In this document: piece after piece, positions 1 to 64,000 of the stretch
Numbering within the stretch: position 1 is the stretch's first letter
How the letters are laid out: the number at the start of each line of letters is the position of its first letter
Program-made: the position numbers and the translations under genes
Assembly: GCF_007741535.1 (NCBI RefSeq)
Contig: NZ_CP036525.1
Span: 1,550,001 to 1,614,000, forward strand
Direction of reading: 5' to 3'
DNA: 64,000 bases
DNA from: Rubripirellula lacrimiformis
GTDB taxonomy: Bacteria; Planctomycetota; Planctomycetia; Pirellulales; Pirellulaceae
The notes under the pieces: model-generated
Database searches by the model: none
What the model saw: only the letters and a program-made list of their open reading frames with translations
Told to the model about the DNA's origin: nothing

Positions 1-1
1 G

Positions 2-619
2 GCTCCTAACAGCGAATCCACCGACACCGACAGCGATTCGGCGCGTTACGAATCAGCCAAGCCTGCCGTCGATTCAGACGCAGCCCTGCTGACCGTCTCG
101 GTTCCTGAAAGTGCGATTGTCACGGTCAATGGACACGCGACCACCAGCGACGGAAACGTTCGCCAGTTCATGTCACGTGGACTCAAGGAAGGCTTCGTTT
201 ACACCTACGTCGTCGACGTGAAGTACGAAGTCGATGGATCCGAAAAGTCGGAATCGAAGTCGGTTCAATTGCGTCCCGGCGACATCGAAACCGTCGAGTT
301 CGAAACGCCTGAAACGGCTGCCGTCGCAACGGAAGATCTGGCCGGTACCGAACAAGAAGTCATCACGACCGTGAAGCTTTACGTTCCTGCCGACGCCGAA
401 GTTTCGCTGGCCGGTAACCCAACCGATGGCGAAGGCGACGTGCGAACTTTCCGCACCAAGCAACTGAAGCCTGGACAGCAGTGGTCGGACTACACCGTCG
501 TTGTGACATCCGTCGTTGATGGCCAAAAGGTCAGCAAAGAACGAACGGTCAATGTCCACGCCGGTTCGGTGACGGAACTGCGGTTCGATTTCAACGGTGG
601 CGAACTGGTCAGCCGTTAA
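2..619 (+). CDS. TIGR03000 domain protein, C-terminal part (5' end outside window)
   Basis: The frame is open from the window edge to TAA at 617-619, so the true start lies upstream. Two similar blocks can be read. The first (about bases 92-260) reads LLTVSVPESAIVTVNG and the second (about 361-540) reads VKLYVPADAEVSLAG, each followed by a hydrophobic-aromatic strand ending in Y-T-Y/V-V-V. This is the pattern of the TIGR03000 repeat, a short beta-rich domain of unknown function found mostly in planctomycete exported proteins. The segment before the first block is Ser/Asp-rich and probably a linker. A first ATG at 170 lies inside the first repeat and is not a credible start. Function unknown. 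A terminator-like hairpin follows. Confidence 0.8.
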   Translation, partial: APNSESTDTDSDSARYESAKPAVDSDAALLTVSVPESAIVTVNGHATTSDGNVRQFMSRGLKEGFVYTYVVDVKYEVDGSEKSESKSVQLRPGDIETVEFETPETAAVATEDLAGTEQEVITTVKLYVPADAEVSLAGNPTDGEGDVRTFRTKQLKPGQQWSDYTVVVTSVVDGQKVSKERTVNVHAGSVTELRFDFNGGELVSR

Positions 620-655
620 TTCGGCTGGCGGGCAACCGTTCGAAGTTCTCAATCA

Positions 656-693
656 AGCCGCGTCCCTCGATATCACGGGGGCCGCGGTTTTTT
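656..693 (+). terminator. Rho-independent terminator after the TIGR03000 gene
   Basis: CCGCG-TCCC and GGGG-GC-CGCGG arms around an AT-containing loop are followed directly by six T residues (688-693). It lies about 40 bases after the stop codon. Confidence 0.6.
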
Positions 694-997
694 CATGGCC
701 GCCCATCGATGGCCAAAACGATGACTTCGATCATTGCCCTGGGGCGCACCACACCGCCCTGCCCTGCACCGCTGACTGCCCCGCCCGGTCCCATTTGGAA
801 CCATCCTGGCAAACTGGCCGCCGTCGACCACTGGCTGTACAACCCAGCGCTTCGAGTTAACGTGGGGGGGGGGGGCGGTTGGACGCTCCGTGAAAGCTTT
901 CGGACCGTTGGCACACTGGTTTTAGGATCCACTGGTTTCTTGCTCCGCTGTTCCCGTGTTCCGCTCGTATCGTGATCCTCGCAAACATTGTGGCTCT
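694..997. other. Intergenic region with a 12-G homopolymer
   Basis: No convincing gene. It holds an uninterrupted run of 12 G at 864-875, and presumably the promoter of the following membrane/HTTM pair. Short open frames here lack a family signature or a ribosome binding site. Confidence 0.5.
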
Positions 998-2005
998 ATG
1001 ACGCCCCGCCGTCGTTTGATTCTAAGCGTGCTACTGGTTGGCCATCTGTTGGCGGTTGTGTTGCCGCCGTTGTCTTTTCAGACGCGCGGACCGATCGGTC
1101 TGTCGCCGGTGATTGCAACTCTGTTTGCACCATTGGAAGGTTACAGCCAAGCACTTTACATGGACCGGGGATATGCGTTCTTTGCTCCCGATCCAGGGCC
1201 CAGCCATTTGGTCCAGGCTGCGATCACAGGCAAGGATGGCAATCGTGTCGAACAGATGATCCCTGACCTTGAACAGCAGTGGCCACGGTTGCTGTATCAC
1301 CGGCACTTCATGCTGTCGGAGTTTCTGACAGAGATTTATCAGCCGCCGGGGCCGCCGCCCGAGTTGGTTGAATTGGATCGGCAGGAAGCCGAAAACTGGG
1401 TTCGCGCTCGGGCACGCTACGAACATTTTCGTCAATCGATGGTCGATCATCTGGAATCCAAAAACCCGGGCCATCAGGTCGCGATTCGGCGGATCGAGCA
1501 CGTGATTCCCGACCGCGAACAATACCTCGAAAACCCGATCCCGTTGGACGACCCGCAGCTGTACCGTGTGCTGTTGGATCGACCCATCCTATTGGATGAT
1601 CCCGCGATGCAGGGGCGCGTTGGCGATCTGACGGCACCCGACCGGCCACCCGAAACGGTGCCTCCGCCCGCCGCTGCCACCCGCGATAAATCGAATGGGC
1701 AGCAACCGGTCGATGGAAACATTGACGATGCCTCGGATCTGGATACCTCGGCTTTGGATACCCCGGGGGTGGATACCCCGGGGGTGGATACCTCGGGGGT
1801 GGATGCGAGGGCGGACGATCCTGCAAAAGAACCATCCGATTCGCTCTCTGTTGCCTGGCCCAACCGGACTTCGGTGGCTTGTGAAATCAATCGGTCAACC
1901 ATCCCGTTCGACCGAAAATCGCTGCGGCCCATCCATCGATGGGATGACGCGAGTGGGTTGTCGGGGGCGAGTTCGGCCCATAGGTTGGGCGGAGGGATTG
2001 CGTGA
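998..2005 (+). CDS. Membrane-anchored protein paired with HTTM protein
   Basis: 335 residues from ATG 998. An upstream start at 956 would add 14 residues of no evident value. The start at 998 puts RRR followed by a hydrophobic stretch (LILSVLLVGHLLAVVLP) at the N-terminus, a signal anchor. The central region is soluble, with a motif YMDRGYAFFAPDPGPS seen in planctomycete proteins encoded next to HTTM proteins. The C-terminal third is low complexity and contains a DNA-level 15-bp repeat (about 1740-1806) giving DTPGV-type pentapeptides. Its TGA overlaps the ATG of the HTTM gene (ATGA, 2002-2005), so the two are very likely translationally coupled and act together. Enzymatic role unknown. Confidence 0.75.
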   Translation: MTPRRRLILSVLLVGHLLAVVLPPLSFQTRGPIGLSPVIATLFAPLEGYSQALYMDRGYAFFAPDPGPSHLVQAAITGKDGNRVEQMIPDLEQQWPRLLYHRHFMLSEFLTEIYQPPGPPPELVELDRQEAENWVRARARYEHFRQSMVDHLESKNPGHQVAIRRIEHVIPDREQYLENPIPLDDPQLYRVLLDRPILLDDPAMQGRVGDLTAPDRPPETVPPPAAATRDKSNGQQPVDGNIDDASDLDTSALDTPGVDTPGVDTSGVDARADDPAKEPSDSLSVAWPNRTSVACEINRSTIPFDRKSLRPIHRWDDASGLSGASSAHRLGGGIA

Positions 2006-3483
2006 TGAACGATTCTGATTCATCGGTCGCCGCCAACGTCGATTCGGGGTTGGTTTCGAGGGTTGCCGGATCGATCCGCGGCTGGGCAATGGGCAGCATT
2101 GCCGCCTGGGACCAGTTTTGGTTCACGCCGCGTCTGCCGCACATGGCTGCCGTGTTGCGATTGCTGACGGGCCTGATGCTGTTGTATGGCCACTTGGTGT
2201 TGGCGACGGATCTGATGTCCTTCGTTGGTGACGACGCCTGGGTCAACAATCAGACGGCGCGGGAATTCCACGACGGTGCCTTCGGGTATTCGGATTGGGG
2301 ACGCAGTTATCTGTGGTACCTCAGCAACCCGTTGGTGTTGTGGTTGCACCAGGTGTTTGCGATCGTCGTTACCGCATGTTTTGCCGCCGGATTGTTCACC
2401 CGTCTGACCGGCCCCTTGGCTTGGTTCGTCCAGTTGATGTTCTTGCATCGTTTGACGGGGGCGTTGTTCGGCCTAGACCAAATCGTGACCTACGCGGCGA
2501 TGTACTTGATGCTGACACCCTGCGGCAGCTGGCTCAGCGTTGACGCTTGGATTCGTCGTCGCTTTGCTGATCGGATCACAACCAGCCCGCGATTGGCGTG
2601 GATGTTTCCCGCTGCGACGGCGTCCATCGCGGTCAATGTGGCGACCCGGTTGTTGCAACTGCATCTGTGTGTGATCTATCTGTTTGGCGGGTTGGCCAAG
2701 GCACGTGGCACGACGTGGTGGGACGGGACGGCGATGTGGTACGCCGCCGGCAACTATGAATACCAGTCCTTGGATCTGACTTGGATCGCAAATTTCCCCA
2801 GGTTGGCAGCCGCACTTTCGCACCTGACGGTGTTTTGGGAACTGAGCTACGTGGCGCTCGTGTGGCCACGCATCACCCGTCCGATCGTCCTGGGCATCGC
2901 GTTCGCGGTCCATGGTGGCATCGCGATCTTTTTGGGGATGATCACGTTTGGATCGATGATGATCGCGGCCAACCTGATCTTTGTGCGTCCCGAGTTTCTA
3001 TTGCGGATGATCGGTCGGCCGGTTACCGATGATCGCTCGTCATCCGATTGGGACGACATCGATGCCGAATCGGACGAAGTCTGGTCAGACGAAGACTTGG
3101 GCCTCGATGAACTGGCGGAAAAGTCATCCATTGGCCTCGGTTCGTCATTGGATCTGGGGTCGTCGCTGTCGGCGCTGGATCAGTCCGGGTTAGATCCGTC
3201 CGGTCTAGACATCGGTAGCGAGTTGGCGCCGGATCAGGGGTCCGGAATGGATGGACCCGCCGGAACCGACAGCGGATCGTTGGCGGAGCGGACTGCGAAA
3301 CTGGATCGTTATGAACGCAAGCTGCGGCGTGCTGCGAACAAGTTGCAATCCAAAAGCAATCGGATCAAAGGTTTGGAAGAGAAGTATCGCCAGCGGGTTG
3401 CCAAGCTGAAACAACGCGAAGCAAAGATCAAAGGACTGGTCGATCGCAAGCGTGGCAAAAATCAGGACGGTTCACCGGAGTGA
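2002..3483 (+). CDS. HTTM domain membrane protein
   Basis: 493 residues. The first 330 or so contain several hydrophobic helices with His/Trp-rich features (LTGLMLLYGHLVLATDLMSF, ARGTTWWDGTAMWYAAGN) typical of the HTTM family, the membrane domain related to vitamin K-dependent gamma-carboxylase. A bacterial HTTM protein of this kind may act on membrane or exported substrates, but the reaction is not established. After the last helix comes a long acidic Ser/Asp/Leu-rich stretch (about residues 340-430). A highly charged Lys/Arg/Gln segment (about 430-490) follows that should form a coiled coil. Such a tail is not part of the basic HTTM fold and could bind a partner. Coupled to the gene at 998-2005 by a 4-base overlap. 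Confidence 0.85.
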   Translation: MMNDSDSSVAANVDSGLVSRVAGSIRGWAMGSIAAWDQFWFTPRLPHMAAVLRLLTGLMLLYGHLVLATDLMSFVGDDAWVNNQTAREFHDGAFGYSDWGRSYLWYLSNPLVLWLHQVFAIVVTACFAAGLFTRLTGPLAWFVQLMFLHRLTGALFGLDQIVTYAAMYLMLTPCGSWLSVDAWIRRRFADRITTSPRLAWMFPAATASIAVNVATRLLQLHLCVIYLFGGLAKARGTTWWDGTAMWYAAGNYEYQSLDLTWIANFPRLAAALSHLTVFWELSYVALVWPRITRPIVLGIAFAVHGGIAIFLGMITFGSMMIAANLIFVRPEFLLRMIGRPVTDDRSSSDWDDIDAESDEVWSDEDLGLDELAEKSSIGLGSSLDLGSSLSALDQSGLDPSGLDIGSELAPDQGSGMDGPAGTDSGSLAERTAKLDRYERKLRRAANKLQSKSNRIKGLEEKYRQRVAKLKQREAKIKGLVDRKRGKNQDGSPE

Positions 3484-3506
3484 TGCCTGACTCCCGATAA
3501 GAAAAT

Positions 3507-3628
3507 CGTCGCCCGCGGACACCGGTCGCCCGCGGACACCGGCAATAAGCTATCTCCACCGCGTGGCTGTCATGCGTCCAGTCCGAGAGGCATGACAGCC
3601 TCGTGCCGGTGGCCATCGGCCACCGGTG
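3507..3628. repeat. Tandem 17-bp repeat plus two hairpins between convergent genes
   Basis: Two exact 17-bp copies (3509-3525 and 3526-3542). They are followed by a perfect 11-bp inverted repeat GGCTGTCATGC/GCATGACAGCC (3565-3575 and 3590-3600) and a second hairpin CCGGTGGCC/GGCCACCGG (about 3606-3626). Placed between the convergent HTTM and gpmI genes, so it may terminate transcription from both sides, although no long T-run follows. Confidence 0.6.
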
Positions 3629-3653
3629 GGATGATTGTCTTTCGACGCAGGCC

Positions 3654-5261
3654 CTAAGCCAAGTCGATCAGGCTTTCGCCTGTCATCTCCGCTGGTTTGG
3701 GCAGTCCCATCAGTGCCAGCAGAGTGGGGGCGATGTCGGCCAAGCGTCCACCTTGTCGCAGTGTTTTGCCTTCCAGGCCTGGTTCGACCACGATCAGCGG
3801 GACGTCAAAAGTGGTGTGGGCGGTGTGCGGACCACCGGTTTCTGGATCAACCATTTGTTCGCAGTTGCCGTGGTCGGCGGTGACAACCAACGATCCACCC
3901 TTGGCCAGTGTGGCCTCGACGACTTTGCCGACACAGGCATCGACGGTTTCGACGGCGGAGACCGCAGCGGCCAGGACACCGGTGTGTCCGACCATGTCGC
4001 CATTGGCAAAGTTAACGACGATCAGATCCGCTTCGCCCGTTTCGATCTCGGCCAGTACCTTCGACGCGACTTCTTCGGCCGACATCTCGGGTTTCTGGTC
4101 GTAGGTGGAAACATCGCGAGGCGATTGGGCCATCCCGCGGTCTTCTTCGTTGAACGGTTCGTCGCGATAGTCGTTGAAGAAGAACGTGACGTGCGGATAC
4201 TTTTCCGTCTCGGCACATCGGAATTGGTGCAGCCCCAAGGAACTGATGTATTCGCCAAGGATGTGAGGCATCTTCGCTGGTTTTTCGAAGATCACGTGGA
4301 CGGGCAATCCGGTTTCGTAGCCAGCCATGGTGGCGAAGTACAGGTTGTCGATCTTCTGACCGCGATCGAAGCCACCGCCTTGGATGTTGGACCACTGGGC
4401 ATCGTCGTAAACGAATGCCTTGGTCAATTCGCGCGGACGGTCGCCGCGGTAGTTCATGAACACGACTGCGTCGCCAGCTTGCACCAGGGCGGGGCTGCCG
4501 GTGGCCGGGATGATCGTGGTGGGTTCGACAAATTCGTCGCCGGTGACCGACGGGGTGGTCGGGTTGTCGTAATAGTTTTGCACCGCCTCGGTGCCCGATT
4601 GGGCGGTGCGATCGGATCCCTTGGTCAACAGGTCATAGGCTTTCTGGACACGGTCCCAGCGGAAGTCACGGTCCATGGCAAAGAAGCGACCGATGACACT
4701 AGCGACATGCCCGGCGCCGATCTCTTCGCATTTCTTTTCGACTTCGCCCACGAACTTCACGCCGCTGGTGGGCGACGTATCGCGTCCATCGGTGATCGCG
4801 TGGATGGCAAGGCGGTCACGGCCTAGCCCGGCGTCCTTGGCGACTTGGATGAACGCAAAGGCGTGCTGGATGTCGCTGTGCACGCGTCCGTCGGACATCA
4901 GCCCCAAGACGTGCAGTTTGCCGCCGCTGGCTTGGACGTGCTGTACCGCGGCGGTGATGGTCGGGTTGGTGAAGAACGCGCCGCTGCGGATCGCCCGCGT
5001 GATCCGCATGACTTCTTGATCGACAATTCGTCCCGCACCGATGTTCTGGTGGCCGACTTCGCTGTTGCCCATCACTCCGGCGGGCAGCCCGACGTCTTCG
5101 CCGGACGTCTTGACCAACGCATGGGGGTATTCGTTCATCAACCGGTCGGAAACCGGCGTGTTGGCTTGCACGATGGCGTTGGTGGCATCGGCATCGCGAT
5201 TCGGATTCTCACCCCAGCCGTCGCGGACGATTAGGACGACAGGTTTTCGGCGAACTTGCAC
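3654..5261 (-). CDS. gpmI: 2,3-bisphosphoglycerate-independent phosphoglycerate mutase
   Basis: 535 residues from GTG at 5261, chosen because AGAGGA lies about 8 bases upstream. An upstream ATG at 5327 would add 22 basic residues unlike the family. It interconverts 3- and 2-phosphoglycerate in glycolysis and gluconeogenesis in the cytosol, using two Mn ions. Visible family motifs are the N-terminal DGWG metal-binding motif, the catalytic serine loop GNSEVGHQNIGAGR, ITDGRDTSP, GRFFAMDRDFRWDR, NFANGDMVGHTG and TADHGNCEQM near the C-terminus. All expected metal ligands appear to be present and the length is normal. It is transcribed divergently from the PGI-like gene, whose name suggests the same pathway, but no operon is involved. 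Confidence 0.97.
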   Translation of the reverse strand: MQVRRKPVVLIVRDGWGENPNRDADATNAIVQANTPVSDRLMNEYPHALVKTSGEDVGLPAGVMGNSEVGHQNIGAGRIVDQEVMRITRAIRSGAFFTNPTITAAVQHVQASGGKLHVLGLMSDGRVHSDIQHAFAFIQVAKDAGLGRDRLAIHAITDGRDTSPTSGVKFVGEVEKKCEEIGAGHVASVIGRFFAMDRDFRWDRVQKAYDLLTKGSDRTAQSGTEAVQNYYDNPTTPSVTGDEFVEPTTIIPATGSPALVQAGDAVVFMNYRGDRPRELTKAFVYDDAQWSNIQGGGFDRGQKIDNLYFATMAGYETGLPVHVIFEKPAKMPHILGEYISSLGLHQFRCAETEKYPHVTFFFNDYRDEPFNEEDRGMAQSPRDVSTYDQKPEMSAEEVASKVLAEIETGEADLIVVNFANGDMVGHTGVLAAAVSAVETVDACVGKVVEATLAKGGSLVVTADHGNCEQMVDPETGGPHTAHTTFDVPLIVVEPGLEGKTLRQGGRLADIAPTLLALMGLPKPAEMTGESLIDLA

Positions 5262-5479
5262 GGATCGATTCCTCTGGTGGAGCCGCGGCGAAGGACCGCG
5301 GCGCGGGTGATAGATTTGCTCGTTCAAGTTAGCCCATCGATGGCAATTTCGGAACTCCCGGGTTGGTTGGGGGGGCAGGACGACAGACGGACAGTCGGCG
5401 GCTTCGTGCAGCGGTGGAGATGGATTAGGCTGGCGGGCGATTTGCCGTTTTCCACCATCCCGCTGGATGCACCCTGTCC
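5262..5479. promoter_or_regulatory. Divergent promoter region gpmI / PGI-like gene
   Basis: 218 bases between divergent starts must serve both genes. No clear -35/-10 pair was recognised. A GGTTGGTTGGGGGGGCAGG purine tract lies at about 5361-5379. Confidence 0.35.
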
Positions 5480-6805
5480 ATGGCCTCGCTTCGTTTCGAT
5501 GTTTCCGCAGCTAGTAGCGGACCGACTAGGCTGTCCGCGGACCGGATCCAATCGATCGCCGGTCAGCTGGATCGGACCCGCGCAGATTTTCTTGCCTCGG
5601 CTCGGGACGATGCCGATCCGGCGGGGTTCTTTGGATTGCCCGAGCAGCAGTTGGCGGCGTACCTTCGCGATCGCCAACAATCGCCCTTGGGACGCATCTT
5701 TCACGTTGCCAATGGGCTGCATCACCACTTCGACGCCGTGGTGGTGTTGGGGCTTGATGACGTGACGTTGGGCGCTCGGGCGCTCCGCGATGCCTGCTGT
5801 GACCCGTACCACAATGAACGTTCGCGAGCCGCTCGGGGCAGCAAGCCACGGATGTACTTTGGCGGCGACGCATTTGACAACGACGCCGCGGCGTCGCTGA
5901 TCGAGCGGATTTTGGAGGGGGGATACGGCGACACGCCGGCCGAACGGCGATGGGCCATCGTGGTGGTCGATCGCAGTGGCGAATCGTTGCCCACCGCGGT
6001 GGCGCTGCGGCAGTTCTTGGCGGCGCTGGAAATGTCGCTGGGGGCCGAAGCGGCCCAGTGGCTGGGGCGACTGGTGATCCCGATCACTGGCGGCGATGGT
6101 CGGCTGCGTTTGTTGGCGACCGAAATGGGCTGTGAAGAGGTCTACACCATCCCGGCTGGGTTGCCGTCGGGGTTCGATGTTCTGTCGCCAATCAGTTTGA
6201 TGCCGGCTGCGATGCTGGGTCTGGATTGCATCAAGCTGCTGGAGGGGGCTGCGGTGATGAACGAACATTTTCGTGCCGCCGAGCCTGCCGACAACATGGC
6301 CATCCAGCATGCCGCGGTGCAGCTTGCATGCGGGGATGCCGGTGCCCGACCACGTTCGCAGGCGATCGTTTGGTCCGAAGCATTGCGGACCGTCGCCAGA
6401 TGGTGTCAGTCGATCGGCGATCACGGGAACGATCACGGGGGACATCCACCCAGTCCGGCTGCCTGCGAAACCTATCGGGGATCGGGAATCCACCATATCA
6501 TGGTCGACAGCGATCGCCACGACGTTTTGGGCGTGGGCCGCCTGGGGGTGGGAAACAGCCTGCGTGACCAAGACGGTCTGAACGCGATCGCCGACCAAAC
6601 GTTGACCGAACTGATGCAGTCCGCCGCTGGTAACCACCGCGACCGCAGTGCCCAGTCCGGCGAATTGACCACCATCACGACCCTGCCCACAATCGACACC
6701 TTTGTGCTGGGCCAATTGTTCCAGATGTGCATGATCTCGGCTCACCTGCAACGTCAGTTCATTGGCGAACCTAGTTCGCCCGGTCCTGATTCTGGTTCGG
6801 CCTAG
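5480..6805 (+). CDS. Glucose-6-phosphate isomerase-like protein, probably catalytically altered
   Basis: 441 residues. The PGI fold is recognisable. GLDDVTLGARAL aligns with the family's GIGGSYLGARA loop, VVVDRSGESLPTAVALR with the phosphate-binding SKSGTTLET segment, and PSGFDVLSPISLMPAAMLGLD with the FSVLSAVGLLPAA segment. However, the motif that carries the catalytic Glu in normal PGI (Q-L-x-x-E-S-L-G-K) corresponds here to WCQSIGDHGNDHGG. The QHSQ region reads SGIHHIMVD. The chain ends soon after TLGQLF-like VLGQLFQ, without the usual tail bearing the catalytic Lys. It may therefore be a regulatory or ligand-binding paralogue. No GTG/ATG alternative improves it. trpA starts 72 bases downstream, so cotranscription is possible. 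Confidence 0.75.
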   Translation: MASLRFDVSAASSGPTRLSADRIQSIAGQLDRTRADFLASARDDADPAGFFGLPEQQLAAYLRDRQQSPLGRIFHVANGLHHHFDAVVVLGLDDVTLGARALRDACCDPYHNERSRAARGSKPRMYFGGDAFDNDAAASLIERILEGGYGDTPAERRWAIVVVDRSGESLPTAVALRQFLAALEMSLGAEAAQWLGRLVIPITGGDGRLRLLATEMGCEEVYTIPAGLPSGFDVLSPISLMPAAMLGLDCIKLLEGAAVMNEHFRAAEPADNMAIQHAAVQLACGDAGARPRSQAIVWSEALRTVARWCQSIGDHGNDHGGHPPSPAACETYRGSGIHHIMVDSDRHDVLGVGRLGVGNSLRDQDGLNAIADQTLTELMQSAAGNHRDRSAQSGELTTITTLPTIDTFVLGQLFQMCMISAHLQRQFIGEPSSPGPDSGSA

Positions 6806-6877
6806 CGTGATTGTTTTCCCCATTGTCCGACCCGTCCATCGTCTCCCCGTTCCCTGCCACCCGTTTCGTAGTGATCC

Positions 6878-7678
6878 ATGTCTTCAGTCGACCAGCTCTT
6901 TGCCGATCTCCGCCAGCAAGGCCGCAAGGCGTTGATGCCATTCATCACCGCAGGCGATCCTGATATCGAAACAACGGCTGCGATTCTGCGAGCGGTCGGT
7001 GCGGCCGGAGCCGATTTGTGCGAAGTCGGTGTTCCCTATAGCGACCCGGTGGCCGACGGTCCGGTCATCCAGGCTTCCTATCAACGTGCCTTGGATAAAA
7101 AGTTCAAACTCGCACAAGTCTTTGACATGGGCGATTCGCTGGTCGGTCAGATTCAGACGCCGTTGGTCACGATGGTCAGCTACGCGATCATTCATCGGGT
7201 TGGATTGGCCAAGTACGTCCAGCGGGCCAAAGCGGCTGGATACGCCGGCGCGATCGTGCCGGACTTGTTGGTCGAAGAAGCCGCTGAGTTGTCGACCATT
7301 TGCAAAGCTGCCGATTTCAGTCTGATCCAATTGGTCACCCCCACGACTCCGCGCCATCGTCAGGTGGCGATCGCCAACTCTTCGTCCGGGTTCCTGTACT
7401 ACGTCTCGGTCACCGGGATCACGGGCGAACGGACGGCCCTGCCCGAAGATCTGACCAGCAATGTCCAGTGGCTGCGCGGCGAAACCGATCTGCCGATCTG
7501 CATTGGGTTCGGAATCAGCAGCCCCGAAACGGCGGCCAAGCTGGCCCCGGTCGCGGACGGGCTGATCGTCGGGTCCGCCGTCGTCCGGCGAATCGCAGCG
7601 GCGGCTGATTCAGCGTCGGCGGTCACGGACGTCGCCGATTTCGTCAAACAGCTGCGGACGGCAATCGACGCAGCCTAG
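6878..7678 (+). CDS. trpA: Tryptophan synthase alpha chain
   Basis: 266 residues, the usual length. The alpha subunit cleaves indole-3-glycerol phosphate to indole and glyceraldehyde 3-phosphate and passes indole to the beta subunit. Family motifs are present: LMPFITAGDPD near residue 20, EVGVPYSDPVADGPVIQ with the catalytic Glu and Asp at about 48-60, AGYAGAIVPDLLVEE, YYVSVTGITGERT, and the phosphate-binding GFGISSPE and GLIVGSAVV. No trpB or other trp gene is adjacent, so the trp genes are dispersed here. Confidence 0.97.
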   Translation: MSSVDQLFADLRQQGRKALMPFITAGDPDIETTAAILRAVGAAGADLCEVGVPYSDPVADGPVIQASYQRALDKKFKLAQVFDMGDSLVGQIQTPLVTMVSYAIIHRVGLAKYVQRAKAAGYAGAIVPDLLVEEAAELSTICKAADFSLIQLVTPTTPRHRQVAIANSSSGFLYYVSVTGITGERTALPEDLTSNVQWLRGETDLPICIGFGISSPETAAKLAPVADGLIVGSAVVRRIAAAADSASAVTDVADFVKQLRTAIDAA

Positions 7679-7730
7679 CTGCTCTGCCCGAGAATTCTGT
7701 TAGCCGTTTGGGCGACAGCGGCCTGCTGAT

Positions 7731-7778
7731 TGAGTGAGCCGCGAAGCGTGAGCGGCCGGGAATGCCCATTGGCCTCAT
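7731..7778. repeat. Dispersed palindromic repeat, family A
   Basis: Contains TGAGCCGCGAAGCGTGAGCG followed by GCCGGGAATGCCCATTGGCCTCA. Close copies occur at 18898-18958 and 49198-49262, and a degenerate inverted copy at about 30004-30037. All are between genes. Confidence 0.7.
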
Positions 7779-8087
7779 CGCAAAGGCCCCCGTGGTTTTC
7801 GTGATCTACTGCGCCGCGACGCCGTCACTTCTTTTTCCCACCCCCGCGCAAGCCCCCTTCATCGCAGCCTAATGCGATCAACCGGCACAACCGGTCCTCT
7901 TCTCTAGCTCGCATAGCTTTTCTAACCGGCAAAGTGGCCGGAATTGCTCAAGTTGACCCAATCTGCGTGCTAGGTTTTTTTGCACACCTTCCTCAACTGG
8001 GTCGAGTCAAGCAGCCGGGGGGGCAGCTTGGCAGCCACTGACCCACTCGCCTACTACCAACATCGAATTTTCGGGGATCTTCATAGC
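7779..8087. other. Intergenic leader before conserved short gene
   Basis: No gene supported. It contains two small CCGG-bounded hairpins (AACCGGCACAACCGG at about 7878-7892; ACCGGCAAAGTGGCCGG at about 7925-7941). A stretch TTGCTCAAGTTGACCCAATC comes before a T7 run near 7974-7981. This could be a promoter with a structured leader, but the elements are weak. Confidence 0.3.
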
Positions 8088-8474
8088 ATGGCCGTTTCCA
8101 ACGCAGCACCGACCACTGAAGAAAACATCATCACCTTGGACCGTCGCGGCGACGAACGACGCTCGGGGGACGCCGATGCCATCGATACCGGAGTGATGAA
8201 GTCGCCTCGCCGCAAAAAGCAACGTCGACGTCACATCGACCCCACGACTTGCGAACGCGATTACAGCGGACAAGAGATCGAGTTCATGAAGGCCATGGAC
8301 GACTACAAGCGTGACTCGGGCCGCATGTTCCCGACCTGCAGCGAAGTACTGGAAGTGATCCGAGGATTGGGATACTGCCAACTCAGCGATGACCAAGCCG
8401 AACAACTTGGTCTGGTCGTCGACGAACCTTCGGATATCGCGACGGAAGAAGACGTCTGCGAAGACGAAGTCTGA
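8088..8474 (+). CDS. Conserved planctomycete protein of unknown function
   Basis: 128 residues from ATG 8088; an in-frame ATG at 7980 lies inside the leader and gives an unconvincing extension. The N-terminal 40 residues are polar ([10 protein letters not shown]). A strongly basic patch [12 protein letters not shown] follows, then a compact segment (about residues 62-105) with [20 protein letters not shown] and [16 protein letters not shown]. This has the feel of a short helical domain related to those in DNA- or ribosome-associated proteins. The end is acidic (EEDVCEDEV). A basic middle followed by an acidic tail suggests nucleic-acid contact, but this is inference. No operon partner is evident. 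Confidence 0.75.
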
Positions 8475-8589
8475 TCCAAACCGATTCCCACTCTGTGTCA
8501 ATCTCGCCTTTTCGGTGACTGAATGTTGACAGAGCTTTGAATAGTGAACAGCCTAGGTCTCTGAGGCGCGTCTTAACCGCGACCGGGTC

Positions 8590-9036
8590 TTGGGCTGTTC
8601 TCGTTTTTGTCTTGCAGAGCACTTGTCGTTGTCAAAGCTGATTCCCCTAAGTCGTCGTATCTTGGCCTACATCTGGGCGTCTCCCTACACCCTGTTGGGG
8701 GTGACGATCGGATTGTTGTTAGGCGGCCAGTTTCGATGGTTCGAAGGCGTGATCGAGATTCACAGCCGGCGGATCGCGAATCTGTTGGAAGGCCTGTGGG
8801 TGCCCGCCATGGCACTCACACTCGGCCACGTCGTGTTCGGCCATGACGGCGACGCGCTGGAAATGACTCGCGTCCACGAACGCGTCCACGTCCGCCAATA
8901 CGAGCGTTGGGGACCAGCATTCGTCCCAGCCTATCTGATCTACTGGTGGCTGCTGCAAAGACGCGGGCAAGACGGATACCGCGAAAACCCATTCGAAATC
9001 GAAGCCTACGAAGCCGATACGCCCCAGTGGCACTGA
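8590..9036 (+). CDS. Small membrane protein with HExxH-like motif
   Basis: 148 residues if TTG 8590 is used. TTG codons at 8623 and 8629 are alternatives with an AGAG sequence a few bases upstream, and the start is uncertain. A hydrophobic segment ILAYIWASPYTLLGVTIGLL spans about residues 24-43. A second hydrophobic region contains LWVPAMALTLGHVVFG. Then follows THVHERVH-like text: TRVHERVHVRQYERWGP, where H-E-R-V-H fits the zinc protease HExxH pattern. A late YLIYWWLLQ segment is also hydrophobic, and the C-terminus reads NPFEIEAYEAD, which resembles the short metallopeptidase-like proteins ending in a conserved acidic E-x-E-A. Proteolysis is inferred only from the motif. Confidence 0.7.
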   Translation: MGCSRFCLAEHLSLSKLIPLSRRILAYIWASPYTLLGVTIGLLLGGQFRWFEGVIEIHSRRIANLLEGLWVPAMALTLGHVVFGHDGDALEMTRVHERVHVRQYERWGPAFVPAYLIYWWLLQRRGQDGYRENPFEIEAYEADTPQWH

Positions 9037-9046
9037 GCCTTTCCAA

Positions 9047-9172
9047 AACTTCAACTCGAACTCGAACTTAAACTCGAACTTCCTTCCACCGCCCTGGATC
9101 CCGAACACGAGACCATGGGAGGGTGGAGGAAATAGTTCGAGTTCGAGTTCGAGTTTAAGTTCGAGTTAAAGT
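9047..9172. repeat. Long imperfect inverted repeat built of TTCGAG/CTCGAA hexamers
   Basis: The left arm (about 9047-9090) has repeated AACTCG/AACTTAAACTCG units, then TTCCACCGCCCT. The right arm (about 9118-9172) reads AGGGTGGAGGAA then (GTTCGA)n and GTTTAAGTTCGAG. The arms pair over roughly 45 bases with one or two slips, and a T6 run follows at about 9172-9177. It lies between the convergent genes ending at 9036 and 9260 and probably acts as a terminator. Confidence 0.75.
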
Positions 9173-9259
9173 TTTTTGATGCGAGTGGGGGTTGATTGGC
9201 AGCGTGTGTGGCGACATCGCTCATCAATCGAAATGGCGAACGGTTATTGGCTGGATCGA

Positions 9260-9904
9260 TCACCAGCTTTCGACGGGCAGTTCGTCTTTAAGGTGGGTCA
9301 TCGAATCGGTTAGTTCGGCCATCAGTTCTTTTTTGCCCAGGCCTAGCGTCAGTGGCTGGCCGACGAACATGTCACAAAAGAATGGCACCAATAACGCTTC
9401 GCCCTTGGGAAGAGCTTTCCCTAGCCCATGCATGAACACGGGCGTGATGGGAACGTCGGGGTGTCGTTTGGCTAGGTGTGCGACACCGCTTTGGAAGGCT
9501 GCGAGTTTCTCTGGCTCGCCGCGACTGCCCTCGGGAAACAACAGCACGATGGCGTCCTGACGCAGCGCTTCGGAAATCGCTTCCAAGGGATGTTTGCCGT
9601 CTTCGCGTCTGGCCTTGGTGCGATCGATCGGAATGATGCCGACGATACGAGTGGAGAACCAACGACGCAGCGGCCGTGTCAAGAAATAGTCGGCTGCCGC
9701 GACAGGGCGTACCATGCCCAGGCGTCCGAGTCCCAGCACGTTCATCAATGCGAACACGTCCAAGTGGCTGTTGTGGTTGGCGACGATGATGGCCGGACCA
9801 TGCTGGGGCAATTGGTCCACTCGCCGGACATTCGTGCCCAGCACGATCATCATCAACGGTCGAACAATCAAAGCAAAGAATGCATATCGAAGCGGACGAT
9901 TCAT
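9260..9904 (-). CDS. 1-acyl-sn-glycerol-3-phosphate acyltransferase (PlsC-like)
   Basis: 214 residues from ATG at 9904, which overlaps the TGA of the cdsA-like gene (TGATG). Longer in-frame extensions run inside that gene and are not used. It should transfer an acyl chain to lysophosphatidate at the inner face of the membrane. The family's four blocks are visible: VANHNSHLD (NHxxxxD), GIIPIDRTKARREDGK, LFPEGSRGEPEKL (EGTR-type) and PITPVFMHG. A hydrophobic start (YAFFALIVRPLMMIVLG) would place it on the membrane. It is the second gene of a coupled minus-strand pair with the CdsA-like gene, divergent from three lipid-related genes. Confidence 0.93.
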   Translation of the reverse strand: MNRPLRYAFFALIVRPLMMIVLGTNVRRVDQLPQHGPAIIVANHNSHLDVFALMNVLGLGRLGMVRPVAAADYFLTRPLRRWFSTRIVGIIPIDRTKARREDGKHPLEAISEALRQDAIVLLFPEGSRGEPEKLAAFQSGVAHLAKRHPDVPITPVFMHGLGKALPKGEALLVPFFCDMFVGQPLTLGLGKKELMAELTDSMTHLKDELPVESW

Positions 9905-10887
9905 CAGCCGTAACAGTAATAAACAAAGTGCAGGAATAGTGGTGCGGTGAAGATCAACGAGTCTACGCGATCCAAGATCCCTCCGTGGCCGGGCAGCGTT
10001 GCGCCGAAGTCTTTGATTTTCAGGTCTCGCTTGAGCGCCGAAAGACATAGGTCACCGGCGAATCCGGCCAACCCAATGATGATGCCTGCCAGGACGGATC
10101 GTGGCAGGTCCATGATCGTCAACCGCGGTCCCAGCCATGCCGCCAGTGCAACCGTCGTCGCGACGCCTCCGATCAAACCGGCCCAGGTCTTGCCGGGGCT
10201 GACCAACGGCGCGACCTTGCGGGTCAGCAGCGTTCGCCCCAAAGATTTCCCCCACATGTACTGAAAGATATCGTTCAGTTCGGTGACCAGAATCAAGAAC
10301 ATCAACAGCCCCGGGCCAGCGCTCGTCATCGAGATCTCTGATGGATAGGCCGCCGGGAATCGGGCACCCTCGGCTGGCTGGATCGCCAATAGGTAGGCCG
10401 CATGCGACAGGCTGAACACCGTGATCATCAAAGCCCAGTGCAGCGATCCGGCGGCTCTTAAGAAACCGTCGGTTTGACCGATCATCCACATCCGCGTCGG
10501 CAACCACACGAACATCAACACCGGGATGAAAACGATGAACATGCCGTACCAAGCCGATGCGGCAAAGTAGTACTGAATCGGTACCGCCAAGTAGGCATAG
10601 AACAGCACGCGTCGATCGGCTCGCCGCGTCGGCGTCATCGACAGGAACTCTTTCAGACCCAGGAAGCTGACAAATCCCAAGAACGCCACCGTTGCCGTTG
10701 GCGACCAAACCAGTGTCACCGAGAACAGTCCCACGATCGTCCACCAAGTTCGGACGCGGCTGCGAAGTTCGCGATAGTCGCGATCCGGTTTGACCCGCTG
10801 GATCAGCAGCGTCAGGACGCTGGAAACCGCCAGTGCTGCAAACAGGCACAGGATCGTGGTGCGGACTTCGGGGGCCAGGTGGTTCAT
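9904..10887 (-). CDS. Phosphatidate cytidylyltransferase (CdsA/YnbB-like)
   Basis: 327 residues with eight or so hydrophobic helices. CdsA makes CDP-diacylglycerol from CTP and phosphatidate, the activated lipid used by CDP-alcohol phosphatidyltransferases. The C-terminal signature is complete in outline: DLCLSALKRDLKIKDFGATL followed by PGHGGILDRVDSL, with the paired Asp/Lys residues of the family. Preceding it are TELNDIFQYMWGKSLGR and SPGKTWAGLIGG. The protein is shorter at its start than some planctomycete homologues but intact. It forms a coupled pair with the acyltransferase, and the divergent PAP2/DSP and CDP-alcohol genes fit the same lipid pathway. A housekeeping cdsA may lie elsewhere. 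Confidence 0.95.
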   Translation of the reverse strand: MNHLAPEVRTTILCLFAALAVSSVLTLLIQRVKPDRDYRELRSRVRTWWTIVGLFSVTLVWSPTATVAFLGFVSFLGLKEFLSMTPTRRADRRVLFYAYLAVPIQYYFAASAWYGMFIVFIPVLMFVWLPTRMWMIGQTDGFLRAAGSLHWALMITVFSLSHAAYLLAIQPAEGARFPAAYPSEISMTSAGPGLLMFLILVTELNDIFQYMWGKSLGRTLLTRKVAPLVSPGKTWAGLIGGVATTVALAAWLGPRLTIMDLPRSVLAGIIIGLAGFAGDLCLSALKRDLKIKDFGATLPGHGGILDRVDSLIFTAPLFLHFVYYCYG

Positions 10888-11079
10888 CGCGATGGGTTCC
10901 AGAAAGATGGTACTTCATGAACATAGATCCCCTGCACTGAAAAATCTGCGCCGCGCCAGGACGAAAACAGGCACTGGAACGATTCAGCCCACCCACATGT
11001 GTCGCCGCATGGCAGATTTGACGCGACACAGCAGGCTGGGATTTGTCCCGAACATTCTTTCAGTGCAAAGCGGCAAGCC
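10888..11079. promoter_or_regulatory. Divergent promoter region of the lipid cluster
   Basis: 192 bases separate the cdsA-like start from the PAP2/DSP start. The region must contain promoters for both arms of the cluster. No operator or consensus element could be assigned. Confidence 0.35.
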
Positions 11080-12453
11080 ATGATGGATCATCCCAACTCG
11101 GTTGCGTCCAAATCGTGGATGCTGCGTCCATGCCGGCACCGCGTGTCTTTCGTGAATGCGTTGGGCGTCTCCGTGACCGGTTGTCTGCTGTTTCTGGTTC
11201 TGTACGGGGGCGCATCCTATTTGACGAGTTTGCGCACGGACGTTGGGACGTGGCGGTATTCTTGGGAACAGTACATTCCGCTGGTGCCGATCATGGTCGT
11301 GCCGTACATGTCGATCGATGTCTTTTTTGCGATTTCGCCGTTCCTGTGTCGGGATCAGAAAGAGCTTCGGGTCTTGGCTTTCCGGTTGGCTGCGGTGATC
11401 GCCGGAGCTGCGTTCTGTTTTGTTGTGTTTCCGTTGCAATTGGCGGTCGAACGTCCTGTCGCAAGTGGCTTCTTTGGCGGCATCTACAATGCGTTCACTG
11501 CGCTGGATCGGCCCTACAACCTCTGCCCGTCGATGCACATTGGGCTGCGGACCGTTTTAGCGGCTCACTTCGTCAGACATTGTCGGCGCCGCTCGACGAA
11601 AGCGGTGACCCATGTGTGGTTCTTTTTGATCGGGTGTTCCACGCTGTTGCTATGGCAACATCACGTGATTGATGTGGTGGGTGGATTCGTGTTGGCATTG
11701 ATGGTGATGTACGCGATCGATGGCAAGCCATGGATTCGACAGCGCGGCGGTGACGCATTGGCAAATTGGCAGGGCGCGATCTGGTATGGATCGGCTGCGA
11801 TGTTGTCTGTGTTGCCGGTGTTGGTGTGGCCGAAGATCGCTTGGCTTACTCTGTGGCCGGCCACCGCGTGTGGGTGCATCGCGCTGGGGTATGCCTGGAT
11901 AGGTCCCGCGGTGTATCGCCGATCGAAGGGACGCATCAGTATGCCTGCCAAGATTCTGTTAACGCCTGTTCTGTTGGGGCAATGGTTGTCGTGGCGTCAC
12001 TATGCCAAACAAGCAGAGATGATGAATTATGTTTGTGACGGAGTTTGGATTGGCCGTCAGCTAACGGATGTCGAAGCACGCTTGGCCGCGGGACATGGCA
12101 TTGCGGCCGTCATCGATGTCTGCAACGCCTTCGACGAACCCGCATCGCTGCTTGCCATGAACCGCCTGGAAGTTCCTGTGATGGATTTGACCGCGCCTAG
12201 CGACGAACAGTTGCAGGCGTGTTTTGAATTCATTCAGCGTCATCGGGACCGGGGTGTGTTGGTGCATTGCAAGGCCGGATATTCTCGAAGTGCGGCTATC
12301 GTTGCATACTGGATGGTCCGTACCGGCCGCGCCGAGGTGGCCGAAGATGCGTTTGCAGCACTGCGGCAAATTCGCCCCGCCGTGGTGATTCGGCCGGAAA
12401 TTCGCCGCGTCTTGCGCCCAACTTGTTCCCCATCCTTTGTCGCAACGGCCTGA
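11080..12453 (+). CDS. PAP2-family / dual-specificity phosphatase fusion (YnbD-like)
   Basis: 457 residues from ATG 11080 (a second ATG follows at 11083; an extension to 10999 is weaker). The N-terminal half has about eight hydrophobic helices. It carries PAP2-type catalytic segments, RPYNLCPSMHIGL (about residues 145-157) and WQHHVIDVVGG (about 195), the SxH and HxxxD motifs. The C-terminal quarter is a soluble tyrosine/dual-specificity phosphatase. It has GVLVHCKAGYSRSA at about 391-404, giving the catalytic Cys397 and the P-loop HCxxGxxRS, with an upstream general-acid Asp region (VMDLTAPSDEQ). E. coli YnbD has the same two-part design. It likely acts on lipid phosphates at the membrane. 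Two bases separate it from the next gene. Confidence 0.88.
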   Translation: MMDHPNSVASKSWMLRPCRHRVSFVNALGVSVTGCLLFLVLYGGASYLTSLRTDVGTWRYSWEQYIPLVPIMVVPYMSIDVFFAISPFLCRDQKELRVLAFRLAAVIAGAAFCFVVFPLQLAVERPVASGFFGGIYNAFTALDRPYNLCPSMHIGLRTVLAAHFVRHCRRRSTKAVTHVWFFLIGCSTLLLWQHHVIDVVGGFVLALMVMYAIDGKPWIRQRGGDALANWQGAIWYGSAAMLSVLPVLVWPKIAWLTLWPATACGCIALGYAWIGPAVYRRSKGRISMPAKILLTPVLLGQWLSWRHYAKQAEMMNYVCDGVWIGRQLTDVEARLAAGHGIAAVIDVCNAFDEPASLLAMNRLEVPVMDLTAPSDEQLQACFEFIQRHRDRGVLVHCKAGYSRSAAIVAYWMVRTGRAEVAEDAFAALRQIRPAVVIRPEIRRVLRPTCSPSFVATA

Positions 12454-12455
12454 TC

Positions 12456-13070
12456 ATGCCCAGCATCTATGACCTGAAACCACGTTTTCAGAACCTGCTG
12501 CGCCCGTGCACCGCTTGGTTGGCCCGCCACGGAGTCACCGCCAACCAGGTCACCATCGCGGCGGTGATTTTGTCCGCCATCGGCGGCGGTCTGATCGCTG
12601 CGTATCCGACTCGCCCTTGGGCACTGTTGTCGACGCCGGTGGTGTTGTTGGTGCGGATGGCGCTGAACGCAGTGGACGGGATGTTGGCTAGAGAGTTCGG
12701 CATGAAGAGCCGCTTGGGGGCGGTGCTGAATGAACTGGGCGACGTGATCAGCGATGTGGTGCTGTATTTGCCATTGGCGCTGGTGCCAATCGTTCCGGCG
12801 TGGGCCGTCGTCGCTTTCGTGTTGCAAGCGGTGATCGTCGAATTCGCGGGAGTCGTGGCCATCCAAATTGGCAGCCCACGCGGCTATCAGGGGCCGCTGG
12901 GTAAAAGCGATCGAGCGTTCTGGATGGGAGCCATGGCAACCTTGTTGGCTTTCGACATCCTGAGTCCCCGCTTGGCCATGATCGCCTTGGTTTTGTTGAC
13001 GACGCTGGGCCTGGTAACCATGGTCAAACGCGTTTCGGTGGCGCTTCGGAATCAGCAAGAAACCGTTTGA
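12456..13070 (+). CDS. CDP-alcohol phosphatidyltransferase (YnbA-like)
   Basis: 204 residues from ATG 12456, two bases after the preceding stop. The enzyme family joins an alcohol head group to the phosphatidyl part of CDP-diacylglycerol in the membrane. The signature DGMLAREFGMKSRLGAVLNE LGDVISD can be read at about residues 73-98, matching DGxxAR-x8-GxxxDxxxD with two substitutions. Asn replaces the first Asp (NAVDG), and Asn also occupies the GxxxD position (GAVLN). The E. coli YnbA subfamily carries the similar NELGDVISD. At least five hydrophobic helices follow the pattern of the family. The product head group is unknown. Confidence 0.9.
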   Translation: MPSIYDLKPRFQNLLRPCTAWLARHGVTANQVTIAAVILSAIGGGLIAAYPTRPWALLSTPVVLLVRMALNAVDGMLAREFGMKSRLGAVLNELGDVISDVVLYLPLALVPIVPAWAVVAFVLQAVIVEFAGVVAIQIGSPRGYQGPLGKSDRAFWMGAMATLLAFDILSPRLAMIALVLLTTLGLVTMVKRVSVALRNQQETV

Positions 13071-13217
13071 TAGGCCAGGGGACGAACCCTCTCTGATCTT
13101 TGTTGGCGAGTTTGCGCGTGATCGATCGCTGGGAAGAGGCACTGATGAAATGGCGACGGCAAGTGACCGTTCGCGGAGTTTGTTTCAGCAGTGTTCTTTC
13201 ATTCGAGGATCTCGGTC

Positions 13218-15089
13218 ATGCGAACGTCGATTGAGTCGTCTTTTCTAGCCAGCGACGGTCAGGAAATTTTCTATCGTGTGTGGGAACCCAGCGCCGCGAG
13301 CGATCGATCGGTGTTGCTGTTTCATCGTGGTCACGAACACTCGGGCCGTTGGCAGGAATTCGTCGACACCTGTGGCATGGATGATGCGTGGTGCTTTGCT
13401 TGGGATGCCCGCGGTCATGGTCGAACGGTTGGCCCGCGTGGCGCAGCGGAAAGCTTTGCACGGATGGTTCAGGACGCCGAAGATTTTGCTCGGCACATCG
13501 AACAGTTCTATGGACTGAAAATGAATCGAATGGCAGTCGTCGGGCAAAGTGTCGGAGCGGTGGTGGCGGCGACTTGGATCCACGACTACGCGGCACCCGT
13601 GCGAGCCATGGTGTTGGCGACACCAGCATTGCGGATCAAACTGTACGTGCCCTTCGCGATTGAGGCACTGCGGATTTGGAACAAGTTACGCCCAGGCGGA
13701 TTCATTCGCAGCTACGTTCGTCCGGGCATGCTGACCCATGATGCCGCCCAGGCGGATGCCTATGCGAACGATCCCTTGATTTCGCCACAGATCGCAACCA
13801 ATGTTCTGTTGGATCTGCACGACGCGTCGCAAAGATTGGTGGATGACGCAGCCGCGATTCACACACCCACGATGGTTTGGGTGTCGGGAAAGGACTATGT
13901 GGTTGACCAGAGTCTGCAGCACCGGTTCTATGATCGGCTGGCATCGGCGGACAAACGAATCGAGGTTCTAGATGATTTTTATCACAGCACGTTTTGGGAG
14001 GCAGGCCGAGACGATGTGATTCGTCGCACGGGCGATTTTCTTCGGCAGCGATTGGACGGCGGTGCGGATGTCGTCCCCAACGAAACCGCATCCAGTGAAC
14101 CTGTCTTTGGCGAAACCTTGTCCAGCGAAACCTTGTCCGGCGAAACACCGCCCAGCGAAACACTTTCCCGCGGGTCACGGCATCGGTTTCAGCAATGCGA
14201 ACAACCGACGTCGCTGCTTCGGCAAGCTTGGTTTGGAATTCAGAAGTTGTCGCTCGCGACCTTGGGGCGGCTCAGCCGCGGAGTGCGAATCGGATGGCAA
14301 AGCGGTTTTGACTCGGGGCAGTCTCTGGACCACGTCTATCGAAACCGTGCCGAAGGGATCACGCCGTTGGGCCGGTTGATCGATCGGTGCTATTTGAATT
14401 CCATCGGTTGGCAGGGCATCCGTCAGCGAAAGGTGAACATGGAATCTTTGTTGGACGAAGCGATCGCTGAACAATTCCGGCTTCACGGCAGCGTTACGAT
14501 CTTGGATATCGCCGCCGGTCCGGGACGATATGTGTTGGACACGATGCGTCGAAATTCATCGATCCCGATTCGAGCCATCCTGTGTGATCGTGACGCGGAT
14601 GGAATTGCCCAAGGGCGTCAGTTGGCCAAAGAAATGTCGTTGGCCGATCGTGTCGAATTTCGCCAAAGCGATGCCTTTGACCCCGGCATGATTGCCGCCG
14701 CTGTGGGGGATGATCCGATCCACATCGCGATCGTGTCCGGATTGTACGAACTGTTCCCCGAAAACGATCCGGTTCGACGATCGTTGGCTGGCATCACCGA
14801 CACCTTGGTGGATGGCGGACGGTTGTTGTACACCGACCAGCCTTGGCATCCCCAGCAGGAAATGATCGCCCGTGTGCTGCCCAATCGTGACGGCAATCCG
14901 TGGGTGATGAGATGCCGAAGCCAGGCCGAAATGGACGCCTTGGTCGTCGAAACCGGATGCTGGCGCGACCGGATGCGAATCGATCGCTGGGGCATTTTTA
15001 GCGTTGCACTAGCGACCAAAGAAAACATCGGTGGGCGGACTTCGGATTCGCCTGTTCCAAACGAATCCGATCACGCAGCCTGTGCTTGA
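13218..15089 (+). CDS. Alpha/beta hydrolase fused to SAM-dependent methyltransferase (YnbC-like)
   Basis: 623 residues from ATG 13218, preceded by GAGGA about 9 bases upstream; GTG 13191 is the alternative. The N-terminal part (about 1-285) is an alpha/beta hydrolase with the nucleophile elbow VVGQSVGAVVAA at about 107, LLFHRGHEHSGRW, and a late HST motif after DDFYHST. A Ser/Thr/Glu-rich linker of repeated SSETLSGE-like units follows (about 290-320). The C-terminal half contains ITILDIAAGPGRYVLD-like methyltransferase motif I (VTILDIAAGPGRY, about 425-437) and IVSGLYELFPEND. The same fusion defines E. coli YnbC. Its substrate is probably the lipid made by the neighbours. It overlaps the convergent glycosyltransferase gene by 19 bases. 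Confidence 0.88.
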   Translation: MRTSIESSFLASDGQEIFYRVWEPSAASDRSVLLFHRGHEHSGRWQEFVDTCGMDDAWCFAWDARGHGRTVGPRGAAESFARMVQDAEDFARHIEQFYGLKMNRMAVVGQSVGAVVAATWIHDYAAPVRAMVLATPALRIKLYVPFAIEALRIWNKLRPGGFIRSYVRPGMLTHDAAQADAYANDPLISPQIATNVLLDLHDASQRLVDDAAAIHTPTMVWVSGKDYVVDQSLQHRFYDRLASADKRIEVLDDFYHSTFWEAGRDDVIRRTGDFLRQRLDGGADVVPNETASSEPVFGETLSSETLSGETPPSETLSRGSRHRFQQCEQPTSLLRQAWFGIQKLSLATLGRLSRGVRIGWQSGFDSGQSLDHVYRNRAEGITPLGRLIDRCYLNSIGWQGIRQRKVNMESLLDEAIAEQFRLHGSVTILDIAAGPGRYVLDTMRRNSSIPIRAILCDRDADGIAQGRQLAKEMSLADRVEFRQSDAFDPGMIAAAVGDDPIHIAIVSGLYELFPENDPVRRSLAGITDTLVDGGRLLYTDQPWHPQQEMIARVLPNRDGNPWVMRCRSQAEMDALVVETGCWRDRMRIDRWGIFSVALATKENIGGRTSDSPVPNESDHAACA

Positions 15090-16576
15090 TCGACCACCGT
15101 GGGCAGACCCATCACTTGCAGGGTGTTCGCAGCGTGATGATGCCGAGCGACTTTCTGGGCGTGGGCGATCGAACGGGCTTGGATGTCGGCACGGTGCTTA
15201 ACGAACTGTTGGATCAGTTCGGGAATCTCGGCCCGGTCTTGGTAAATGAAACCGATCGAACGGTGGCCACCGGCCAATCGCACTTGGTCGGCCAGCCAAC
15301 AACCGTCTGGAACGATCACTGGCACGCCGCGGACAAGCATTTCCAACAGCACGCCACTGCAGCGGGCGACATAACGCTGGGGATCGTAGAGGAATAAACC
15401 CAGGTCCGCAGTGTCCAGCCATCGATGGTAGTCGGTCGTGGACAGGTTGGATGTCATGATTTCCAAGGGGCCTGTGACCGGTCCGCCTTGGTCGGTTGCG
15501 GCGACCGCTTGATGGTAGTGGCGGTGCATGGACGCGGGGATCATCGATTCCCATCGATCGGCTGGCATCTGCATCGAAAGTTGGATTCGTCCCGATTTCA
15601 ACAGGGTGGATTCAATTCCGCTGATCAACGATGAAATCGACCCACGCCCTTTCTCGGCTCGCGGCAATCCTGCAAAGACCGCTTTGACGCTTGGGTGAGT
15701 CGATGGAACGGCGACCCGGCGCTGACGTGTTGGATAGGGGATCGAAAGCACAGGGCAACCGCAATCGGTTTCTCGTAATTGCGAGGCCAAGGCGGTGGTG
15801 GTCGCGTGCAGGTGGACTTGGTGCGGTTGGATTCGTTGGATCGTGTCGCGAAGTTGGCGACCGATCGATTGCAAAATGGATTTTCGGTCGGCCGTGTCGT
15901 TTTCGTAGGCGGCAAAGTGAAAGATCACATCGATTCGCATCGCCGGAAGATCGATCTTTGATACCGCGTCGGCAAGCGCCAACATCGCGAAGTCGTCACA
16001 GGTATTGATGACCAATGAATCCGCCGATGTCGGTTGGATCTGTTGCATCAATCGCACAAAATCGGACGACCATTGGGCGATCATGTTGGCCGGTCGTTTG
16101 GTCGGTGGGTTGATCCAGTCGGCCAAACTGGTTTGCAGGTTCTGAAGACGACTGCCGCCGATGGGCTTTCCGGAGACGTTTCGCTGGACCTTGCTTTGGC
16201 CATCGACGCCCAGCGACCAGCGAACCATTCGTCGCGTCTGGAAAATCGGCACGGTCTGGCACGATGGTGGAACCGACTTGGTTTCCTGGAATGAATGGTG
16301 CGTGGCCAGGACGCACTGATAACCCATCGATTGGGCTCCGTCGATCAACAGCGTCGCCAGTTCGAAAAAATGCCCGCCGATGCTGCGGATATTGTCGTCG
16401 ACCAGAATCAACCGTGGCGCACCGGACGTGACCGAAGCGTCTGACCCACGACCATGGGGTGCGGTACCGCTGGTTCCCGCGCCGCTGGTACCGGTACCGC
16501 CGCCGTCGTTCGACGGGGCCGAATCGGGCCGCCTTGTCGCGGATCGTTGGCGGGAATGGGGGAGCGAAGAAGTCAC
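15071..16576 (-). CDS. Glycosyltransferase-like protein, GT-B type
   Basis: 501 residues from GTG 16576, supported by GGAAAGGAC about 7-12 bases before it. The first 50 residues are Gly/Thr/Ser-rich and probably disordered. A Rossmann-like start RLILVDDNIRSIGGHFFELA (about 55-74) is typical of GT-B nucleotide-sugar transferases. The C-terminal half has DTADLGLFLYDPQRYVARCS and GVLLEMLVRGVPVIVPDG, the region that binds the donor sugar nucleotide in such enzymes (E-x7-E type not fully clear). Substrate unknown; a surface polysaccharide role is plausible. Its 3' end lies within the 3' end of the hydrolase-methyltransferase gene on the other strand. Confidence 0.75.
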   Translation of the reverse strand: MTSSLPHSRQRSATRRPDSAPSNDGGGTGTSGAGTSGTAPHGRGSDASVTSGAPRLILVDDNIRSIGGHFFELATLLIDGAQSMGYQCVLATHHSFQETKSVPPSCQTVPIFQTRRMVRWSLGVDGQSKVQRNVSGKPIGGSRLQNLQTSLADWINPPTKRPANMIAQWSSDFVRLMQQIQPTSADSLVINTCDDFAMLALADAVSKIDLPAMRIDVIFHFAAYENDTADRKSILQSIGRQLRDTIQRIQPHQVHLHATTTALASQLRETDCGCPVLSIPYPTRQRRVAVPSTHPSVKAVFAGLPRAEKGRGSISSLISGIESTLLKSGRIQLSMQMPADRWESMIPASMHRHYHQAVAATDQGGPVTGPLEIMTSNLSTTDYHRWLDTADLGLFLYDPQRYVARCSGVLLEMLVRGVPVIVPDGCWLADQVRLAGGHRSIGFIYQDRAEIPELIQQFVKHRADIQARSIAHAQKVARHHHAANTLQVMGLPTVVDQAQAA

Positions 16577-16837
16577 GTGGCGTCCTTTCCGTCATGCTTC
16601 CATCGGGCAATCTGATCGTCTCGGATCGTACTCGAATCCCATCGTTTTCACCAAGATCATCATGGCGGTTGGATGGTTTTCACATTGACGTTGTCAGGTG
16701 GCGGCGGATTTTCGTACGTTTCGCCGCAGGTGGATTGACTCCGTCGGTCCATTTGCCCCTTCGACCTGCCAGCCGTGCGTCATCGCGAATGTGACGCGGC
16801 CAGGGTCGCTACGAAAACGATGAATTGCGAGGCACGG

Positions 16838-18733
16838 ATGCACGCCCCCGGAAACCGCTGGACGATTTTGCTCGTCGTCGTCGCTGTTTTGACGACATTC
16901 GGATGCCGAGGTTCGAAGCCGTTTGGACGCTTTGTTCAAGTGACGCAAGAGCCACAGAATGGCGATATGTCTGTTGATCCGCCCCGCCAACGCCTGGCAA
17001 CCTCCAAATCTAGCGGTGATGTCGAAGTCACCGTGACGACTCGGGATGACGGAACTTTGCCGACCGATCGTTATGTCGCCGACCGTTCACGGACCCGGAA
17101 TTCGGCCGATGGATCGGCACGCGATCAAATCGCCCGCACTGAAACCAGTCGCCAAGGGCAAAACGGTCGACTGGCATCGAGCCAACAGATGCAGTCCGAG
17201 GCAAGCGAGATGCGAGTGCCGACCATGGACACAGGCAAAAATCCGGTCGCCGATCGAGTCGCCGCTGCGTCCCCCCCAGCCAAGCAAAACTCCGACGGCA
17301 AACCCGGTTCCCCATCGACGGATGCCCAAATCAGCGATCAAACCAAACAGGTCGCCTACCAACTGGACAGTGGCAAACAGCCAAAGTCGGAACCGTCCAA
17401 CCGGGCTGCGATCGAATCTGCTGCGCAGGATCATTCGGATCTGATGGCCGCCTTTAGCGACTATCCCCCCGAGGTCCAACGCGAAGCATTGCGGCGGCTC
17501 GTCGCCGCAACCGCTCGCACCGCCCAAGAAACTTCGCAGCCCGATTCACTGCACTCTGCACTGACTCGAAAACTGGACAGCCTTCCAGTGCTGCCCGCGG
17601 CGCTGACCGAGCGTCCCGAAGAAGTGCCCGTTCGATTGGCTTCATCCGACCAGCGTGCCGGACGACAAACGGACGCCCATCAACCCACATCGATGTCCCT
17701 GTCAGACGAACCGAGTTCCGCTGGCAAGACGGCACCGGTTGCGTCAGTGGCCGCCATCGTTGCGGACGACGATCACGATCATCCCGCCGGTGGTCATCCC
17801 GTCACCGACGGTGAAGCGGCGAAGCCAGAATCAGGCGTGGTGCAATCGATCGCCGACGCCCCGGCGAAGACTCAGGAGCCTGTGCAGACGGTTTCTGCGT
17901 CAAGCCAAGCCAGCGAAGGCAGTCAAATCGCACAGGCATCGGTGCCCGCGGATACCGAAAATTCGGATCCCGCGTCCAAGGACGCCCACGCGACCGCCGC
18001 TACGCCGACGCCTGCGGCTTCCTCGGCTAGCCAGGGAACCGATTCGATGTACGCCACGTTGGTCAAACGACTGTCGCAGGCACCGCCGGGCGAAACCGAA
18101 TCTCAGCGATCCAGTCGGATGATCAAACTGCGCCACTTGATGGTGCTGTCCGGGGACCTCGATTCGGCCGTCCAGAAGATCGAAGGCATGTCGGAATCCG
18201 AGCAAGAATTTTTGCGTCACCAATTGTTGGGATTGTGGACCATGGTCGATCCCGATGGGCATCCGGTTCCCAGTCGCCGGATCACCACTGCCCTGCCCCA
18301 ACTTCGCGAAGCCACCAAATTCGCGGCCGCAGCAACCGATTCGTTGGAAGTCCGGTCGCTGGCGTTCTGTACCGAAATCGAATCCTACGGCCAAATCAAA
18401 CGCTTCCAAAGCAATCGTTTTTCCGCGGGCCAGCAGGTCATTCTGTACTGCGAAATCGAAAACTTTTCGGTCAACAAGAACAGCGACGGATTCGAAACTC
18501 ACCTACAGGGCAGCTATGACGTCTACAACGCGGCCAACGAAAAGGTGGTCAGCCAGCTGTTGCCGGCTGATAAACAGGTTTCGGCAAACTACTTGCGAGA
18601 CTATTTCATCGCCTACCAAATGCACCTGCCAAACCAGTTGGCCACCGGCGCCTATCGGTTGCAGTTGACGATGGAAGATGTCAACGGCAAGAAATACGGC
18701 CAAACCAGCATCCAGTTCGAAATCAAGCAATAG
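16838..18733 (+). CDS. Exported lipoprotein-like planctomycete protein
   Basis: 631 residues from ATG 16838, preceded by GAGG 6 bases upstream. ATG 16820 and GTG 16775 are alternatives. The N-terminus has a hydrophobic stretch ILLVVVAVLTTF followed by GCRGSKP, so it may be a lipoprotein with an unusual lipobox. Residues about 40-440 are Ser/Ala/Asp/Gln-rich and low in hydrophobics, probably a long disordered spacer. The last 200 or so residues form a compact domain beginning near LRHLMVLSGDLDSAVQKI and ending YGQTSIQFEIKQ. This includes VILYCEIENFSVNKNSDGFE, probably a beta-sandwich. Function unknown; the domain may be exposed on the periplasmic or outer surface. Confidence 0.7.
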   Translation: MHAPGNRWTILLVVVAVLTTFGCRGSKPFGRFVQVTQEPQNGDMSVDPPRQRLATSKSSGDVEVTVTTRDDGTLPTDRYVADRSRTRNSADGSARDQIARTETSRQGQNGRLASSQQMQSEASEMRVPTMDTGKNPVADRVAAASPPAKQNSDGKPGSPSTDAQISDQTKQVAYQLDSGKQPKSEPSNRAAIESAAQDHSDLMAAFSDYPPEVQREALRRLVAATARTAQETSQPDSLHSALTRKLDSLPVLPAALTERPEEVPVRLASSDQRAGRQTDAHQPTSMSLSDEPSSAGKTAPVASVAAIVADDDHDHPAGGHPVTDGEAAKPESGVVQSIADAPAKTQEPVQTVSASSQASEGSQIAQASVPADTENSDPASKDAHATAATPTPAASSASQGTDSMYATLVKRLSQAPPGETESQRSSRMIKLRHLMVLSGDLDSAVQKIEGMSESEQEFLRHQLLGLWTMVDPDGHPVPSRRITTALPQLREATKFAAAATDSLEVRSLAFCTEIESYGQIKRFQSNRFSAGQQVILYCEIENFSVNKNSDGFETHLQGSYDVYNAANEKVVSQLLPADKQVSANYLRDYFIAYQMHLPNQLATGAYRLQLTMEDVNGKKYGQTSIQFEIKQ

Positions 18734-19039
18734 CCGCGGTCTGGCCCAAGCGACGCGGTGATTTCGTTCGCCGTTGCGACGCAAGGTTCCCCCACGATTC
18801 CGAACGTTTTCGTCGATTGAATGAGCCGCCAGGCGATAGCCACGGTTTCGTCGCGCATGAACCGGGGCTATCGCCCAAACGGCTCACACTCAGATTTGTG
18901 AGCCGCGACGCGTGAGCGGCCGGGAATCCCCGTGAATGCCCATTGCCTCACGGCCAACGGCTTACCATTGCCGTTGAAAGTTCGACTGACTCAACAAACC
19001 GTTGACGACGTCCGCTACGAAAGCTGCCCGGGGATACTG
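18734..19039. other. Intergenic region holding repeats only
   Basis: Apart from the two palindromic elements listed separately, no gene with a family signature or ribosome binding site was found. Confidence 0.5.
18823..18958. repeat. Inverted repeat next to a family A palindromic repeat
   Basis: The first element has arms TGAGCCG-x3-GGCGATAGCC (18823-18842) and GGGCTATCGCC-x4-CGGCTCA (about 18865-18886). At 18898 starts a family A copy, TGAGCCGCGACGCGTGAGCG then GCCGGGAATCCC. Both lie between the lipoprotein and thpR, which converge. Confidence 0.7.
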
Positions 19040-19612
19040 CTAGCCGAGGTCGATCGTGTCCAGGACGTGATAGCTGGGGCCTTTCTTGTCCAGAAAACTG
19101 CCGATCAAGTGGACTTCGTCGATTCCCATCATGCCCAATTGGGTCGTTTCATGATCGCGGATACGCTGGACGACCGCCTCGCTAGCCCGACGGCTGCCGC
19201 CTTTGGTGCGTCCCAGGGTAAGGTGGGGGACGTAGTCGCGTGGTTCGCGTTTGAATCCCAATTCGGCCAGGTCCAGTTCCAAGGTTTCGACGATTTTGGT
19301 CAGCGATCCGCTGGGGTCTTCGATGCCGCTGACGATCGCACGTGGACGATCCATCGATGGCAGAGCGGTGGTCCCACCAAAATGCAAGTCGAATGGCTCG
19401 AATTCCTCGACCACGCCTCGGATGGCGTCGCAAATGCGTGGGACTTCCACATTTTCCACTTCACCGAGAAACTTAAGCGTCAGGTGAAGATTGTCGGTGG
19501 GCACCCACTTGATCCCGTCGTCGGGTTCTTTGAGCCGACCGATCAATCGGATAGCAGCTTTGGAAACTTCGCGGTTAAGCGGGATGGCGATAAATGAACG
19601 TATGGTTTGCAT
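19040..19612 (-). CDS. thpR: RNA 2',3'-cyclic phosphodiesterase
   Basis: 190 residues from ATG 19612; an in-frame TTG at 19630 is less likely. The 2H phosphoesterase fold is shown by two H-x-T-L motifs, NLHLTLKFLG (about 40-49) and PHLTLGRTK (about 130-138), in the correct spacing. These enzymes hydrolyse 2',3'-cyclic phosphates on RNA, linked to tRNA ligase chemistry in vitro. The length is normal. The start codon overlaps that of the divergent YheT-like gene, so each promoter must lie inside the other coding sequence. Confidence 0.95.
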   Translation of the reverse strand: MQTIRSFIAIPLNREVSKAAIRLIGRLKEPDDGIKWVPTDNLHLTLKFLGEVENVEVPRICDAIRGVVEEFEPFDLHFGGTTALPSMDRPRAIVSGIEDPSGSLTKIVETLELDLAELGFKREPRDYVPHLTLGRTKGGSRRASEAVVQRIRDHETTQLGMMGIDEVHLIGSFLDKKGPSYHVLDTIDLG

Positions 19613-20675
19613 GGTGATGATCGTACACAAAAATCAGTCAACTTTTGATCCGCCATCCTTTCGTCCGCACCGATTTTTTCGAGGCGGGCATTTGCAGACG
19701 ATCGCTACGATCGGGCGCGATCCAAGTATTCAGTTAACGCCGACGGCGATCCGGGTTTCGGTTTCCGATGGCGACTGGATCGTCTTGCACGAGGATCTGC
19801 CGGTGGTGGATCCCTCGAAAAACGATCTGCCGCAGGCGGCGACCGACGGACAGCCATCGGTATTGTTGGTGCACGGGCTGACCGGATGCCATCAAGCCCC
19901 GTACATGATCCGATTAGCCGATCGGTACACCCGGATGGGGATGCGAGTGTTCCGGATGGACATGCGTGGGTTTGGTTCGGCGGTTGATTGGAGCGCAAAT
20001 TTATCGCATGCCGGCCGCAGCGACGATTGTCGGGCGGCGCTCGATGCGATCGCCCAACGTGTGACCGGCGGGCCGATGTACGCCGTCGGGGTGTCGCTGG
20101 GGGCCGGACAATTGCTTCGCATGGCGGGCCGAATCGGGGCGGGACTGGATTCGCGTCCGGATTGGGGCGATCGGTTTGCCGGGCTGGCCGCGGTTTCGCC
20201 TCCCTTGGATCTAGCGCGATGCAGCCAGAACATGCAGCGATGGTCGCGGCGAATCTACAACCGATACTTCATCCGGTCGTTGCTAGCACGGATACCGCCG
20301 GGAGTCCGCCGGCGTGAGGATTTTGCCCTCTGCAACGCTGGCCGCCGCCCACGAACCCTGCGGGAACTGGACGATCGCTTCACCGCTCCGCTGAGCGGAT
20401 TCAGCGGTGTGGACGACTACTATGCCCAGTCATCTTCGCTGGGCGTGGTCGGGCGGATCGAGGTGCCAACCCTGGTTTTGACGGCCGCCGATGATCCCAT
20501 CGTGCCGGTGGAATGTTTCACCGATGACCTTGGCATTTGGTCGCCGTCGACGCAATTGATCGTCACCCCACGTGGCGGACACGTGGGGTTCATTGATCAA
20601 GGCGGATCCAGTTGGATGGACGATGTGCTGGCCGGGTGGCTTGGTCACCTAAACGCAGGCAAAGTGTCCGGCTAA
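19611..20675 (+). CDS. Alpha/beta hydrolase, YheT family
   Basis: 354 residues from ATG 19611. ATG 19617 is also possible, and a longer extension to 19491 would lie entirely over thpR and is unlikely. The YheT-type N-terminus FRPHRFFRGGHLQTI fits the family's HxQT element. Next come VLLVHGLTGCH (oxyanion loop), the elbow YAVGVSLGAGQ with the Ser nucleophile at about residue 164, the acid Asp in LTAADDPIVP, and the catalytic His in TPRGGHVGF. Such proteins are probably esterases or lipases, substrate unknown. The C-terminus lies 3 bases from the convergent ferredoxin gene. Confidence 0.88.
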   Translation: MVMIVHKNQSTFDPPSFRPHRFFRGGHLQTIATIGRDPSIQLTPTAIRVSVSDGDWIVLHEDLPVVDPSKNDLPQAATDGQPSVLLVHGLTGCHQAPYMIRLADRYTRMGMRVFRMDMRGFGSAVDWSANLSHAGRSDDCRAALDAIAQRVTGGPMYAVGVSLGAGQLLRMAGRIGAGLDSRPDWGDRFAGLAAVSPPLDLARCSQNMQRWSRRIYNRYFIRSLLARIPPGVRRREDFALCNAGRRPRTLRELDDRFTAPLSGFSGVDDYYAQSSSLGVVGRIEVPTLVLTAADDPIVPVECFTDDLGIWSPSTQLIVTPRGGHVGFIDQGGSSWMDDVLAGWLGHLNAGKVSG

Positions 20676-20678
20676 GTG

Positions 20679-21041
20679 TTACTTAGTGGTCCAAACCGGG
20701 GTGGGTTCGATCTCGTCGGCGACGGGGGACCCCATATCGGCTCGGCCGCTGCCTTCCAGTCGGCTGATGATTTCGACGGTCATGTCGCTATCGCAGGTCA
20801 ATTGGCAGCTCAGGCGAACACCCGGATCGCTGATTTCACGAACTCGCAACGTTTCTTTTTCGGCTTCGGTGATCTTGTCCGGTTCGCCTTCGACAAACTT
20901 GACTCGGCACGATGTGCAGCGAGAGTGACCTCCGCAGGCGTGCAGTTGATCGGTGCCGGCGTCTTCGGTCAGAGCTTTGACGAGCCGCTTTCCGGCGGGA
21001 ACATCGAACGATCCGATACCTTGAACAGTCAGTTTGGGCAT
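20679..21041 (-). CDS. 2Fe-2S ferredoxin
   Basis: 120 residues, ATG 21041 with AGGAA about 8-12 bases upstream. The plant-type cluster ligands are in HACGGHSRCTSC (three Cys at about 36, 42 and 45) and the fourth in RLSCQL (about 79). It is an electron carrier in the cytosol; the partner is unknown. A C-terminal extension of about 25 residues after the fold includes ADMGSPVADEIEP. The gene converges with the YheT-like hydrolase. Confidence 0.9.
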   Translation of the reverse strand: MPKLTVQGIGSFDVPAGKRLVKALTEDAGTDQLHACGGHSRCTSCRVKFVEGEPDKITEAEKETLRVREISDPGVRLSCQLTCDSDMTVEIISRLEGSGRADMGSPVADEIEPTPVWTTK

Positions 21042-21166
21042 GAATGAATTCCTGTGGGGGAGTACTAAGGGAAGCTATTTCGGTTTCCCATCCTAGCGAC
21101 GAATTGAAAAGGGCAAAGTGCCATCGAGGTTCGCATCGGACAGTGGTAGACTAGCGAATTGGCCCC

Positions 21167-21180
21167 GAACGCTAGCGTTC
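21167..21180. repeat. Perfect 14-bp palindrome in front of the SNF2 gene
   Basis: GAACGCTAGCGTTC is an exact palindrome in the 231-base space between ferredoxin and SNF2. It could be a repressor site, or an element of a repeat family. Confidence 0.5.
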
Positions 21181-21272
21181 ACTTCGGGCAAAATTTCCCG
21201 CAATCGACGCTCCCGACTTCGCAGGGGGGGTGATCGTTTCTGCGGTCATGACGACAAAATAGTTTTCTCACG

Positions 21273-24200
21273 GTGGAATTTCACGGTATGGATTTGATGT
21301 CCGACGACGCGATCAGTGCCTTCGGTTTGTTGGTGACTGAAGCGATCGAAAACCTCGTCGATTCGCACGATGGATCCTTGGACAAACGTGCCGCGATGCT
21401 GACGGTGGATTCGCCGACGTTTAGCAAAGACGGCGGGCAAATGGTTTTTGCCTTCAAGGTCAGTGGCAATCGCCAACCCCCGGTGGCCGCTTCGATCGAG
21501 ATTCAGCGGCAAGGTGCTGAAGAAGACGATCAAGAATTTGATTTTTCGCCGCTCGGCACGGCGCTCGACGCCCTGCCCCGCTGTCAATGCGATGGATTCA
21601 AAGCCGACCGGCACTGTTCTCACACGCTGGCGATTGCTTGGTGGCTGCAGGAGCAGATGGCTCGCCGCAGTGTGGCGGATGTGTTTGAATTCTTGGGCGA
21701 ATTGGAAGTCGATTCCGAGGCTGCTGGCCGCGAATTGGTCGGCGAATTGATGAAGATCGCCCGCGAGTCGGCGGTGACCGACCAGGGCAGCGAGGCGACG
21801 CGAATTCAGTGGCGGATCGGTCTGCCACAATCGCGTTACTATTGCCCGATCTCGATCACGCCCTACGAACAGCGGCCCAGGAAGAACGGAAAGGGATGGA
21901 CCAAGGGTAAGGAAACCCGCAGCTATGACCTGCTTCGCCGTGATTTCTCCGGTGATCCGATCGATGGCCGCGTCACCGCCCTGGTTGCCAAACCTAGCTA
22001 TTCGTTCGAAGAAGACCACTTTGGCGAATTTCGTGCTCTGCAAACCTTGGTCGGACACGACAGCGTTGCCTGGGACGATGGCGATGCGATGGCGGTCGCC
22101 GTCATGTCGGCCGAACTGTCGTTGACCCTAGACCCCGTCGAAATCGAAGACGACGGCGATGACGACAACGAAGCGCCAACAGAAAAAAAGACCAAGTTTC
22201 GCCCCAAACTGGTCGTGTCGGGGATCAAGATCGACCCCGAGGAATGTCAGGTGGTCTTTGGACATGCCAGCCCGGTCGATCCGATCGTTGTCCTGGCGGA
22301 CCAGAAATACAACCGGTTGGTGATCTGTACGCTGCGGGACCCTCGCGCGACCCGTTTGATTCAGTTTCTGCTGCGTGCCGATTTTTCGGAAACCCTGCTG
22401 GACGCCGAAGAGGCCGCCAAGTTTTCCGTCGGCAGCACGGTGGTCGATTCGTTGGTGCGAGTCGAATTGCCGCCGCAATTGGCCGGACCGATCGTTCCTG
22501 TCCACGCCGAACTGGTCCTGGAACTGCGTCCCCGTCCGGGCGCCGGACTGTGTTTGGCGCTGGCGATGTACGAGCCGCGTTTCCGCGAACTGGCCGTGCC
22601 GGGCAACCCGCCCGCCATCGTGTCCTGTTTGACCGAAGAAGGCCCCGTGCGGCTGGAACGGGATCTGGTCATGGAGAAACAGTCGGCCGACGCGGTGGTC
22701 GAACACTTTGAATTGAATCTGTTGTCCAGCGATGGCAACTATCGATGGGTCGCCACATCGGACGAAGCCGCCCTGGATCTGTTGGCATCGTTGTACCAAG
22801 GCGGCGAATTGACGCCGCGACTGATTTGGCCCGAAGGCGAATCGATCCGCGTCCGTGGCGAGATCACTCCGTCGGCGCTGCGAGTCCAGATCGACGACCG
22901 TCGTGACTGGTTCGGCCTGACCGGATCGGTCCAGTTGGATGGACGCGAAGTGCCGTTGGCTGAATTGTTGGCCGCCGTGCGAGACAACCGATCGTTGGTC
23001 CAAGTCGGCGATCGCGAATTCGCCAAAATCAGCGAAGCATTCCGCAAACGGTTGCAACAGTTGGGCGACACGGTCGTGGCCGAACGCGGTGCACTGAAGG
23101 TTGCCGATGCGGCCGTGCCGGCCGTCCAAGAATTGATCGGCGACGATGTGCCGATCGAAGCGACCGCGCGATGGCACGATTCGATTCGCCGGCTAGAGTC
23201 GTTGTCGGATTGGACTCCGGAAAAGCCCGTCGGATTGGACGCAACGCTGCGTGATTATCAATTGGAAGGTTATCAGTGGTTGGCACGGTTGGCGTCTTGG
23301 GGCGTCGGTGGTGTGCTGGCCGATGACATGGGGTTGGGGAAAACGGTCCAAACCTTGGGCGTGCTGTTGGACCGCGGTCCAGGCGGGCCGGCGTTGGTTG
23401 TTGCCCCGACCAGTGTGGGGGACAACTGGGTTCGCGAAACCGAGCGATTTTCGCCCGATTTGACGGCCCATCTGTATCGTGACAGCGACCGTGACAAACT
23501 GATCGAAGCGGCCACCGAAAACGATCTGATCGTTGTCAGTTACCAGTTGTTGCAGCGGGATGCCAAACGTTTTGCCAAACGAAGCTGGCACACGTTGGTG
23601 TTGGATGAGGCTCAGTTCATCAAAAACTCGCAAACCAAGACCTCGCAAGCGGTCCGGATGATCGACGCCGATTGGCGAATCGGATTGTCGGGAACCCCGC
23701 TGGAAAATCACCTCGGTGAATTGTGGAGTCTGTTTCGGACGCTTAGCCCCGGATTGTTGGGGTCTTGGGACCGGTTCCGCAACCGATTCGCCGATCCGAT
23801 TGAACGGCACAAAGATGACGAACGACGATTGTCATTGTCGCGGTTGGTTCGTCCATTCATCCTGCGTCGGACCAAGAACACGGTGTTGACGGAATTGCCG
23901 CCACGCACCGAAGTCACGTTGCAAGCCGAATTGAGCAAGCCCGAACGGCGCTTGTACGAAGACGCTCGCGTGGCCGCCTTGGCCGAACTGAGCAACACCG
24001 GTGGCGAAGATGGCCAAGCCGGTCAGCAACGCATTCGTACCTTGGCATGGCTGACTCGACTGCGGCAACTTTCCTGTCACCCGCGCTTGGTCGATAAAAC
24101 CTGGAAGAAGGGGTCTGCCAAATTGGACCTGTTCACGACGCTGGTGGACGAACTTCGCGAAGGCGATCACCGCGCCCTCGTGTTCAGCCAATTCGTCAAA

Positions 24201-24635
24201 CACTTGGGATTGGTCCGCGATGCGCTCGACGAACGGGGCATCACGTATCAATACCTCGATGGCGCCACGCCGGCCAAGGAACGACAACGACGTGTCGATG
24301 CGTTCCAAAATGGTGAGGGGGATCTGTTCCTGATTTCGCTGAAAGCCGGTGGTACCGGATTGAACCTGACCGCGGCCGACTATGTCATCCACTTGGATCC
24401 ATGGTGGAACCCCGCGGTGGAAGATCAGGCAACCGACCGTGCTCACCGTATCGGTCAAGAACGCCCGGTCACCGTGTACCGTTTGGTCGCCGAAAATACG
24501 ATCGAAGAACAGATCCTGGAACTGCACGCGGACAAGCGAGAGTTGGTGGCCGGAGTCCTGGATGGGACCGACCACGCAGCCCGTATGGAAACCAAGGAAC
24601 TGATCGAACTGATCCGCGAAGGCGTGTCAGGCTGA
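21273..24635 (+). CDS. SWIM zinc-finger SNF2-family helicase
   Basis: 1120 residues from GTG 21273; ATG at 21288 and 21297 are equally acceptable. A SWIM zinc-binding motif reads CQCDGFKADRHCSHTLA (C-x-C-x8-C-x-H) near residue 104. A long middle domain follows. The C-terminal half is the SNF2 ATPase with DYQLEGYQWLARLASWGVGG, Walker A DDMGLGKTVQTLG (about 685), VLDEAQFIKN (Walker B, DEAQ, about 777), GLSGTPLENHLGELWS, RLRQLSCHP, LVFSQFVKHL, LISLKAGGTGLNLTAADYV and the arginine finger QATDRAHRIGQ. It belongs with RapA/HepA-type ATP-driven DNA translocases that remodel nucleoprotein complexes. A basic C-terminal end is absent. Clearly intact. Confidence 0.95.
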   Translation: MEFHGMDLMSDDAISAFGLLVTEAIENLVDSHDGSLDKRAAMLTVDSPTFSKDGGQMVFAFKVSGNRQPPVAASIEIQRQGAEEDDQEFDFSPLGTALDALPRCQCDGFKADRHCSHTLAIAWWLQEQMARRSVADVFEFLGELEVDSEAAGRELVGELMKIARESAVTDQGSEATRIQWRIGLPQSRYYCPISITPYEQRPRKNGKGWTKGKETRSYDLLRRDFSGDPIDGRVTALVAKPSYSFEEDHFGEFRALQTLVGHDSVAWDDGDAMAVAVMSAELSLTLDPVEIEDDGDDDNEAPTEKKTKFRPKLVVSGIKIDPEECQVVFGHASPVDPIVVLADQKYNRLVICTLRDPRATRLIQFLLRADFSETLLDAEEAAKFSVGSTVVDSLVRVELPPQLAGPIVPVHAELVLELRPRPGAGLCLALAMYEPRFRELAVPGNPPAIVSCLTEEGPVRLERDLVMEKQSADAVVEHFELNLLSSDGNYRWVATSDEAALDLLASLYQGGELTPRLIWPEGESIRVRGEITPSALRVQIDDRRDWFGLTGSVQLDGREVPLAELLAAVRDNRSLVQVGDREFAKISEAFRKRLQQLGDTVVAERGALKVADAAVPAVQELIGDDVPIEATARWHDSIRRLESLSDWTPEKPVGLDATLRDYQLEGYQWLARLASWGVGGVLADDMGLGKTVQTLGVLLDRGPGGPALVVAPTSVGDNWVRETERFSPDLTAHLYRDSDRDKLIEAATENDLIVVSYQLLQRDAKRFAKRSWHTLVLDEAQFIKNSQTKTSQAVRMIDADWRIGLSGTPLENHLGELWSLFRTLSPGLLGSWDRFRNRFADPIERHKDDERRLSLSRLVRPFILRRTKNTVLTELPPRTEVTLQAELSKPERRLYEDARVAALAELSNTGGEDGQAGQQRIRTLAWLTRLRQLSCHPRLVDKTWKKGSAKLDLFTTLVDELREGDHRALVFSQFVKHLGLVRDALDERGITYQYLDGATPAKERQRRVDAFQNGEGDLFLISLKAGGTGLNLTAADYVIHLDPWWNPAVEDQATDRAHRIGQERPVTVYRLVAENTIEEQILELHADKRELVAGVLDGTDHAARMETKELIELIREGVSG

Positions 24636-24662
24636 TCGGCAAGATGATTGTGCGTTTTGTTT

Positions 24663-24741
24663 GTAGTACCGGCTGTAGCCGGAGTTTGTTGGCTGCCTGT
24701 GCTCGATTCGCCAGCCCGACACCGCCTAAAGGCGGTACTAC
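24663..24741. repeat. Nested inverted repeat
   Basis: Outer arms GTAGTACCG (24663-24671) and CGGTACTAC (24733-24741) pair exactly. Inside are two hairpins, GGCTGTAGCC and ACCGCCTAAAGGCGGT. The layout would form a three-way junction. It follows the SNF2 gene. Confidence 0.65.
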
Positions 24742-24850
24742 GAACGGAGCGAAATAGGGTTAAGGCAATCGGCGGCTTCGTCTAATTTGACTTTTTCGGT
24801 TCTTTCAGCGCGCACCTCGGGTCGTTCATCGCACTACCGTAGTAGATGCC

Positions 24851-26944
24851 ATGAATACCGAACCAATCACTCTACTGCCGCAAACGCCCACCGCCGAAAT
24901 GGATCTTTCGTCGTTGACCGATGGCGATTTGCTGGACGCCTGGATCCGCGACCAGCATGCCGCCGCGCTGACCGAAATCATCCGTCGCTATGGGCGGATG
25001 GTGCTATCGGTTTGTCGCCGCCGCTGTATCTGCGATGCGGACGCCGACGATGCATTCCAGGCGACGTTTCTGTACCTGGCCAAAAATGCCAGTTCCATCC
25101 GTCTGGCCGCGGCACTGCCCGGTTGGCTGCAACGAGTGGCCCAGCGTTCGGCATCGGCCACGCTGCCCTGTCCGTACAAGGTCATCACCCCGATGTCAGG
25201 AACCAGTCAGTCCGACGTGGATCCCCCCAGTCGTGACGAAGATCCGATGGTCAAGCTGTCACGGCGACACGATGCCATCGCCTTGGACGAAGAAATGGCC
25301 GATCTGCCGGCCCGCTATCGTTCGGCATTGGTGCTGCATATCTATCAAGGCAAGTCGCTAGAACAGTCGGCGGCCTTGTTGCAGACCACCGTGGGGGCCG
25401 TGCGAGGATACGTCCAGCGTGGCAAGAAGATGCTAGGCGTGCGGCTTCGTCGACGCGGCATCGTGCCCGCGGTTGCGATCGCTTCGGCCGCCTCGTGGAC
25501 GATTTCAGATGCCGCCCTGGCTGCTGCGTCCGCGCCGTTTGTCGATTTGGATCCATCACAGAAATTGCCGGATTCACCTGTCGACTCGGCGACCCTGGAT
25601 TCTCTTCTCTCGACCTCTCCTCTCGCTAAAGGGTTCACTTCGATGTCCTACGCAATAGCCTCGATCGGCTTGTTAATCGCTGTTTTGATAGGCGGTGCTG
25701 TCCCGCTGATGGGCGATCAGGACGACACTGCCGCAGATGGTTCCACTGTCGTTTCGATTCCTCCCTCCGATACCGGTCAGCAACCGTTGGCCCAGTTTGA
25801 CGCTGCAGCCGTGACGGAAGAATCATCCGGCGGAACCATGGGGGCTGAATCGGCCGGCATGGGCTTTAGCGGTGGAGGTATGGAGATCGGTGGTGGTGAA
25901 AACACGCCGGCTGCTGCACCCACGACTGCACAGGCCGGTGACGGCTACCGCTGGAAGACGCAGTACCAAGTTCCCAAGGCCGAAAGTCGATTGGCGCAGC
26001 GTTGGCGTGATGCGTTGGACAAAGAGGTCACTTTGGATACCGAGACGACATTGGACCAGTTGCCGATGCGGTTGCAGGAACAAACCGGACTGCCCGTCCG
26101 GCTTGACCGCCGCGCGATCGCATTCGCAAAGTTGAACGCCGATGAGGTCAAGCTATCGGTCAGCGGCAAGGCGATTCCGCTGCGTTCGATCCTGCGAAAT
26201 GCACTGAACCCGGTGGGCTTGAAAGTGATGGTCGAAGACGACTCGCTAGTGGTCACCGCCGATACCTTAGAACTCGCTCGCCAAGGAATCGGGGTTCATC
26301 AGTGGGTGAACGTCGACAACGAAGCGATGGACAAGACCATGGCGGCACTCGCCAAGAAAGTCAGCGTCAACTTCGTCGAAACTCCGCTAGAAGAGGCCGT
26401 AAAATCGATCAGTGATCAGGTCGGATTGCCGATCATGATCGATCACCGTGCTTTGGATGAGATCGGCCTGACTGGACAAGAGCCGGTGACCTTGGCGGTT
26501 GAAGAACAAACGGCATCCGCCGCCCTGCGTTTGATCCTGGACGATCAGGATTTGACGATCATGGGGACGTCGAGCTACCCGATGATCACGACCGAAGAAA
26601 CTGCTGAGCAACGTTTGCTGTCGCGTGTCTATTGGCTCGAGGGCATCGGCGGATCGGAGGACGACTTTGATACGGTCATCGACCTAGTCCAAACCATCAT
26701 CACGCCGGATACATGGGACCTGCTTGGTGGCCCGTCGACGATGAAAGAATTTGCCGGTACTCGCCCTGCGATTGTTGTCTCGACCACTTATAGGCAGCAT
26801 CAGCAGATCGAAAAGCTGTTGGATGTGTTTCGCGCACACCATCTGGGCCCCAATCCGGTCGCAACTCCCATCCGAGTTCCAGATCCATACCAATCGATGT
26901 CAGGCGGCGGAGGTGGCGGCGGTGGCGGCGGTGGTTTTTTCTAA
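24851..26944 (+). CDS. ECF sigma factor fused through a membrane helix to STN-like domain
   Basis: 697 residues. Residues about 20-90 match sigma-70 region 2 (LTEIIRRYGRMVLSVCRRR, DADDAFQATFLYLAKNA), and residues about 150-200 match region 4 (LPARYRSALVLHIYQGKSLEQ). A Ser/Asp-rich link precedes a hydrophobic helix at about 265-287 (YAIASIGLLIAVLIGGAVPL). The remaining 400 residues are not sigma. They include two copies of a secretin/TonB short-domain-like unit: LDQLPMRLQEQTGLPVRLDR near 400 and PLEEAVKSISDQVGLPIMID near 515. The chain ends in Gly-rich GGGGGGGGGGFF. A sigma factor tethered through the membrane with its own exported sensory domain is inferred. It stands upstream of the cytochrome operon. 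Confidence 0.85.
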   Translation: MNTEPITLLPQTPTAEMDLSSLTDGDLLDAWIRDQHAAALTEIIRRYGRMVLSVCRRRCICDADADDAFQATFLYLAKNASSIRLAAALPGWLQRVAQRSASATLPCPYKVITPMSGTSQSDVDPPSRDEDPMVKLSRRHDAIALDEEMADLPARYRSALVLHIYQGKSLEQSAALLQTTVGAVRGYVQRGKKMLGVRLRRRGIVPAVAIASAASWTISDAALAAASAPFVDLDPSQKLPDSPVDSATLDSLLSTSPLAKGFTSMSYAIASIGLLIAVLIGGAVPLMGDQDDTAADGSTVVSIPPSDTGQQPLAQFDAAAVTEESSGGTMGAESAGMGFSGGGMEIGGGENTPAAAPTTAQAGDGYRWKTQYQVPKAESRLAQRWRDALDKEVTLDTETTLDQLPMRLQEQTGLPVRLDRRAIAFAKLNADEVKLSVSGKAIPLRSILRNALNPVGLKVMVEDDSLVVTADTLELARQGIGVHQWVNVDNEAMDKTMAALAKKVSVNFVETPLEEAVKSISDQVGLPIMIDHRALDEIGLTGQEPVTLAVEEQTASAALRLILDDQDLTIMGTSSYPMITTEETAEQRLLSRVYWLEGIGGSEDDFDTVIDLVQTIITPDTWDLLGGPSTMKEFAGTRPAIVVSTTYRQHQQIEKLLDVFRAHHLGPNPVATPIRVPDPYQSMSGGGGGGGGGGGFF

Positions 26945-27067
26945 GCCGCGTACGCGGACCCTCGACCGATAGATCTTTCGTTATGCTAAGCAGGTCGTCA
27001 GGAACCATTCCTGGCAATCATTCAACTGCACCGCACATGCGGTTGTGACTGCGAACGCCTAGACGAG

Positions 27068-29281
27068 ATGCCAGCGATGTCCAACGCATTCCCATCCCCC
27101 ACGATTCTGATGCTAGGGGTGATGACGGTGCTGTCAACGACGTTTTCAGTCGCTCGCGGTGCGGGGGGCGATCGAGCCCGCAGCGACGGGGATGCCCGAT
27201 ACCTGCACCACATCGACCTGTACGACATCAACAATCGCAAGATCACCAGCGAATCGACCCTGCCCTATTCGCCTCTGAATACCTGTGGTCGTTGCCACGA
27301 TTACCAGTCGATTTCGCACGGTTGGCACTTCAACGCATTCGACGTTTCCGCTCTGCCGGGCCGCGACGGTGAACCGTGGATCTGGACCGACGCCCGCACG
27401 GGGACTCAGCTGCCGCTGACCTATCGCGATTGGTCCCATTCGTTTGACCCACGCGACGTCGGGATTTCGGCCTGGGCGATGACCCATAAATTTGGTGGCC
27501 GACTTCCGGGCGGCGGAGTTGGCGAAGCGGAGCGGCAACTGGCTTCTGCGCAACCGCCCTCCACTGCTGCCGACGACGCAGACGACGCTTCCGCGCAGCC
27601 AACCGATACGGCGGCCACGATCGGTGATCGCTGGGCATTTTCGGGGGCCTTGGAAATTGATTGTCTGGCCTGTCATGCCATGCCCGGCGTGTACGACATC
27701 AGTGCTCGCCGTGCACAAATCGAAGACGAAAACTTTGCGTGGGCACCGACCGCCGCGCTGCGTTTGGGCGAAATAAAAGGATCTGTATCGCGGATCAAAG
27801 ATGGATCGGACCCCGACGACGAAGCCATCCAATCCAAGCTGCCCGTGGTCACCTACGACCCACGCAACTTTGCCATGGACGGGACGGTGTTTGTTGATCT
27901 GGTTCGTCAGCCAACATCCAACGCCTGTTATCAATGCCACAGTCAACGGACGGTGGGGGACGACGGGATCGAGCAACGTTGGATCCATGACGAAGACGTC
28001 CACCTGCGTGCAGGGATGGACTGTGCCGATTGTCACCGCAACGGAATCGACCACGACATCAGCCGCGGATTCGTGGGCCAAGATCACTCGCAGCCCTGGG
28101 CAATCCAGACGCTGTCCTGCCAAGGCTGTCACTTGGGGGCCCCGGAATCCGAACTGGAATCGAAATCCGAACTGGATTCGGACTTCGCTGGCACGGCGTT
28201 GATGCGATCCGGGCGACTGGGGGCACCGAAACCGTTGCACGAAGGGTTGCCACCGATTCACTTCGAAAAACTCGCCTGCACAGCCTGTCACAGTGGACCG
28301 GCGACGCGTGAAGAAGCCGTTCGGATGATGACCTCGCTGGCTCACGGGCTGGGTGAAAAAGGACATCGCACGGGAAGCGAACTGCCAGCCATCGTCGGCA
28401 ACGTGTTCACTCGCCGGGATGACGGGCGAGTCTATCCGCACAAAGCGATGTGGCCTGCCTACTGGGGAACCCTGCAGGAAGACCAGTCGATCGTGCCGCT
28501 GAATCCCGAAGATGTCTATCAATGGACTCGCAAGTCGCTGCGTGTGCGAAGCGACTTTGTCGAAGAAATCCTGCAGCCCAAGTTAAAGTCGTCTGAGTTG
28601 ACCGAGTTGTTGGGCGCCGATCGAGCGAAGGTAAAGCCCGATCAGTGGGACGAGGACGAACAAGCCAAGGTGCAGCAGCGGCAGGCCGAATTGGGGGAAG
28701 CCGAGTTTCAAGAGAAGGTTGCCACGGCCTTGATGGCCATCGAGTCCGAGCTAAGCGAAAAGCCCGCCGCGGCCGAATCCGGCCCTGTCACGGTCGTCTA
28801 CGTTTCCAGCGGCCGTGTCTACGCTCTGGAATCCGAGGCAGCTGAAAAGGGATCGGATGATGCGGATGATGCGGCTGATGAGAAGGGCCCACCGAAGCTG
28901 CGCCAGTTGGATGATGTCGATGACGCATCGACGGGAATGGTTGCTTGGCCGATGGCTCACAACGTGCGGCCAGCCGGTTGGTCCTTGGGGACCCAGGGCT
29001 GTACCGAATGTCATTCCGACGGCGGGATGATTTTTGCTTCGACCGTCACCGCAATCGGCCCCGTCGCCGGTGACGGGACCAAGATCACGATGGCGTCGCT
29101 GCAAGGAGTGGATCCGGTGCAACGGCAAGCTTGGAACCAAATGTTCGGTGGTCGCAAGACGTTCAAGTACTTCGTTGCCGGGTCGTTGGCGACCCTGTTG
29201 GCCGTCATCATCGTCGGGCTGGGGATGCTTGGCAGTCGTTTGTTCTATCGGCAACCCACCAGCGGAGGACCCCAGGCATGA
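27068..29281 (+). CDS. Seven-haem c-type cytochrome, exported and C-terminally membrane anchored
   Basis: 737 residues; ATG 27068, with ATG 27077 as alternative. A signal peptide (LMLGVMTVLSTTFSVARG) precedes seven CxxCH motifs at about residues 73, 199, 287, 319, 351, 404 and 645. A hydrophobic helix YFVAGSLATLLAVIIVGLGM lies near residue 700 and a short tail follows. An acidic Asp/Glu-rich insert occurs around 590-620. It should carry electrons in the periplasm, held to the membrane at its C-terminus. The terminal electron donor or acceptor is not known. It overlaps the small membrane gene by 4 bases, so that protein is its probable partner. Confidence 0.88.
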   Translation: MPAMSNAFPSPTILMLGVMTVLSTTFSVARGAGGDRARSDGDARYLHHIDLYDINNRKITSESTLPYSPLNTCGRCHDYQSISHGWHFNAFDVSALPGRDGEPWIWTDARTGTQLPLTYRDWSHSFDPRDVGISAWAMTHKFGGRLPGGGVGEAERQLASAQPPSTAADDADDASAQPTDTAATIGDRWAFSGALEIDCLACHAMPGVYDISARRAQIEDENFAWAPTAALRLGEIKGSVSRIKDGSDPDDEAIQSKLPVVTYDPRNFAMDGTVFVDLVRQPTSNACYQCHSQRTVGDDGIEQRWIHDEDVHLRAGMDCADCHRNGIDHDISRGFVGQDHSQPWAIQTLSCQGCHLGAPESELESKSELDSDFAGTALMRSGRLGAPKPLHEGLPPIHFEKLACTACHSGPATREEAVRMMTSLAHGLGEKGHRTGSELPAIVGNVFTRRDDGRVYPHKAMWPAYWGTLQEDQSIVPLNPEDVYQWTRKSLRVRSDFVEEILQPKLKSSELTELLGADRAKVKPDQWDEDEQAKVQQRQAELGEAEFQEKVATALMAIESELSEKPAAAESGPVTVVYVSSGRVYALESEAAEKGSDDADDAADEKGPPKLRQLDDVDDASTGMVAWPMAHNVRPAGWSLGTQGCTECHSDGGMIFASTVTAIGPVAGDGTKITMASLQGVDPVQRQAWNQMFGGRKTFKYFVAGSLATLLAVIIVGLGMLGSRLFYRQPTSGGPQA

Positions 29282-29688
29282 TGCTGTTACTGAATCGAAT
29301 TTTGGCTTTGGCTCTATTGGTGATCGTCGTCGTGCTGACCCTGACGGCGCTGCCATCACTGGGCGGGCATCCGTTGGGCGCAGAAGTGTTGCTGGCGCAC
29401 ATGGCGGCCAGCGGCGCGATGGTGTTCGTCTTGCCCGCCTATGCCGTGGTGGGATTGATCGGCATGGCCCAGCACCCATCGTCCAATCGACTGCGGTCCT
29501 TTGGTTTTTGGGGGTTGGTCGTCACCGGCCTGTTGACCATCGCGACCGTGTTTGTCTGCATGTTGCCATTCCCATCGACCGACCAAATGCACCAGTTGAT
29601 CTTCTGGCACTCATTGGCCGGCTATTCGATGGCCGTGGTAGCAGTCGTCTGGGTAACCGGCTGGTTCACCAAAACCCGTACGGTTTAA
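29278..29688 (+). CDS. Small four-helix membrane protein, cytochrome partner
   Basis: 136 residues; ATG 29278 overlaps the TGA of the cytochrome gene (ATGATG). Four hydrophobic helices can be seen: LALALLVIVVVLTLTAL, AASGAMVFVLPAYAVVGLI, GFWGLVVTGLLTIATVFVC and SLAGYSMAVVAVVWVTG. His residues in LLAHMA and MHQLIFWHSLAG lie at helix ends and might ligate b-type haem, linking the multihaem cytochrome to the quinone pool. This is only an inference. No family was recognised. Confidence 0.75.
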   Translation: MMLLLNRILALALLVIVVVLTLTALPSLGGHPLGAEVLLAHMAASGAMVFVLPAYAVVGLIGMAQHPSSNRLRSFGFWGLVVTGLLTIATVFVCMLPFPSTDQMHQLIFWHSLAGYSMAVVAVVWVTGWFTKTRTV

Positions 29689-30033
29689 ATGTGCGAAACG
29701 GACGCGTCGTACCCGTGATTCGCTGGACGTTCGGCCAATGCCGCCTACTTTGTCACCGTGACAGGTAGTTGGCTCGATCAGTTGATCGCTTGTTCAAGTT
29801 TGATTTTTCCAGCCACGTAGTGGCGACAGCCTTTTGCCGGCGGCCCCCGGCCCCCGGTGTCTGCAGACACTGGTCTTTTTCCCTGCCTAGATCGCCGCCA
29901 ACGGCGGCGATCTAGGCAGGGGAAAAAGGATGCGTTTCTATCGAGTGGCTCCGGTGGCCACCGGCAAAAGGCTGTCGCTGCTTCGCAGCTAGGGATCCGG
30001 CGTTGGCCCGTGTGCTCACGTGCCGCGGCTCAC
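29689..30033. other. Intergenic region without genes between convergent genes
   Basis: Only the nested palindromes and a degenerate family A repeat (about 30004-30037, inverted) are seen. Short open frames on both strands lack support. Confidence 0.5.
29823..29978. repeat. Nested palindromes with an 18-bp perfect inverted repeat
   Basis: Outer arms GCGACAGCCTTTTGCCGG (29823-29840) and its exact complement (29961-29978) bracket three further palindromes. These are GTGTCTGCAGACAC (29857-29870), a hairpin of 24 paired bases with an AAC loop (29876-29927; one bulged G), and CCGGTGGCCACCGG (29951-29964). The central hairpin starts with T5 and ends with A5, so it could terminate from either strand. 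Confidence 0.85.
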
Positions 30034-31026
30034 TCAATCAACAACCCGCTGATGCATCGACGTCAGCCGCGACCTTTGCTGCACGATCGCGTTCAAAAAG
30101 ACGCGGCGGATCGCATCGTAGCCGCGGTCGTTTGGGTCTTCGATATTGCTATAGAACCAATAATGCGGGTCGTCGGCGTCGTAGTTCGATCGCCAGAATT
30201 GGCGACAGTGGGATCCGTGTCCCAGGAATGTCTGGTGCAGCCCAACGACGTGAACATGATCGTGTCGGTCGGCAACTTCGCGAATGACATCGTTGTACTT
30301 GGCATGGATGTCCAATCCGTCCGGCCATGGCGGCAAGAAAATGCTGGGGGCATCACCGACGCCATCGGTCGGGTCATAGATATCAGCCAGAAAGATCTCG
30401 CATCCGGCCGGAAACTTTTCGGTGATACCAACCATCATCGTTTCCAGCCGTGTGCGGAAACTTTTGATCCAAGACTCGGCCTGCTCGGTTGTCGCCCCGT
30501 ACATGGCACCTTCCGCAGGCGGCCGGCGACCATAGCTGTGGATCAGGTCATTGCCACCGGTGGTCATCACGACCAATCCGAAAGTGTCGCCGGAGTGTGT
30601 GGGCAATTGGTTGGCGATCACGTCGGCGTGGTCCAGAGATGTGGATCCCGAGACGGCAAAGTTTTCAGCACTCAGGTTAGGCAGGACTGACGACAACGAT
30701 TTGCCGACCATGTCCTGATATTCGTCCGGCGGATTGGTACGCAGCCGCTGAAAGAACGTGTGGCTGGTGTTCTTAGCGCCCAGGCCTCTTGTGATGCTGT
30801 CGCCAATCCCGACCAGTTTTATCGAACGCTCGGTCCACGGGGCATCGAATTCAGCGGCATCGACGCTGGGGCCGGCCGGGCCCGAGCCGATCGGGCGACG
30901 AAAGGTCAGTTCGATATAGACCGGCACGCCGACGATGAACATCACGCCGGCTAGCAGCATCAGTCGCCGACGCAGACTCGGTCGGGGTTTCTTGACTGTC
31001 GGTGCATCGGATTCTAAATCAGGCAT
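30034..31026 (-). CDS. SGNH/GDSL-family hydrolase, membrane anchored
   Basis: 330 residues from ATG 31026; a TTG at 31059 would add 11. An N-terminal helix MLLAGVMFIVGVPVYIEL (about 23-40) anchors it outside the cytoplasm. The SGNH blocks are GIGDSITRG (Ser at about 77), TTGGNDLIHSYG (about 155) and near the end DDPHYWFY with IEDPNDRGYDAI. The normal DxxH catalytic pair might be the DDPH, while the usual DxxHPND position reads NIEDPND. The catalytic assignment needs modelling. Esterase or acetylhydrolase activity is inferred from the family only. Confidence 0.8.
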   Translation of the reverse strand: MPDLESDAPTVKKPRPSLRRRLMLLAGVMFIVGVPVYIELTFRRPIGSGPAGPSVDAAEFDAPWTERSIKLVGIGDSITRGLGAKNTSHTFFQRLRTNPPDEYQDMVGKSLSSVLPNLSAENFAVSGSTSLDHADVIANQLPTHSGDTFGLVVMTTGGNDLIHSYGRRPPAEGAMYGATTEQAESWIKSFRTRLETMMVGITEKFPAGCEIFLADIYDPTDGVGDAPSIFLPPWPDGLDIHAKYNDVIREVADRHDHVHVVGLHQTFLGHGSHCRQFWRSNYDADDPHYWFYSNIEDPNDRGYDAIRRVFLNAIVQQRSRLTSMHQRVVD

Positions 31027-31143
31027 CACGCTGGCCAACAAACGGGGCAATCGAAACAAAGTGCCGTACGGATCGTCGACGTCCAGTTTAGCCCAGACGG
31101 CGGTGGGTTTCCGTCAGACCGACCGAGTACAAAGAGACCGCTG

Positions 31144-31216
31144 CGTTTTAGCGAAACCCTGTTCGATGCAATCGACGTCGCCAGATGCCGCGTGTTCGTT
31201 CACGCTCGCTAAAACG
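31144..31216. repeat. Inverted repeat between minus-strand genes
   Basis: CGTTTTAGCGA (31144-31154) and its exact complement (31206-31216). The loop is about 51 bases. The right arm overlaps the stop of the glycosyltransferase gene. Confidence 0.5.
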
Positions 31217-32936
31217 AAAGGGGAACAGTGATTCCGGACGCGTCGCCTAGGGCGCCGAAGGACCGGGGCGAGAATCGTGTGGAACGATACCGCATCAAAC
31301 GTCGGCGCACTTCGGCGTGCGATTCATGATTGGCGATGCTGCCGAAACCCGAATCGCTGTGCTGGGTTGCTGATTCGCGGTGGCAGCGGTACCGGACCAG
31401 AACTTCGTTGGAAACGATGATCGACGCACCGCCGTAGTGGGCGCGCAATTGAAAATCCGTATCGACGCCAGTTCGATTCCGTTTCCCTTCGCCAAAATCA
31501 CCGTAACCGCCCAGTCGACGAAACGCCTCGGTGCGGACCACCAGCGTTGGGTTCTCTAGAAAGTAACCGCTGGCATCGTGGCGAGGATATCGCGATGTGC
31601 GCAGGTAGCGTGTTCGGCCTTTCGAATCGGTGTTGGTCTTGTTCGATGCGCCGATGACGATCGTAGGGTCGCCAAACAGTTCGGTGGCGGATCCGACCAT
31701 GTCGGCTTGCGCCAAAGTCAGCAGTCGACAGCTTTTCGCAATTCGCTCGGGCAGACTGATGTCGTCGGCATCCTGAACGGCGATGAATTCGGCGTCGGAG
31801 TTTGCGGCGATGTTATTGAACGTCGCAAAGGGGCCGAGGTTACGAGAGTTTCGATAGAACCGGATGTTGGGATAGTCGCTGAGGCTGCGAAAGAAATCGT
31901 TCGTTGATCCTTGGCTATCGTCATCGACCAGATGGATGGTGATTTCGGCACCAGTTTGACGCAGCAGGCCAACCACCGATTCAGTGACATAGTCCAGCGA
32001 ATCACGAAACGGCAGCACGACGTCGCAGCGATGACGAGGCTGCAGCTGGGGAACCGCATTGCGATGGATGGTGGCAAGTTGGGGGCCATCGCTGTCGCGA
32101 AGTCCCAAACTGGTCCGGTCCGTACTCTTTTCGCCCGGATCCATCACTCGATCCTCGGCCGAAAATCGAGCGATCAGTTCCAGGTCGGCGCGAGGGTGGT
32201 AGCGGTCCAGCCCGCCGCTTTCCAACAGCGAGAATCTGCGGACGACCACGCAGCATTCGTCTTCGGTCGTTTCCGTCAGCAGTTCGCCGCCATGTTCCTG
32301 CATCCGCGAAATGAGTGCCGTCAAATCGCGTGGGTAGCGGCCGGTCAGGGTATCCGCAAAGGCGACGTAGTTGCACTTCAACGAAGGCAGCAGCTGGTCG
32401 ATCTGTTGCCAGGGCGCGGCGGAGGTTTCGGCCGGATGCTGTTTCACCCGCCAATGATGATCGAAGTCAGAGAGCCGATCGAGCGTGGCGCTCGGGCCCA
32501 CCAAGTGGATCCAAGACTGCACGTCGGATTGATCGAGGATGCCGTGGACCGTGGCTGCGATGTCAGCATTCGAATCTTGCTGGCTGCAGACTAGGATGAC
32601 GTCGCAGGTCATCGTCGTTGGGACAACGCGGTCGAAGCCTTCGTTTTCGATTGCCTTGGCGGCCCAGTGCTTTAGCAGTCCCGCCGGTTGGTTGGTTTCG
32701 GCGGTTGGGAAGTCGATTTCGCATGCGGATAGGACAAGCGAAGCGATGACCGGGTTGGACTCGGGGGCAGAAAGTGGTGACCGACGGACGCAGATCTCAC
32801 AGGCGGATTGATCCACCTGGCATGCAGCCGCCGATGCACCGGTCAACCGGCGAACGAAGTCGCAGGTCGCTGATTCCGATTGCCCGTGTCGACGAACGTC
32901 GATTCGAAACGGGCATCTTTCGACGGCATTGTTCAA
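31209..32936 (-). CDS. Glycosyltransferase family 2 with N-terminal Cys motif
   Basis: 575 residues from TTG 32936, which overlaps the stop of the small gene upstream (TTGA). The N-terminal 70 residues carry CPFR (Cys8), Cys25, VDQSACEIC (Cys46, Cys49) and NPVIAS. The same order occurs in the glycosyltransferase at 44818. The C-terminal half has a GT2/GT-A start CDVVLPFRDSLDYVTESVVG, HLVDDDSQGSTND, and QDADDISLPERI (the DxD-like metal site, about 375). Then come RRLGGYGDFG and a later GVDTDFQLRAHYGG. The middle contains a possible separate domain. Probably attaches sugars to surface material, inferred. Confidence 0.85.
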   Translation of the reverse strand: MNNAVERCPFRIDVRRHGQSESATCDFVRRLTGASAAACQVDQSACEICVRRSPLSAPESNPVIASLVLSACEIDFPTAETNQPAGLLKHWAAKAIENEGFDRVVPTTMTCDVILVCSQQDSNADIAATVHGILDQSDVQSWIHLVGPSATLDRLSDFDHHWRVKQHPAETSAAPWQQIDQLLPSLKCNYVAFADTLTGRYPRDLTALISRMQEHGGELLTETTEDECCVVVRRFSLLESGGLDRYHPRADLELIARFSAEDRVMDPGEKSTDRTSLGLRDSDGPQLATIHRNAVPQLQPRHRCDVVLPFRDSLDYVTESVVGLLRQTGAEITIHLVDDDSQGSTNDFFRSLSDYPNIRFYRNSRNLGPFATFNNIAANSDAEFIAVQDADDISLPERIAKSCRLLTLAQADMVGSATELFGDPTIVIGASNKTNTDSKGRTRYLRTSRYPRHDASGYFLENPTLVVRTEAFRRLGGYGDFGEGKRNRTGVDTDFQLRAHYGGASIIVSNEVLVRYRCHRESATQHSDSGFGSIANHESHAEVRRRLMRYRSTRFSPRSFGALGDASGITVPLSF

Positions 32937-33145
32937 GCCAGGGCCGGTTCAACACACGGGGTGGCGCGTAGTTGGCCTTTGAACTTTCCAGCGACGCTAG
33001 GACACTCTCCCGCGACCCCGCCATTTTCTGCACGCAAAAACTTCAGTTCCCAACCACTGCCATCGTATTCCCAGATCGCAGTCCCCATTGGGGCGGCGCG
33101 ATTTCCGCTACTGCCCAGAATGATCTCTCGGTTTGTATCCCACAT
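32933..33145 (-). CDS. Short conserved protein of unknown function
   Basis: 70 residues, ATG 33145. The stop TGA overlaps the TTG start of the glycosyltransferase, which favours a coupled gene. The sequence has a regular composition, with GTAIWEYDGSGWELKFLRAE followed by PSVAGKFKGQLRAT. It reads as a short beta-rich domain with several Trp, a pattern known to me from small planctomycete proteins. No clear ribosome binding site. Confidence 0.6.
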   Translation of the reverse strand: MWDTNREIILGSSGNRAAPMGTAIWEYDGSGWELKFLRAENGGVAGECPSVAGKFKGQLRATPCVEPALA

Positions 33146-33301
33146 CGGTCGGCCTCGTTGAATGAAATGAAAATCGTGTCATGGCCCCTGCTTGGGTGAT
33201 GGTACGCTGGCCGGATGGGCGGTGCAACGTTCATGACAGAGCTTCTGCGAATATCAGCCACGGTTTTTTGTCGTGGCGACCACACAACCGATCGGCCGTG
33301 T

Positions 33302-36300
33302 CTAAGGAATTGACCGGGCAACACGGAAACCGATCGAGTAGTAGCGAATCCCGGGGGCCGAGTCACCCTCGCGCAACAACCGCACCACGCGTTCCAAACT
33401 CGCGTCCCATTCAGGGCCGCGAAGTCCGAATCCTTTCTGGTCATTGGTCGGGCCGACGCACCATTCGCTGACATTGCCAACCATGTCGAATAGTCCGTTT
33501 CGATTTGGTTTTTGGCCGGCGACCACCTGGGCATGTTGTAGGTTCAGATCGTCGACTCGGGCATATTCATTGGCCAGTTCATAATCGTGCCCATAGTCGA
33601 AACGAGTCTTGGCGTCACCGAAATAGGCGGTCTCCCATTCGTCTGCGGTCGGCAAACGATAGCCTTTGCGCGAACGGTAGTCGTCGTACAGCAAGACGGT
33701 TTCTTGCTCCTCTTTGGTTGGCGGGTGGCATTGATCCTCTTCACCCATCCCTGCTTCGGTCGTTAGCCATCGGCAGTAATCCGCAGCGTCGAACCACCTT
33801 GCCTGGATCATCGGGCAATTGGGGTCCGGAGCCATCGTCGGGTTCACATGGTCCGGATGACGCCACAATTTGAACTGTTCCAGCGTGACTTCGGTCATCG
33901 AGATTTCGAACGGATGGTCCCCGTTATCGATGCGGATCATGGTCTGCCCCTTCGGATTGATCGACCAACGCAACGATTCATCTTTGGGCTGTTCGGCAAT
34001 GCGAAGTTCTTGTTCTTTGATCCAATCCCTTGCGGTCTGGCCATCGTCTAATCGCGTCAGCAACCAGCGCGATGTTGAATGTTGTTCTGGATCCGCGGCC
34101 GACAGGAAGGTTTCGCGTGCAAGTTTTCTGCAGCGGTTGATGAGGTCAGCATCCGGTAGGTCGATGTTTCCCTTGGGCAGCGATTCGCCTTGATGGTCGG
34201 CCGACCAAGCCGAAGTTCCCAGCATTTGCAGGAGCGCCGTCTGCACATGGACGTCGTCCTGTTGATCATACAATTTCAGAATCGCCGCTGGAGAAACACC
34301 CATTTTGACCGCCCGGTGAATGATACCGCTGCGTGTGTTGGCGTGATCGCTTTGGCGAAGCAGCGGCAAACAGGGTTCAATGATCCCGAGTCGGCATAGG
34401 TAGGCGGCCGCGTTGGATTGGCGGTTGGATGCCGCCTGCCAACTTCGTGGTGTCGAATCTGGATGGATCGGTGTGTCGATCACGGCCCGCATTCGGGGTT
34501 CCAGCAAAGTGGCTGAATAGCGATCAACCAGCGGCAGGAAAGATTCGACTTGGTTGGTGTTGGCATCCAAGAAAAGGTCGACCAACGCGTCGCAGTCATC
34601 GGCGACCAAATCCTGCAGCATGTTCAGAGATTCTTGTCGCGTTTGACTCGGTTTGTCCTGGCGATAGATTTTCGCTAACTCGGGGACCGCAACATTGCTG
34701 GCGCTGGCCAACGCCGAAACCACCGCGTTGTAGTCTCGTGGTTGCTCGATCGCATGACGAATCGACTGTTCAATATAGAAAGTCTGTATCGGCTGCCATC
34801 GCTCACGCGACTTAGGACCGATGGGCGGGTCCAAAGTCGCTAGCGCCATTGCCGAACGTAGTCGTTGCAAATCGGGTTGGCTTTCGTCGCCCAGGAATTG
34901 CCAAAGCTGTTCGTTGATCTCGGAAAGCTTGGGATTCTGTTGCAACTCACTTCTCAAGAACGACAATTGCTGAATGTCGATCGAACGAATATGGTCTTTC
35001 AGTTCGTCAAGTGTTTCTTGATCATCGGGATGATGCCGAAGAAGCGCAGCCCGGGCGTGCAGTCCCTCGTTCGTGTCGACCGGCGAATCCTCGGCGATTC
35101 TTTCCAACGCCGGCGTGCTGTAGCGCTGGTAGTCCTGCAGGCTGTTTAGGATCTCCGGTGCATTGGTCGTATCGGCGGTCGCCAATTGTTCGACCAAAGC
35201 ATTTGCCTTGGCGTTGCCATAGGCTTCAAAACCGACCAGCCCAGCGATCGCCGCTGCCAGACAAAACGCGGTCGATCCGATGGTGTGGCGTCGGGTCGAA
35301 ACGGCCATCATCCGCTGTTCATTCGCGGTTCGATGCGACTTCGAGGTCAGGAACAAGTACGACATCCATTCCCACCAATTGGGAAGGTTGCGTTTTTCGG
35401 GGCGAGAAATCCAAACGTCCGTTTGATTCGATAGCCGTTGGGCTGCGCGTCCCTGGATCGTTTGCTGCTGACGCCGTTCCAGCCAGCGCCGAACTGCTGG
35501 CACCAAAAAGTCATGCGTCAGTTGGTAGTAGCGTTCTTTCGATGATTGATCGTCGATCGAGTCGCCTAGCGGGTCGGTCGGTGTGATCAGTCGCAGATCG
35601 CCATCAAGGATCGAGATGACTTGGTCAAAGTTGCGCGACTCCGATGAGTGTCCGGTCACCGAACGTAGATCGGATTCGGAACGCATGGCTCCTTTGATGT
35701 TCGTCCCTGCCTCGGGCAAGAGGGCCATCAAAATGGACTCCGCCGCACCCAAATGGGCTCGGATCCCGGGGGCTGCTGATTCGCCAAGGGATTCTTCTAG
35801 GAATCGAATCCCGACGCCTTCGGTGCCTCCCATTTGGGTCAGCGTTTTGAGGTCCCAATCACGACTCTTCATGATTTCGGCAAAGGTGGCCAACTGAACG
35901 GGGACGATTTTTTCTTTCTCTGCCAGCCCGTCGATCGCTTTGTCCAAAAACGCTTTTTGGCTGGACGTCAGATCTTCCAGTCGAGCGGGCAATCGTGAGT
36001 AGCCACATCCGTATTCGGCCAAGACTCGCCGTGCATGCCGACGGTCAAACAAATCGACCATCGCTAGGTTGTGTCGTCGCACGAGGTCGATTTCCAACTG
36101 GTCGGCCAGTCGGCTAACGCCAATCCAGTAGTCATCGCGGACCAGCAAGATGCACTGCAGATTGTTTCCGTCGCACTGACGAAGCGCCAGCATCAGTTCG
36201 GCCCGTTCTTCGTCGCCCCGCGCGTGCAGCCATTGTTCAAACTGGTCCAAAATGATCAGTACTTTTTGGCGATCGGTGTGGGAGTCATCGCGGCGGAGCC

Positions 36301-37816
36301 ACGAAAGACTGGCGACTAGATCCAAGTCCGTCGGCATCTCGGCACAGCGAATTCGCAGCATGCGAAGCAGTTGTTGTTCGGTCCGGTCTCCCGAGCATTC
36401 GATCATCACGGTGGTGACTGATCGAACCAGGATCGGCAATAGGCCCGCCTGGACGAACGACGATTTTCCCGATCCTGATGTTCCGTAGATCACACCAACA
36501 CGGAAACTTTCGGCGGGATCCGTCGATTCGATTCGGCGACGCCAAAACTGGATGCTGTCGGGTACGCCATCGCGGCCGTAGGGGCCTGGCAACAGTTTGT
36601 GGAAAAATGCTGCGTCTTCGAATTCAAACGAACGAAGGCCCCGTGGAACGATGCCGACGAATGCGTCGAAGGTCGACGTGGATGATTCGCCCGGGCGAAT
36701 CTCTGCCCGATCAGGGGTCACGGACGAAAGAGAATCCGTGTTGGACTGGTGCTGGATGAAGTGTTCGAGATCGTTGGCGAAATCCTGCGCGATCAGATAG
36801 CGTTCGGTGGCCCGCTTGGACAACAAACGCAGACACATGCGTTCGAGTTCTTTGGGAATGTTTGGATTGCGTTGACGCAGCGGTTTCGGATCGGCATGGC
36901 AAATCAGGTCGATGACTTGTTGCGCTTCGCTGGCAACGAAGGGGCGTCTGCCGGTCAAGATTTCGTACATCACCACGCCCAGGCTGTACAGGTCGCTGCG
37001 GCCATCCACCAAGTGGCTTTCACCGCGCGCTTGCTCGGGACTCATGTACGAAATCGTGCCGACCCGCCCGACGTATCCTTCCCACCGATCTTCCCGCAGC
37101 GCCAAACCGAAATCGTTGACAAAGCACTGTTCATCCCGGTCGATCAATAGGTTTGCCGGTTTGATATCACGATGAACCACGCCGGCGCTGTGGATGCCGG
37201 CCAACGTTTCGGTAACCGATTTGATCAATGCGATCGATTCGGTGATCGACAGTGGTGATCGTTTGATCCGTTCGGAAAGCGTTTCCCCGTTGATGTACTT
37301 GGTGACGACGTACAGTTGTCCATCGGTGTTGCTGACGTCATAGATCGGCACCACGTTGGGATGGTCCAAACTGGCCAGGGTCCGGGCCTCGGCCATGAAT
37401 CGGATCACATCAATTTCACGTCGCGACCGGTGCGCGTGGATGACTTTGATGGCGACTTTGCGTTCCAGGCTATTGTCGATCGCCAGGTAGACTCGCGCGA
37501 ATCCACCAGCCCCCAGTTCTTCGATGATCGTGTATCGGTTGGCGGGGCCGAAGTTCTTCTCTAGCCCGTTGGTCTCGAAACTGGACGACCCATCATTGGC
37601 GACCCCATCGGGACCGATGGATCGTGTTTGGGAATGTTGACGCAGCAGATGGTCGCCATCCAGATCGCTATCGGGAGGCGCTTCGGTGTCGGCCGACGTC
37701 GCGTTCACTTGCGTTGGTTCTTCGGCATCCGAACCGACGCTCATTTTGGGGCGCTCGCTAAGTCCGGAGACAAAGGACGGGTCGGTGGGATCGGAAGCAT
37801 CATCGGGTGCAGGCAT
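33302..37816 (-). CDS. Ser/Thr protein kinase - STAND NTPase - FGE-sulfatase-like fusion
   Basis: 1504 residues. Residues about 95-345 form an active-looking Hanks-type kinase: GAGGFARVY, VAIKVI (Lys), HRDIKPANLL, NDFGLA, GTISYMSPEQARGE. Residues about 400-650 form a STAND/AAA-like NTPase with Walker A YGTSGSGKSSF (about 445) and Walker B VLIILDQFEQW (about 522). A hydrophobic helix FCLAAAIAGLVGFEAYG lies near 855 and could cross the membrane. Residues about 900-1280 look helical, perhaps HEAT/TPR-like. The last 200 residues match the formylglycine-generating enzyme/sulfatase-modifying fold (RLPTADEWETAYFG, VGNVSEWCVG, GFRVARSIP). Such kinases are common in bacterial conflict and signalling loci. 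The locus is divergent from the caspase/CHAT pair. Confidence 0.9.
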   Translation of the reverse strand: MPAPDDASDPTDPSFVSGLSERPKMSVGSDAEEPTQVNATSADTEAPPDSDLDGDHLLRQHSQTRSIGPDGVANDGSSSFETNGLEKNFGPANRYTIIEELGAGGFARVYLAIDNSLERKVAIKVIHAHRSRREIDVIRFMAEARTLASLDHPNVVPIYDVSNTDGQLYVVTKYINGETLSERIKRSPLSITESIALIKSVTETLAGIHSAGVVHRDIKPANLLIDRDEQCFVNDFGLALREDRWEGYVGRVGTISYMSPEQARGESHLVDGRSDLYSLGVVMYEILTGRRPFVASEAQQVIDLICHADPKPLRQRNPNIPKELERMCLRLLSKRATERYLIAQDFANDLEHFIQHQSNTDSLSSVTPDRAEIRPGESSTSTFDAFVGIVPRGLRSFEFEDAAFFHKLLPGPYGRDGVPDSIQFWRRRIESTDPAESFRVGVIYGTSGSGKSSFVQAGLLPILVRSVTTVMIECSGDRTEQQLLRMLRIRCAEMPTDLDLVASLSWLRRDDSHTDRQKVLIILDQFEQWLHARGDEERAELMLALRQCDGNNLQCILLVRDDYWIGVSRLADQLEIDLVRRHNLAMVDLFDRRHARRVLAEYGCGYSRLPARLEDLTSSQKAFLDKAIDGLAEKEKIVPVQLATFAEIMKSRDWDLKTLTQMGGTEGVGIRFLEESLGESAAPGIRAHLGAAESILMALLPEAGTNIKGAMRSESDLRSVTGHSSESRNFDQVISILDGDLRLITPTDPLGDSIDDQSSKERYYQLTHDFLVPAVRRWLERRQQQTIQGRAAQRLSNQTDVWISRPEKRNLPNWWEWMSYLFLTSKSHRTANEQRMMAVSTRRHTIGSTAFCLAAAIAGLVGFEAYGNAKANALVEQLATADTTNAPEILNSLQDYQRYSTPALERIAEDSPVDTNEGLHARAALLRHHPDDQETLDELKDHIRSIDIQQLSFLRSELQQNPKLSEINEQLWQFLGDESQPDLQRLRSAMALATLDPPIGPKSRERWQPIQTFYIEQSIRHAIEQPRDYNAVVSALASASNVAVPELAKIYRQDKPSQTRQESLNMLQDLVADDCDALVDLFLDANTNQVESFLPLVDRYSATLLEPRMRAVIDTPIHPDSTPRSWQAASNRQSNAAAYLCRLGIIEPCLPLLRQSDHANTRSGIIHRAVKMGVSPAAILKLYDQQDDVHVQTALLQMLGTSAWSADHQGESLPKGNIDLPDADLINRCRKLARETFLSAADPEQHSTSRWLLTRLDDGQTARDWIKEQELRIAEQPKDESLRWSINPKGQTMIRIDNGDHPFEISMTEVTLEQFKLWRHPDHVNPTMAPDPNCPMIQARWFDAADYCRWLTTEAGMGEEDQCHPPTKEEQETVLLYDDYRSRKGYRLPTADEWETAYFGDAKTRFDYGHDYELANEYARVDDLNLQHAQVVAGQKPNRNGLFDMVGNVSEWCVGPTNDQKGFGLRGPEWDASLERVVRLLREGDSAPGIRYYSIGFRVARSIP

Positions 37817-38235
37817 GATGCGGCTATTGTATCCGAGTTCAAAAGGCTAGATCGCGTGCGGGCATCCGATGCTCCGGCATTTGCTGTTCGTCGTTCGCGT
37901 ACGACATCCATTACTGTACAGAAGGCACTCTGCGGATTGGTGTCGTGCCCCCCGGCAAGGTAGAGTCTAGCTGCTGAGAGTTCTACCACTCAATGACCAG
38001 TGCAGCACACCACTGCAGCCACCCGACTTGCCGACCGTTCCATGGCAGCCCAACGTTCCGCGTCAGCCTAGGCCGTTGGATGGGGGGATGCCCAAAAGTG
38101 GGTGTCGTGCTGTGGATTCTATTGCAATCCTTCGGTCGTTGGGCAACCGGATCGTGGTTTTGGGTGGAATGGTTCAGGCACCGACGGACCACCCAATCCG
38201 AAGTGGTCAACATTCACCTAGCGGAATCGTAGCTC
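37817..38235. promoter_or_regulatory. Divergent regulatory region between kinase and caspase operon
   Basis: 419 bases. No gene supported; two short opposing open frames at about 37983-38232 have no ribosome binding site or family features. Control of both arms from one region would fit a co-regulated system. Confidence 0.4.
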
Positions 38236-41200
38236 ATGCCAAGTTTGTCTCCCCTGTTTGCGTTGATCATTGGGATCGATGACTGGCTTTGGCCGAAGAT
38301 GCCTGGGTTGCGAGGCTGTGTGAACGACGTCGAACTGATGCGCCGGGTGTTGCAGGATCGTTTTGGCGTTCCCGATGAAAACGTTCTGACGTTGACCAAT
38401 CAGGCGGCCACTCGCGACGCCATCACGAATGCCTTTCGAACACAGTTCATTGATCGTGCGAAGCAGTGGCGGCAATCGGGCGGCAAGGATCCTGAGCCGG
38501 CGTTTGTGTTTCACTATTCTGGTCATGGCAGCCGAGCACGTGATGCCTCCGGCACCCAACCCGATGGTTTGGACGAAACCATTGTTCCCTACGACAGTCG
38601 GGTCGGTGACGTCTATGACATCAAGGACTGGGAACTGGCTCAGTGGCTAGGTGAACTGACGTCCTATACCGAGAACGTCACGATCATTCTGGACTGCTGT
38701 CATTCGGGCAGCGGCACCCGCAGCATTGATTCGCTGGGAACACGCCGGTTGGGGCCCGTCGATTTGCGGAACCAGCCACAAATTCGCCCCCCCGGCCAGA
38801 CCGGTTTGCCGGTTGGCCCCGGTCATGATTGGAACGCCCATCGTTTGAAGGGCGCGAATTGGAACAGCGGGAATCAGATTGACTTGAATTCCACCGCAAC
38901 CCGTAGCGCCCACGATGACCAGGATTCGGTCTCGGGAAATTGCAAGTACGTGTTGTTGGCGGCCTGCCGAAACTTCGAATTCGCCGAAGAGTACACGATC
39001 AACGTTTCGCCGCCGGTCGACTGCGATGTCCCAGCATCGACCACCGAAACCGATTCGCCGACGGCGACCAAGAATGCAGGGAACGCCGAACCCGCAGCGG
39101 ATGCGAACTCGCTCGCCAAGGCTGTCAAAAAGCACGGGGCGTTCACCTGGTTCTTAGCCAAAGAATTGATGAGCCTTTCGGATGGTCAAACGACCACCTA
39201 TCGCGATTTGCAGCAGCGCGTGCAGTATGAAGTTCTCAATCGCTATCCAAGTCAATCGCCGCAATGCGAAGGGGATCGTGATCGAATCCTGTTCGGCGGC
39301 GTCAGGCCGCGACGTGATACGTCGTTGTTGATCAGCCGAGTGGATCAGGATCGCGTTTGGGTCGACGGGGGGGCGGTGCATGGATTGGTGGTCGGGCAAT
39401 CGATGGATGTGTATTCGCCCGATGCAAAGACATTCGCCAACAGCGTCCCCATCGGTCGTCTGCGCGTGATCAATGTGGGATCGGTTCACAGTGTCTGTAG
39501 GGTCGAAACCGGTGAAGCCGTCTTGCACGGCCGCGTCCCCATGCCCATTCCTAGCAGTTCGCCACGCCGGCATCAGGTTGCTGTCGCGGTCTCTGATTCG
39601 GCAGTCCGGGCGGCGTTGATCCGGCGACTGGGGGCAAACGATATTGATCCCTACATCGAGGTTGCACAGTCGGTCGACCAGCTGCCCAATTCCCATCACA
39701 CAGACGGCGCCGATTTCTGTATCGTCGAATCGGGATCGCAATTGCAGCTGCGAGGTGCCGACGGTCGATCGCTAGTGGAACCAAGTGACATCGCCGACGT
39801 ATCCAAGGTCGTCCAAAACCTGGCTGCGATCTGCCGATTCAACAACGCCCTGGGCCTATCGAATGCATCGCCCGATTCGGCGCTGGATGGCAAAATATCG
39901 GTGCAGTTCTTTCTCGCTGGCGAAGCCGACCCCGCCAGCGACGACAAACGGCGACGTGTTCGATCAGTGCGACCGGTGCCAACCACGGCCGAGGGACTGC
40001 CGATCGTGGAAATCGATACACCCATCGCGATCGAGGTGGTCAACCACAGTGATCAGCCGGTGTTCGTCGAAGCGATCAGTTTCGGACACGACTACGCCAT
40101 CATTCCGTTGACTGCCGAATTAACGGCACCCGGGAATCGCAAACGCGTCGGGCCGGGATCCGCGTTATGGTTTGGCCGCGATATGTCGGACCTCGAGATT
40201 GTGTTTATGTTGCCTCAGGATGCGGACCAGGCCAACTGCTTTGTCGAGGTTCGTGAATCCTTGAAGGTCATCGCCACGGTCGAGGAAACCGACTTTGACG
40301 TGCTGAAACAGGATGGGTTGGCAATCCCAACGAATACGGCGACACGCTCTAGCATGGCGCCCGGTTCGGCACTGGACCACCTATTGAATCAGGCGATGGC
40401 GGGTTCACGGGCGCTGGGAGCTCGCAGGAAACAAGACGCCACCAGCGACTGGACAGCCGTGGTCCAGCAGTATGTGGTCGCCAAGCCGGATTCGCAGTGC
40501 GCCCAGACATTGGCAGGCGGCAGCAGCGTTTGGATCGACGCCTACGACACGTCCGTTACCGCGCCCGAGGGATTCGATTGCCAGGTGCAGGTGGTGTCCA
40601 GCCACTCGGCGGCTCGTTCGGTCCACGATGATCCCGCGCAGCACAACGGCGCCGGCCAGGACGCAATGCCCAGCCAGCGACGGGATCGACCCAGCGGTCC
40701 GCTGTGGGAATCCGGTGCGCTGCGACCGTTCGCCTTTGCCGCCAAACGATGCGCAACCCCGGTCGGTGATGCGATTGAAATCACGGCGGATCCGGATGCG
40801 ATGGAATTGATCTCGGATGATCGACCGATTCAGATTTCCATCGCCGGATCCAGTGGTGTCGACCAGCCTGTTGCCGGCCAAGCGACGCAAGGCCGTGGAC
40901 GATGGATGGCGATCGCGTGGGACGCGGGCTGTGCTTACCCGGTCGGACAGGGAGATTCGCTGGCCGACATTTCGGTGTCTTGGTTGCCGCCCGCCGCGAA
41001 TGGGGAACCGGCTGGGGATCACGAACCGGTGCAAGCGGTCCGGCGTGGTCTGCTAAGAACGATCCGCTTGTATCTGTATCAGGTTTGCGACTGGGAATCG
41101 CCCGAGCTGGGGCTGCATGCGGTTCGCTTGGTCCCCGCCGACGACGTTGGAACAGATCGGCTGCTGCGTGGTGAACGCACGGTCGATTCACCGCATGGGC

Positions 41201-42066
41201 AACTTCGGTACCGGACTTGGACGGCCGCTGACAATCCGAACGCTGGCCCCAGCGATGGTCGACGGGTCTTGTTGGTCGTCCATGGTTTCTCGTCATCCAG
41301 TCAGGCGGCGCTGGACGATCTTCAGGAAATCGTTGGCGACGAAATGTCGGACTACGAAGTTGTGTTGGTTTTCGATTTCGAAACATTTCATACGCCGATT
41401 GCCGAGTCGGCCAAGCAGTTGGCCAAGGCCTTGGTGGATGCCGGGATCGCTGCCGATGACGGAATGAAGTTGGACGTGTTGGCGACGGGGATGGGAGCGA
41501 TCTTGGCCCGGTCGTTGATCGAGCAGTTTGGTGGCCACGCGTGGGTGGATCGTTGTTTTCTAGCGGGAGTCCCCAATGATGGGACGGCGCTGATGAAGGC
41601 AAAGTCAGCATTGCCTTGGATCGGCACCGCGATCTTGAACTTGGGCGGGCCCCATCCAGCCGCGTTGTTCTTCAGCGCGGCACTGAAAAAATTGGAAAGT
41701 GACGCAGCCGCGCTGGCTGACTTGGTTCCAGGTTCCGGATTTTTGCGAGGTCTCGAAGCCGCCGCCGGTGCGGTCGATCCAAAGTTGCCCTACGAAGTGA
41801 TCGCCGGACTGTATCAAGTGGCAGATCCCAATCAGGCATCCGCCGACGACTGGTCCAGTCGATGGATCGCGGCCGGGCTTGTCGGGGTCGGTCTCGGCGC
41901 TCGGGTCTTGTTTGCCGATGGCCACGACTTGATAGTCAACTCGTCCAGTGTCACGTCAGTGCCGGTGAAAGATCTTCGGATCCATACCGTGGATTGTCAC
42001 CATTTTGCTTACTTTCGATCGGATGCTGTTGGACAAGTCCTTTCCCAATGGATGGATAGAACATGA
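38236..42066 (+). CDS. Caspase-family (C14) protein with C-terminal alpha/beta hydrolase domain
   Basis: 1276 residues. The N-terminal caspase-like fold shows FALIIGIDDW, GCVNDVELM, HYSGHGSRA with His97, and ILDCCHSGSG with Cys155, so the catalytic dyad is present. Residues about 360-700 contain a beta-rich module (PIAIEVVNHSDQPVFVEAIS, ALWFGRDMSDLEI) similar to the DUF4384-type region found with metacaspases. A proline- and alanine-rich middle follows. From about 1010 an alpha/beta hydrolase starts (RVLLVVHGFSSSS). Its nucleophile elbow reads LATGMGAILARSLIEQ, with Gly1085 where Ser is expected, so it should be non-hydrolytic. Coupled to the next gene (ATGA, 42063-42066). Likely a protease effector in a conflict or cell-death pathway, inferred. 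Confidence 0.88.
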   Translation: MPSLSPLFALIIGIDDWLWPKMPGLRGCVNDVELMRRVLQDRFGVPDENVLTLTNQAATRDAITNAFRTQFIDRAKQWRQSGGKDPEPAFVFHYSGHGSRARDASGTQPDGLDETIVPYDSRVGDVYDIKDWELAQWLGELTSYTENVTIILDCCHSGSGTRSIDSLGTRRLGPVDLRNQPQIRPPGQTGLPVGPGHDWNAHRLKGANWNSGNQIDLNSTATRSAHDDQDSVSGNCKYVLLAACRNFEFAEEYTINVSPPVDCDVPASTTETDSPTATKNAGNAEPAADANSLAKAVKKHGAFTWFLAKELMSLSDGQTTTYRDLQQRVQYEVLNRYPSQSPQCEGDRDRILFGGVRPRRDTSLLISRVDQDRVWVDGGAVHGLVVGQSMDVYSPDAKTFANSVPIGRLRVINVGSVHSVCRVETGEAVLHGRVPMPIPSSSPRRHQVAVAVSDSAVRAALIRRLGANDIDPYIEVAQSVDQLPNSHHTDGADFCIVESGSQLQLRGADGRSLVEPSDIADVSKVVQNLAAICRFNNALGLSNASPDSALDGKISVQFFLAGEADPASDDKRRRVRSVRPVPTTAEGLPIVEIDTPIAIEVVNHSDQPVFVEAISFGHDYAIIPLTAELTAPGNRKRVGPGSALWFGRDMSDLEIVFMLPQDADQANCFVEVRESLKVIATVEETDFDVLKQDGLAIPTNTATRSSMAPGSALDHLLNQAMAGSRALGARRKQDATSDWTAVVQQYVVAKPDSQCAQTLAGGSSVWIDAYDTSVTAPEGFDCQVQVVSSHSAARSVHDDPAQHNGAGQDAMPSQRRDRPSGPLWESGALRPFAFAAKRCATPVGDAIEITADPDAMELISDDRPIQISIAGSSGVDQPVAGQATQGRGRWMAIAWDAGCAYPVGQGDSLADISVSWLPPAANGEPAGDHEPVQAVRRGLLRTIRLYLYQVCDWESPELGLHAVRLVPADDVGTDRLLRGERTVDSPHGQLRYRTWTAADNPNAGPSDGRRVLLVVHGFSSSSQAALDDLQEIVGDEMSDYEVVLVFDFETFHTPIAESAKQLAKALVDAGIAADDGMKLDVLATGMGAILARSLIEQFGGHAWVDRCFLAGVPNDGTALMKAKSALPWIGTAILNLGGPHPAALFFSAALKKLESDAAALADLVPGSGFLRGLEAAAGAVDPKLPYEVIAGLYQVADPNQASADDWSSRWIAAGLVGVGLGARVLFADGHDLIVNSSSVTSVPVKDLRIHTVDCHHFAYFRSDAVGQVLSQWMDRT

Positions 42067-44864
42067 ACCGATCGACCCGACCTATCGTGTTGTTGGCGTT
42101 TGCCGATCCCCGCCGCGATCTTGATAACCTCAAGAAGGAATCCAGCGGTATACGTGACTTGTTTTGGCGGTTCGATGATGTTGTGGAGGTGATCATTTTG
42201 GACCACCCCACGCTGATGCAGATCACGCAAACTTTTCAACGATATCGAAATCGCATCGTCGCGTTCCACTACGGGGGGCACGCCAACGGAATGGAACTGC
42301 TGTTGGAAGACGTTCAGGGCGATACCCAAGTGGCTGGTGCATTGGGGTTCGCCCAGTTGTTGGGGCATCAGTCGGGTTTGAAGCTTGTCTTTTTGAATGG
42401 GTGTTCCACCGAGGGGCAGGCCGAAGGATTGCGGGCGGCCGATGTACCCTGCGTGATCGCGACCAGTCGTGCGATCAACGACGAAGTGGCGACTCAGTTT
42501 GCGATCGTGTTTTATGGCGCACTGGCCAGCGGCGCCGACATCCAAGCCGCCTTTGGCGAAGCGTCGGCGACCACGCAAAGTGCACATGGGGATCAAACAC
42601 GCGGGTTGTACGCTCGCAAATTTCTGGATCAACAGCCGGCGGGCATCGTATTGCCCTTGCCTTGGAATCTGCACTCGCACCAAGACCGAATCAACGATTG
42701 GACTTTTGACCTGGAATCGCGACGACGCCGGCGCGGCGCCAAAGGTGACACCGCTGCCGAAACGGCGATGGTTCGCCATCTGCAAACCCTGTTGGATCGT
42801 GTCAAACAGTTCTGGGTCACGGGTTTGTTGGACAGTTCGCTGCAGCGATCCGAGCGGATCGAGTTAGCGATGGCGGACTGCAGCGATGTGGTCGCCGATT
42901 CGTGGAATTCGGTCGATGTTGGTGCGTTGCCGACAACCGATTTTGTCGAATCGGGAGATCGTATCATGGACGTTTTTCAGCGGACTCGCCAATCGTTGAT
43001 GATCCTGGGGCATCCCGGCGCCGGCAAAACGACCGCCTTGTTGGAATTGACCGCAGGCCTAGTCGATTGGTGTGAAACGGAATCCGATCAGCCTGTGCCA
43101 GTGGTGTTGCACCTTTCCACTTGGAACTCCAAATTCGGTTCGCTGGTCGACTGGATCGAAGATGAAATGAGCCGCAAGTATCACGTCGCCAGCAAGCACG
43201 GTCGGCGATTCGTTGATACCGAACAACTGATCCTGATGCTGGATGGTCTGGACGAGACTGCCGAAAATCTGCGTGACGGATGCGTCGAGGCGATCAACGA
43301 CTTTTTGGACCACCAGGGTGTGCCCGGAATCGTCGTGTGCTGTCGTGTTGACGAATTCAATCAACTGGTTCAACCGGTTCGATTGGCCGGGGCGATTTGT
43401 CTGCAACCGCTCAGTGAAGAACAGATTCATTTGGCGTTGTCGGATGGTGGGCCAGCCAGCGTGACACTTTCGAAACAACTGGAGCAACATCCCGACCTTC
43501 TGAACCTGGCCCGTTCACCGCTGATCTTTGGCATCATGCGGGAGGCGTTCAATGAAGTGGATGCGCAGGAATCGATGCACTTTGAATCCCAACATCAATG
43601 TCAGGCGATGGTCTTCGATCGATACATCGATCGAATGATTCGGACTCGATCCAAGGAAACGGACAGCTACACGCCCCAGGAATGTTTGGCGGGACTGCAT
43701 CGTTTGGCCAAAATCGTTCAATCCAAGCGAGAGTCGATCTTCATGATCGAAAATCTGCAGCCGACGGACCTGACATCGACCTGGTCTCGCTTTGCGTACA
43801 GCGTGTCGGTGTCGCTGATTTTTGGAACCCTATCGGGCTTGGTCACCACGATCTTTTTCTGGACGCTGGCCGGCATCAGCGACGATTCCTTCGACGCATT
43901 GGAGCACGGGCTGGGATGGTGTGTGACGCCGATGTTGATGGTCTGGTTTGTGGGGGTGGGCCTGTTAGAGCCTTGCTTTGAAGTCCCCAAGGCGGAATTG
44001 GCATCGCGGATGGCGGTCGCAGCGCATGGAGTGAAAAAGGCGTTGCTGTTTTTGGCTTTCTGGCTGTTGATGACGCTGGCTGCCTATTCGATCACGCAGC
44101 ATGTCCCCATGTTTCTGTTGCTGGTGTTCACCGGCGTATTGGCATCGGCGATGGTCGGTGCGTATGGGCGATCCCAAGAAGTGTTTGCCGCGGTTCGTCC
44201 GGTCGAGGCCGTCGGGATGTCCATGGGAAACTCGGCGCGTGGCATGTTCGTGGGCATGCTAGTCGGGGTGGGAGTTTGGTTGATTCATGGATTTTGGAAC
44301 AAAACCAATTTGCACTTTTGGTACCAACCGGAGTGCGCGCCGTCGGTCGGACGCTGGATTTACCTGATCGTGCTAACGACATTGGGGATCGAAGGCGGCG
44401 GGATCACCGGCGGTATTGTGCCGGCAACGATCGAAGGCAAAACACGATTGAATCAGGGGATGCGTTTGTCGCTGATCAGCGCCCTGAAAGTGGGCTCCGC
44501 GGCCGCGTTGACTCTTGGCGTCACGGTGTACCTGATCTCGATGTTGATTCGCGAGCGGACGACCGCCGATGCCGTATCGCTCGGGTTGTCGATTGGGCTG
44601 CTGGCGTTTTTCTGTGTGGGCAGTTGGTTCGGTGGTTTCGAATGGTTGAAACATGTTGTGCTGCGAACCGTGATGCGGTTCAGCGGTCAATTGCCACCTG
44701 GGTTGCCGCAATTTCTGCAACAGGCGCGACGCTATCGATTGATGCACCGAGTCGGCGGCGGGTTCATGTTCCTGCACCGTACCTTGCAGGAGCATTTCGC
44801 CGCTAGCACGCCCGTGTTCATTGACCGGTCGCGTCCTTCGGACCCGACGCAAGTTCGTCCATGA
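42063..44864 (+). CDS. CHAT protease - NACHT NTPase membrane protein
   Basis: 933 residues. Residues 1-200 are caspase-like CHAT: IVAFHYGGHANGMELL (His73) and LVFLNGCSTEGQAEGL (Cys114), both catalytic residues in place. The NACHT ATPase occupies about 310-460, with Walker A GHPGAGKTT (316-324), Walker B LILMLDGLDE (389-398), then VCCRVDEFNQL. About eight hydrophobic helices (about 580-870) follow, e.g. LFLAFWLLMTLAAYSI and GMFVGMLVGVGVWLIH. After them comes HRTLQEHFAAST, a motif seen at the end of many NACHT modules. An ATP-driven oligomerising switch anchored in the membrane is inferred. It overlaps the opposite glycosyltransferase by 47 bases. Confidence 0.9.
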   Translation: MNRSTRPIVLLAFADPRRDLDNLKKESSGIRDLFWRFDDVVEVIILDHPTLMQITQTFQRYRNRIVAFHYGGHANGMELLLEDVQGDTQVAGALGFAQLLGHQSGLKLVFLNGCSTEGQAEGLRAADVPCVIATSRAINDEVATQFAIVFYGALASGADIQAAFGEASATTQSAHGDQTRGLYARKFLDQQPAGIVLPLPWNLHSHQDRINDWTFDLESRRRRRGAKGDTAAETAMVRHLQTLLDRVKQFWVTGLLDSSLQRSERIELAMADCSDVVADSWNSVDVGALPTTDFVESGDRIMDVFQRTRQSLMILGHPGAGKTTALLELTAGLVDWCETESDQPVPVVLHLSTWNSKFGSLVDWIEDEMSRKYHVASKHGRRFVDTEQLILMLDGLDETAENLRDGCVEAINDFLDHQGVPGIVVCCRVDEFNQLVQPVRLAGAICLQPLSEEQIHLALSDGGPASVTLSKQLEQHPDLLNLARSPLIFGIMREAFNEVDAQESMHFESQHQCQAMVFDRYIDRMIRTRSKETDSYTPQECLAGLHRLAKIVQSKRESIFMIENLQPTDLTSTWSRFAYSVSVSLIFGTLSGLVTTIFFWTLAGISDDSFDALEHGLGWCVTPMLMVWFVGVGLLEPCFEVPKAELASRMAVAAHGVKKALLFLAFWLLMTLAAYSITQHVPMFLLLVFTGVLASAMVGAYGRSQEVFAAVRPVEAVGMSMGNSARGMFVGMLVGVGVWLIHGFWNKTNLHFWYQPECAPSVGRWIYLIVLTTLGIEGGGITGGIVPATIEGKTRLNQGMRLSLISALKVGSAAALTLGVTVYLISMLIRERTTADAVSLGLSIGLLAFFCVGSWFGGFEWLKHVVLRTVMRFSGQLPPGLPQFLQQARRYRLMHRVGGGFMFLHRTLQEHFAASTPVFIDRSRPSDPTQVRP

Positions 44865-45987
44865 TGAACCGGTCGGCCCGACGCAGTCCAACCGCTCGCG
44901 AATGGTTCCACACGCTGCTGACCTGTCCGATGTGTTGAACCAGACTGGGCGACGGATGCCAGATCGGTATATCGTTTTGGATGGCCCAGTACCCGATACG
45001 TGTATCGATACCGGCGTTCCCATCGACAACATTCAGTTCGCCCCGATCGGCCGCGTTTAGTAGTTGCCGTGCGACCACCGTTGGGAAGATCATTGCCAGC
45101 GCGCCGTATTGCCAAAGGCCGGGATGGGGCCGCCAATGGTTCGTGGATTGCATATCTTCGGTGGATGTGTACAGCGACACGATGCCGGCGCTGTCCTGGG
45201 GCCACAGCACCATTTCCACGTATTCGCGGATGCTGGAAACGGCGGGAAACAGCACATCGTCCTGGACGATCATCACCGCGTCGGCGTCGGCATCGGCGTC
45301 GGCATCGGGGGCATCGCTTAGCATCGTGCGGAGTGTTTCGCACCAGGCTGGCCAGGCGCCGATCGGGCGGGGGCGTTGGATTCGGACTTGGGATTGTTCG
45401 TCCATTGTAAGTTCGACCTCGCCGTCGACGAACAGCATCGGGGCCTGCCAACCGCTGGCGGTGATGCTTTGGATGCACCGCGTCAGTGTCGGTTGGCGTC
45501 GCGGTGCCGTGGTCATTCCGACGGTCCACCGGATTCCGCGTGTTGGATCGGCGGGAGGCTTGGTCTGGATGGGAATTGGCAGCGCGGCCGCCAATTCGTC
45601 GACCGAAACGTGAACGGGTGAGTGTTCGATTTGGGCGTCATCCACACAGTCGTCTTCGTCGGGATAGACGATGGGCAACTGGTCGATCGCTTGGCGGCAC
45701 AGCCGGCGAGCCTGGTCTGCGATCGGCCCATCGGGCGACGACTGCAGCAACGTTTCGCCGATCGAGTGGATGATCGACGCGATCACGGGATTCCAGTCCT
45801 GGGGGCTGGGCACAAACGACTGGCAACATGCGTGGCAGGTTTCGCGATCGACGGTGGCCGATTCCCCGCTGGCGAAGTCGGCTACGGTCGCGATCAACCC
45901 GCAGTGGGCTGTTTCGGAACTTCGATCGTTCGGATCAACGGATTCAATTCGACTGCGATGCGGACAGTCGTCGGCGTGGCGTGGCAT
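44818..45987 (-). CDS. Glycosyltransferase-like protein with N-terminal Cys motif
   Basis: 389 residues from ATG 45987, two bases after the sulfotransferase stop; GTG 45999 would overlap that gene. The N-terminus repeats the scheme of the gene at 31209: CPHR (Cys8), Cys29, VDRETCHAC (Cys51, Cys54) and NPVIAS. The C-terminal half has WTVGMTTAPRRQPTLTRCIQ, VMIVQDDVLFPAV (the DxD-type site) and NAGIDTRIGYWAIQNDIPIW, with HPSPSLVQHIGQVSS. A tandem hexamer at about 45271-45305 encodes a DADADADADA stretch. A surface sugar-transfer role is likely. Cotranscribed with the sulfotransferase. Confidence 0.75.
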   Translation of the reverse strand: MPRHADDCPHRSRIESVDPNDRSSETAHCGLIATVADFASGESATVDRETCHACCQSFVPSPQDWNPVIASIIHSIGETLLQSSPDGPIADQARRLCRQAIDQLPIVYPDEDDCVDDAQIEHSPVHVSVDELAAALPIPIQTKPPADPTRGIRWTVGMTTAPRRQPTLTRCIQSITASGWQAPMLFVDGEVELTMDEQSQVRIQRPRPIGAWPAWCETLRTMLSDAPDADADADADAVMIVQDDVLFPAVSSIREYVEMVLWPQDSAGIVSLYTSTEDMQSTNHWRPHPGLWQYGALAMIFPTVVARQLLNAADRGELNVVDGNAGIDTRIGYWAIQNDIPIWHPSPSLVQHIGQVSSVWNHSRAVGLRRADRFIMDELASGPKDATGQ

Positions 45988-45989
45988 GG

Positions 45990-46736
45990 CTATTCCCACT
46001 GGTCAATCGATTGGCCCATGAATTCAAACAGTGCTTCGTTGTGAGGGCGATATCGCTGGCGCAGGATCTCCGCCGTGGGCGAATCCAGTGGTGGGACCGT
46101 GTAGGGCCGCATGTGCGATACGATCGTCGGCAACCGCTGTGGTTCCAAGCCCAGGAACTGCAACATCGTATCGAAATGCTGCTGTGGATCCGCATTCCAC
46201 TGCTCCATCACCATCAGATGGATTTGGGATCGCGGGAAGTGTCGCAGCAGAGAATCGATCTGTTGAAGATACATTCCTCGGTTCAAAATCCCGTACCAAC
46301 TGGCGCGGGTGGTTTCGAATTCGGCCTGGATGTTGTCTGCGAACGATGCGCCGGGCAGCAGCCAGTCCCAGTCGCGGGATTCGTCAAGTTCCTGCGTGTA
46401 ATGGTTGAACTGGCTGAAGGCGCGGGCAACAGGGTCTCGAAGCGTCACGATGATCCGTGCATCGGGGATCAACGCAGCCATCCGGGAATGTGCCAGCGGT
46501 GAACAGATCATATTGGGGGTGGCGTCGATCCCTTTTCGATCCGGATCGGTGAAATGGCTCTGGTACCAATCGATGCCCCGCGACCAGTGGTCCATGAAAA
46601 AGTCGATTTCTTTGACTTCTTTGCCAGTGTCGGGGCTGATCGCCGCTTGCACATCCGGGTGGGCGGTCAGGCAGGCGTGCAGCGTCGAGGTTCCACATTT
46701 CTGGGCGCCGGCGATCAATAGACTGGGCATCGGCAT
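45990..46736 (-). CDS. PAPS-dependent sulfotransferase
   Basis: 248 residues from ATG 46736; ATG 46730 and ATG 46826 (Pro/Thr-rich extension) are alternatives. It transfers sulfate from PAPS to a sugar or other acceptor. The 5'-phosphosulfate loop is IAGAQKCGTSTLHACL (about residues 6-21). The 3'-phosphate site is IVTLRDPVARAFSQFNHYT (about 100-118). Next to glycosyltransferases, it may decorate surface polysaccharide, consistent with the many sulfated polymers of marine planctomycetes. Confidence 0.9.
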   Translation of the reverse strand: MPMPSLLIAGAQKCGTSTLHACLTAHPDVQAAISPDTGKEVKEIDFFMDHWSRGIDWYQSHFTDPDRKGIDATPNMICSPLAHSRMAALIPDARIIVTLRDPVARAFSQFNHYTQELDESRDWDWLLPGASFADNIQAEFETTRASWYGILNRGMYLQQIDSLLRHFPRSQIHLMVMEQWNADPQQHFDTMLQFLGLEPQRLPTIVSHMRPYTVPPLDSPTAEILRQRYRPHNEALFEFMGQSIDQWE

Positions 46737-46971
46737 GGCGAGTGGAGGTGTCAGGGGATTCGTCCGACTGGACGCAGGTCGGTCGGCAGCGGGGATGGGA
46801 GTGCTGGCCGGGTCGGGTGGCAGCATCTTTCTGGCCGGGTGGCCGCCGTATCATAGCCGCCGCGAATCGCGTCTTGGTCGCCGGGAATGGTGGTCGGCGA
46901 GAGTCGGGAAAAATGGTAGAGTCGGTGCTTCGAACTGGATTTCTTCCGACCCCCTTTGGCCAACTTCCCTG

Positions 46972-49134
46972 ATGACCGTCGATACCTACGCGATTTGCCC
47001 CTGTGGAAGCGGCAAAAAGATCAAATTCTGCAAGTGTAAAGATTCTGTCCACGAGCTTGACGAAGTCATGAACATGATCGAGGGGGGGCAGGTTGTCCCG
47101 TCACTCGATCGCTTGTCGAGCATCCTTGCCGAAAACCCCGATGCAGCTTGGGCGTTGGCGGTCCGCGGGCGGTTGTTGTTGGATCTTCGCGAGTACGATT
47201 CGTTGGCCGAGAATGCCGAGCGATTCATTCGGTTGCAGCCCAGCAACCCGTTGGCGCTGACGCAGTTTGCCGCCGCACTGCTGTTCAAGGGGCAGCCCGA
47301 AAAAGCAACCGCAAAGATGCTGGAGGCGCTGACCGAAAGTGGCCGCGACGTAGACGCCTTTGTGTTGGACGTGTCGTCGGTCCTGGCCTATTCGCTAGCC
47401 CAGGGCGGCCTGTTCCTGACCGCGCGTGTCTACGCCACCTTGGCCATGATGGCGTCTGGCTACCAGGGCGGCCAAACCGCGATGACCGTGCTGCGACAAT
47501 TGAATTCGGCACCGTCGATCAGCCAGTTGATGAAGGCGGTTCCCGAACCGATCCAGCGTCCCGAAGATGCGGAATGGGGCGAACGGTTCGACGAAGCATC
47601 CACGTTGCTGCGAAGCAATAAAGTGATTCTGGCAGAATCCAAGTTCGAATCTTTGCGTCGAAGCGTGCCGCAGCAGCCTGCGATTTTGCTTGGACTGCTG
47701 ACCTGTGCCATTTGGCGAGGCGATGCCGACGCACAGTCCGATCTGCTGAAGAAATTGTCCACCTGCGAATCGTTGGACTTCGAACAACGAGCTCGATTCT
47801 TGGCGATGTCGGCATTGGCCAAGCCAGGTGCCCCGGACGCTTCGGTCGAAACGTTGACGTTGTCAGCCGACATCGACCAAGCCGACGAAGTCGAAATGGC
47901 TCTGATGTCCAACGCTCGCTTCGTGGCACTGCCCGCCGACCTGTTGCAGGGCATGCGAACCAGCGAAGACGATGTGCCGCCCAAGTCAGGGTTCCAAATT
48001 TTGGATCGCGACAAACCGGAATCCTTGGACAAGTTGCCGGCCGTTGATGATGTGCCCGAAGCCATCGCAATGGTCTTTGTCTATGGTCGCCAAACCGATC
48101 GCGCCGCCCGAATCGAAGCGGTCGAAGTTCGCCGCGATATCGTCGACGAAGTACGATCACGCATCGATGCCGAAGTCAGCGGATTGACCTGGACCGAAAA
48201 CCAAGGCGATCCATTGCCGCTGTTGGTCGCCTGCCAGCCAGCGATCGCGATGCTGCGTTTCCAAGCAAAGCCCGCGGAAGCCGAAAAGCTGCAGAACGAA
48301 CTGACCGAGACCCGCATGGCGGATGCGATCCTGTCGTTGAAACTGCCGTTGCTAGGCGGATCTTCGCTACGAGATTTGGTCGGTGATGAATCGAAACTGC
48401 TGGAACGGACCGCCGTCGTCCGTCTGGTGCAACAGTTCGATGCGATCGTTTCGAAGAGCGAATCGGTGGTCGCGTCGGTGATCGAACAAGCCGGCCTGAA
48501 AGCGCCGGACCCGATCAAGCCTAGCGATGATGATATCGAATCGGTCGCAAACGAAGACTTGAACCTGGTCGATCCATCGGGTTTGAATTCCGAGTCGTTG
48601 ATCTATCTGTTGCAACGCGCCCAGCAAGTCTCGGCGACGCCTGCCACGCGTCGATTGGCGGGACGTCTGATTGACGCGGAACTGACCGAAGAACAGCAAC
48701 CGGCCAAACTGCTGGCGTACATGTCGCTGGTCAACGCGGCCGAAAACAGCTCGGAAGCGTTGGAGTTGTTGGAGAAAGCCAAAGAGTTTGCGGTCAGCAA
48801 GGGAATCCCGACTTCCAATCTGTTGCTCAGCGAAGTCGGATTGCGATTGTCGGCCGGCGACGGTCCCGGTTTCCAAAGCACGCTGCAGAAATTGACGACC
48901 GAATACGGGAACGAACCTGAGGTCATGGCACGTTTGCAACAACTGTTGATGCAATACGGTCTGATCAATCCAGACGGATCGCCCCGCGGTGGTGGTCCCC
49001 CACCCGGACCACAAGGTGGCGGCGGATCCCAAGGCGGTTTGTGGACTCCCGACGGTGGCGGTGCACCTGCTGGGCCAGCACCCGAAGAAGGCGGTGGTGG
49101 CGGCAGCAAGTTGTGGGTTCCAGGAATGGACTGA
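46972..49134 (+). CDS. SEC-C-like zinc motif / TPR-like repeat protein
   Basis: 720 residues from ATG 46972; upstream in-frame ATGs run back into the opposite sulfotransferase gene. The N-terminus YAICPCGSGKKIKFCKC is a SEC-C-type zinc-binding motif. The rest is mostly helical, with several TPR-like units (AAWALAVRGRLLLDLREYD; AIAMLRFQAKPAEAEKLQ). A Gly/Pro-rich tail follows, ending SKLWVPGMD. Such proteins probably bind other proteins. The zinc motif recalls SecA- or ribosome-associated modules, but function is unknown. It is divergent from the sulfotransferase with overlapping regulatory sequence. Confidence 0.75.
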   Translation: MTVDTYAICPCGSGKKIKFCKCKDSVHELDEVMNMIEGGQVVPSLDRLSSILAENPDAAWALAVRGRLLLDLREYDSLAENAERFIRLQPSNPLALTQFAAALLFKGQPEKATAKMLEALTESGRDVDAFVLDVSSVLAYSLAQGGLFLTARVYATLAMMASGYQGGQTAMTVLRQLNSAPSISQLMKAVPEPIQRPEDAEWGERFDEASTLLRSNKVILAESKFESLRRSVPQQPAILLGLLTCAIWRGDADAQSDLLKKLSTCESLDFEQRARFLAMSALAKPGAPDASVETLTLSADIDQADEVEMALMSNARFVALPADLLQGMRTSEDDVPPKSGFQILDRDKPESLDKLPAVDDVPEAIAMVFVYGRQTDRAARIEAVEVRRDIVDEVRSRIDAEVSGLTWTENQGDPLPLLVACQPAIAMLRFQAKPAEAEKLQNELTETRMADAILSLKLPLLGGSSLRDLVGDESKLLERTAVVRLVQQFDAIVSKSESVVASVIEQAGLKAPDPIKPSDDDIESVANEDLNLVDPSGLNSESLIYLLQRAQQVSATPATRRLAGRLIDAELTEEQQPAKLLAYMSLVNAAENSSEALELLEKAKEFAVSKGIPTSNLLLSEVGLRLSAGDGPGFQSTLQKLTTEYGNEPEVMARLQQLLMQYGLINPDGSPRGGGPPPGPQGGGGSQGGLWTPDGGGAPAGPAPEEGGGGGSKLWVPGMD

Positions 49135-49197
49135 TTCCTCGTTGGTCACCGTTCCAGGCATCCGCCCGTAGCGAAAGTGATCAACGGTTTGTCGATA

Positions 49198-49262
49198 GAG
49201 TGAGCCGCGACGCGTAGGCGGCCGGGAATCCCCCGCGAATGCCAGTGGCCTCCCGGCCAGCG
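49198..49262. repeat. Dispersed palindromic repeat, family A
   Basis: TGAGCCGCGACGCGTAGGCG then GCCGGGAATCCCCCGCGAATGCC; third clear copy of the family also found at 7731 and 18898. Confidence 0.7.
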
Positions 49263-49355
49263 GTCGACCTTGCCCGCGGCGGACGCCCCAATTTTTCGTC
49301 GTAACGATCCGGGCCGCGCTGCCCAGCAGTTCGGTCCACTTTCAAAGGTGTAACT

Positions 49356-50474
49356 GTGACGCTGGGCGTATCGAAAGTGGACGATCAGTTCATGCAGGCC
49401 GCATTGGATTTGGCACGGTCCGGCCAAGGGCATGTCGAGCCCAATCCGATGGTAGGGTGCGTGATCGTTCGCGATGGCTGCGTGGTCGGACAAGGTTTCC
49501 ACGGGCAGTTCGGTGGCCCGCACGCCGAGGTTGCTGCGATTCGCTCGCTTGCAAATCCGGCCGATGCACGCGGCGCGACCGCCTATGTGACTTTGGAACC
49601 ATGCTGTCACTTCGGGAAGACACCCCCCTGTGCCGACGCGCTGATCGAGGTGGGGGTTGGGCGAGTGGTGGTCGCGATGGAGGATCCGTTCGACCAAGTT
49701 TCGGGCGGCGGAATCGCTAAGCTGCGCGCCGCCGGGATCGAGGTAACGGTGGGCACGCGATGTGCCGAGGCTGGGGACTTGAACGCGCCGTTCCTGAAGC
49801 GTGTGCAATCCGGATTGCCATGGGTGATCGCAAAATGGGCCATGACGATCGATGGTCGCATTGCCACCGTTGGCGGCGAAAGCCAGTGGATCACCGGTGC
49901 GTCGTCACGAGCCGAAGTTCATCGCTTGCGCGGGCGAGTGGACGCCATCGTGGTTGGCATGGGAACCGTGGTCGCAGACGATCCGACGTTGACCGCACGA
50001 CCGGCCGGGCCGCGGGCCGCCGATCGCGTCGTGTACTGCCGAAATCGGTTGCCCAGTCTGGATAGCAACCTGGTTCGGACCGCCAAGGACCATCGATTGA
50101 TCCTTGTCGTTGGCCCGGAAATCGATCGCCAATCTCTCGATCAAGTCCGGGCGGCGGGTGCCGAAATCATGCCGGTCGATGCTGTTGATTTGGCTGCCAT
50201 GGCCAGGGCCGGCATCCAAGCGATCGGGGAAAGCGGCGCGACAAACGTGATGTTAGAAGGCGGCAGCGAACTTTTGGGAAGTTTTTTTTTAGCGTCTCTG
50301 ATCGACGAATGTCACGTTTACGTCGGTGCCAAGGCCTTCGGCGGTGCGGCGGCTCCGGGGCCCGTGGGCGGCATTGGGGTCGCGGAAATTGCCCAGGCGA
50401 CGAACTTCAAACTGCGGGCGATGGATCAATTCGATGACGATGTGCGGCTGATTTACCGCCGATTCGCCGATTGA
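49356..50474 (+). CDS. ribD: Bifunctional diaminohydroxyphosphoribosylaminopyrimidine deaminase / 5-amino-6-(5-phosphoribosylamino)uracil reductase
   Basis: 372 residues from GTG 49356. It catalyses the second and third steps of riboflavin synthesis. The N-terminal deaminase has HAEVAA (His, Glu) and the zinc ligands PCCHFGKTPPC. The C-terminal reductase has KWAMTIDGRIA, RGRVDAIVVGMGTV and MLEGGSELLGSF. Both domains look complete. The upstream 220 bases contain only a family A repeat, and no FMN riboswitch was recognised. An uninterrupted run of nine T (50282-50290) lies in the reductase part. Confidence 0.95.
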   Translation: MTLGVSKVDDQFMQAALDLARSGQGHVEPNPMVGCVIVRDGCVVGQGFHGQFGGPHAEVAAIRSLANPADARGATAYVTLEPCCHFGKTPPCADALIEVGVGRVVVAMEDPFDQVSGGGIAKLRAAGIEVTVGTRCAEAGDLNAPFLKRVQSGLPWVIAKWAMTIDGRIATVGGESQWITGASSRAEVHRLRGRVDAIVVGMGTVVADDPTLTARPAGPRAADRVVYCRNRLPSLDSNLVRTAKDHRLILVVGPEIDRQSLDQVRAAGAEIMPVDAVDLAAMARAGIQAIGESGATNVMLEGGSELLGSFFLASLIDECHVYVGAKAFGGAAAPGPVGGIGVAEIAQATNFKLRAMDQFDDDVRLIYRRFAD

Positions 50475-50648
50475 TTCTGAAGCATTTACGGGAAGTCCCC
50501 TTCATTTCTTCGCGAAATTTTGGCGATACTTGCTGTTGGACTCGTCGGCCTGCCCGATGAGGGTCGGCCCATGCGTCCACCATACCAATCGTACCCAAGC
50601 TGCTTGATTGCGGCTCCCGAATGATTCGGGGAAAGTGAGGGTTCAGGG

Positions 50649-51692
50649 ATGAGGTGGCGTTTGCTGTTCGCCTTAATCGGCTTGTCCATTACGGGCGTGA
50701 CGTCTTTTGCACAAAGACCGCCCGGGGCTGAGGGTCTCGAATCGGATCGAGCGAGTCCCAGTGACGCCGGCTTCTTTGGCGGCGCCGGGGTTGCCCGGTT
50801 CCAACTGATCCAAGGGCGTCTTTGCCTGGATCCGCCTCGGCACCGAAAGGGATCTCAAAAGTTCCAAGCTGCCGATGTCTACGAGAGTATCACCGTTTCG
50901 GCCGAACGTGGTATTCCATCTTTGCACTACGTCTATCAGTCGCCGCATCAGCACCTGATCGTGAACGTCAAAGATGCAGATCGGGTGCGGCTCGAATCTT
51001 GGTTGCCCGGCGAATCGCAGCGAGCAGTGATTCACCACAGTCGGCGCGGTCCGATTGTTTGGGAGTCTGTGACCGGTGATCCAAGTCGCGGTGATGGGAG
51101 TGACAGTGACGCACGTCACCGAGTGACCGGGACAACCTTCTTGCATTTGCGACAGCGGTCGCCCGCACAATTCGACAAACACTTTGGCGAATTGATTCAG
51201 CGGATTCTTCAAGGCACTTCGCTAGCTCAGGTGGCCGAACAAGCCCAGCAGGTCATGTTGGGAAACTGCCGCAGCAACGGCCCCCAGTTCCGTCGGGGCG
51301 ACGTTGACAAGCAAGTCCAGAAGTTGAGATCGCCCAGACGCCAGACTCGCGCGATCGCTCAACGCCAGTTGCTGTTGTGGGGCACGCCGGTGGTCGCTGT
51401 GCTGGATTCGATACCAGCGACAAATCTTGACGCAGAACAGCGTGATCGACTGCGTACCGTCCGTGATCATCTGCGCACGCCTATTCCCGATACGCCACGA
51501 TCATTGGCAAAGCTGTTGATCAACGATCCTGGATATTGGGCGGTGATCGCAGACGATCTACCCGCGTCGGACCGTCATTTGGCGCAGTCTCGATTCCAGC
51601 AAATGGAATGGTCGGTATCGTTCGAACCCGTCGATCGATTAGCCATCGCCGACCCGGATCCCGACCGGCGAATCGCAACCGCACCACGCTGA
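50649..51692 (+). CDS. Secreted protein of unknown function
   Basis: 347 residues. A signal peptide (MRWRLLFALIGLSITGVTSFAQ) ends near residue 22. The mature part lacks a recognised domain. Features are a basic, Gln/Arg-rich interior (GDVDKQVQKLRSPRRQTRAIAQ), which may be helical, and a mainly beta-like N-terminal half. Followed at 51712 by a family B palindrome. Confidence 0.65.
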   Translation: MRWRLLFALIGLSITGVTSFAQRPPGAEGLESDRASPSDAGFFGGAGVARFQLIQGRLCLDPPRHRKGSQKFQAADVYESITVSAERGIPSLHYVYQSPHQHLIVNVKDADRVRLESWLPGESQRAVIHHSRRGPIVWESVTGDPSRGDGSDSDARHRVTGTTFLHLRQRSPAQFDKHFGELIQRILQGTSLAQVAEQAQQVMLGNCRSNGPQFRRGDVDKQVQKLRSPRRQTRAIAQRQLLLWGTPVVAVLDSIPATNLDAEQRDRLRTVRDHLRTPIPDTPRSLAKLLINDPGYWAVIADDLPASDRHLAQSRFQQMEWSVSFEPVDRLAIADPDPDRRIATAPR

Positions 51693-51711
51693 CTCTCACT
51701 CGTTCCCCGTA

Positions 51712-51774
51712 GTGGGATTCGCCAGAATTGCTTGACGTCCAATTGATCGCTCGGGGAACTCTGGCGAATCCCAC
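51712..51774. repeat. Palindromic repeat, family B
   Basis: A perfect 15-bp inverted repeat: GTGGGATTCGCCAGA (51712-51726) and its complement (51760-51774). A related element, with one mismatch, lies at 53368-53431. Confidence 0.8.
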
Positions 51775-51901
51775 GACGTTGCGACTTGAACTTTCGAAGG
51801 CGGATGGACGCGATGGGGTCGGCAGCGACGTGCAATGGTTGAGGTTAGAATGACGACCGGTAAAGTTCAGTTCATACTTCTATTTCGTTGAGCTCACGGC
51901 A

Positions 51902-53350
51902 ATGGAACCGCATCGAACAACGCTGCTTGGCACGCTGGCCACTGTCCTGATGGCCCTTTCGCCTTGTTCGGCGGTCGCTCAAGGTGTTGCCAATGAGGAT
52001 CCGGTTCAAACGGAACCGTTCGCCTACTCGAGTGCCGAGCCCACGCTTTTCTATCAAGTGGTGATCGAGGCCGACTACGGCACCCAGTCGCGAAAGATGA
52101 AGTACGAAGGAATCCTGATCTATCGCATTGCAGAGGAATCGCCGGATCGATTGTCGATCCAATGTGAATGCATTTGGAAGTCGGGTGCGAGCTATCAAAT
52201 TCCCCGCGATAGCATGTTTTTTAAGTTGGCATCGCAGTTTCGATCGGGCCCGATCGCCGCGTTGGAAATGGACTCTAAAGGCAAAATGCTGAAATCTTCG
52301 CGTTCCTGCTTCGTCCTTGGGTTGCCGATTGATCTAGGGCAAATCGCTTTTCCTCGTCTGAGCGACCAGGATACTTGGGAGTCTGCCGAGCCGGTCACTT
52401 TGGTGGCAAGCCAGAACGTCTACGGACAGGTCCAGTTGCTGCCGATTTCACCCGAGTATCAAACTCCATTTCATCTCCAGCAGACTCGTTCGCAAGAGGA
52501 TTCGACGACAGAGAAAGTGGCGATGTTGAAGTTGCAGCGAACCTGGAAGAAACGCGGCGAACCCCAGGTCTCTTTTGACGAAACGTATACGATGCACGGG
52601 GACACATTGAATCCTGAAATTCAAATTTCAGGTTCGCGGAACGTTGTCCTGTCTGCTGATCGAGGGTCTCTGGATTCGATGCAGCTGTCGCTTCAGGTCC
52701 TGTGGAAAGAACCCAATCGTCAATTGACCGTCCCCTATTCGATCGAATTGAAACGATTGTCCGAGCAGGGGATACGCCAGTACCAGGAACGCAAGAAAGA
52801 AGCCGTTGCGAAGAAACAGGCACAAATGGCAGCGTATCAAAAAGTGGTCGATGCGATCCCCGAAGTTTCCGCACGTGATGAAGTTCTGCAGATGATCAAG
52901 ACAGGGGACCAGAAAAGTTTTGATCTGATGGTCAGCAAGCTGCACAGCGAAGAGGTGAAAGACGACTACGAGCTCGGGCGTGCGATCTACGGTCAGTTCC
53001 TTCTGCGAGAGCGGATGCCGTACCATGCGGTCGAGGTCATCAAACGACTGGCACCGGAGCTGGAGAAAACAGCAGTCATCGCAAAGAAGTATGCCACGTC
53101 GTACAGTTCGTTTGATCTCAGTTTGACCGGTGACACGATCGCTCCATCGATGCAGTTGACGAGGAAGCAATTGGTCTGCTTCCCGTCACACAGTCGATTC
53201 AAACCGGCTCATTTCTACGGCGCGGTGGAGGATGTATTGGTTTTGGAAACCCGCGATCGCACACCAGAGTTGATTGCGATCAAACGCGATTTATGTCGCC
53301 TGCCCTCACCCGATTTTATCGATCCCAATGTCGAAACAGAAGTCGATTAG
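51902..53350 (+). CDS. Secreted protein of unknown function
   Basis: 482 residues, ATG 51902. A signal peptide (LLGTLATVLMALSPCSAVAQG) is followed by a beta-rich domain (VVIEADYGTQSRKMKYEGIL, YRIAEESPDRLSIQCECIWK) with no recognised family. Near the middle is a helical charged region (RQYQERKKEAVAKKQAQMAA). The C-terminal part has ITHFYG-type text. Function unknown. A family B repeat follows at 53368. Confidence 0.65.
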   Translation: MEPHRTTLLGTLATVLMALSPCSAVAQGVANEDPVQTEPFAYSSAEPTLFYQVVIEADYGTQSRKMKYEGILIYRIAEESPDRLSIQCECIWKSGASYQIPRDSMFFKLASQFRSGPIAALEMDSKGKMLKSSRSCFVLGLPIDLGQIAFPRLSDQDTWESAEPVTLVASQNVYGQVQLLPISPEYQTPFHLQQTRSQEDSTTEKVAMLKLQRTWKKRGEPQVSFDETYTMHGDTLNPEIQISGSRNVVLSADRGSLDSMQLSLQVLWKEPNRQLTVPYSIELKRLSEQGIRQYQERKKEAVAKKQAQMAAYQKVVDAIPEVSARDEVLQMIKTGDQKSFDLMVSKLHSEEVKDDYELGRAIYGQFLLRERMPYHAVEVIKRLAPELEKTAVIAKKYATSYSSFDLSLTGDTIAPSMQLTRKQLVCFPSHSRFKPAHFYGAVEDVLVLETRDRTPELIAIKRDLCRLPSPDFIDPNVETEVD

Positions 53351-53367
53351 CCCACGTCAAACACGTC

Positions 53368-53431
53368 GTGGGATTCGCCAGAATTCCGTCACGTGCAATC
53401 GCGCCGCCCAGGGGATTCTGTCGAATCCCAC
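53368..53431. repeat. Palindromic repeat, family B
   Basis: GTGGGATTCGCCAGAAT and ATTCTGTCGAATCCCAC form arms with one mismatch; the left half matches the copy at 51712. A partial third unit (GTGGGAATTCTTACGAATCCCA) follows at about 53442-53464. Confidence 0.75.
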
Positions 53432-53493
53432 GATGGGGTTTGTGGGAATTCTTACGAATCCCATGGCGTTCTGGGGATAGGTTCCGGGCAAAG

Positions 53494-53637
53494 CTAGACT
53501 TTGACGCGGTCCTTTTTCTGGTTGTTGTCCAAGCGTTTGGCCATCGCTTCGGTCTTCTTTCGCTCGGACTTCATCAATTGGGCGCGAGGGTCGGGTTGCT
53601 TCGACCACCATTGAAGGATCTTATTGAACCATTCCAC
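53494..53637 (-). CDS. Small basic protein, 47 codons
   Basis: The frame reads MEWFNKILQWWSKQPDPRAQ at the N-terminus, then a Lys/Arg/Glu-rich helix with KSERKKTEAMAKRL. A GTG start at 53637 has AGGAG six bases upstream, which is good support; an ATG at 53643 would put that site directly against it. It ends at TAG 53496-53494. No homology is recognised, but the composition is protein-like and amphipathic. Confidence 0.55.
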   Translation of the reverse strand: MEWFNKILQWWSKQPDPRAQLMKSERKKTEAMAKRLDNNQKKDRVKV

Positions 53638-53932
53638 GTGCATCTCCTATCGCTAAGAATAGCTGCAGTGACTCATGAACAGCCAGTCTTTGGGCTCACG
53701 GCACTGCTTTGCAGGATACGCGATTTGTACTCGCTGAAATGCTTTAAACCACAAATATTCGTCCAATTGGCGAAGTGTTTCCGAGTGGTTTGGTGCCCAC
53801 CTATGTCTGCGGATTCGATTCGCTTGACGCGTGATTTGCTGTTTCGAATCCGGGATGCGATAACTTCAAGCTAGAAATCGTGTGCTTCGCAGGCGGATTC
53901 GCGCCGCGAAGCGTCGTAGCCCATTCCCATCC

Positions 53933-54184
53933 ATGACTGTCAAAACGATGACTGTATTCCAAACTCGTCGACAGGCCTTCGCGTTCATGGGCATTAGCAT
54001 CGCCGTCGTGGTCGCGTGCATTGCATCCATTGTCGTCGCGGACGTGTTCATGCCAAAGAATGCAGCTGGGCAAGAAGGTGTGGTGACGTTCTACCGATGC
54101 TTTACGCCCATGATCGTCGTTTGGTCGCTGCTTGGCATGGGGGCGTACTGGGCAATGCCTTCGCGTGATAACGCTAGCCAATAG
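53933..54184 (+). CDS. Small two-helix membrane protein
   Basis: 83 residues from ATG 53933. Hydrophobic helices are AFAFMGISIAVVVACIASIV and PMIVVWSLLGMGAYWAM, separated by a short polar loop. No family and no clear ribosome binding site; its membrane profile is the main evidence. Confidence 0.5.
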   Translation: MTVKTMTVFQTRRQAFAFMGISIAVVVACIASIVVADVFMPKNAAGQEGVVTFYRCFTPMIVVWSLLGMGAYWAMPSRDNASQ

Positions 54185-54272
54185 GCAGCGGGCATCTTGA
54201 TCTTCGGGTTCTCGCACTCGATGTCGTGGGGCGGAATCGTCCGTTTCATGTGGGACGCGCCGAAATGTCTTT

Positions 54273-54665
54273 CTAGGCTGCCCCGTCGGGACCTTCGTGC
54301 AGCAATACGAATGGGAAAATTCCGGAATCGTGTCCGTCGCTGAATGCGATGTTGTAGGCATAGCTGCCGACCGGACGCATGGAATCGATTCGCAGCGGTT
54401 TCGCTTCGGCAGCACTTAGCACCGGCAACCCGATCGGTCCGCTGGTGTCTTTTGCCTTCTCGGCGAGTCCGCGTTTCTTTTCGCGGCAGGTCGCGCACGG
54501 GCACGCCTTGCGAAGCTGCGAATTCGTCCAAGCGGTCGCGCTGCCGTCGTTCCAGGTGATCGTGATTCCGGTGTCCCCGTCACGCTGGATGGATTCGGGA
54601 ACTCGGTCGGTTTCCGTCGGCTTCGGTTGGTGGCCTTGGGGATCGCGTGGCAGCATGGAATTCAT
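54273..54665 (-). CDS. DUF971 family protein
   Basis: 130 residues. Motif WTNSQLRKACPCATCRE and the end YAYNIAFSDGHDSGIFPFVLL match the DUF971 family, related to the N-terminal zinc domain of gamma-butyrobetaine hydroxylase. Its Cys pair (CPCATC) suggests a metal-binding domain. Often linked to iron-sulfur cluster assembly in other bacteria, but its role here is unproven. Confidence 0.9.
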   Translation of the reverse strand: MNSMLPRDPQGHQPKPTETDRVPESIQRDGDTGITITWNDGSATAWTNSQLRKACPCATCREKKRGLAEKAKDTSGPIGLPVLSAAEAKPLRIDSMRPVGSYAYNIAFSDGHDSGIFPFVLLHEGPDGAA

Positions 54666-54833
54666 CAGCAGGCAATAAGGGAGGCAGCAGCCGACTGGCT
54701 AGGCTGCAAACTCGGGGCGGACGATGCGCAGCATCAAGTCTGTGGCATCACCCAAGGTCCAGCAAGGAGTGGTTGTTTCGCATCGGTGGCCAGCCAATCG
54801 CATGGGGGCGGTCATCGCCGACGGGCGGTGATT

Positions 54834-56129
54834 TCAGTTGCCTGCCGGCGCGTCGCGGCGATCGATCAATCGTTTGGCTTTGGCCTGGAACCGAGGCAGT
54901 GATTCCGCTGGCACACAGCGAACGCCAATTCGCATCGCCAATCGGTCGCGAAGCAGGCCCGCCAATTTCGAGCCGCCTGAATCGTCGGTTTCGATTTCAA
55001 CGGCCAACTGATCCATTTGCTGGTCTCTTGTCACGATCATGCGGAACTCGGCCGTCGGTTCGACCTGTCGAATGATCGCTTCGACACTGGACGGAAAAAC
55101 GTTCACGCCACGGATCACGATCATGTCGTCGGATCGGCCGATCACGCCTCCGTCCAACCATAGAAATCGTGTGTCGCGCTGCGGTGGCCGCGAGGCTTTC
55201 ACCACATCGCCGGTGCGATAGCGAATAGCTGGTCCGCCCAGACGTCCCAGATTGGTCAGGACAAGTTCGCCCGTCTCGCCGTCTGCAACAGGTTCGCCGG
55301 ATGTCGGGTCGTCATCTTGGAATCGAAGGACCTCGGCAATGAACTCGGTCTCGATCACGTGAATGCCTCGTCCATCGCGGCTTCCAAATCCCCAGGCCCC
55401 GACTTCACTGGCGCCGGTATGGTCGATCACGCGGGCGCCCCAAGCGGATTCGATCGTTGACCGAACCGCAGGGATCGAACCGCCCGGTTCACCGGCAACG
55501 ATGATTCGATTGACGGAATTTTCAGCCAGGTTGATCCCGGCTCGTTGGGCGACGTCCACCAGGTGCAGCGCGTAGGTCGGGGTGCAGCACATCAGGGTGC
55601 ATCCGTAGTCGTCGATCATTCGCAATCGATGCTCGCTAGAAATGCCACCCCCCGGAACGACGGTCGATCGCCGTTTGACCAGTGCGTCGTGCGCCGTCCA
55701 GAATCCGATGAACGGTCCGAACGAAAACGCCATCAACGCGACGTCCTGTGCGGTGACATCGGCGGCATCCAAGACAAAGTCCCAGCACCGCAGCCACCAC
55801 TGCCAGTCTTCGACGGTGTCCAGCACCGCCATCGGAAAGCCACGGGTCCCGCTGGTTTGGTGCAGCCGAGTGTATTGGCTTTTCGGCAGTTCGAAAATTC
55901 GTCCGGGCATCCCTGGCTGCGACGCAATCAGGTCCGATTTCTGTAGGGCCGGGATCTGGCGTATTTCATCGATTCGTTGCAGCGGCCGCGAAACACCATG
56001 CAATCGGTCGGCATAAAAGGGGCTTTGGGACGCGTGATCCAGCAGCGCATTCAGCTTGGTCAGTTGGATCGATTGCAGTTCACCAAGGCTCAGTGAGTAT
56101 TCGGATGCGGTCGCTGTGTTTGCGTTCAC
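54834..56129 (-). CDS. Phenylacetate-CoA ligase family (PaaK-like) protein
   Basis: 431 residues. The acyl-adenylate motif is HQTSGTRGFPMAVLD (about 87-101). ISSEHRLRMIDDYGC, IIVAGEPGGSIPA and HTGASEVGAWGFG follow, and a C-terminal GRSDDMIVIRGVNVFPSSVE is typical of PaaK enzymes. It activates an aromatic or other carboxylic acid to its CoA thioester. The substrate cannot be assigned because no degradation genes are adjacent. A predicted C-terminal lobe follows, ending AKRLIDRRDA. Confidence 0.9.
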   Translation of the reverse strand: MNANTATASEYSLSLGELQSIQLTKLNALLDHASQSPFYADRLHGVSRPLQRIDEIRQIPALQKSDLIASQPGMPGRIFELPKSQYTRLHQTSGTRGFPMAVLDTVEDWQWWLRCWDFVLDAADVTAQDVALMAFSFGPFIGFWTAHDALVKRRSTVVPGGGISSEHRLRMIDDYGCTLMCCTPTYALHLVDVAQRAGINLAENSVNRIIVAGEPGGSIPAVRSTIESAWGARVIDHTGASEVGAWGFGSRDGRGIHVIETEFIAEVLRFQDDDPTSGEPVADGETGELVLTNLGRLGGPAIRYRTGDVVKASRPPQRDTRFLWLDGGVIGRSDDMIVIRGVNVFPSSVEAIIRQVEPTAEFRMIVTRDQQMDQLAVEIETDDSGGSKLAGLLRDRLAMRIGVRCVPAESLPRFQAKAKRLIDRRDAPAGN

Positions 56130-56483
56130 CGTTCGCCTTAGGAGCTGGGGAGGATCGATTGTGAAGAATTCGTGAATTGCGTCTGCCGGCCCATCTTAGC
56201 GATCCACCGAACTGGATAGGCCGACGCGAGGCAAACTTCAATAGATGCATCGTTAGCGGGGACCATTTTTACCGCAGGCAGCCATTCTTTGGATCGCCGA
56301 TTATGAAGGGAGCGTGAAGACTTCGTGGGATCGCAAAATGGCCGTTGCCAATGGTCCGGGGGAAGCCGATCCTGCTTGTATCTGCATCGACATCGGCCAA
56401 CGATGCGGACCAGCACCTGCCGAAACCATGGACCGGCTGTGCCACTGGATTTTGAACGCTTGGTCGGCAAACGATTTTAGCAA
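56130..56483. other. Gene-free divergent region upstream of the DUF1559 gene
   Basis: 354 bases between the divergent ligase and DUF1559 genes. No gene with a family signature was found. It must contain the promoters of both genes. Confidence 0.45.
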
Positions 56484-57869
56484 ATGAAACGCTCTACCGG
56501 TTTTACCCTGATCGAGCTGTTGGTGGTGGTCACCATCATCTTTCTATTGGCCGTGCTGATGCTGCCAGCGATCACGAACGCTCGTGAAGCCGCTCGTTCG
56601 GCCCAGTGCCAAGCCAACTTGAAGAACATCGGCATCGGGCTGTTCAAGTACAGTTCACGCAGTCCCGGCGGCCAATTCTGTTCAGGCGCCTATGACTTTC
56701 GTCGCGACGGATGTCCCGACACCTACGGTTGGGTTGCCGATATGGTCAACACCGGCGAAGCCAACTTGAACGAGTCGCTTGATCCGTCGAACCCTTTGCT
56801 GGGTTCCGAAAAATTGAACGACTTGTTGGGCTATGACACCACCGATGGTCGTGGCGGTGCCGGCGCCGACCGTATGGGGGCCGGGTTGTGCGGACAATCC
56901 AGTTGGAAGGGGTTCAGCGATGGCACGGCAACCACGATGGGCGGAAGCGACCGTGGCAGCGAGAGCCGGGCGGAATTGGTTTCTCGCTATTTCGTCCAAG
57001 GCGGATTCAGCACCAACTATGCGGCCGGTTGGCACTTGGTCCGCGGTATGGTCAAGACCGAAGGTGTCGATGCCTCGGGCAATGGCCGATCGGATTACTT
57101 GGCAACCGCAACCAGTGGCGGATTCGATGGAAATGGATCGCCAACGCCCCCGGACTTCAAAGCTTTGAACGGAACGCTGGGCCCAATCAGCCGCCGCGAA
57201 ATCGATCGATCACGCATTCCGTCTAGAAACTTTGGCTTCATCGGTTGCGCGGGACCGGGCGACATCGACGAAGCCGTCTTGGCGATGGATATTGGTCACG
57301 GCCAAGACGGTCGCCGCCAATACAGCCCCGACAACGACGAAGCGGTCACGTACATCACCGCGGGTTCCATTCTGGCTGAATCGTTCAACGACGGGCCTGC
57401 GATCTACGATGCGTCGTCGCGATCGGTTCGTTTGATCCAAGCGGGCGCCCCGTTGATCGGAAACCAGCTTTGCGAAAAGAACGAATCCACTACCGATGGA
57501 TGTGCATCGGCATGGTCTTCCGACATCGCGTCCGCGACCGCCTACATTCCCGTGCTGGACGGTTCCGATGTCCTCAATGCACCGACCTACTTGCAGGACA
57601 CGCGCGACTGGTTCGCCGTTCACGCCGGCTCTTTGAACGTGTTGATGGGCGACGGCAGTGTCAAAGTTTTCTTTGATCTCAATGGCGACGGATACCTGAA
57701 CCCGGGTTTCCCGGTTGGCCGGAACCAAGATGGATCCGAGGCGCCGTTGACCGACGACGAAATCGCGTCCGTTGGCTATGCCGATTCGACGACCGAAATG
57801 TCACAGGATCAGTTCTACGGCGGCGTAATCTGGAACGAAACCTATTCCAAAGGTGCATTCGAAGAGTAA
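56484..57869 (+). CDS. DUF1559 prepilin-like protein
   Basis: 461 residues. The type IV pilin/type II pseudopilin signal is [20 protein letters not shown], with the Gly/Phe cleavage site at residues 6-7. The mature protein starts with a hydrophobic helix and then [20 protein letters not shown], a hallmark of DUF1559. Its terminal H-x-D-G-type motif is [18 protein letters not shown] (about 376-393). Planctomycete genomes carry many copies; it is exported and assembled or membrane bound, role uncertain. Followed by the DUF1573 gene about 115 bases downstream. Confidence 0.95.
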
Positions 57870-57984
57870 CCGAAGTCCTGAAAATTGGATTTCCCAAGTT
57901 TGCCGGGGCGCTCGGCCGCCGGAATCTTGGGCAGACGGGCATGGATGGTTCGGGACGTTCGAATCGACGATCGATAGGCAAAGC

Positions 57985-59172
57985 ATGAACGTTCTTGGTA
58001 GACGGCTAATCATCGGCGGAATCACACTGGCATCGATTGCCGGTGTGTCTGGTTGGTTGGTGGCATCGGTCCGCTACGAACCGCACGGCATTCCGAAAGC
58101 CCTGCGGCCTGCGTTCAAAGCGAAAATCGCCGAAGTCCAACAGCGAACGCAATCCGTCGCCAAGGATCCGTCGGCGTTCCCCATCGCGGCGGTCGATCAA
58201 ACAACGTTTCACTTTGGAATGTTGGACCCGCATTCGACCGTTCACCACGCATTCGAAATTCGCAACGAAGGCGAAACCCCGTTGACCGTCGGTGTGCGCG
58301 AAACCAGTTGCAAATGCACCGTCGGCTCATTGGGCAGCCCTGTGTTGCTGCCGGGCGGGAAGACAAACGTCACGTTGACTTGGCACACCGGATATCAGGT
58401 CGAAAGCTACGAACAGACCGCAACCATCACGACCAACGATCCGTCCAAGCCGACGATCCAGTTGAAGGTTCAAGGCCAGGTGCGGGCTGAATTGGTGGTC
58501 CCAACAAAACTTGTCTTCCCCAAAGCGGACCCCGGTGAAGTTCCGGAGGCAAGCTTGTTGGTCTACAGCCAAATTTGGGACGACTTTTATCTGGCATCAG
58601 CCGAAAGCGATCTGCCAAGTTTCCATTGGCGAGTGGATCCGGTTTCGGTCGACGATCCAGAACTGCATGACAAGGATGCCAAGTGGGCTTGGCGAGTCCA
58701 TGTCTCGGCCGCCGGAAGTTCGCGTGGAAAGTTTGCGGGCGAAGTGAAGTTGCACTTCCAAACTCCCGATTCCGATCTGCCGGTCACTCGCGTGGTCAAC
58801 CTTTCCGGCAGCGTCCGATCACCGATCTGTTTTTATAGCCCCGATATCCATCAACACGACGGTTTGGAAATCGGCACCCTGCCCAACAACCAAGATCACC
58901 AATTCAAGTTGTTGGTTCGCAATCGCGGTCCACAGGATCGCAACGTCCAGGTCATCTCCGTCCAGCCACCGCAGTTAATGGCGGAACTGAAACCGATGTC
59001 CCGCCCGGGCGACTATCGGTTGATCTTGACCATGCCATCGGGAGCGACGCCGGTGGTTTTCAATCGAGACCGACAACACGGGTATGTCGAAGTGGGGGAT
59101 CCGGATGATCCAACCTATCGAAACTGGTTTCCCGTCTACGGCGCCGGCGTCCAAGTCGACGCTCGCAGATGA
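57985..59172 (+). CDS. DUF1573 domain exported protein
   Basis: 395 residues from ATG 57985, after which the membrane helix RRLIIGGITLASIAGVSGWL makes the N-terminus; an upstream extension would run into the previous gene's 3' region. DUF1573 (about residues 70-165) has HSTVHHAFEIRNEGETPLTV, a CKCTVG motif and TTNDPSKPTIQLKVQGQVR. A second beta-rich part follows. Such domains are immunoglobulin-like and probably lie in the periplasm. Function unknown. Confidence 0.88.
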   Translation: MNVLGRRLIIGGITLASIAGVSGWLVASVRYEPHGIPKALRPAFKAKIAEVQQRTQSVAKDPSAFPIAAVDQTTFHFGMLDPHSTVHHAFEIRNEGETPLTVGVRETSCKCTVGSLGSPVLLPGGKTNVTLTWHTGYQVESYEQTATITTNDPSKPTIQLKVQGQVRAELVVPTKLVFPKADPGEVPEASLLVYSQIWDDFYLASAESDLPSFHWRVDPVSVDDPELHDKDAKWAWRVHVSAAGSSRGKFAGEVKLHFQTPDSDLPVTRVVNLSGSVRSPICFYSPDIHQHDGLEIGTLPNNQDHQFKLLVRNRGPQDRNVQVISVQPPQLMAELKPMSRPGDYRLILTMPSGATPVVFNRDRQHGYVEVGDPDDPTYRNWFPVYGAGVQVDARR

Positions 59173-59382
59173 CGCGATGCTTGCCAACATCGCAGATGTT
59201 TTCGCTGTGATCCCAGCAAGGCGAGTCATCGGCACTCCCGTCCGTCAACGATAGGCATCAGCGACGCGCGGTGAACGACGGGATTTTGCACAGAAGTCGC
59301 TGGGTGGCGTTGCGGGTGCGGCGGCATAAGATGGAACATCACTGCTTGCCACCCTTTCCCGATCTTCCTTTGAAGCCTAACT

Positions 59383-59904
59383 ATGGACTCGCACACCGAC
59401 GAAGAGTCAATCTTTCCAGCGACCGGGCGTGTGGCATCGGTGGATTATGGAACGGTCCGAATTGGGATCGCCATCTGTGATCCTGATCGGATTTTGGCCA
59501 GCCCGTTGGAAGTTCATCCGGCTGCGAACTGGGAAAAAGACGGCGACTATTTCCGTGATCTGGTCAAGGACGAACGGATCGTCGCATTTGTGGTCGGGTT
59601 GCCGATCCACTGTGACGGTCAAGAGAGTGACAAGAGTCGTGAATCGCGACGGTTCGCCAAATGGCTGTCCGACGAAACCGACCTTCCGGTTCGATTGTTT
59701 GATGAACGCTTCACGACTGCGGCCGCGAAATCCCGCATGGCGGGTGCTGGTTACACCCGTGCCAAGAAGAAAAAGCGAGTCGATGCAATCGCCGCGCTGG
59801 TGCTGCTTGAATCGTTCTTAGAGGCCTGCCGGTACCACAACGACGTTGCCGGCGAACCGGTCACCTCTGCAGCGACCGGTGGCGATGGGTTGGACGACGA
59901 GTGA
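59383..59904 (+). CDS. ruvX: Putative pre-16S rRNA nuclease / Holliday junction resolvase-like protein YqgF
   Basis: 173 residues. The RNase H-like fold shows VDYGTVRIGIAICD (first Asp at about 22), VVGLPIHCDGQES, FDERFTT and the late AIAALVLLESFLE with the terminal acid motif. In E. coli, YqgF matures the 5' end of 16S rRNA. Normal length; start ATG 59383. Confidence 0.92.
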   Translation: MDSHTDEESIFPATGRVASVDYGTVRIGIAICDPDRILASPLEVHPAANWEKDGDYFRDLVKDERIVAFVVGLPIHCDGQESDKSRESRRFAKWLSDETDLPVRLFDERFTTAAAKSRMAGAGYTRAKKKKRVDAIAALVLLESFLEACRYHNDVAGEPVTSAATGGDGLDDE

Positions 59905-59944
59905 CCACACTTCGGTGATGCCCGGCGACTTTCCCGTCTTCGAA

Positions 59945-60151
59945 CTAAGCAGCTTCGCAAATCGACAATTGTTCGATCAGAGTTTCAAAGCGACGATCTG
60001 CTTCGTGGCGGCGCTCGACTCGTTCGCTGAGGCTCCAGCTGGATCGAATTTGAAGTACTCGGCGAGAAATCTCTGCGTCCGAAGGAAGCGTCTCAATTTG
60101 AGCGGTGGTGGTGTTTTCCGAGACGGTTGGTTCGCAGGTGATAGTCAACAT
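59945..60151 (-). CDS. Short conserved protein of unknown function
   Basis: 68 residues, ATG 60151 preceded by AGGAAGGA eight bases upstream, a strong ribosome binding site. The sequence is helical and charged (RRVLQIRSSWSLSERVERRH) and has no membrane segment. The stop lies 40 bases from the ruvX stop, convergent. Confidence 0.65.
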   Translation of the reverse strand: MLTITCEPTVSENTTTAQIETLPSDAEISRRVLQIRSSWSLSERVERRHEADRRFETLIEQLSICEAA

Positions 60152-60347
60152 GATTTAGATCCTTCCTGATTTGTCATTCGTCCAAACGTTGGACATTTTG
60201 GCCGGCCACTCGTCGGCTTTGTGATGAGGCCTTATTGCAACCGCCGTGCCAATCGTTGGAAGTGACACCGGAAAAACTTGCGGAGTTCGCCGGATTTACG
60301 GGAAATGCCGTGTGTAGGGGCTTTTTTTGTGTTCTCGCTTTCGATTT

Positions 60348-60761
60348 CTATCTGGTCGATTTTTGGCCAGGCAGCCACAACGATTGTTCAAAGACTTGCA
60401 AATCCTGCAATTCTTGGTCGGGGATTCGCATGACATGCAGGCCTTCGGTCATTCGGACGCCCGTGATTGCGATTTGCAGTGAAATCCAGCTTTCGAGGCA
60501 GCATTTGCCGCGAATTTCGCAGTATTGCAGCTGCCCAGCGGCGTCATACAGCATCCCGTACATCAGTTCCCGGCCGCCACGACGGGCCCAAACGAGTGAA
60601 CCGTCGGGTTCAAAATGTAAAAGCGGCAGTTTCTGCAATCGATTGGATGCGTCTTCGAAACTGGCTGGAATCGGCTGCCCCTGCTCGCCATACAAATAAA
60701 CATGAAATTGGCAGATCAGGGGATCGGATTCGGGATTCGGAGCGACGGGGTCCTGGGTCAT
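60348..60761 (-). CDS. Hypothetical protein
   Basis: 137 residues from ATG 60761. No recognised domain. Features are a beta-rich middle (CQFHVYLYGEQGQPIPAS) and a Cys pair in CEIRGKCCLES. No membrane segment. It is on the same strand as the short gene at 59945, 196 bases upstream of it. Confidence 0.55.
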   Translation of the reverse strand: MTQDPVAPNPESDPLICQFHVYLYGEQGQPIPASFEDASNRLQKLPLLHFEPDGSLVWARRGGRELMYGMLYDAAGQLQYCEIRGKCCLESWISLQIAITGVRMTEGLHVMRIPDQELQDLQVFEQSLWLPGQKSTR

Positions 60762-61213
60762 GTGATTCCGGGGGGAAAGGAGCAGCGTGAGATTGCAGGG
60801 GATTGCGGCGGTTGTTGGCGGGACGCTGTTCGATCACCGCAGTGTGTCTGCAGGGAATCGAATGGGTGAACCGCCCATCGATGAATCACCCGTCGGGCGA
60901 CATCGCAGTCCATCGTAGGGGATTCGCCAGGTGTTGCCCGTCCGAGGCATCCTTCGGCGTCCAGGAATTCCCCAGCGGGGCAGAATGCCACATCGCCCGT
61001 GGGATCGGCGCGGCTTGGCTTGGTCGACAAACCGCTGGCCAGTCGACTCCATCCGTGCAGGCCAATGGGGCTGGCCTGGTTTCGTCTGTTGGCGGGGGGG
61101 CCAGCTGCCGGGGGGCCAGGGACTTCTAGCGAAGCCAGCCACCGGTGCCACTTTTGGTAGCGCCGCAGATGCCTGCTTGGAACGCTTGGCGATTTGCCAA
61201 GCATTTCAGCGGT
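60762..61213. other. Gene-free region
   Basis: Open frames of 108 and 148 codons overlap here on opposite strands, but neither has a recognisable domain, credible ribosome binding site or natural composition. I see no supported gene. Confidence 0.45.
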
Positions 61214-62224
61214 CTACGAATTCGACGGCGTGTTGGGGGCTGGGACACCACCGGGGCCGGGTTTCAGCTGCAGTGCGTTGGGAGCGGCTTTGCCCTTGCT
61301 AACGGGGCGTTCGACGCGTTGCTGGGGCGGGACGACGACACCGCAGGAAACGATGAACTGGATCGCTTCGTCGATGGTTAAATTCAGGTCAATGGCTTCG
61401 CTTCGTTTGACCGTGACGGTGAAACCCGTCATCGGCATGGGGCTGGTCGGCATCAGCACGCTTAACATCGGTTCGCCGATCGCCTCGGAAATCTCGCTCA
61501 TGCTATTGCCCGTCACAAACCCCAGCGACCAGATGCCTTGGCTGGGATATTGGATCGCGACGACGCGGTTGAATTCGATATCACGTTCGCTGAACGCAAA
61601 GTCCGTGACTTGCTTGACGCTGCCGTAGACCTTGTTGACCACCGGAATGCTTAGGATCGTGCGGTCAAATGCATGGACGAACCAACGGCCAAGTCCAAAG
61701 GTGAAAAGCCGACCCAGGAAATACAGAGCGGTGGTGAAAACGATCAGGAAAACGGGCACGACCAGCGTGCGTGGCATGTAATCCAATTCGACATAGCGGT
61801 GCCAGTAGGCTTTCGCGCTCGCCGGCGGCGGGGAAAATGGCCCGAAGTAATCGACTCGTTCGTCGACGATCGTTTTGACGTATTCGGGAAAGAACCGGCG
61901 GCCGGTCGAATCGGGAACGTACCGCTGGCCTTTGTAGGTGAACCCGTCGAGTCGTCGTTCGTTGATCGAAATGGCGCCCGGTGGGACCTCGGTCAACGTG
62001 TCTTCGATCTTCCACACGATCGCTTGGCGGATCCGATATTCGATTGGACCTAGCACGTAGCTTTCGATGGTATTCCAGGCCCAGATCAACACGACGATGG
62101 TCAACAGAGGCGGCAGAACGACACCGAGACCACGCAGGATGGCACGACGAAATCCGGCACCGCGAGTCGAGCCAGGATCGACGTCTGGATCGTGATCAGA
62201 ATGGGAAGTGAGATCAGAACTCAT
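61214..62224 (-). CDS. DUF502 membrane protein
   Basis: 336 residues from ATG 62224, with AAGGA 4-8 bases upstream. Two hydrophobic helices (ILRGLGVVLPPLLTIVVLIW and LVVPVFLIVFTTALYFLGRL) border a soluble loop. Motifs RTILSIPVVNKVYGSVKQ and SLGFVTGNSMSEISEAIGE are typical of DUF502. A Pro/Gly-rich tail ends the protein. The role is unknown; bacterial members are sometimes linked to envelope integrity. Confidence 0.9.
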   Translation of the reverse strand: MSSDLTSHSDHDPDVDPGSTRGAGFRRAILRGLGVVLPPLLTIVVLIWAWNTIESYVLGPIEYRIRQAIVWKIEDTLTEVPPGAISINERRLDGFTYKGQRYVPDSTGRRFFPEYVKTIVDERVDYFGPFSPPPASAKAYWHRYVELDYMPRTLVVPVFLIVFTTALYFLGRLFTFGLGRWFVHAFDRTILSIPVVNKVYGSVKQVTDFAFSERDIEFNRVVAIQYPSQGIWSLGFVTGNSMSEISEAIGEPMLSVLMPTSPMPMTGFTVTVKRSEAIDLNLTIDEAIQFIVSCGVVVPPQQRVERPVSKGKAAPNALQLKPGPGGVPAPNTPSNS

Positions 62225-62399
62225 CGGATCCTTGAAATGTTGGGGCTTCGAGCATGTCGGTTTGCCCGACCAAGCGGTCGCCGACCAGCGGCTGTGGGGG
62301 ACCGCCAATCGGGCGACTCAGATACTATCGGCTTGGGCGTGCACGGTTCTTCGGCAGCAGGTTTCGGTCTAGAAAAGTTTGATACCCCGCAAACCGGTT

Positions 62400-63317
62400 T
62401 CAGCGGCCACGAACGGCCCGGGCCACCACCGCCAAGGTGATCCGCGACGCTCCGCCAATTTTCAGCACTCTGGCAACCTCGTTGGCCGTCGCGCCCGTCG
62501 TCAAGACGTCGTCGACTACCAAAATATGCCGGTTGGCGATTTGGGGCGATCTAGGGGAAGCATAGCTCTTTCTGACCAAAAACGCACCGTGAACATTTTT
62601 TTGCCGCATCTGGTCGTCCAGCCAGGCTTGTTTTGCGATCCGGCGACTGGTTCGCAGCAACCGCCGACAGGGGCATCGCAGCGGGGCGGCCACACGTTGG
62701 GCGATGGTGACGATGGCGTTGCCGCCGCGAGTGAGTTGGCGGCTGAGGTGGGATGGAACAAAGGTGACCATGTCGGGTGGGTGGTCGGATACCGCGGCCG
62801 CCACGCGATCGCCCAGTCGCCGCCCCAGTGCATCGGCCAAGGGGGCGTTATGGACGTATTTGGCGGCCACGACCGCATCGGTGACTCGGTCCCGGTAGCT
62901 CCAGAGCGCAATCACCTCGTCAAAATGATGCTGCTGGGTTTGGCATTCTTGGCAGCGGGCGTCGGCGTCGGTGCTTTCGTTCGAGTCGATTCCGCTACTG
63001 AATTCTTCGCGGGCGATTTCTTCGCCGCCGGTTCGCGACGTGGGGTTCACGGTGACGCTGCGGGGCAGCCCACAGTATCGGCAGGCTGTCCGCATAGCGG
63101 TTTCGGAAAAACGCAGCGCCGTGTCACAGGTTCGGCAGAAATCTTGATCTTCGGCGACGGAATCATTGCACAGCCGGCAAACCGGTGGCAAAACCAGCTC
63201 CAACGCAGCTTTTCGGGCTCCCGCCGCGGTGTCTTTCACGATCGCCAACCAAGACCGTCGGGGCCCAGAAGTGTCGGGTTCAGGGCCCTGCGGAGAATTC
63301 TTTTCCAATTTTTCCAT
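62400..63317 (-). CDS. ComF family phosphoribosyltransferase-like protein
   Basis: 305 residues from ATG 63317; an upstream TTG at 63401 is possible. The N-terminal zinc ribbon has CRLCNDSVAEDQDFCRTC and later CRYCG. The C-terminal phosphoribosyltransferase fold ends in HILVVDDVLTTGATANEV (about 265-282), the PRPP-binding motif. It resembles ComF, which supports DNA uptake in naturally competent bacteria, but no competence gene lies near. Function inferred by family. Confidence 0.9.
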   Translation of the reverse strand: MEKLEKNSPQGPEPDTSGPRRSWLAIVKDTAAGARKAALELVLPPVCRLCNDSVAEDQDFCRTCDTALRFSETAMRTACRYCGLPRSVTVNPTSRTGGEEIAREEFSSGIDSNESTDADARCQECQTQQHHFDEVIALWSYRDRVTDAVVAAKYVHNAPLADALGRRLGDRVAAAVSDHPPDMVTFVPSHLSRQLTRGGNAIVTIAQRVAAPLRCPCRRLLRTSRRIAKQAWLDDQMRQKNVHGAFLVRKSYASPRSPQIANRHILVVDDVLTTGATANEVARVLKIGGASRITLAVVARAVRGR

Positions 63318-63443
63318 CGCAACGCGAACCTCAGTGGACGGGGACCGTCTAAGAAGTCGAGGATCCAGCGGTAGAGGTCTAACCGCTTCGTTCGGTTTCA
63401 ATCAACGGTTTTGGTGGTTCCCTTTTGGGGATCCACGAAAGTT

Positions 63444-63474
63444 TGCTGGTTTCCTTTTCGCTTTCGGTATACTC
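63444..63474 (+). promoter_or_regulatory. Putative sigma-70-type promoter
   Basis: TTGCTG (63444-63449) and TATACT (63469-63474) with a 19-base spacer precede a 100-base leader of the small gene at 63587. The -10 is close to consensus, the -35 and spacing are weak. Confidence 0.4.
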
Positions 63475-63586
63475 TGAGATGCGAAGGCAGCAGTGGTCAG
63501 TTTTTGATCAGGTCTGCTTCCTAACCTATCGTCTTTTTTTTGTGCTCCGCAGCCGCGCCCACAACCGGGTGCCACTGGAGGTTGAA

Positions 63587-63892
63587 ATGCGTTTCGAACT
63601 AATCGTCGCCGCCGTCACACGCAACGTGGTCAAAGCCATGGTACGTGAGATCACCGTCGTACGCTCGTTCGTCAATGCAACGATCCTCCATCGATGGCTG
63701 CATCAAATGCCAGAAGGGATCGCGAGTTATTTGATTGACTCGACGACCCCCGATGATTTTGCCGCGCTGATCAGCGCTCGCGGTACAGATAGCAAACTGC
63801 TATCCGCACTAGCGGGTTCTAAACGCGGCAGAGTCCAGCACCAACCCTGTTTGGTGTTGGCAAGTTGTCCGGCCCGATCGTCGCGCGGCTAA
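63587..63892 (+). CDS. Small protein of unknown function
   Basis: 101 residues from ATG 63587, with GGAGG about 6 bases upstream, a strong ribosome binding site. The chain has helical, amphipathic text RFELIVAAVTRNVVKAMVRE near its N-terminus and TTPDDFAALISARGTDSKLL in the middle. A less natural Arg/Cys-rich tail raises some doubt. No family recognised. Confidence 0.5.
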   Translation: MRFELIVAAVTRNVVKAMVREITVVRSFVNATILHRWLHQMPEGIASYLIDSTTPDDFAALISARGTDSKLLSALAGSKRGRVQHQPCLVLASCPARSSRG

Positions 63893-64000
63893 ACGCCACC
63901 AGCGACCAATCGGAACCATCGGACAAGAGTGCTTGGCGAATCCCCATTCGACCAAGGGCTCTTCAATGATGGACCAGTCCAGATGACTTGCATCGACCCA
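63893..64000. other. Window end without assigned gene
   Basis: A minus-strand frame is open from the window edge to a stop at 63811-63809 and would overlap the gene at 63587. It could be the end of a gene continuing outside the window, but nothing in it is recognised. Confidence 0.3.

Follow-up and report, generated by a model that had tools for sequence, protein, structure and literature searches.

A kinase-nSTAND1-FGE protein beside a caspase-hydrolase and CHAT-NACHT pair: a candidate membrane-centred protease switch in a glycosyltransferase cluster

We describe three genes of a planctomycete, all within 11.6 kb, whose products (here called K, C and H) bring together a Ser/Thr kinase, nSTAND1 and NACHT NTPases, an FGE/C-type-lectin-fold domain, a caspase, an alpha/beta-hydrolase-like domain and a CHAT protease. 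We tentatively favour reading the locus as a membrane-centred, NLR-like protease switch that is set in a glycosyltransferase cluster and would serve regulated death or defence. The constituent parts are of known kinds and, judged on sequence, their grouping, which some relatives also have, appears to be a variation on bacterial switches already known from immunity or cell death. Coordinates are positions in the window, the whole 64,000-nt stretch of DNA that was analysed, which lies in a single-contig genome of 8.54 Mb; G and L numbers denote genomes and loci, respectively.

K (33302..37816, minus strand, 1504 aa; from its ORF, Pfam and hydropathy) runs from a Ser/Thr kinase through an nSTAND1 NTPase, a predicted single membrane helix and a middle region without a family to a C-terminal FGE/C-type-lectin-fold domain. 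C (38236..42066, plus strand, 1276 aa; ORF, Pfam and alignment) is a C14 caspase followed by a middle region without a family and an alpha/beta-hydrolase (DUF7379), and H (42063..44864, plus strand, 933 aa; ORF, Pfam and hydropathy) consists of a CHAT protease, a NACHT NTPase and a membrane region of eight hydropathy peaks. The initial annotation had described the kinase, STAND and FGE domains on one 1504-residue chain, a 419-base space between divergently oriented K and C, and an ATGA overlap joining C and H, and the ORF coordinates and Pfam matches bear out this layout, with the four overlapping bases at 42063-42066. It had overlooked the hydrolase domain with its lost Ser, the membrane helix of K, and the glycosyltransferase and sulfotransferase surroundings.

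Second matches to C and H are absent from their own genome at E<=0.001 (candidates scored 4/5 and 5/5), and K is the only one of six nSTAND1 matches in the 8.54-Mb genome that scores above the cut-off. The nearest named relatives of H are in Planctomycetaceae and Pirellulaceae assemblies. A recent foreign insertion of C-H has left no compositional sign, the GC content being 0.563 for K, 0.592 for C, 0.563 for H and 0.582 for the window. The region 30000-46900 contains two short direct repeat families and no inverted repeat pairs that we could find, a promoter scan of 37600-38400 returned none, and Pfam gave no further defence families among the 15 other window ORFs scanned.

Domains of the three proteins

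The kinase domain of K (residues 95-344; 36785..37534, minus strand; Pfam Pkinase, E 1.2e-49) has its catalytic motifs, with HRDIKPANL and NDFGLA, and the nSTAND1 domain (residues 392-805; 35402..36643, minus strand; Pfam, E 7.1e-21, 75.7 bits against a cut-off of 27.1) has a STAND P-loop at 445. A membrane helix is predicted at residues 845-863 (35228..35284, minus strand) from hydropathy alone. For comparison we used 34 K genes, namely that of the window and 33 others that are mainly top matches to it, with flanks of unequal length and some on short contigs. A hydropathy peak just after the STAND domain and before the FGE domain is seen in all 33 that have sequence there (L119 ends before the helix), and in 26 of these 33, window K included, the helix is preceded by more positive charge than follows it. 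Because of this peak and this charge bias, the kinase and STAND domains are probably inside the cell and the lectin-fold FGE end outside, and K with its membrane helix looks like a receptor. Window K has one further hydropathy peak, which falls within the STAND domain.

The C-terminal domain of K (residues 1314-1501; 33314..33877, minus strand; Pfam FGE-sulfatase, E 1.9e-20) has the T. denticola variable protein 1 (2y3c) as its best solved relative and is also near chain 5aoh; its similarity to FGE enzymes is weaker, at 5e-05 or worse, which fits a binding domain. Formylglycine-generating enzymes have their catalytic Cys pair in the final 50 residues, and Cys is absent from the last 50 residues of K. 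The Pfam score of 74.1 bits and a sulfotransferase gene close to K would speak for a genuine formylglycine-generating enzyme fusion that acts on sulfatases and has no connection with switching, but the missing Cys and the identity of the best solved relatives make this very improbable.

PADLOC was applied to K, C and H alone. K stayed below the cut-offs for the MADS6/PD-T4-6 defence kinases (163.5 bits against 460 for MAD6), and the best 25 of 36 PADLOC matches have their best stretches in residues 89-389, the kinase end of K. The idea of K as a sensor diversified by a DGR is unsupported: the sole RVT_1 match in its own genome (L169, G000:C1:1942452-1943144) is a group II intron-like reverse transcriptase by sequence, and lacks a matching repeat.

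The caspase domain of C (38257..39270, plus strand; Pfam Peptidase_C14 at residues 8-345, E 3.2e-17) carries the His97/Cys155 dyad ascribed to it by the initial annotation, and the dyad is kept in all 15 rows that cover the region, in an alignment of 16 rows of which one is a fragment. The final 270 residues are an alpha/beta-hydrolase-like domain (41269..42063, plus strand; DUF7379 at residues 1012-1129, E 1.3e-13), identified by Pfam, alignment and solved relatives; DUF7379 was matched in 9/9 members scanned and Abhydrolase_1 in five of the nine, and lipases are among the matching solved structures. In window C, the nucleophile Ser of GxSxG, the mark of a catalytic alpha/beta-hydrolase, is replaced by Gly1085. 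The middle region matched nothing solved at E<=1 and, in the window copy, no Pfam family, and an AlphaFold model of residues 356-1276 built from a 3-row alignment (mean pLDDT 32.5) was too poor for a fold search. Against the EACC1-associated caspase model NF047832, C scored 35.1 bits, below the cut-off of 140. The C gene of G117 has one in-frame stop (L079, ~17555-17598) between the caspase part and the remainder, and is a decayed copy, an error or a split protein.

H was likewise correctly described as a CHAT-NACHT membrane protein with His73/Cys114 and full Walker motifs. Its CHAT domain (42063..42731, plus strand; by alignment and profile) is above the Pfam cut-off at residues 79-213 (E 5.5e-07), and His73 and Cys114 are kept in all ten rows; conservation of the catalytic pairs in C and H, on which the initial annotation had staked its reading, thus holds in 15/15 and 10/10 rows, respectively. 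The only PDB match of the CHAT profile at E<=0.1 is 8tl0, at E 8.7e-19. The NACHT core (42996..43280, plus strand) scores 23.3 bits in Pfam, below the cut-off of 26.7, and its Walker motifs, A (GHPGAGKTT at 316) and B (LILMLDGLDE at 389), are invariant in four rows. Eight hydropathy peaks follow the NACHT domain and define the membrane region (residues 581-856; 43803..44630, plus strand). H scored 24.6 bits against the antiphage NACHT EruA of NCBIfam, for which the cut-off is 1000, and an AlphaFold model from a 4-row alignment (mean pLDDT 40.8) was too poor for a fold search.

Two further loci (L113:724-4020 and L114:8165-11440) encode an H-like NACHT and membrane region with a Ser/Thr kinase instead of CHAT, and the membrane NACHT module therefore exchanges its N-terminal effector. 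A NACHT-membrane protein like the C-terminal part of H, in two ORFs, is encoded on a plasmid of Calothrix brevissima NIES-22 (L099:9986-12095); BLAST found no caspase like that of C in 22 kb at this locus.

Gene neighbourhoods and phylogeny

In a first search of 149 family genomes, K was matched in all 149, many by the kinase alone, C in 47 and H in 19, with many of the matches confined to a single domain. At E<=1e-40, C was matched in 16 of 241 family genomes, with G230 and G232 partial, and in 14 of 392 phylum genomes; in the latter it is full length in its own genome, G598 and G243, and the remaining matches are confined to the first 250-450 positions of the model. Of the 241 family genomes, 23 matched the H alignment at E<=1e-8, and the full CHAT-NACHT-TM type is found in four: its own genome, G117, G051 (as two contig pieces) and G133 (where it ends at the contig edge). 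Among the 392 phylum genomes, the H type at E<=1e-20 is limited to two, its own and G598, and in G598 the match is over CHAT alone.

The neighbourhood of C was followed in 18 C genes (window, L076, L079, L081, L083-L092, L121, L129, L143 and L145), a set that leaves out the partial matches of G230 and G232 and the caspase-only phylum matches, and in which L091 lacks a hydrolase match, L121 is shortened internally and L145 ends with its contig. In 13 of the 18 (window, L079, L081, L083, L084-L090, L121 and L129), C has a CHAT gene (profile E<=1e-30) no more than 12 kb away, and chance neighbourhood is thus unlikely; the profile was built partly from the same loci, and plain BLAST with the window CHAT also found them. 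For L129 the CHAT gene is in L127, 11.5 kb off, or 9.1 kb if an overlapping second ORF is counted. L143 has a weak CHAT match (3e-8), and no CHAT was found in the flanks covered of L076, L091, L092 and L145.

What accompanies CHAT in these partners varies, from NACHT with membrane helices, as in H, to nSTAND1 with WD40 or HEAT repeats and nSTAND1 without clear repeats. The partners scanned in L084-L089 all have an nSTAND1 match; WD40 repeats are clear in L086, L087 (two genes) and L088, HEAT repeats occur in L086, and the others are without clear repeats. For L086 and L088, CHAT is absent among the 25 Pfam matches listed and the call comes from BLAST and the profile. On these matches, the pattern is that the caspase-hydrolase stays constant and its NLR-type CHAT partner is exchanged. 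L085 (G091) has three protease/NLR-type genes consecutively, an nSTAND1-WD40 gene with a weak caspase match (L085:4057-8835) lying between C and a CHAT-nSTAND1 gene.

The initial annotation treated K, C and H as a three-gene unit, and this stands in part. The trio does recur, since K, C and CHAT are together in the window, G117, G051 and G598; however, the recurrent unit is C with a CHAT-STAND gene, and K is found in four of the 18 C loci, a C gene being counted as not K-linked where K is unseen in the available flank, which for several K-less loci is a short contig. Chance neighbourhood of K and C is unlikely in view of the 4/18 and the few copies in the genome, but the K-C rows are few. G117 (L079) has K, H and C within about 11 kb, in an orientation unlike that of the window. 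In G051 (L119, L082 and L081), the N-terminus of K is on contig C52, the N-terminus of H and C are on contig C5, and the C-terminus of K faces the C-terminus of H on contig C107, from which we infer the three-contig order.

G598, which belongs to another family (L127/L129), has K and C in the divergent arrangement of the window, with GT2 as two ORFs between them and with GT_393 and a CHAT-nSTAND1 gene on the far side of K, the whole spanning about 17 kb. Against uniformity, its CHAT gene is of the nSTAND1 type and is 11.5 kb from C, with K and glycosyltransferases between. The CHAT-nSTAND1 (L127:9674-13889) and GT2 (L129:7007-8963) genes of G598 are two ORFs each, suggesting decay or assembly errors. 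Across the 34 K genes, C or CHAT is near K in four and neither was seen near the other 30, and because of these 30 K clearly works without C or CHAT.

G138 encodes the closest relatives of both window K and window C, at places far from each other. On the K tree, starred branches force three label changes among the C-linked rows, and 74 of 500 shuffles were as low. On the C tree, window C joins G138 (97/95), the two then join G598 (100/100), and G117, G051 and G133 make up a separate clade (100/100). Four changes are required for the K-linked label, with 500/500 shuffles equal or better, and a long-branch warning applies to G598 and G243. Neither tree unites the K-C linked rows in a single clade. 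Therefore, linkage of the trio arose more than once, or it is old and was often lost, and the scattered label fits repeated joining and an old, often-lost linkage equally.

The nucleophile position could be read in 15 C proteins. It is Gly in those of the window, G598, G117, G051 and G133, and Ser in those of G138, G058, G091 (two), G024, G104, G045, G027, G120 and G243. All four K-linked C proteins have Gly and all ten in which K was not seen, several of them on short contigs, have Ser; G133, with Gly, is at a contig edge that conceals its K status. Loss of the nucleophile in C appears to track K linkage, a correlation that is suggestive and not proof, because the tree amounts to about three losses, or to two losses and one regain.

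K is more commonly found with glycosyltransferases (9/34) than with C or CHAT (4/34), although three of the loci in this first count also contributed to the glycosyltransferase profiles. A GT2-family glycosyltransferase (31209..32936, minus strand; Pfam) has a strong relative near K in six of the 34 loci (window, L095, L129, L149, L151 and L153). All six are among the nine (with L094, L150 and L154) in which K is near a relative of GT_393 (44818..45999, minus strand), which is glycosyltransferase-like by context and by an N-terminus common with GT2, and has no Pfam match of its own. The sulfotransferase (45990..46826, minus strand; Pfam) has a relative that also adjoins K in G111 (L094). In the K tree, the glycosyltransferase-linked rows cluster somewhat (six changes; 19/500 shuffles as low). 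Six of eight chosen genomes have one strong GT_393 match, near K in 5/6, a count that is not independent because four genomes were chosen after the linkage had been seen. In G138, GT_393 sits with GT2, distant from K.

H and GT_393 converge with coding ends that overlap by 47 bases (44818-44864), so that C-H fits closely into the glycosyltransferase cluster. The N-termini of GT2 and GT_393 have in common a Cys-containing stretch of ~55 residues (34.5% identity, E 5e-4), which may represent a small domain for metal binding or an adaptor.

A possible mechanism and its alternatives

We suggest that the lectin-fold end of K would lie outside and monitor the envelope, either for glycan of the cell itself or for an invader; a glycan ligand is suggested by the lectin fold and by the adjacent genes. 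The STAND domain of K would then switch and its kinase would signal inside, H would oligomerise, and the CHAT protease of H would cleave and activate the caspase of C, which would go on to cut host proteins and bring about cell death or arrest. In K-linked C proteins, the hydrolase without a nucleophile would probably be a docking or regulatory module. The best supported of these steps would be that from CHAT to caspase, because the CHAT domain of H is related to 8tl0 and SAVED-CHAT takes part in a proteolytic cascade. That the parts form one switch serving conflict or cell death we infer from family precedent.

It is possible that two independent systems share the locus. K would then be a receptor kinase controlling surface-polysaccharide synthesis, forming a glycan-regulation unit with GT2, GT_393 and the sulfotransferase, and C-H, a CHAT-caspase pair for defence, would be separate and would have landed between these genes. 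The greater frequency of glycosyltransferase relatives (9/34) than of C or CHAT (4/34) beside K is in keeping with such an arrangement, as are the position of C-H, flanked by K and GT_393 and on the strand opposite to theirs, and the occurrence of K, C and the glycosyltransferase pair at three distant places in G138. However, the K-with-C rows make no single clade in either tree, G117 and G051 have K, H and C with no GT2 or GT_393 relatives seen in the flanks covered, and the loss of Ser in C tracks K linkage.

We consider it unlikely that the locus carries out regulated proteolysis outside immunity, in envelope stress, attachment or life-cycle control, with CHAT and the caspase signalling rather than killing. 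A probable receptor kinase in a glycosyltransferase context would suit such a role, planctomycete rosettes are among the aggregate forms named in passages of PMC7159879, and the abstract of PMC13236601 describes a CARD-NLR-like peptidase system that serves gene-transfer-agent release. In contrast, the locus-variable sensor ends of the CHAT partners resemble the invader-sensing families of the cited surveys, and the occurrence of C (16/241, two partial) and of the full H type (4/241) is patchy, unlike that of a core pathway. More speculative still, and improbable when taken as a whole, is an inflammasome-like surveillance of the surface, in which a transmembrane receptor kinase, having its NLR switch inside and its lectin-fold sensor outside, would read the glycan of the neighbouring glycosyltransferases and sulfotransferase and would license the membrane CHAT-NACHT protease to activate the caspase, and the assembly would have taken place more than once, with the hydrolase tail non-catalytic each time K joined.

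Survey passages treat the lectin-fold FGS sensors of bacterial STAND proteins as intracellular. If the switch that we favour is real, an outward lectin-fold kinase-STAND protein that occurs more than once beside a CHAT-caspase pair would link envelope sensing to a protease cascade, in parallel with the way in which receptors trigger death in animal cells. The association of K with a missing hydrolase serine leads to a testable prediction on which part of the caspase protein acts. Among the openly available journal papers listed by literature searches, the titles and opening lines of abstracts showed neither the K-C-H combination nor, within the same scope, a dead hydrolase in K-linked forms, an outward FGE topology or the glycosyltransferase context, which is weak evidence that they are absent from the literature.

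Comparison with known systems

In the relevant passages of Kaur et al. 2021 (PMC8195603), nSTAND1 is among the NTPases fused to a C-terminal FGS, the N-terminal effectors of these STAND-FGS conflict systems include S/T/Y kinases and caspases, and FGS sensing is intracellular and often linked to DGRs. K has this architecture, with nSTAND1, a C-terminal FGS/C-type-lectin-fold domain and an N-terminal kinase effector, and differs from the systems of those passages in the predicted membrane helix before the FGS and in a genome in which no DGR was found. A K-C-H locus with glycosyltransferases does not appear in the STAND-FGS section of PMC8195603. Passages of Dore et al. 2024 (PMC10907252) propose nSTAND1-FGE targets of DGRs, with proteases nearby, as antigen sensors; unlike the genomes of such DGR-diversified CLec/FGE sensors, that of K has no DGR that we found. 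Caspase homologues fused to FGE and to NACHT are among those listed in the part of PMC3501461 that concerns them.

The abstract of PMC13236601 presents LypABC of Caulobacter as a CARD-NLR-like, tripartite system of two peptidase proteins and an ATPase protein that is needed for lysis; unlike the K-C-H locus, a kinase-FGE receptor and CHAT go unmentioned in that abstract. According to passages of Kaur et al. 2020 (PMC7159879), a caspase and an alpha/beta-hydrolase operate together in VMAP ternary systems, whereas C has both on a single chain, next to a CHAT-STAND gene. Pfam scans of 18 window ORFs gave no match to MoxR or vWA, which are components of VMAP/iSTAND ternary systems, or to Cas. In work by Steens in 2024, the SAVED-CHAT of a type III CRISPR system reportedly activates a caspase homologue. 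The CHAT domain of H is related to SAVED-CHAT (8tl0, E 8.7e-19) and has the catalytic His and Cys, with NACHT and membrane helices where SAVED-CHAT has SAVED, to which H has no match at E<=0.01. As far as the passages seen in each source go, 8tl0 is a SAVED-CHAT structure (PMC11417357) and SAVED-CHAT provides immunity through a cascade of proteolytic activity (PMC11229360). Compared with that cascade, the present locus has a hydrolase domain on its caspase protein and K as an additional component.
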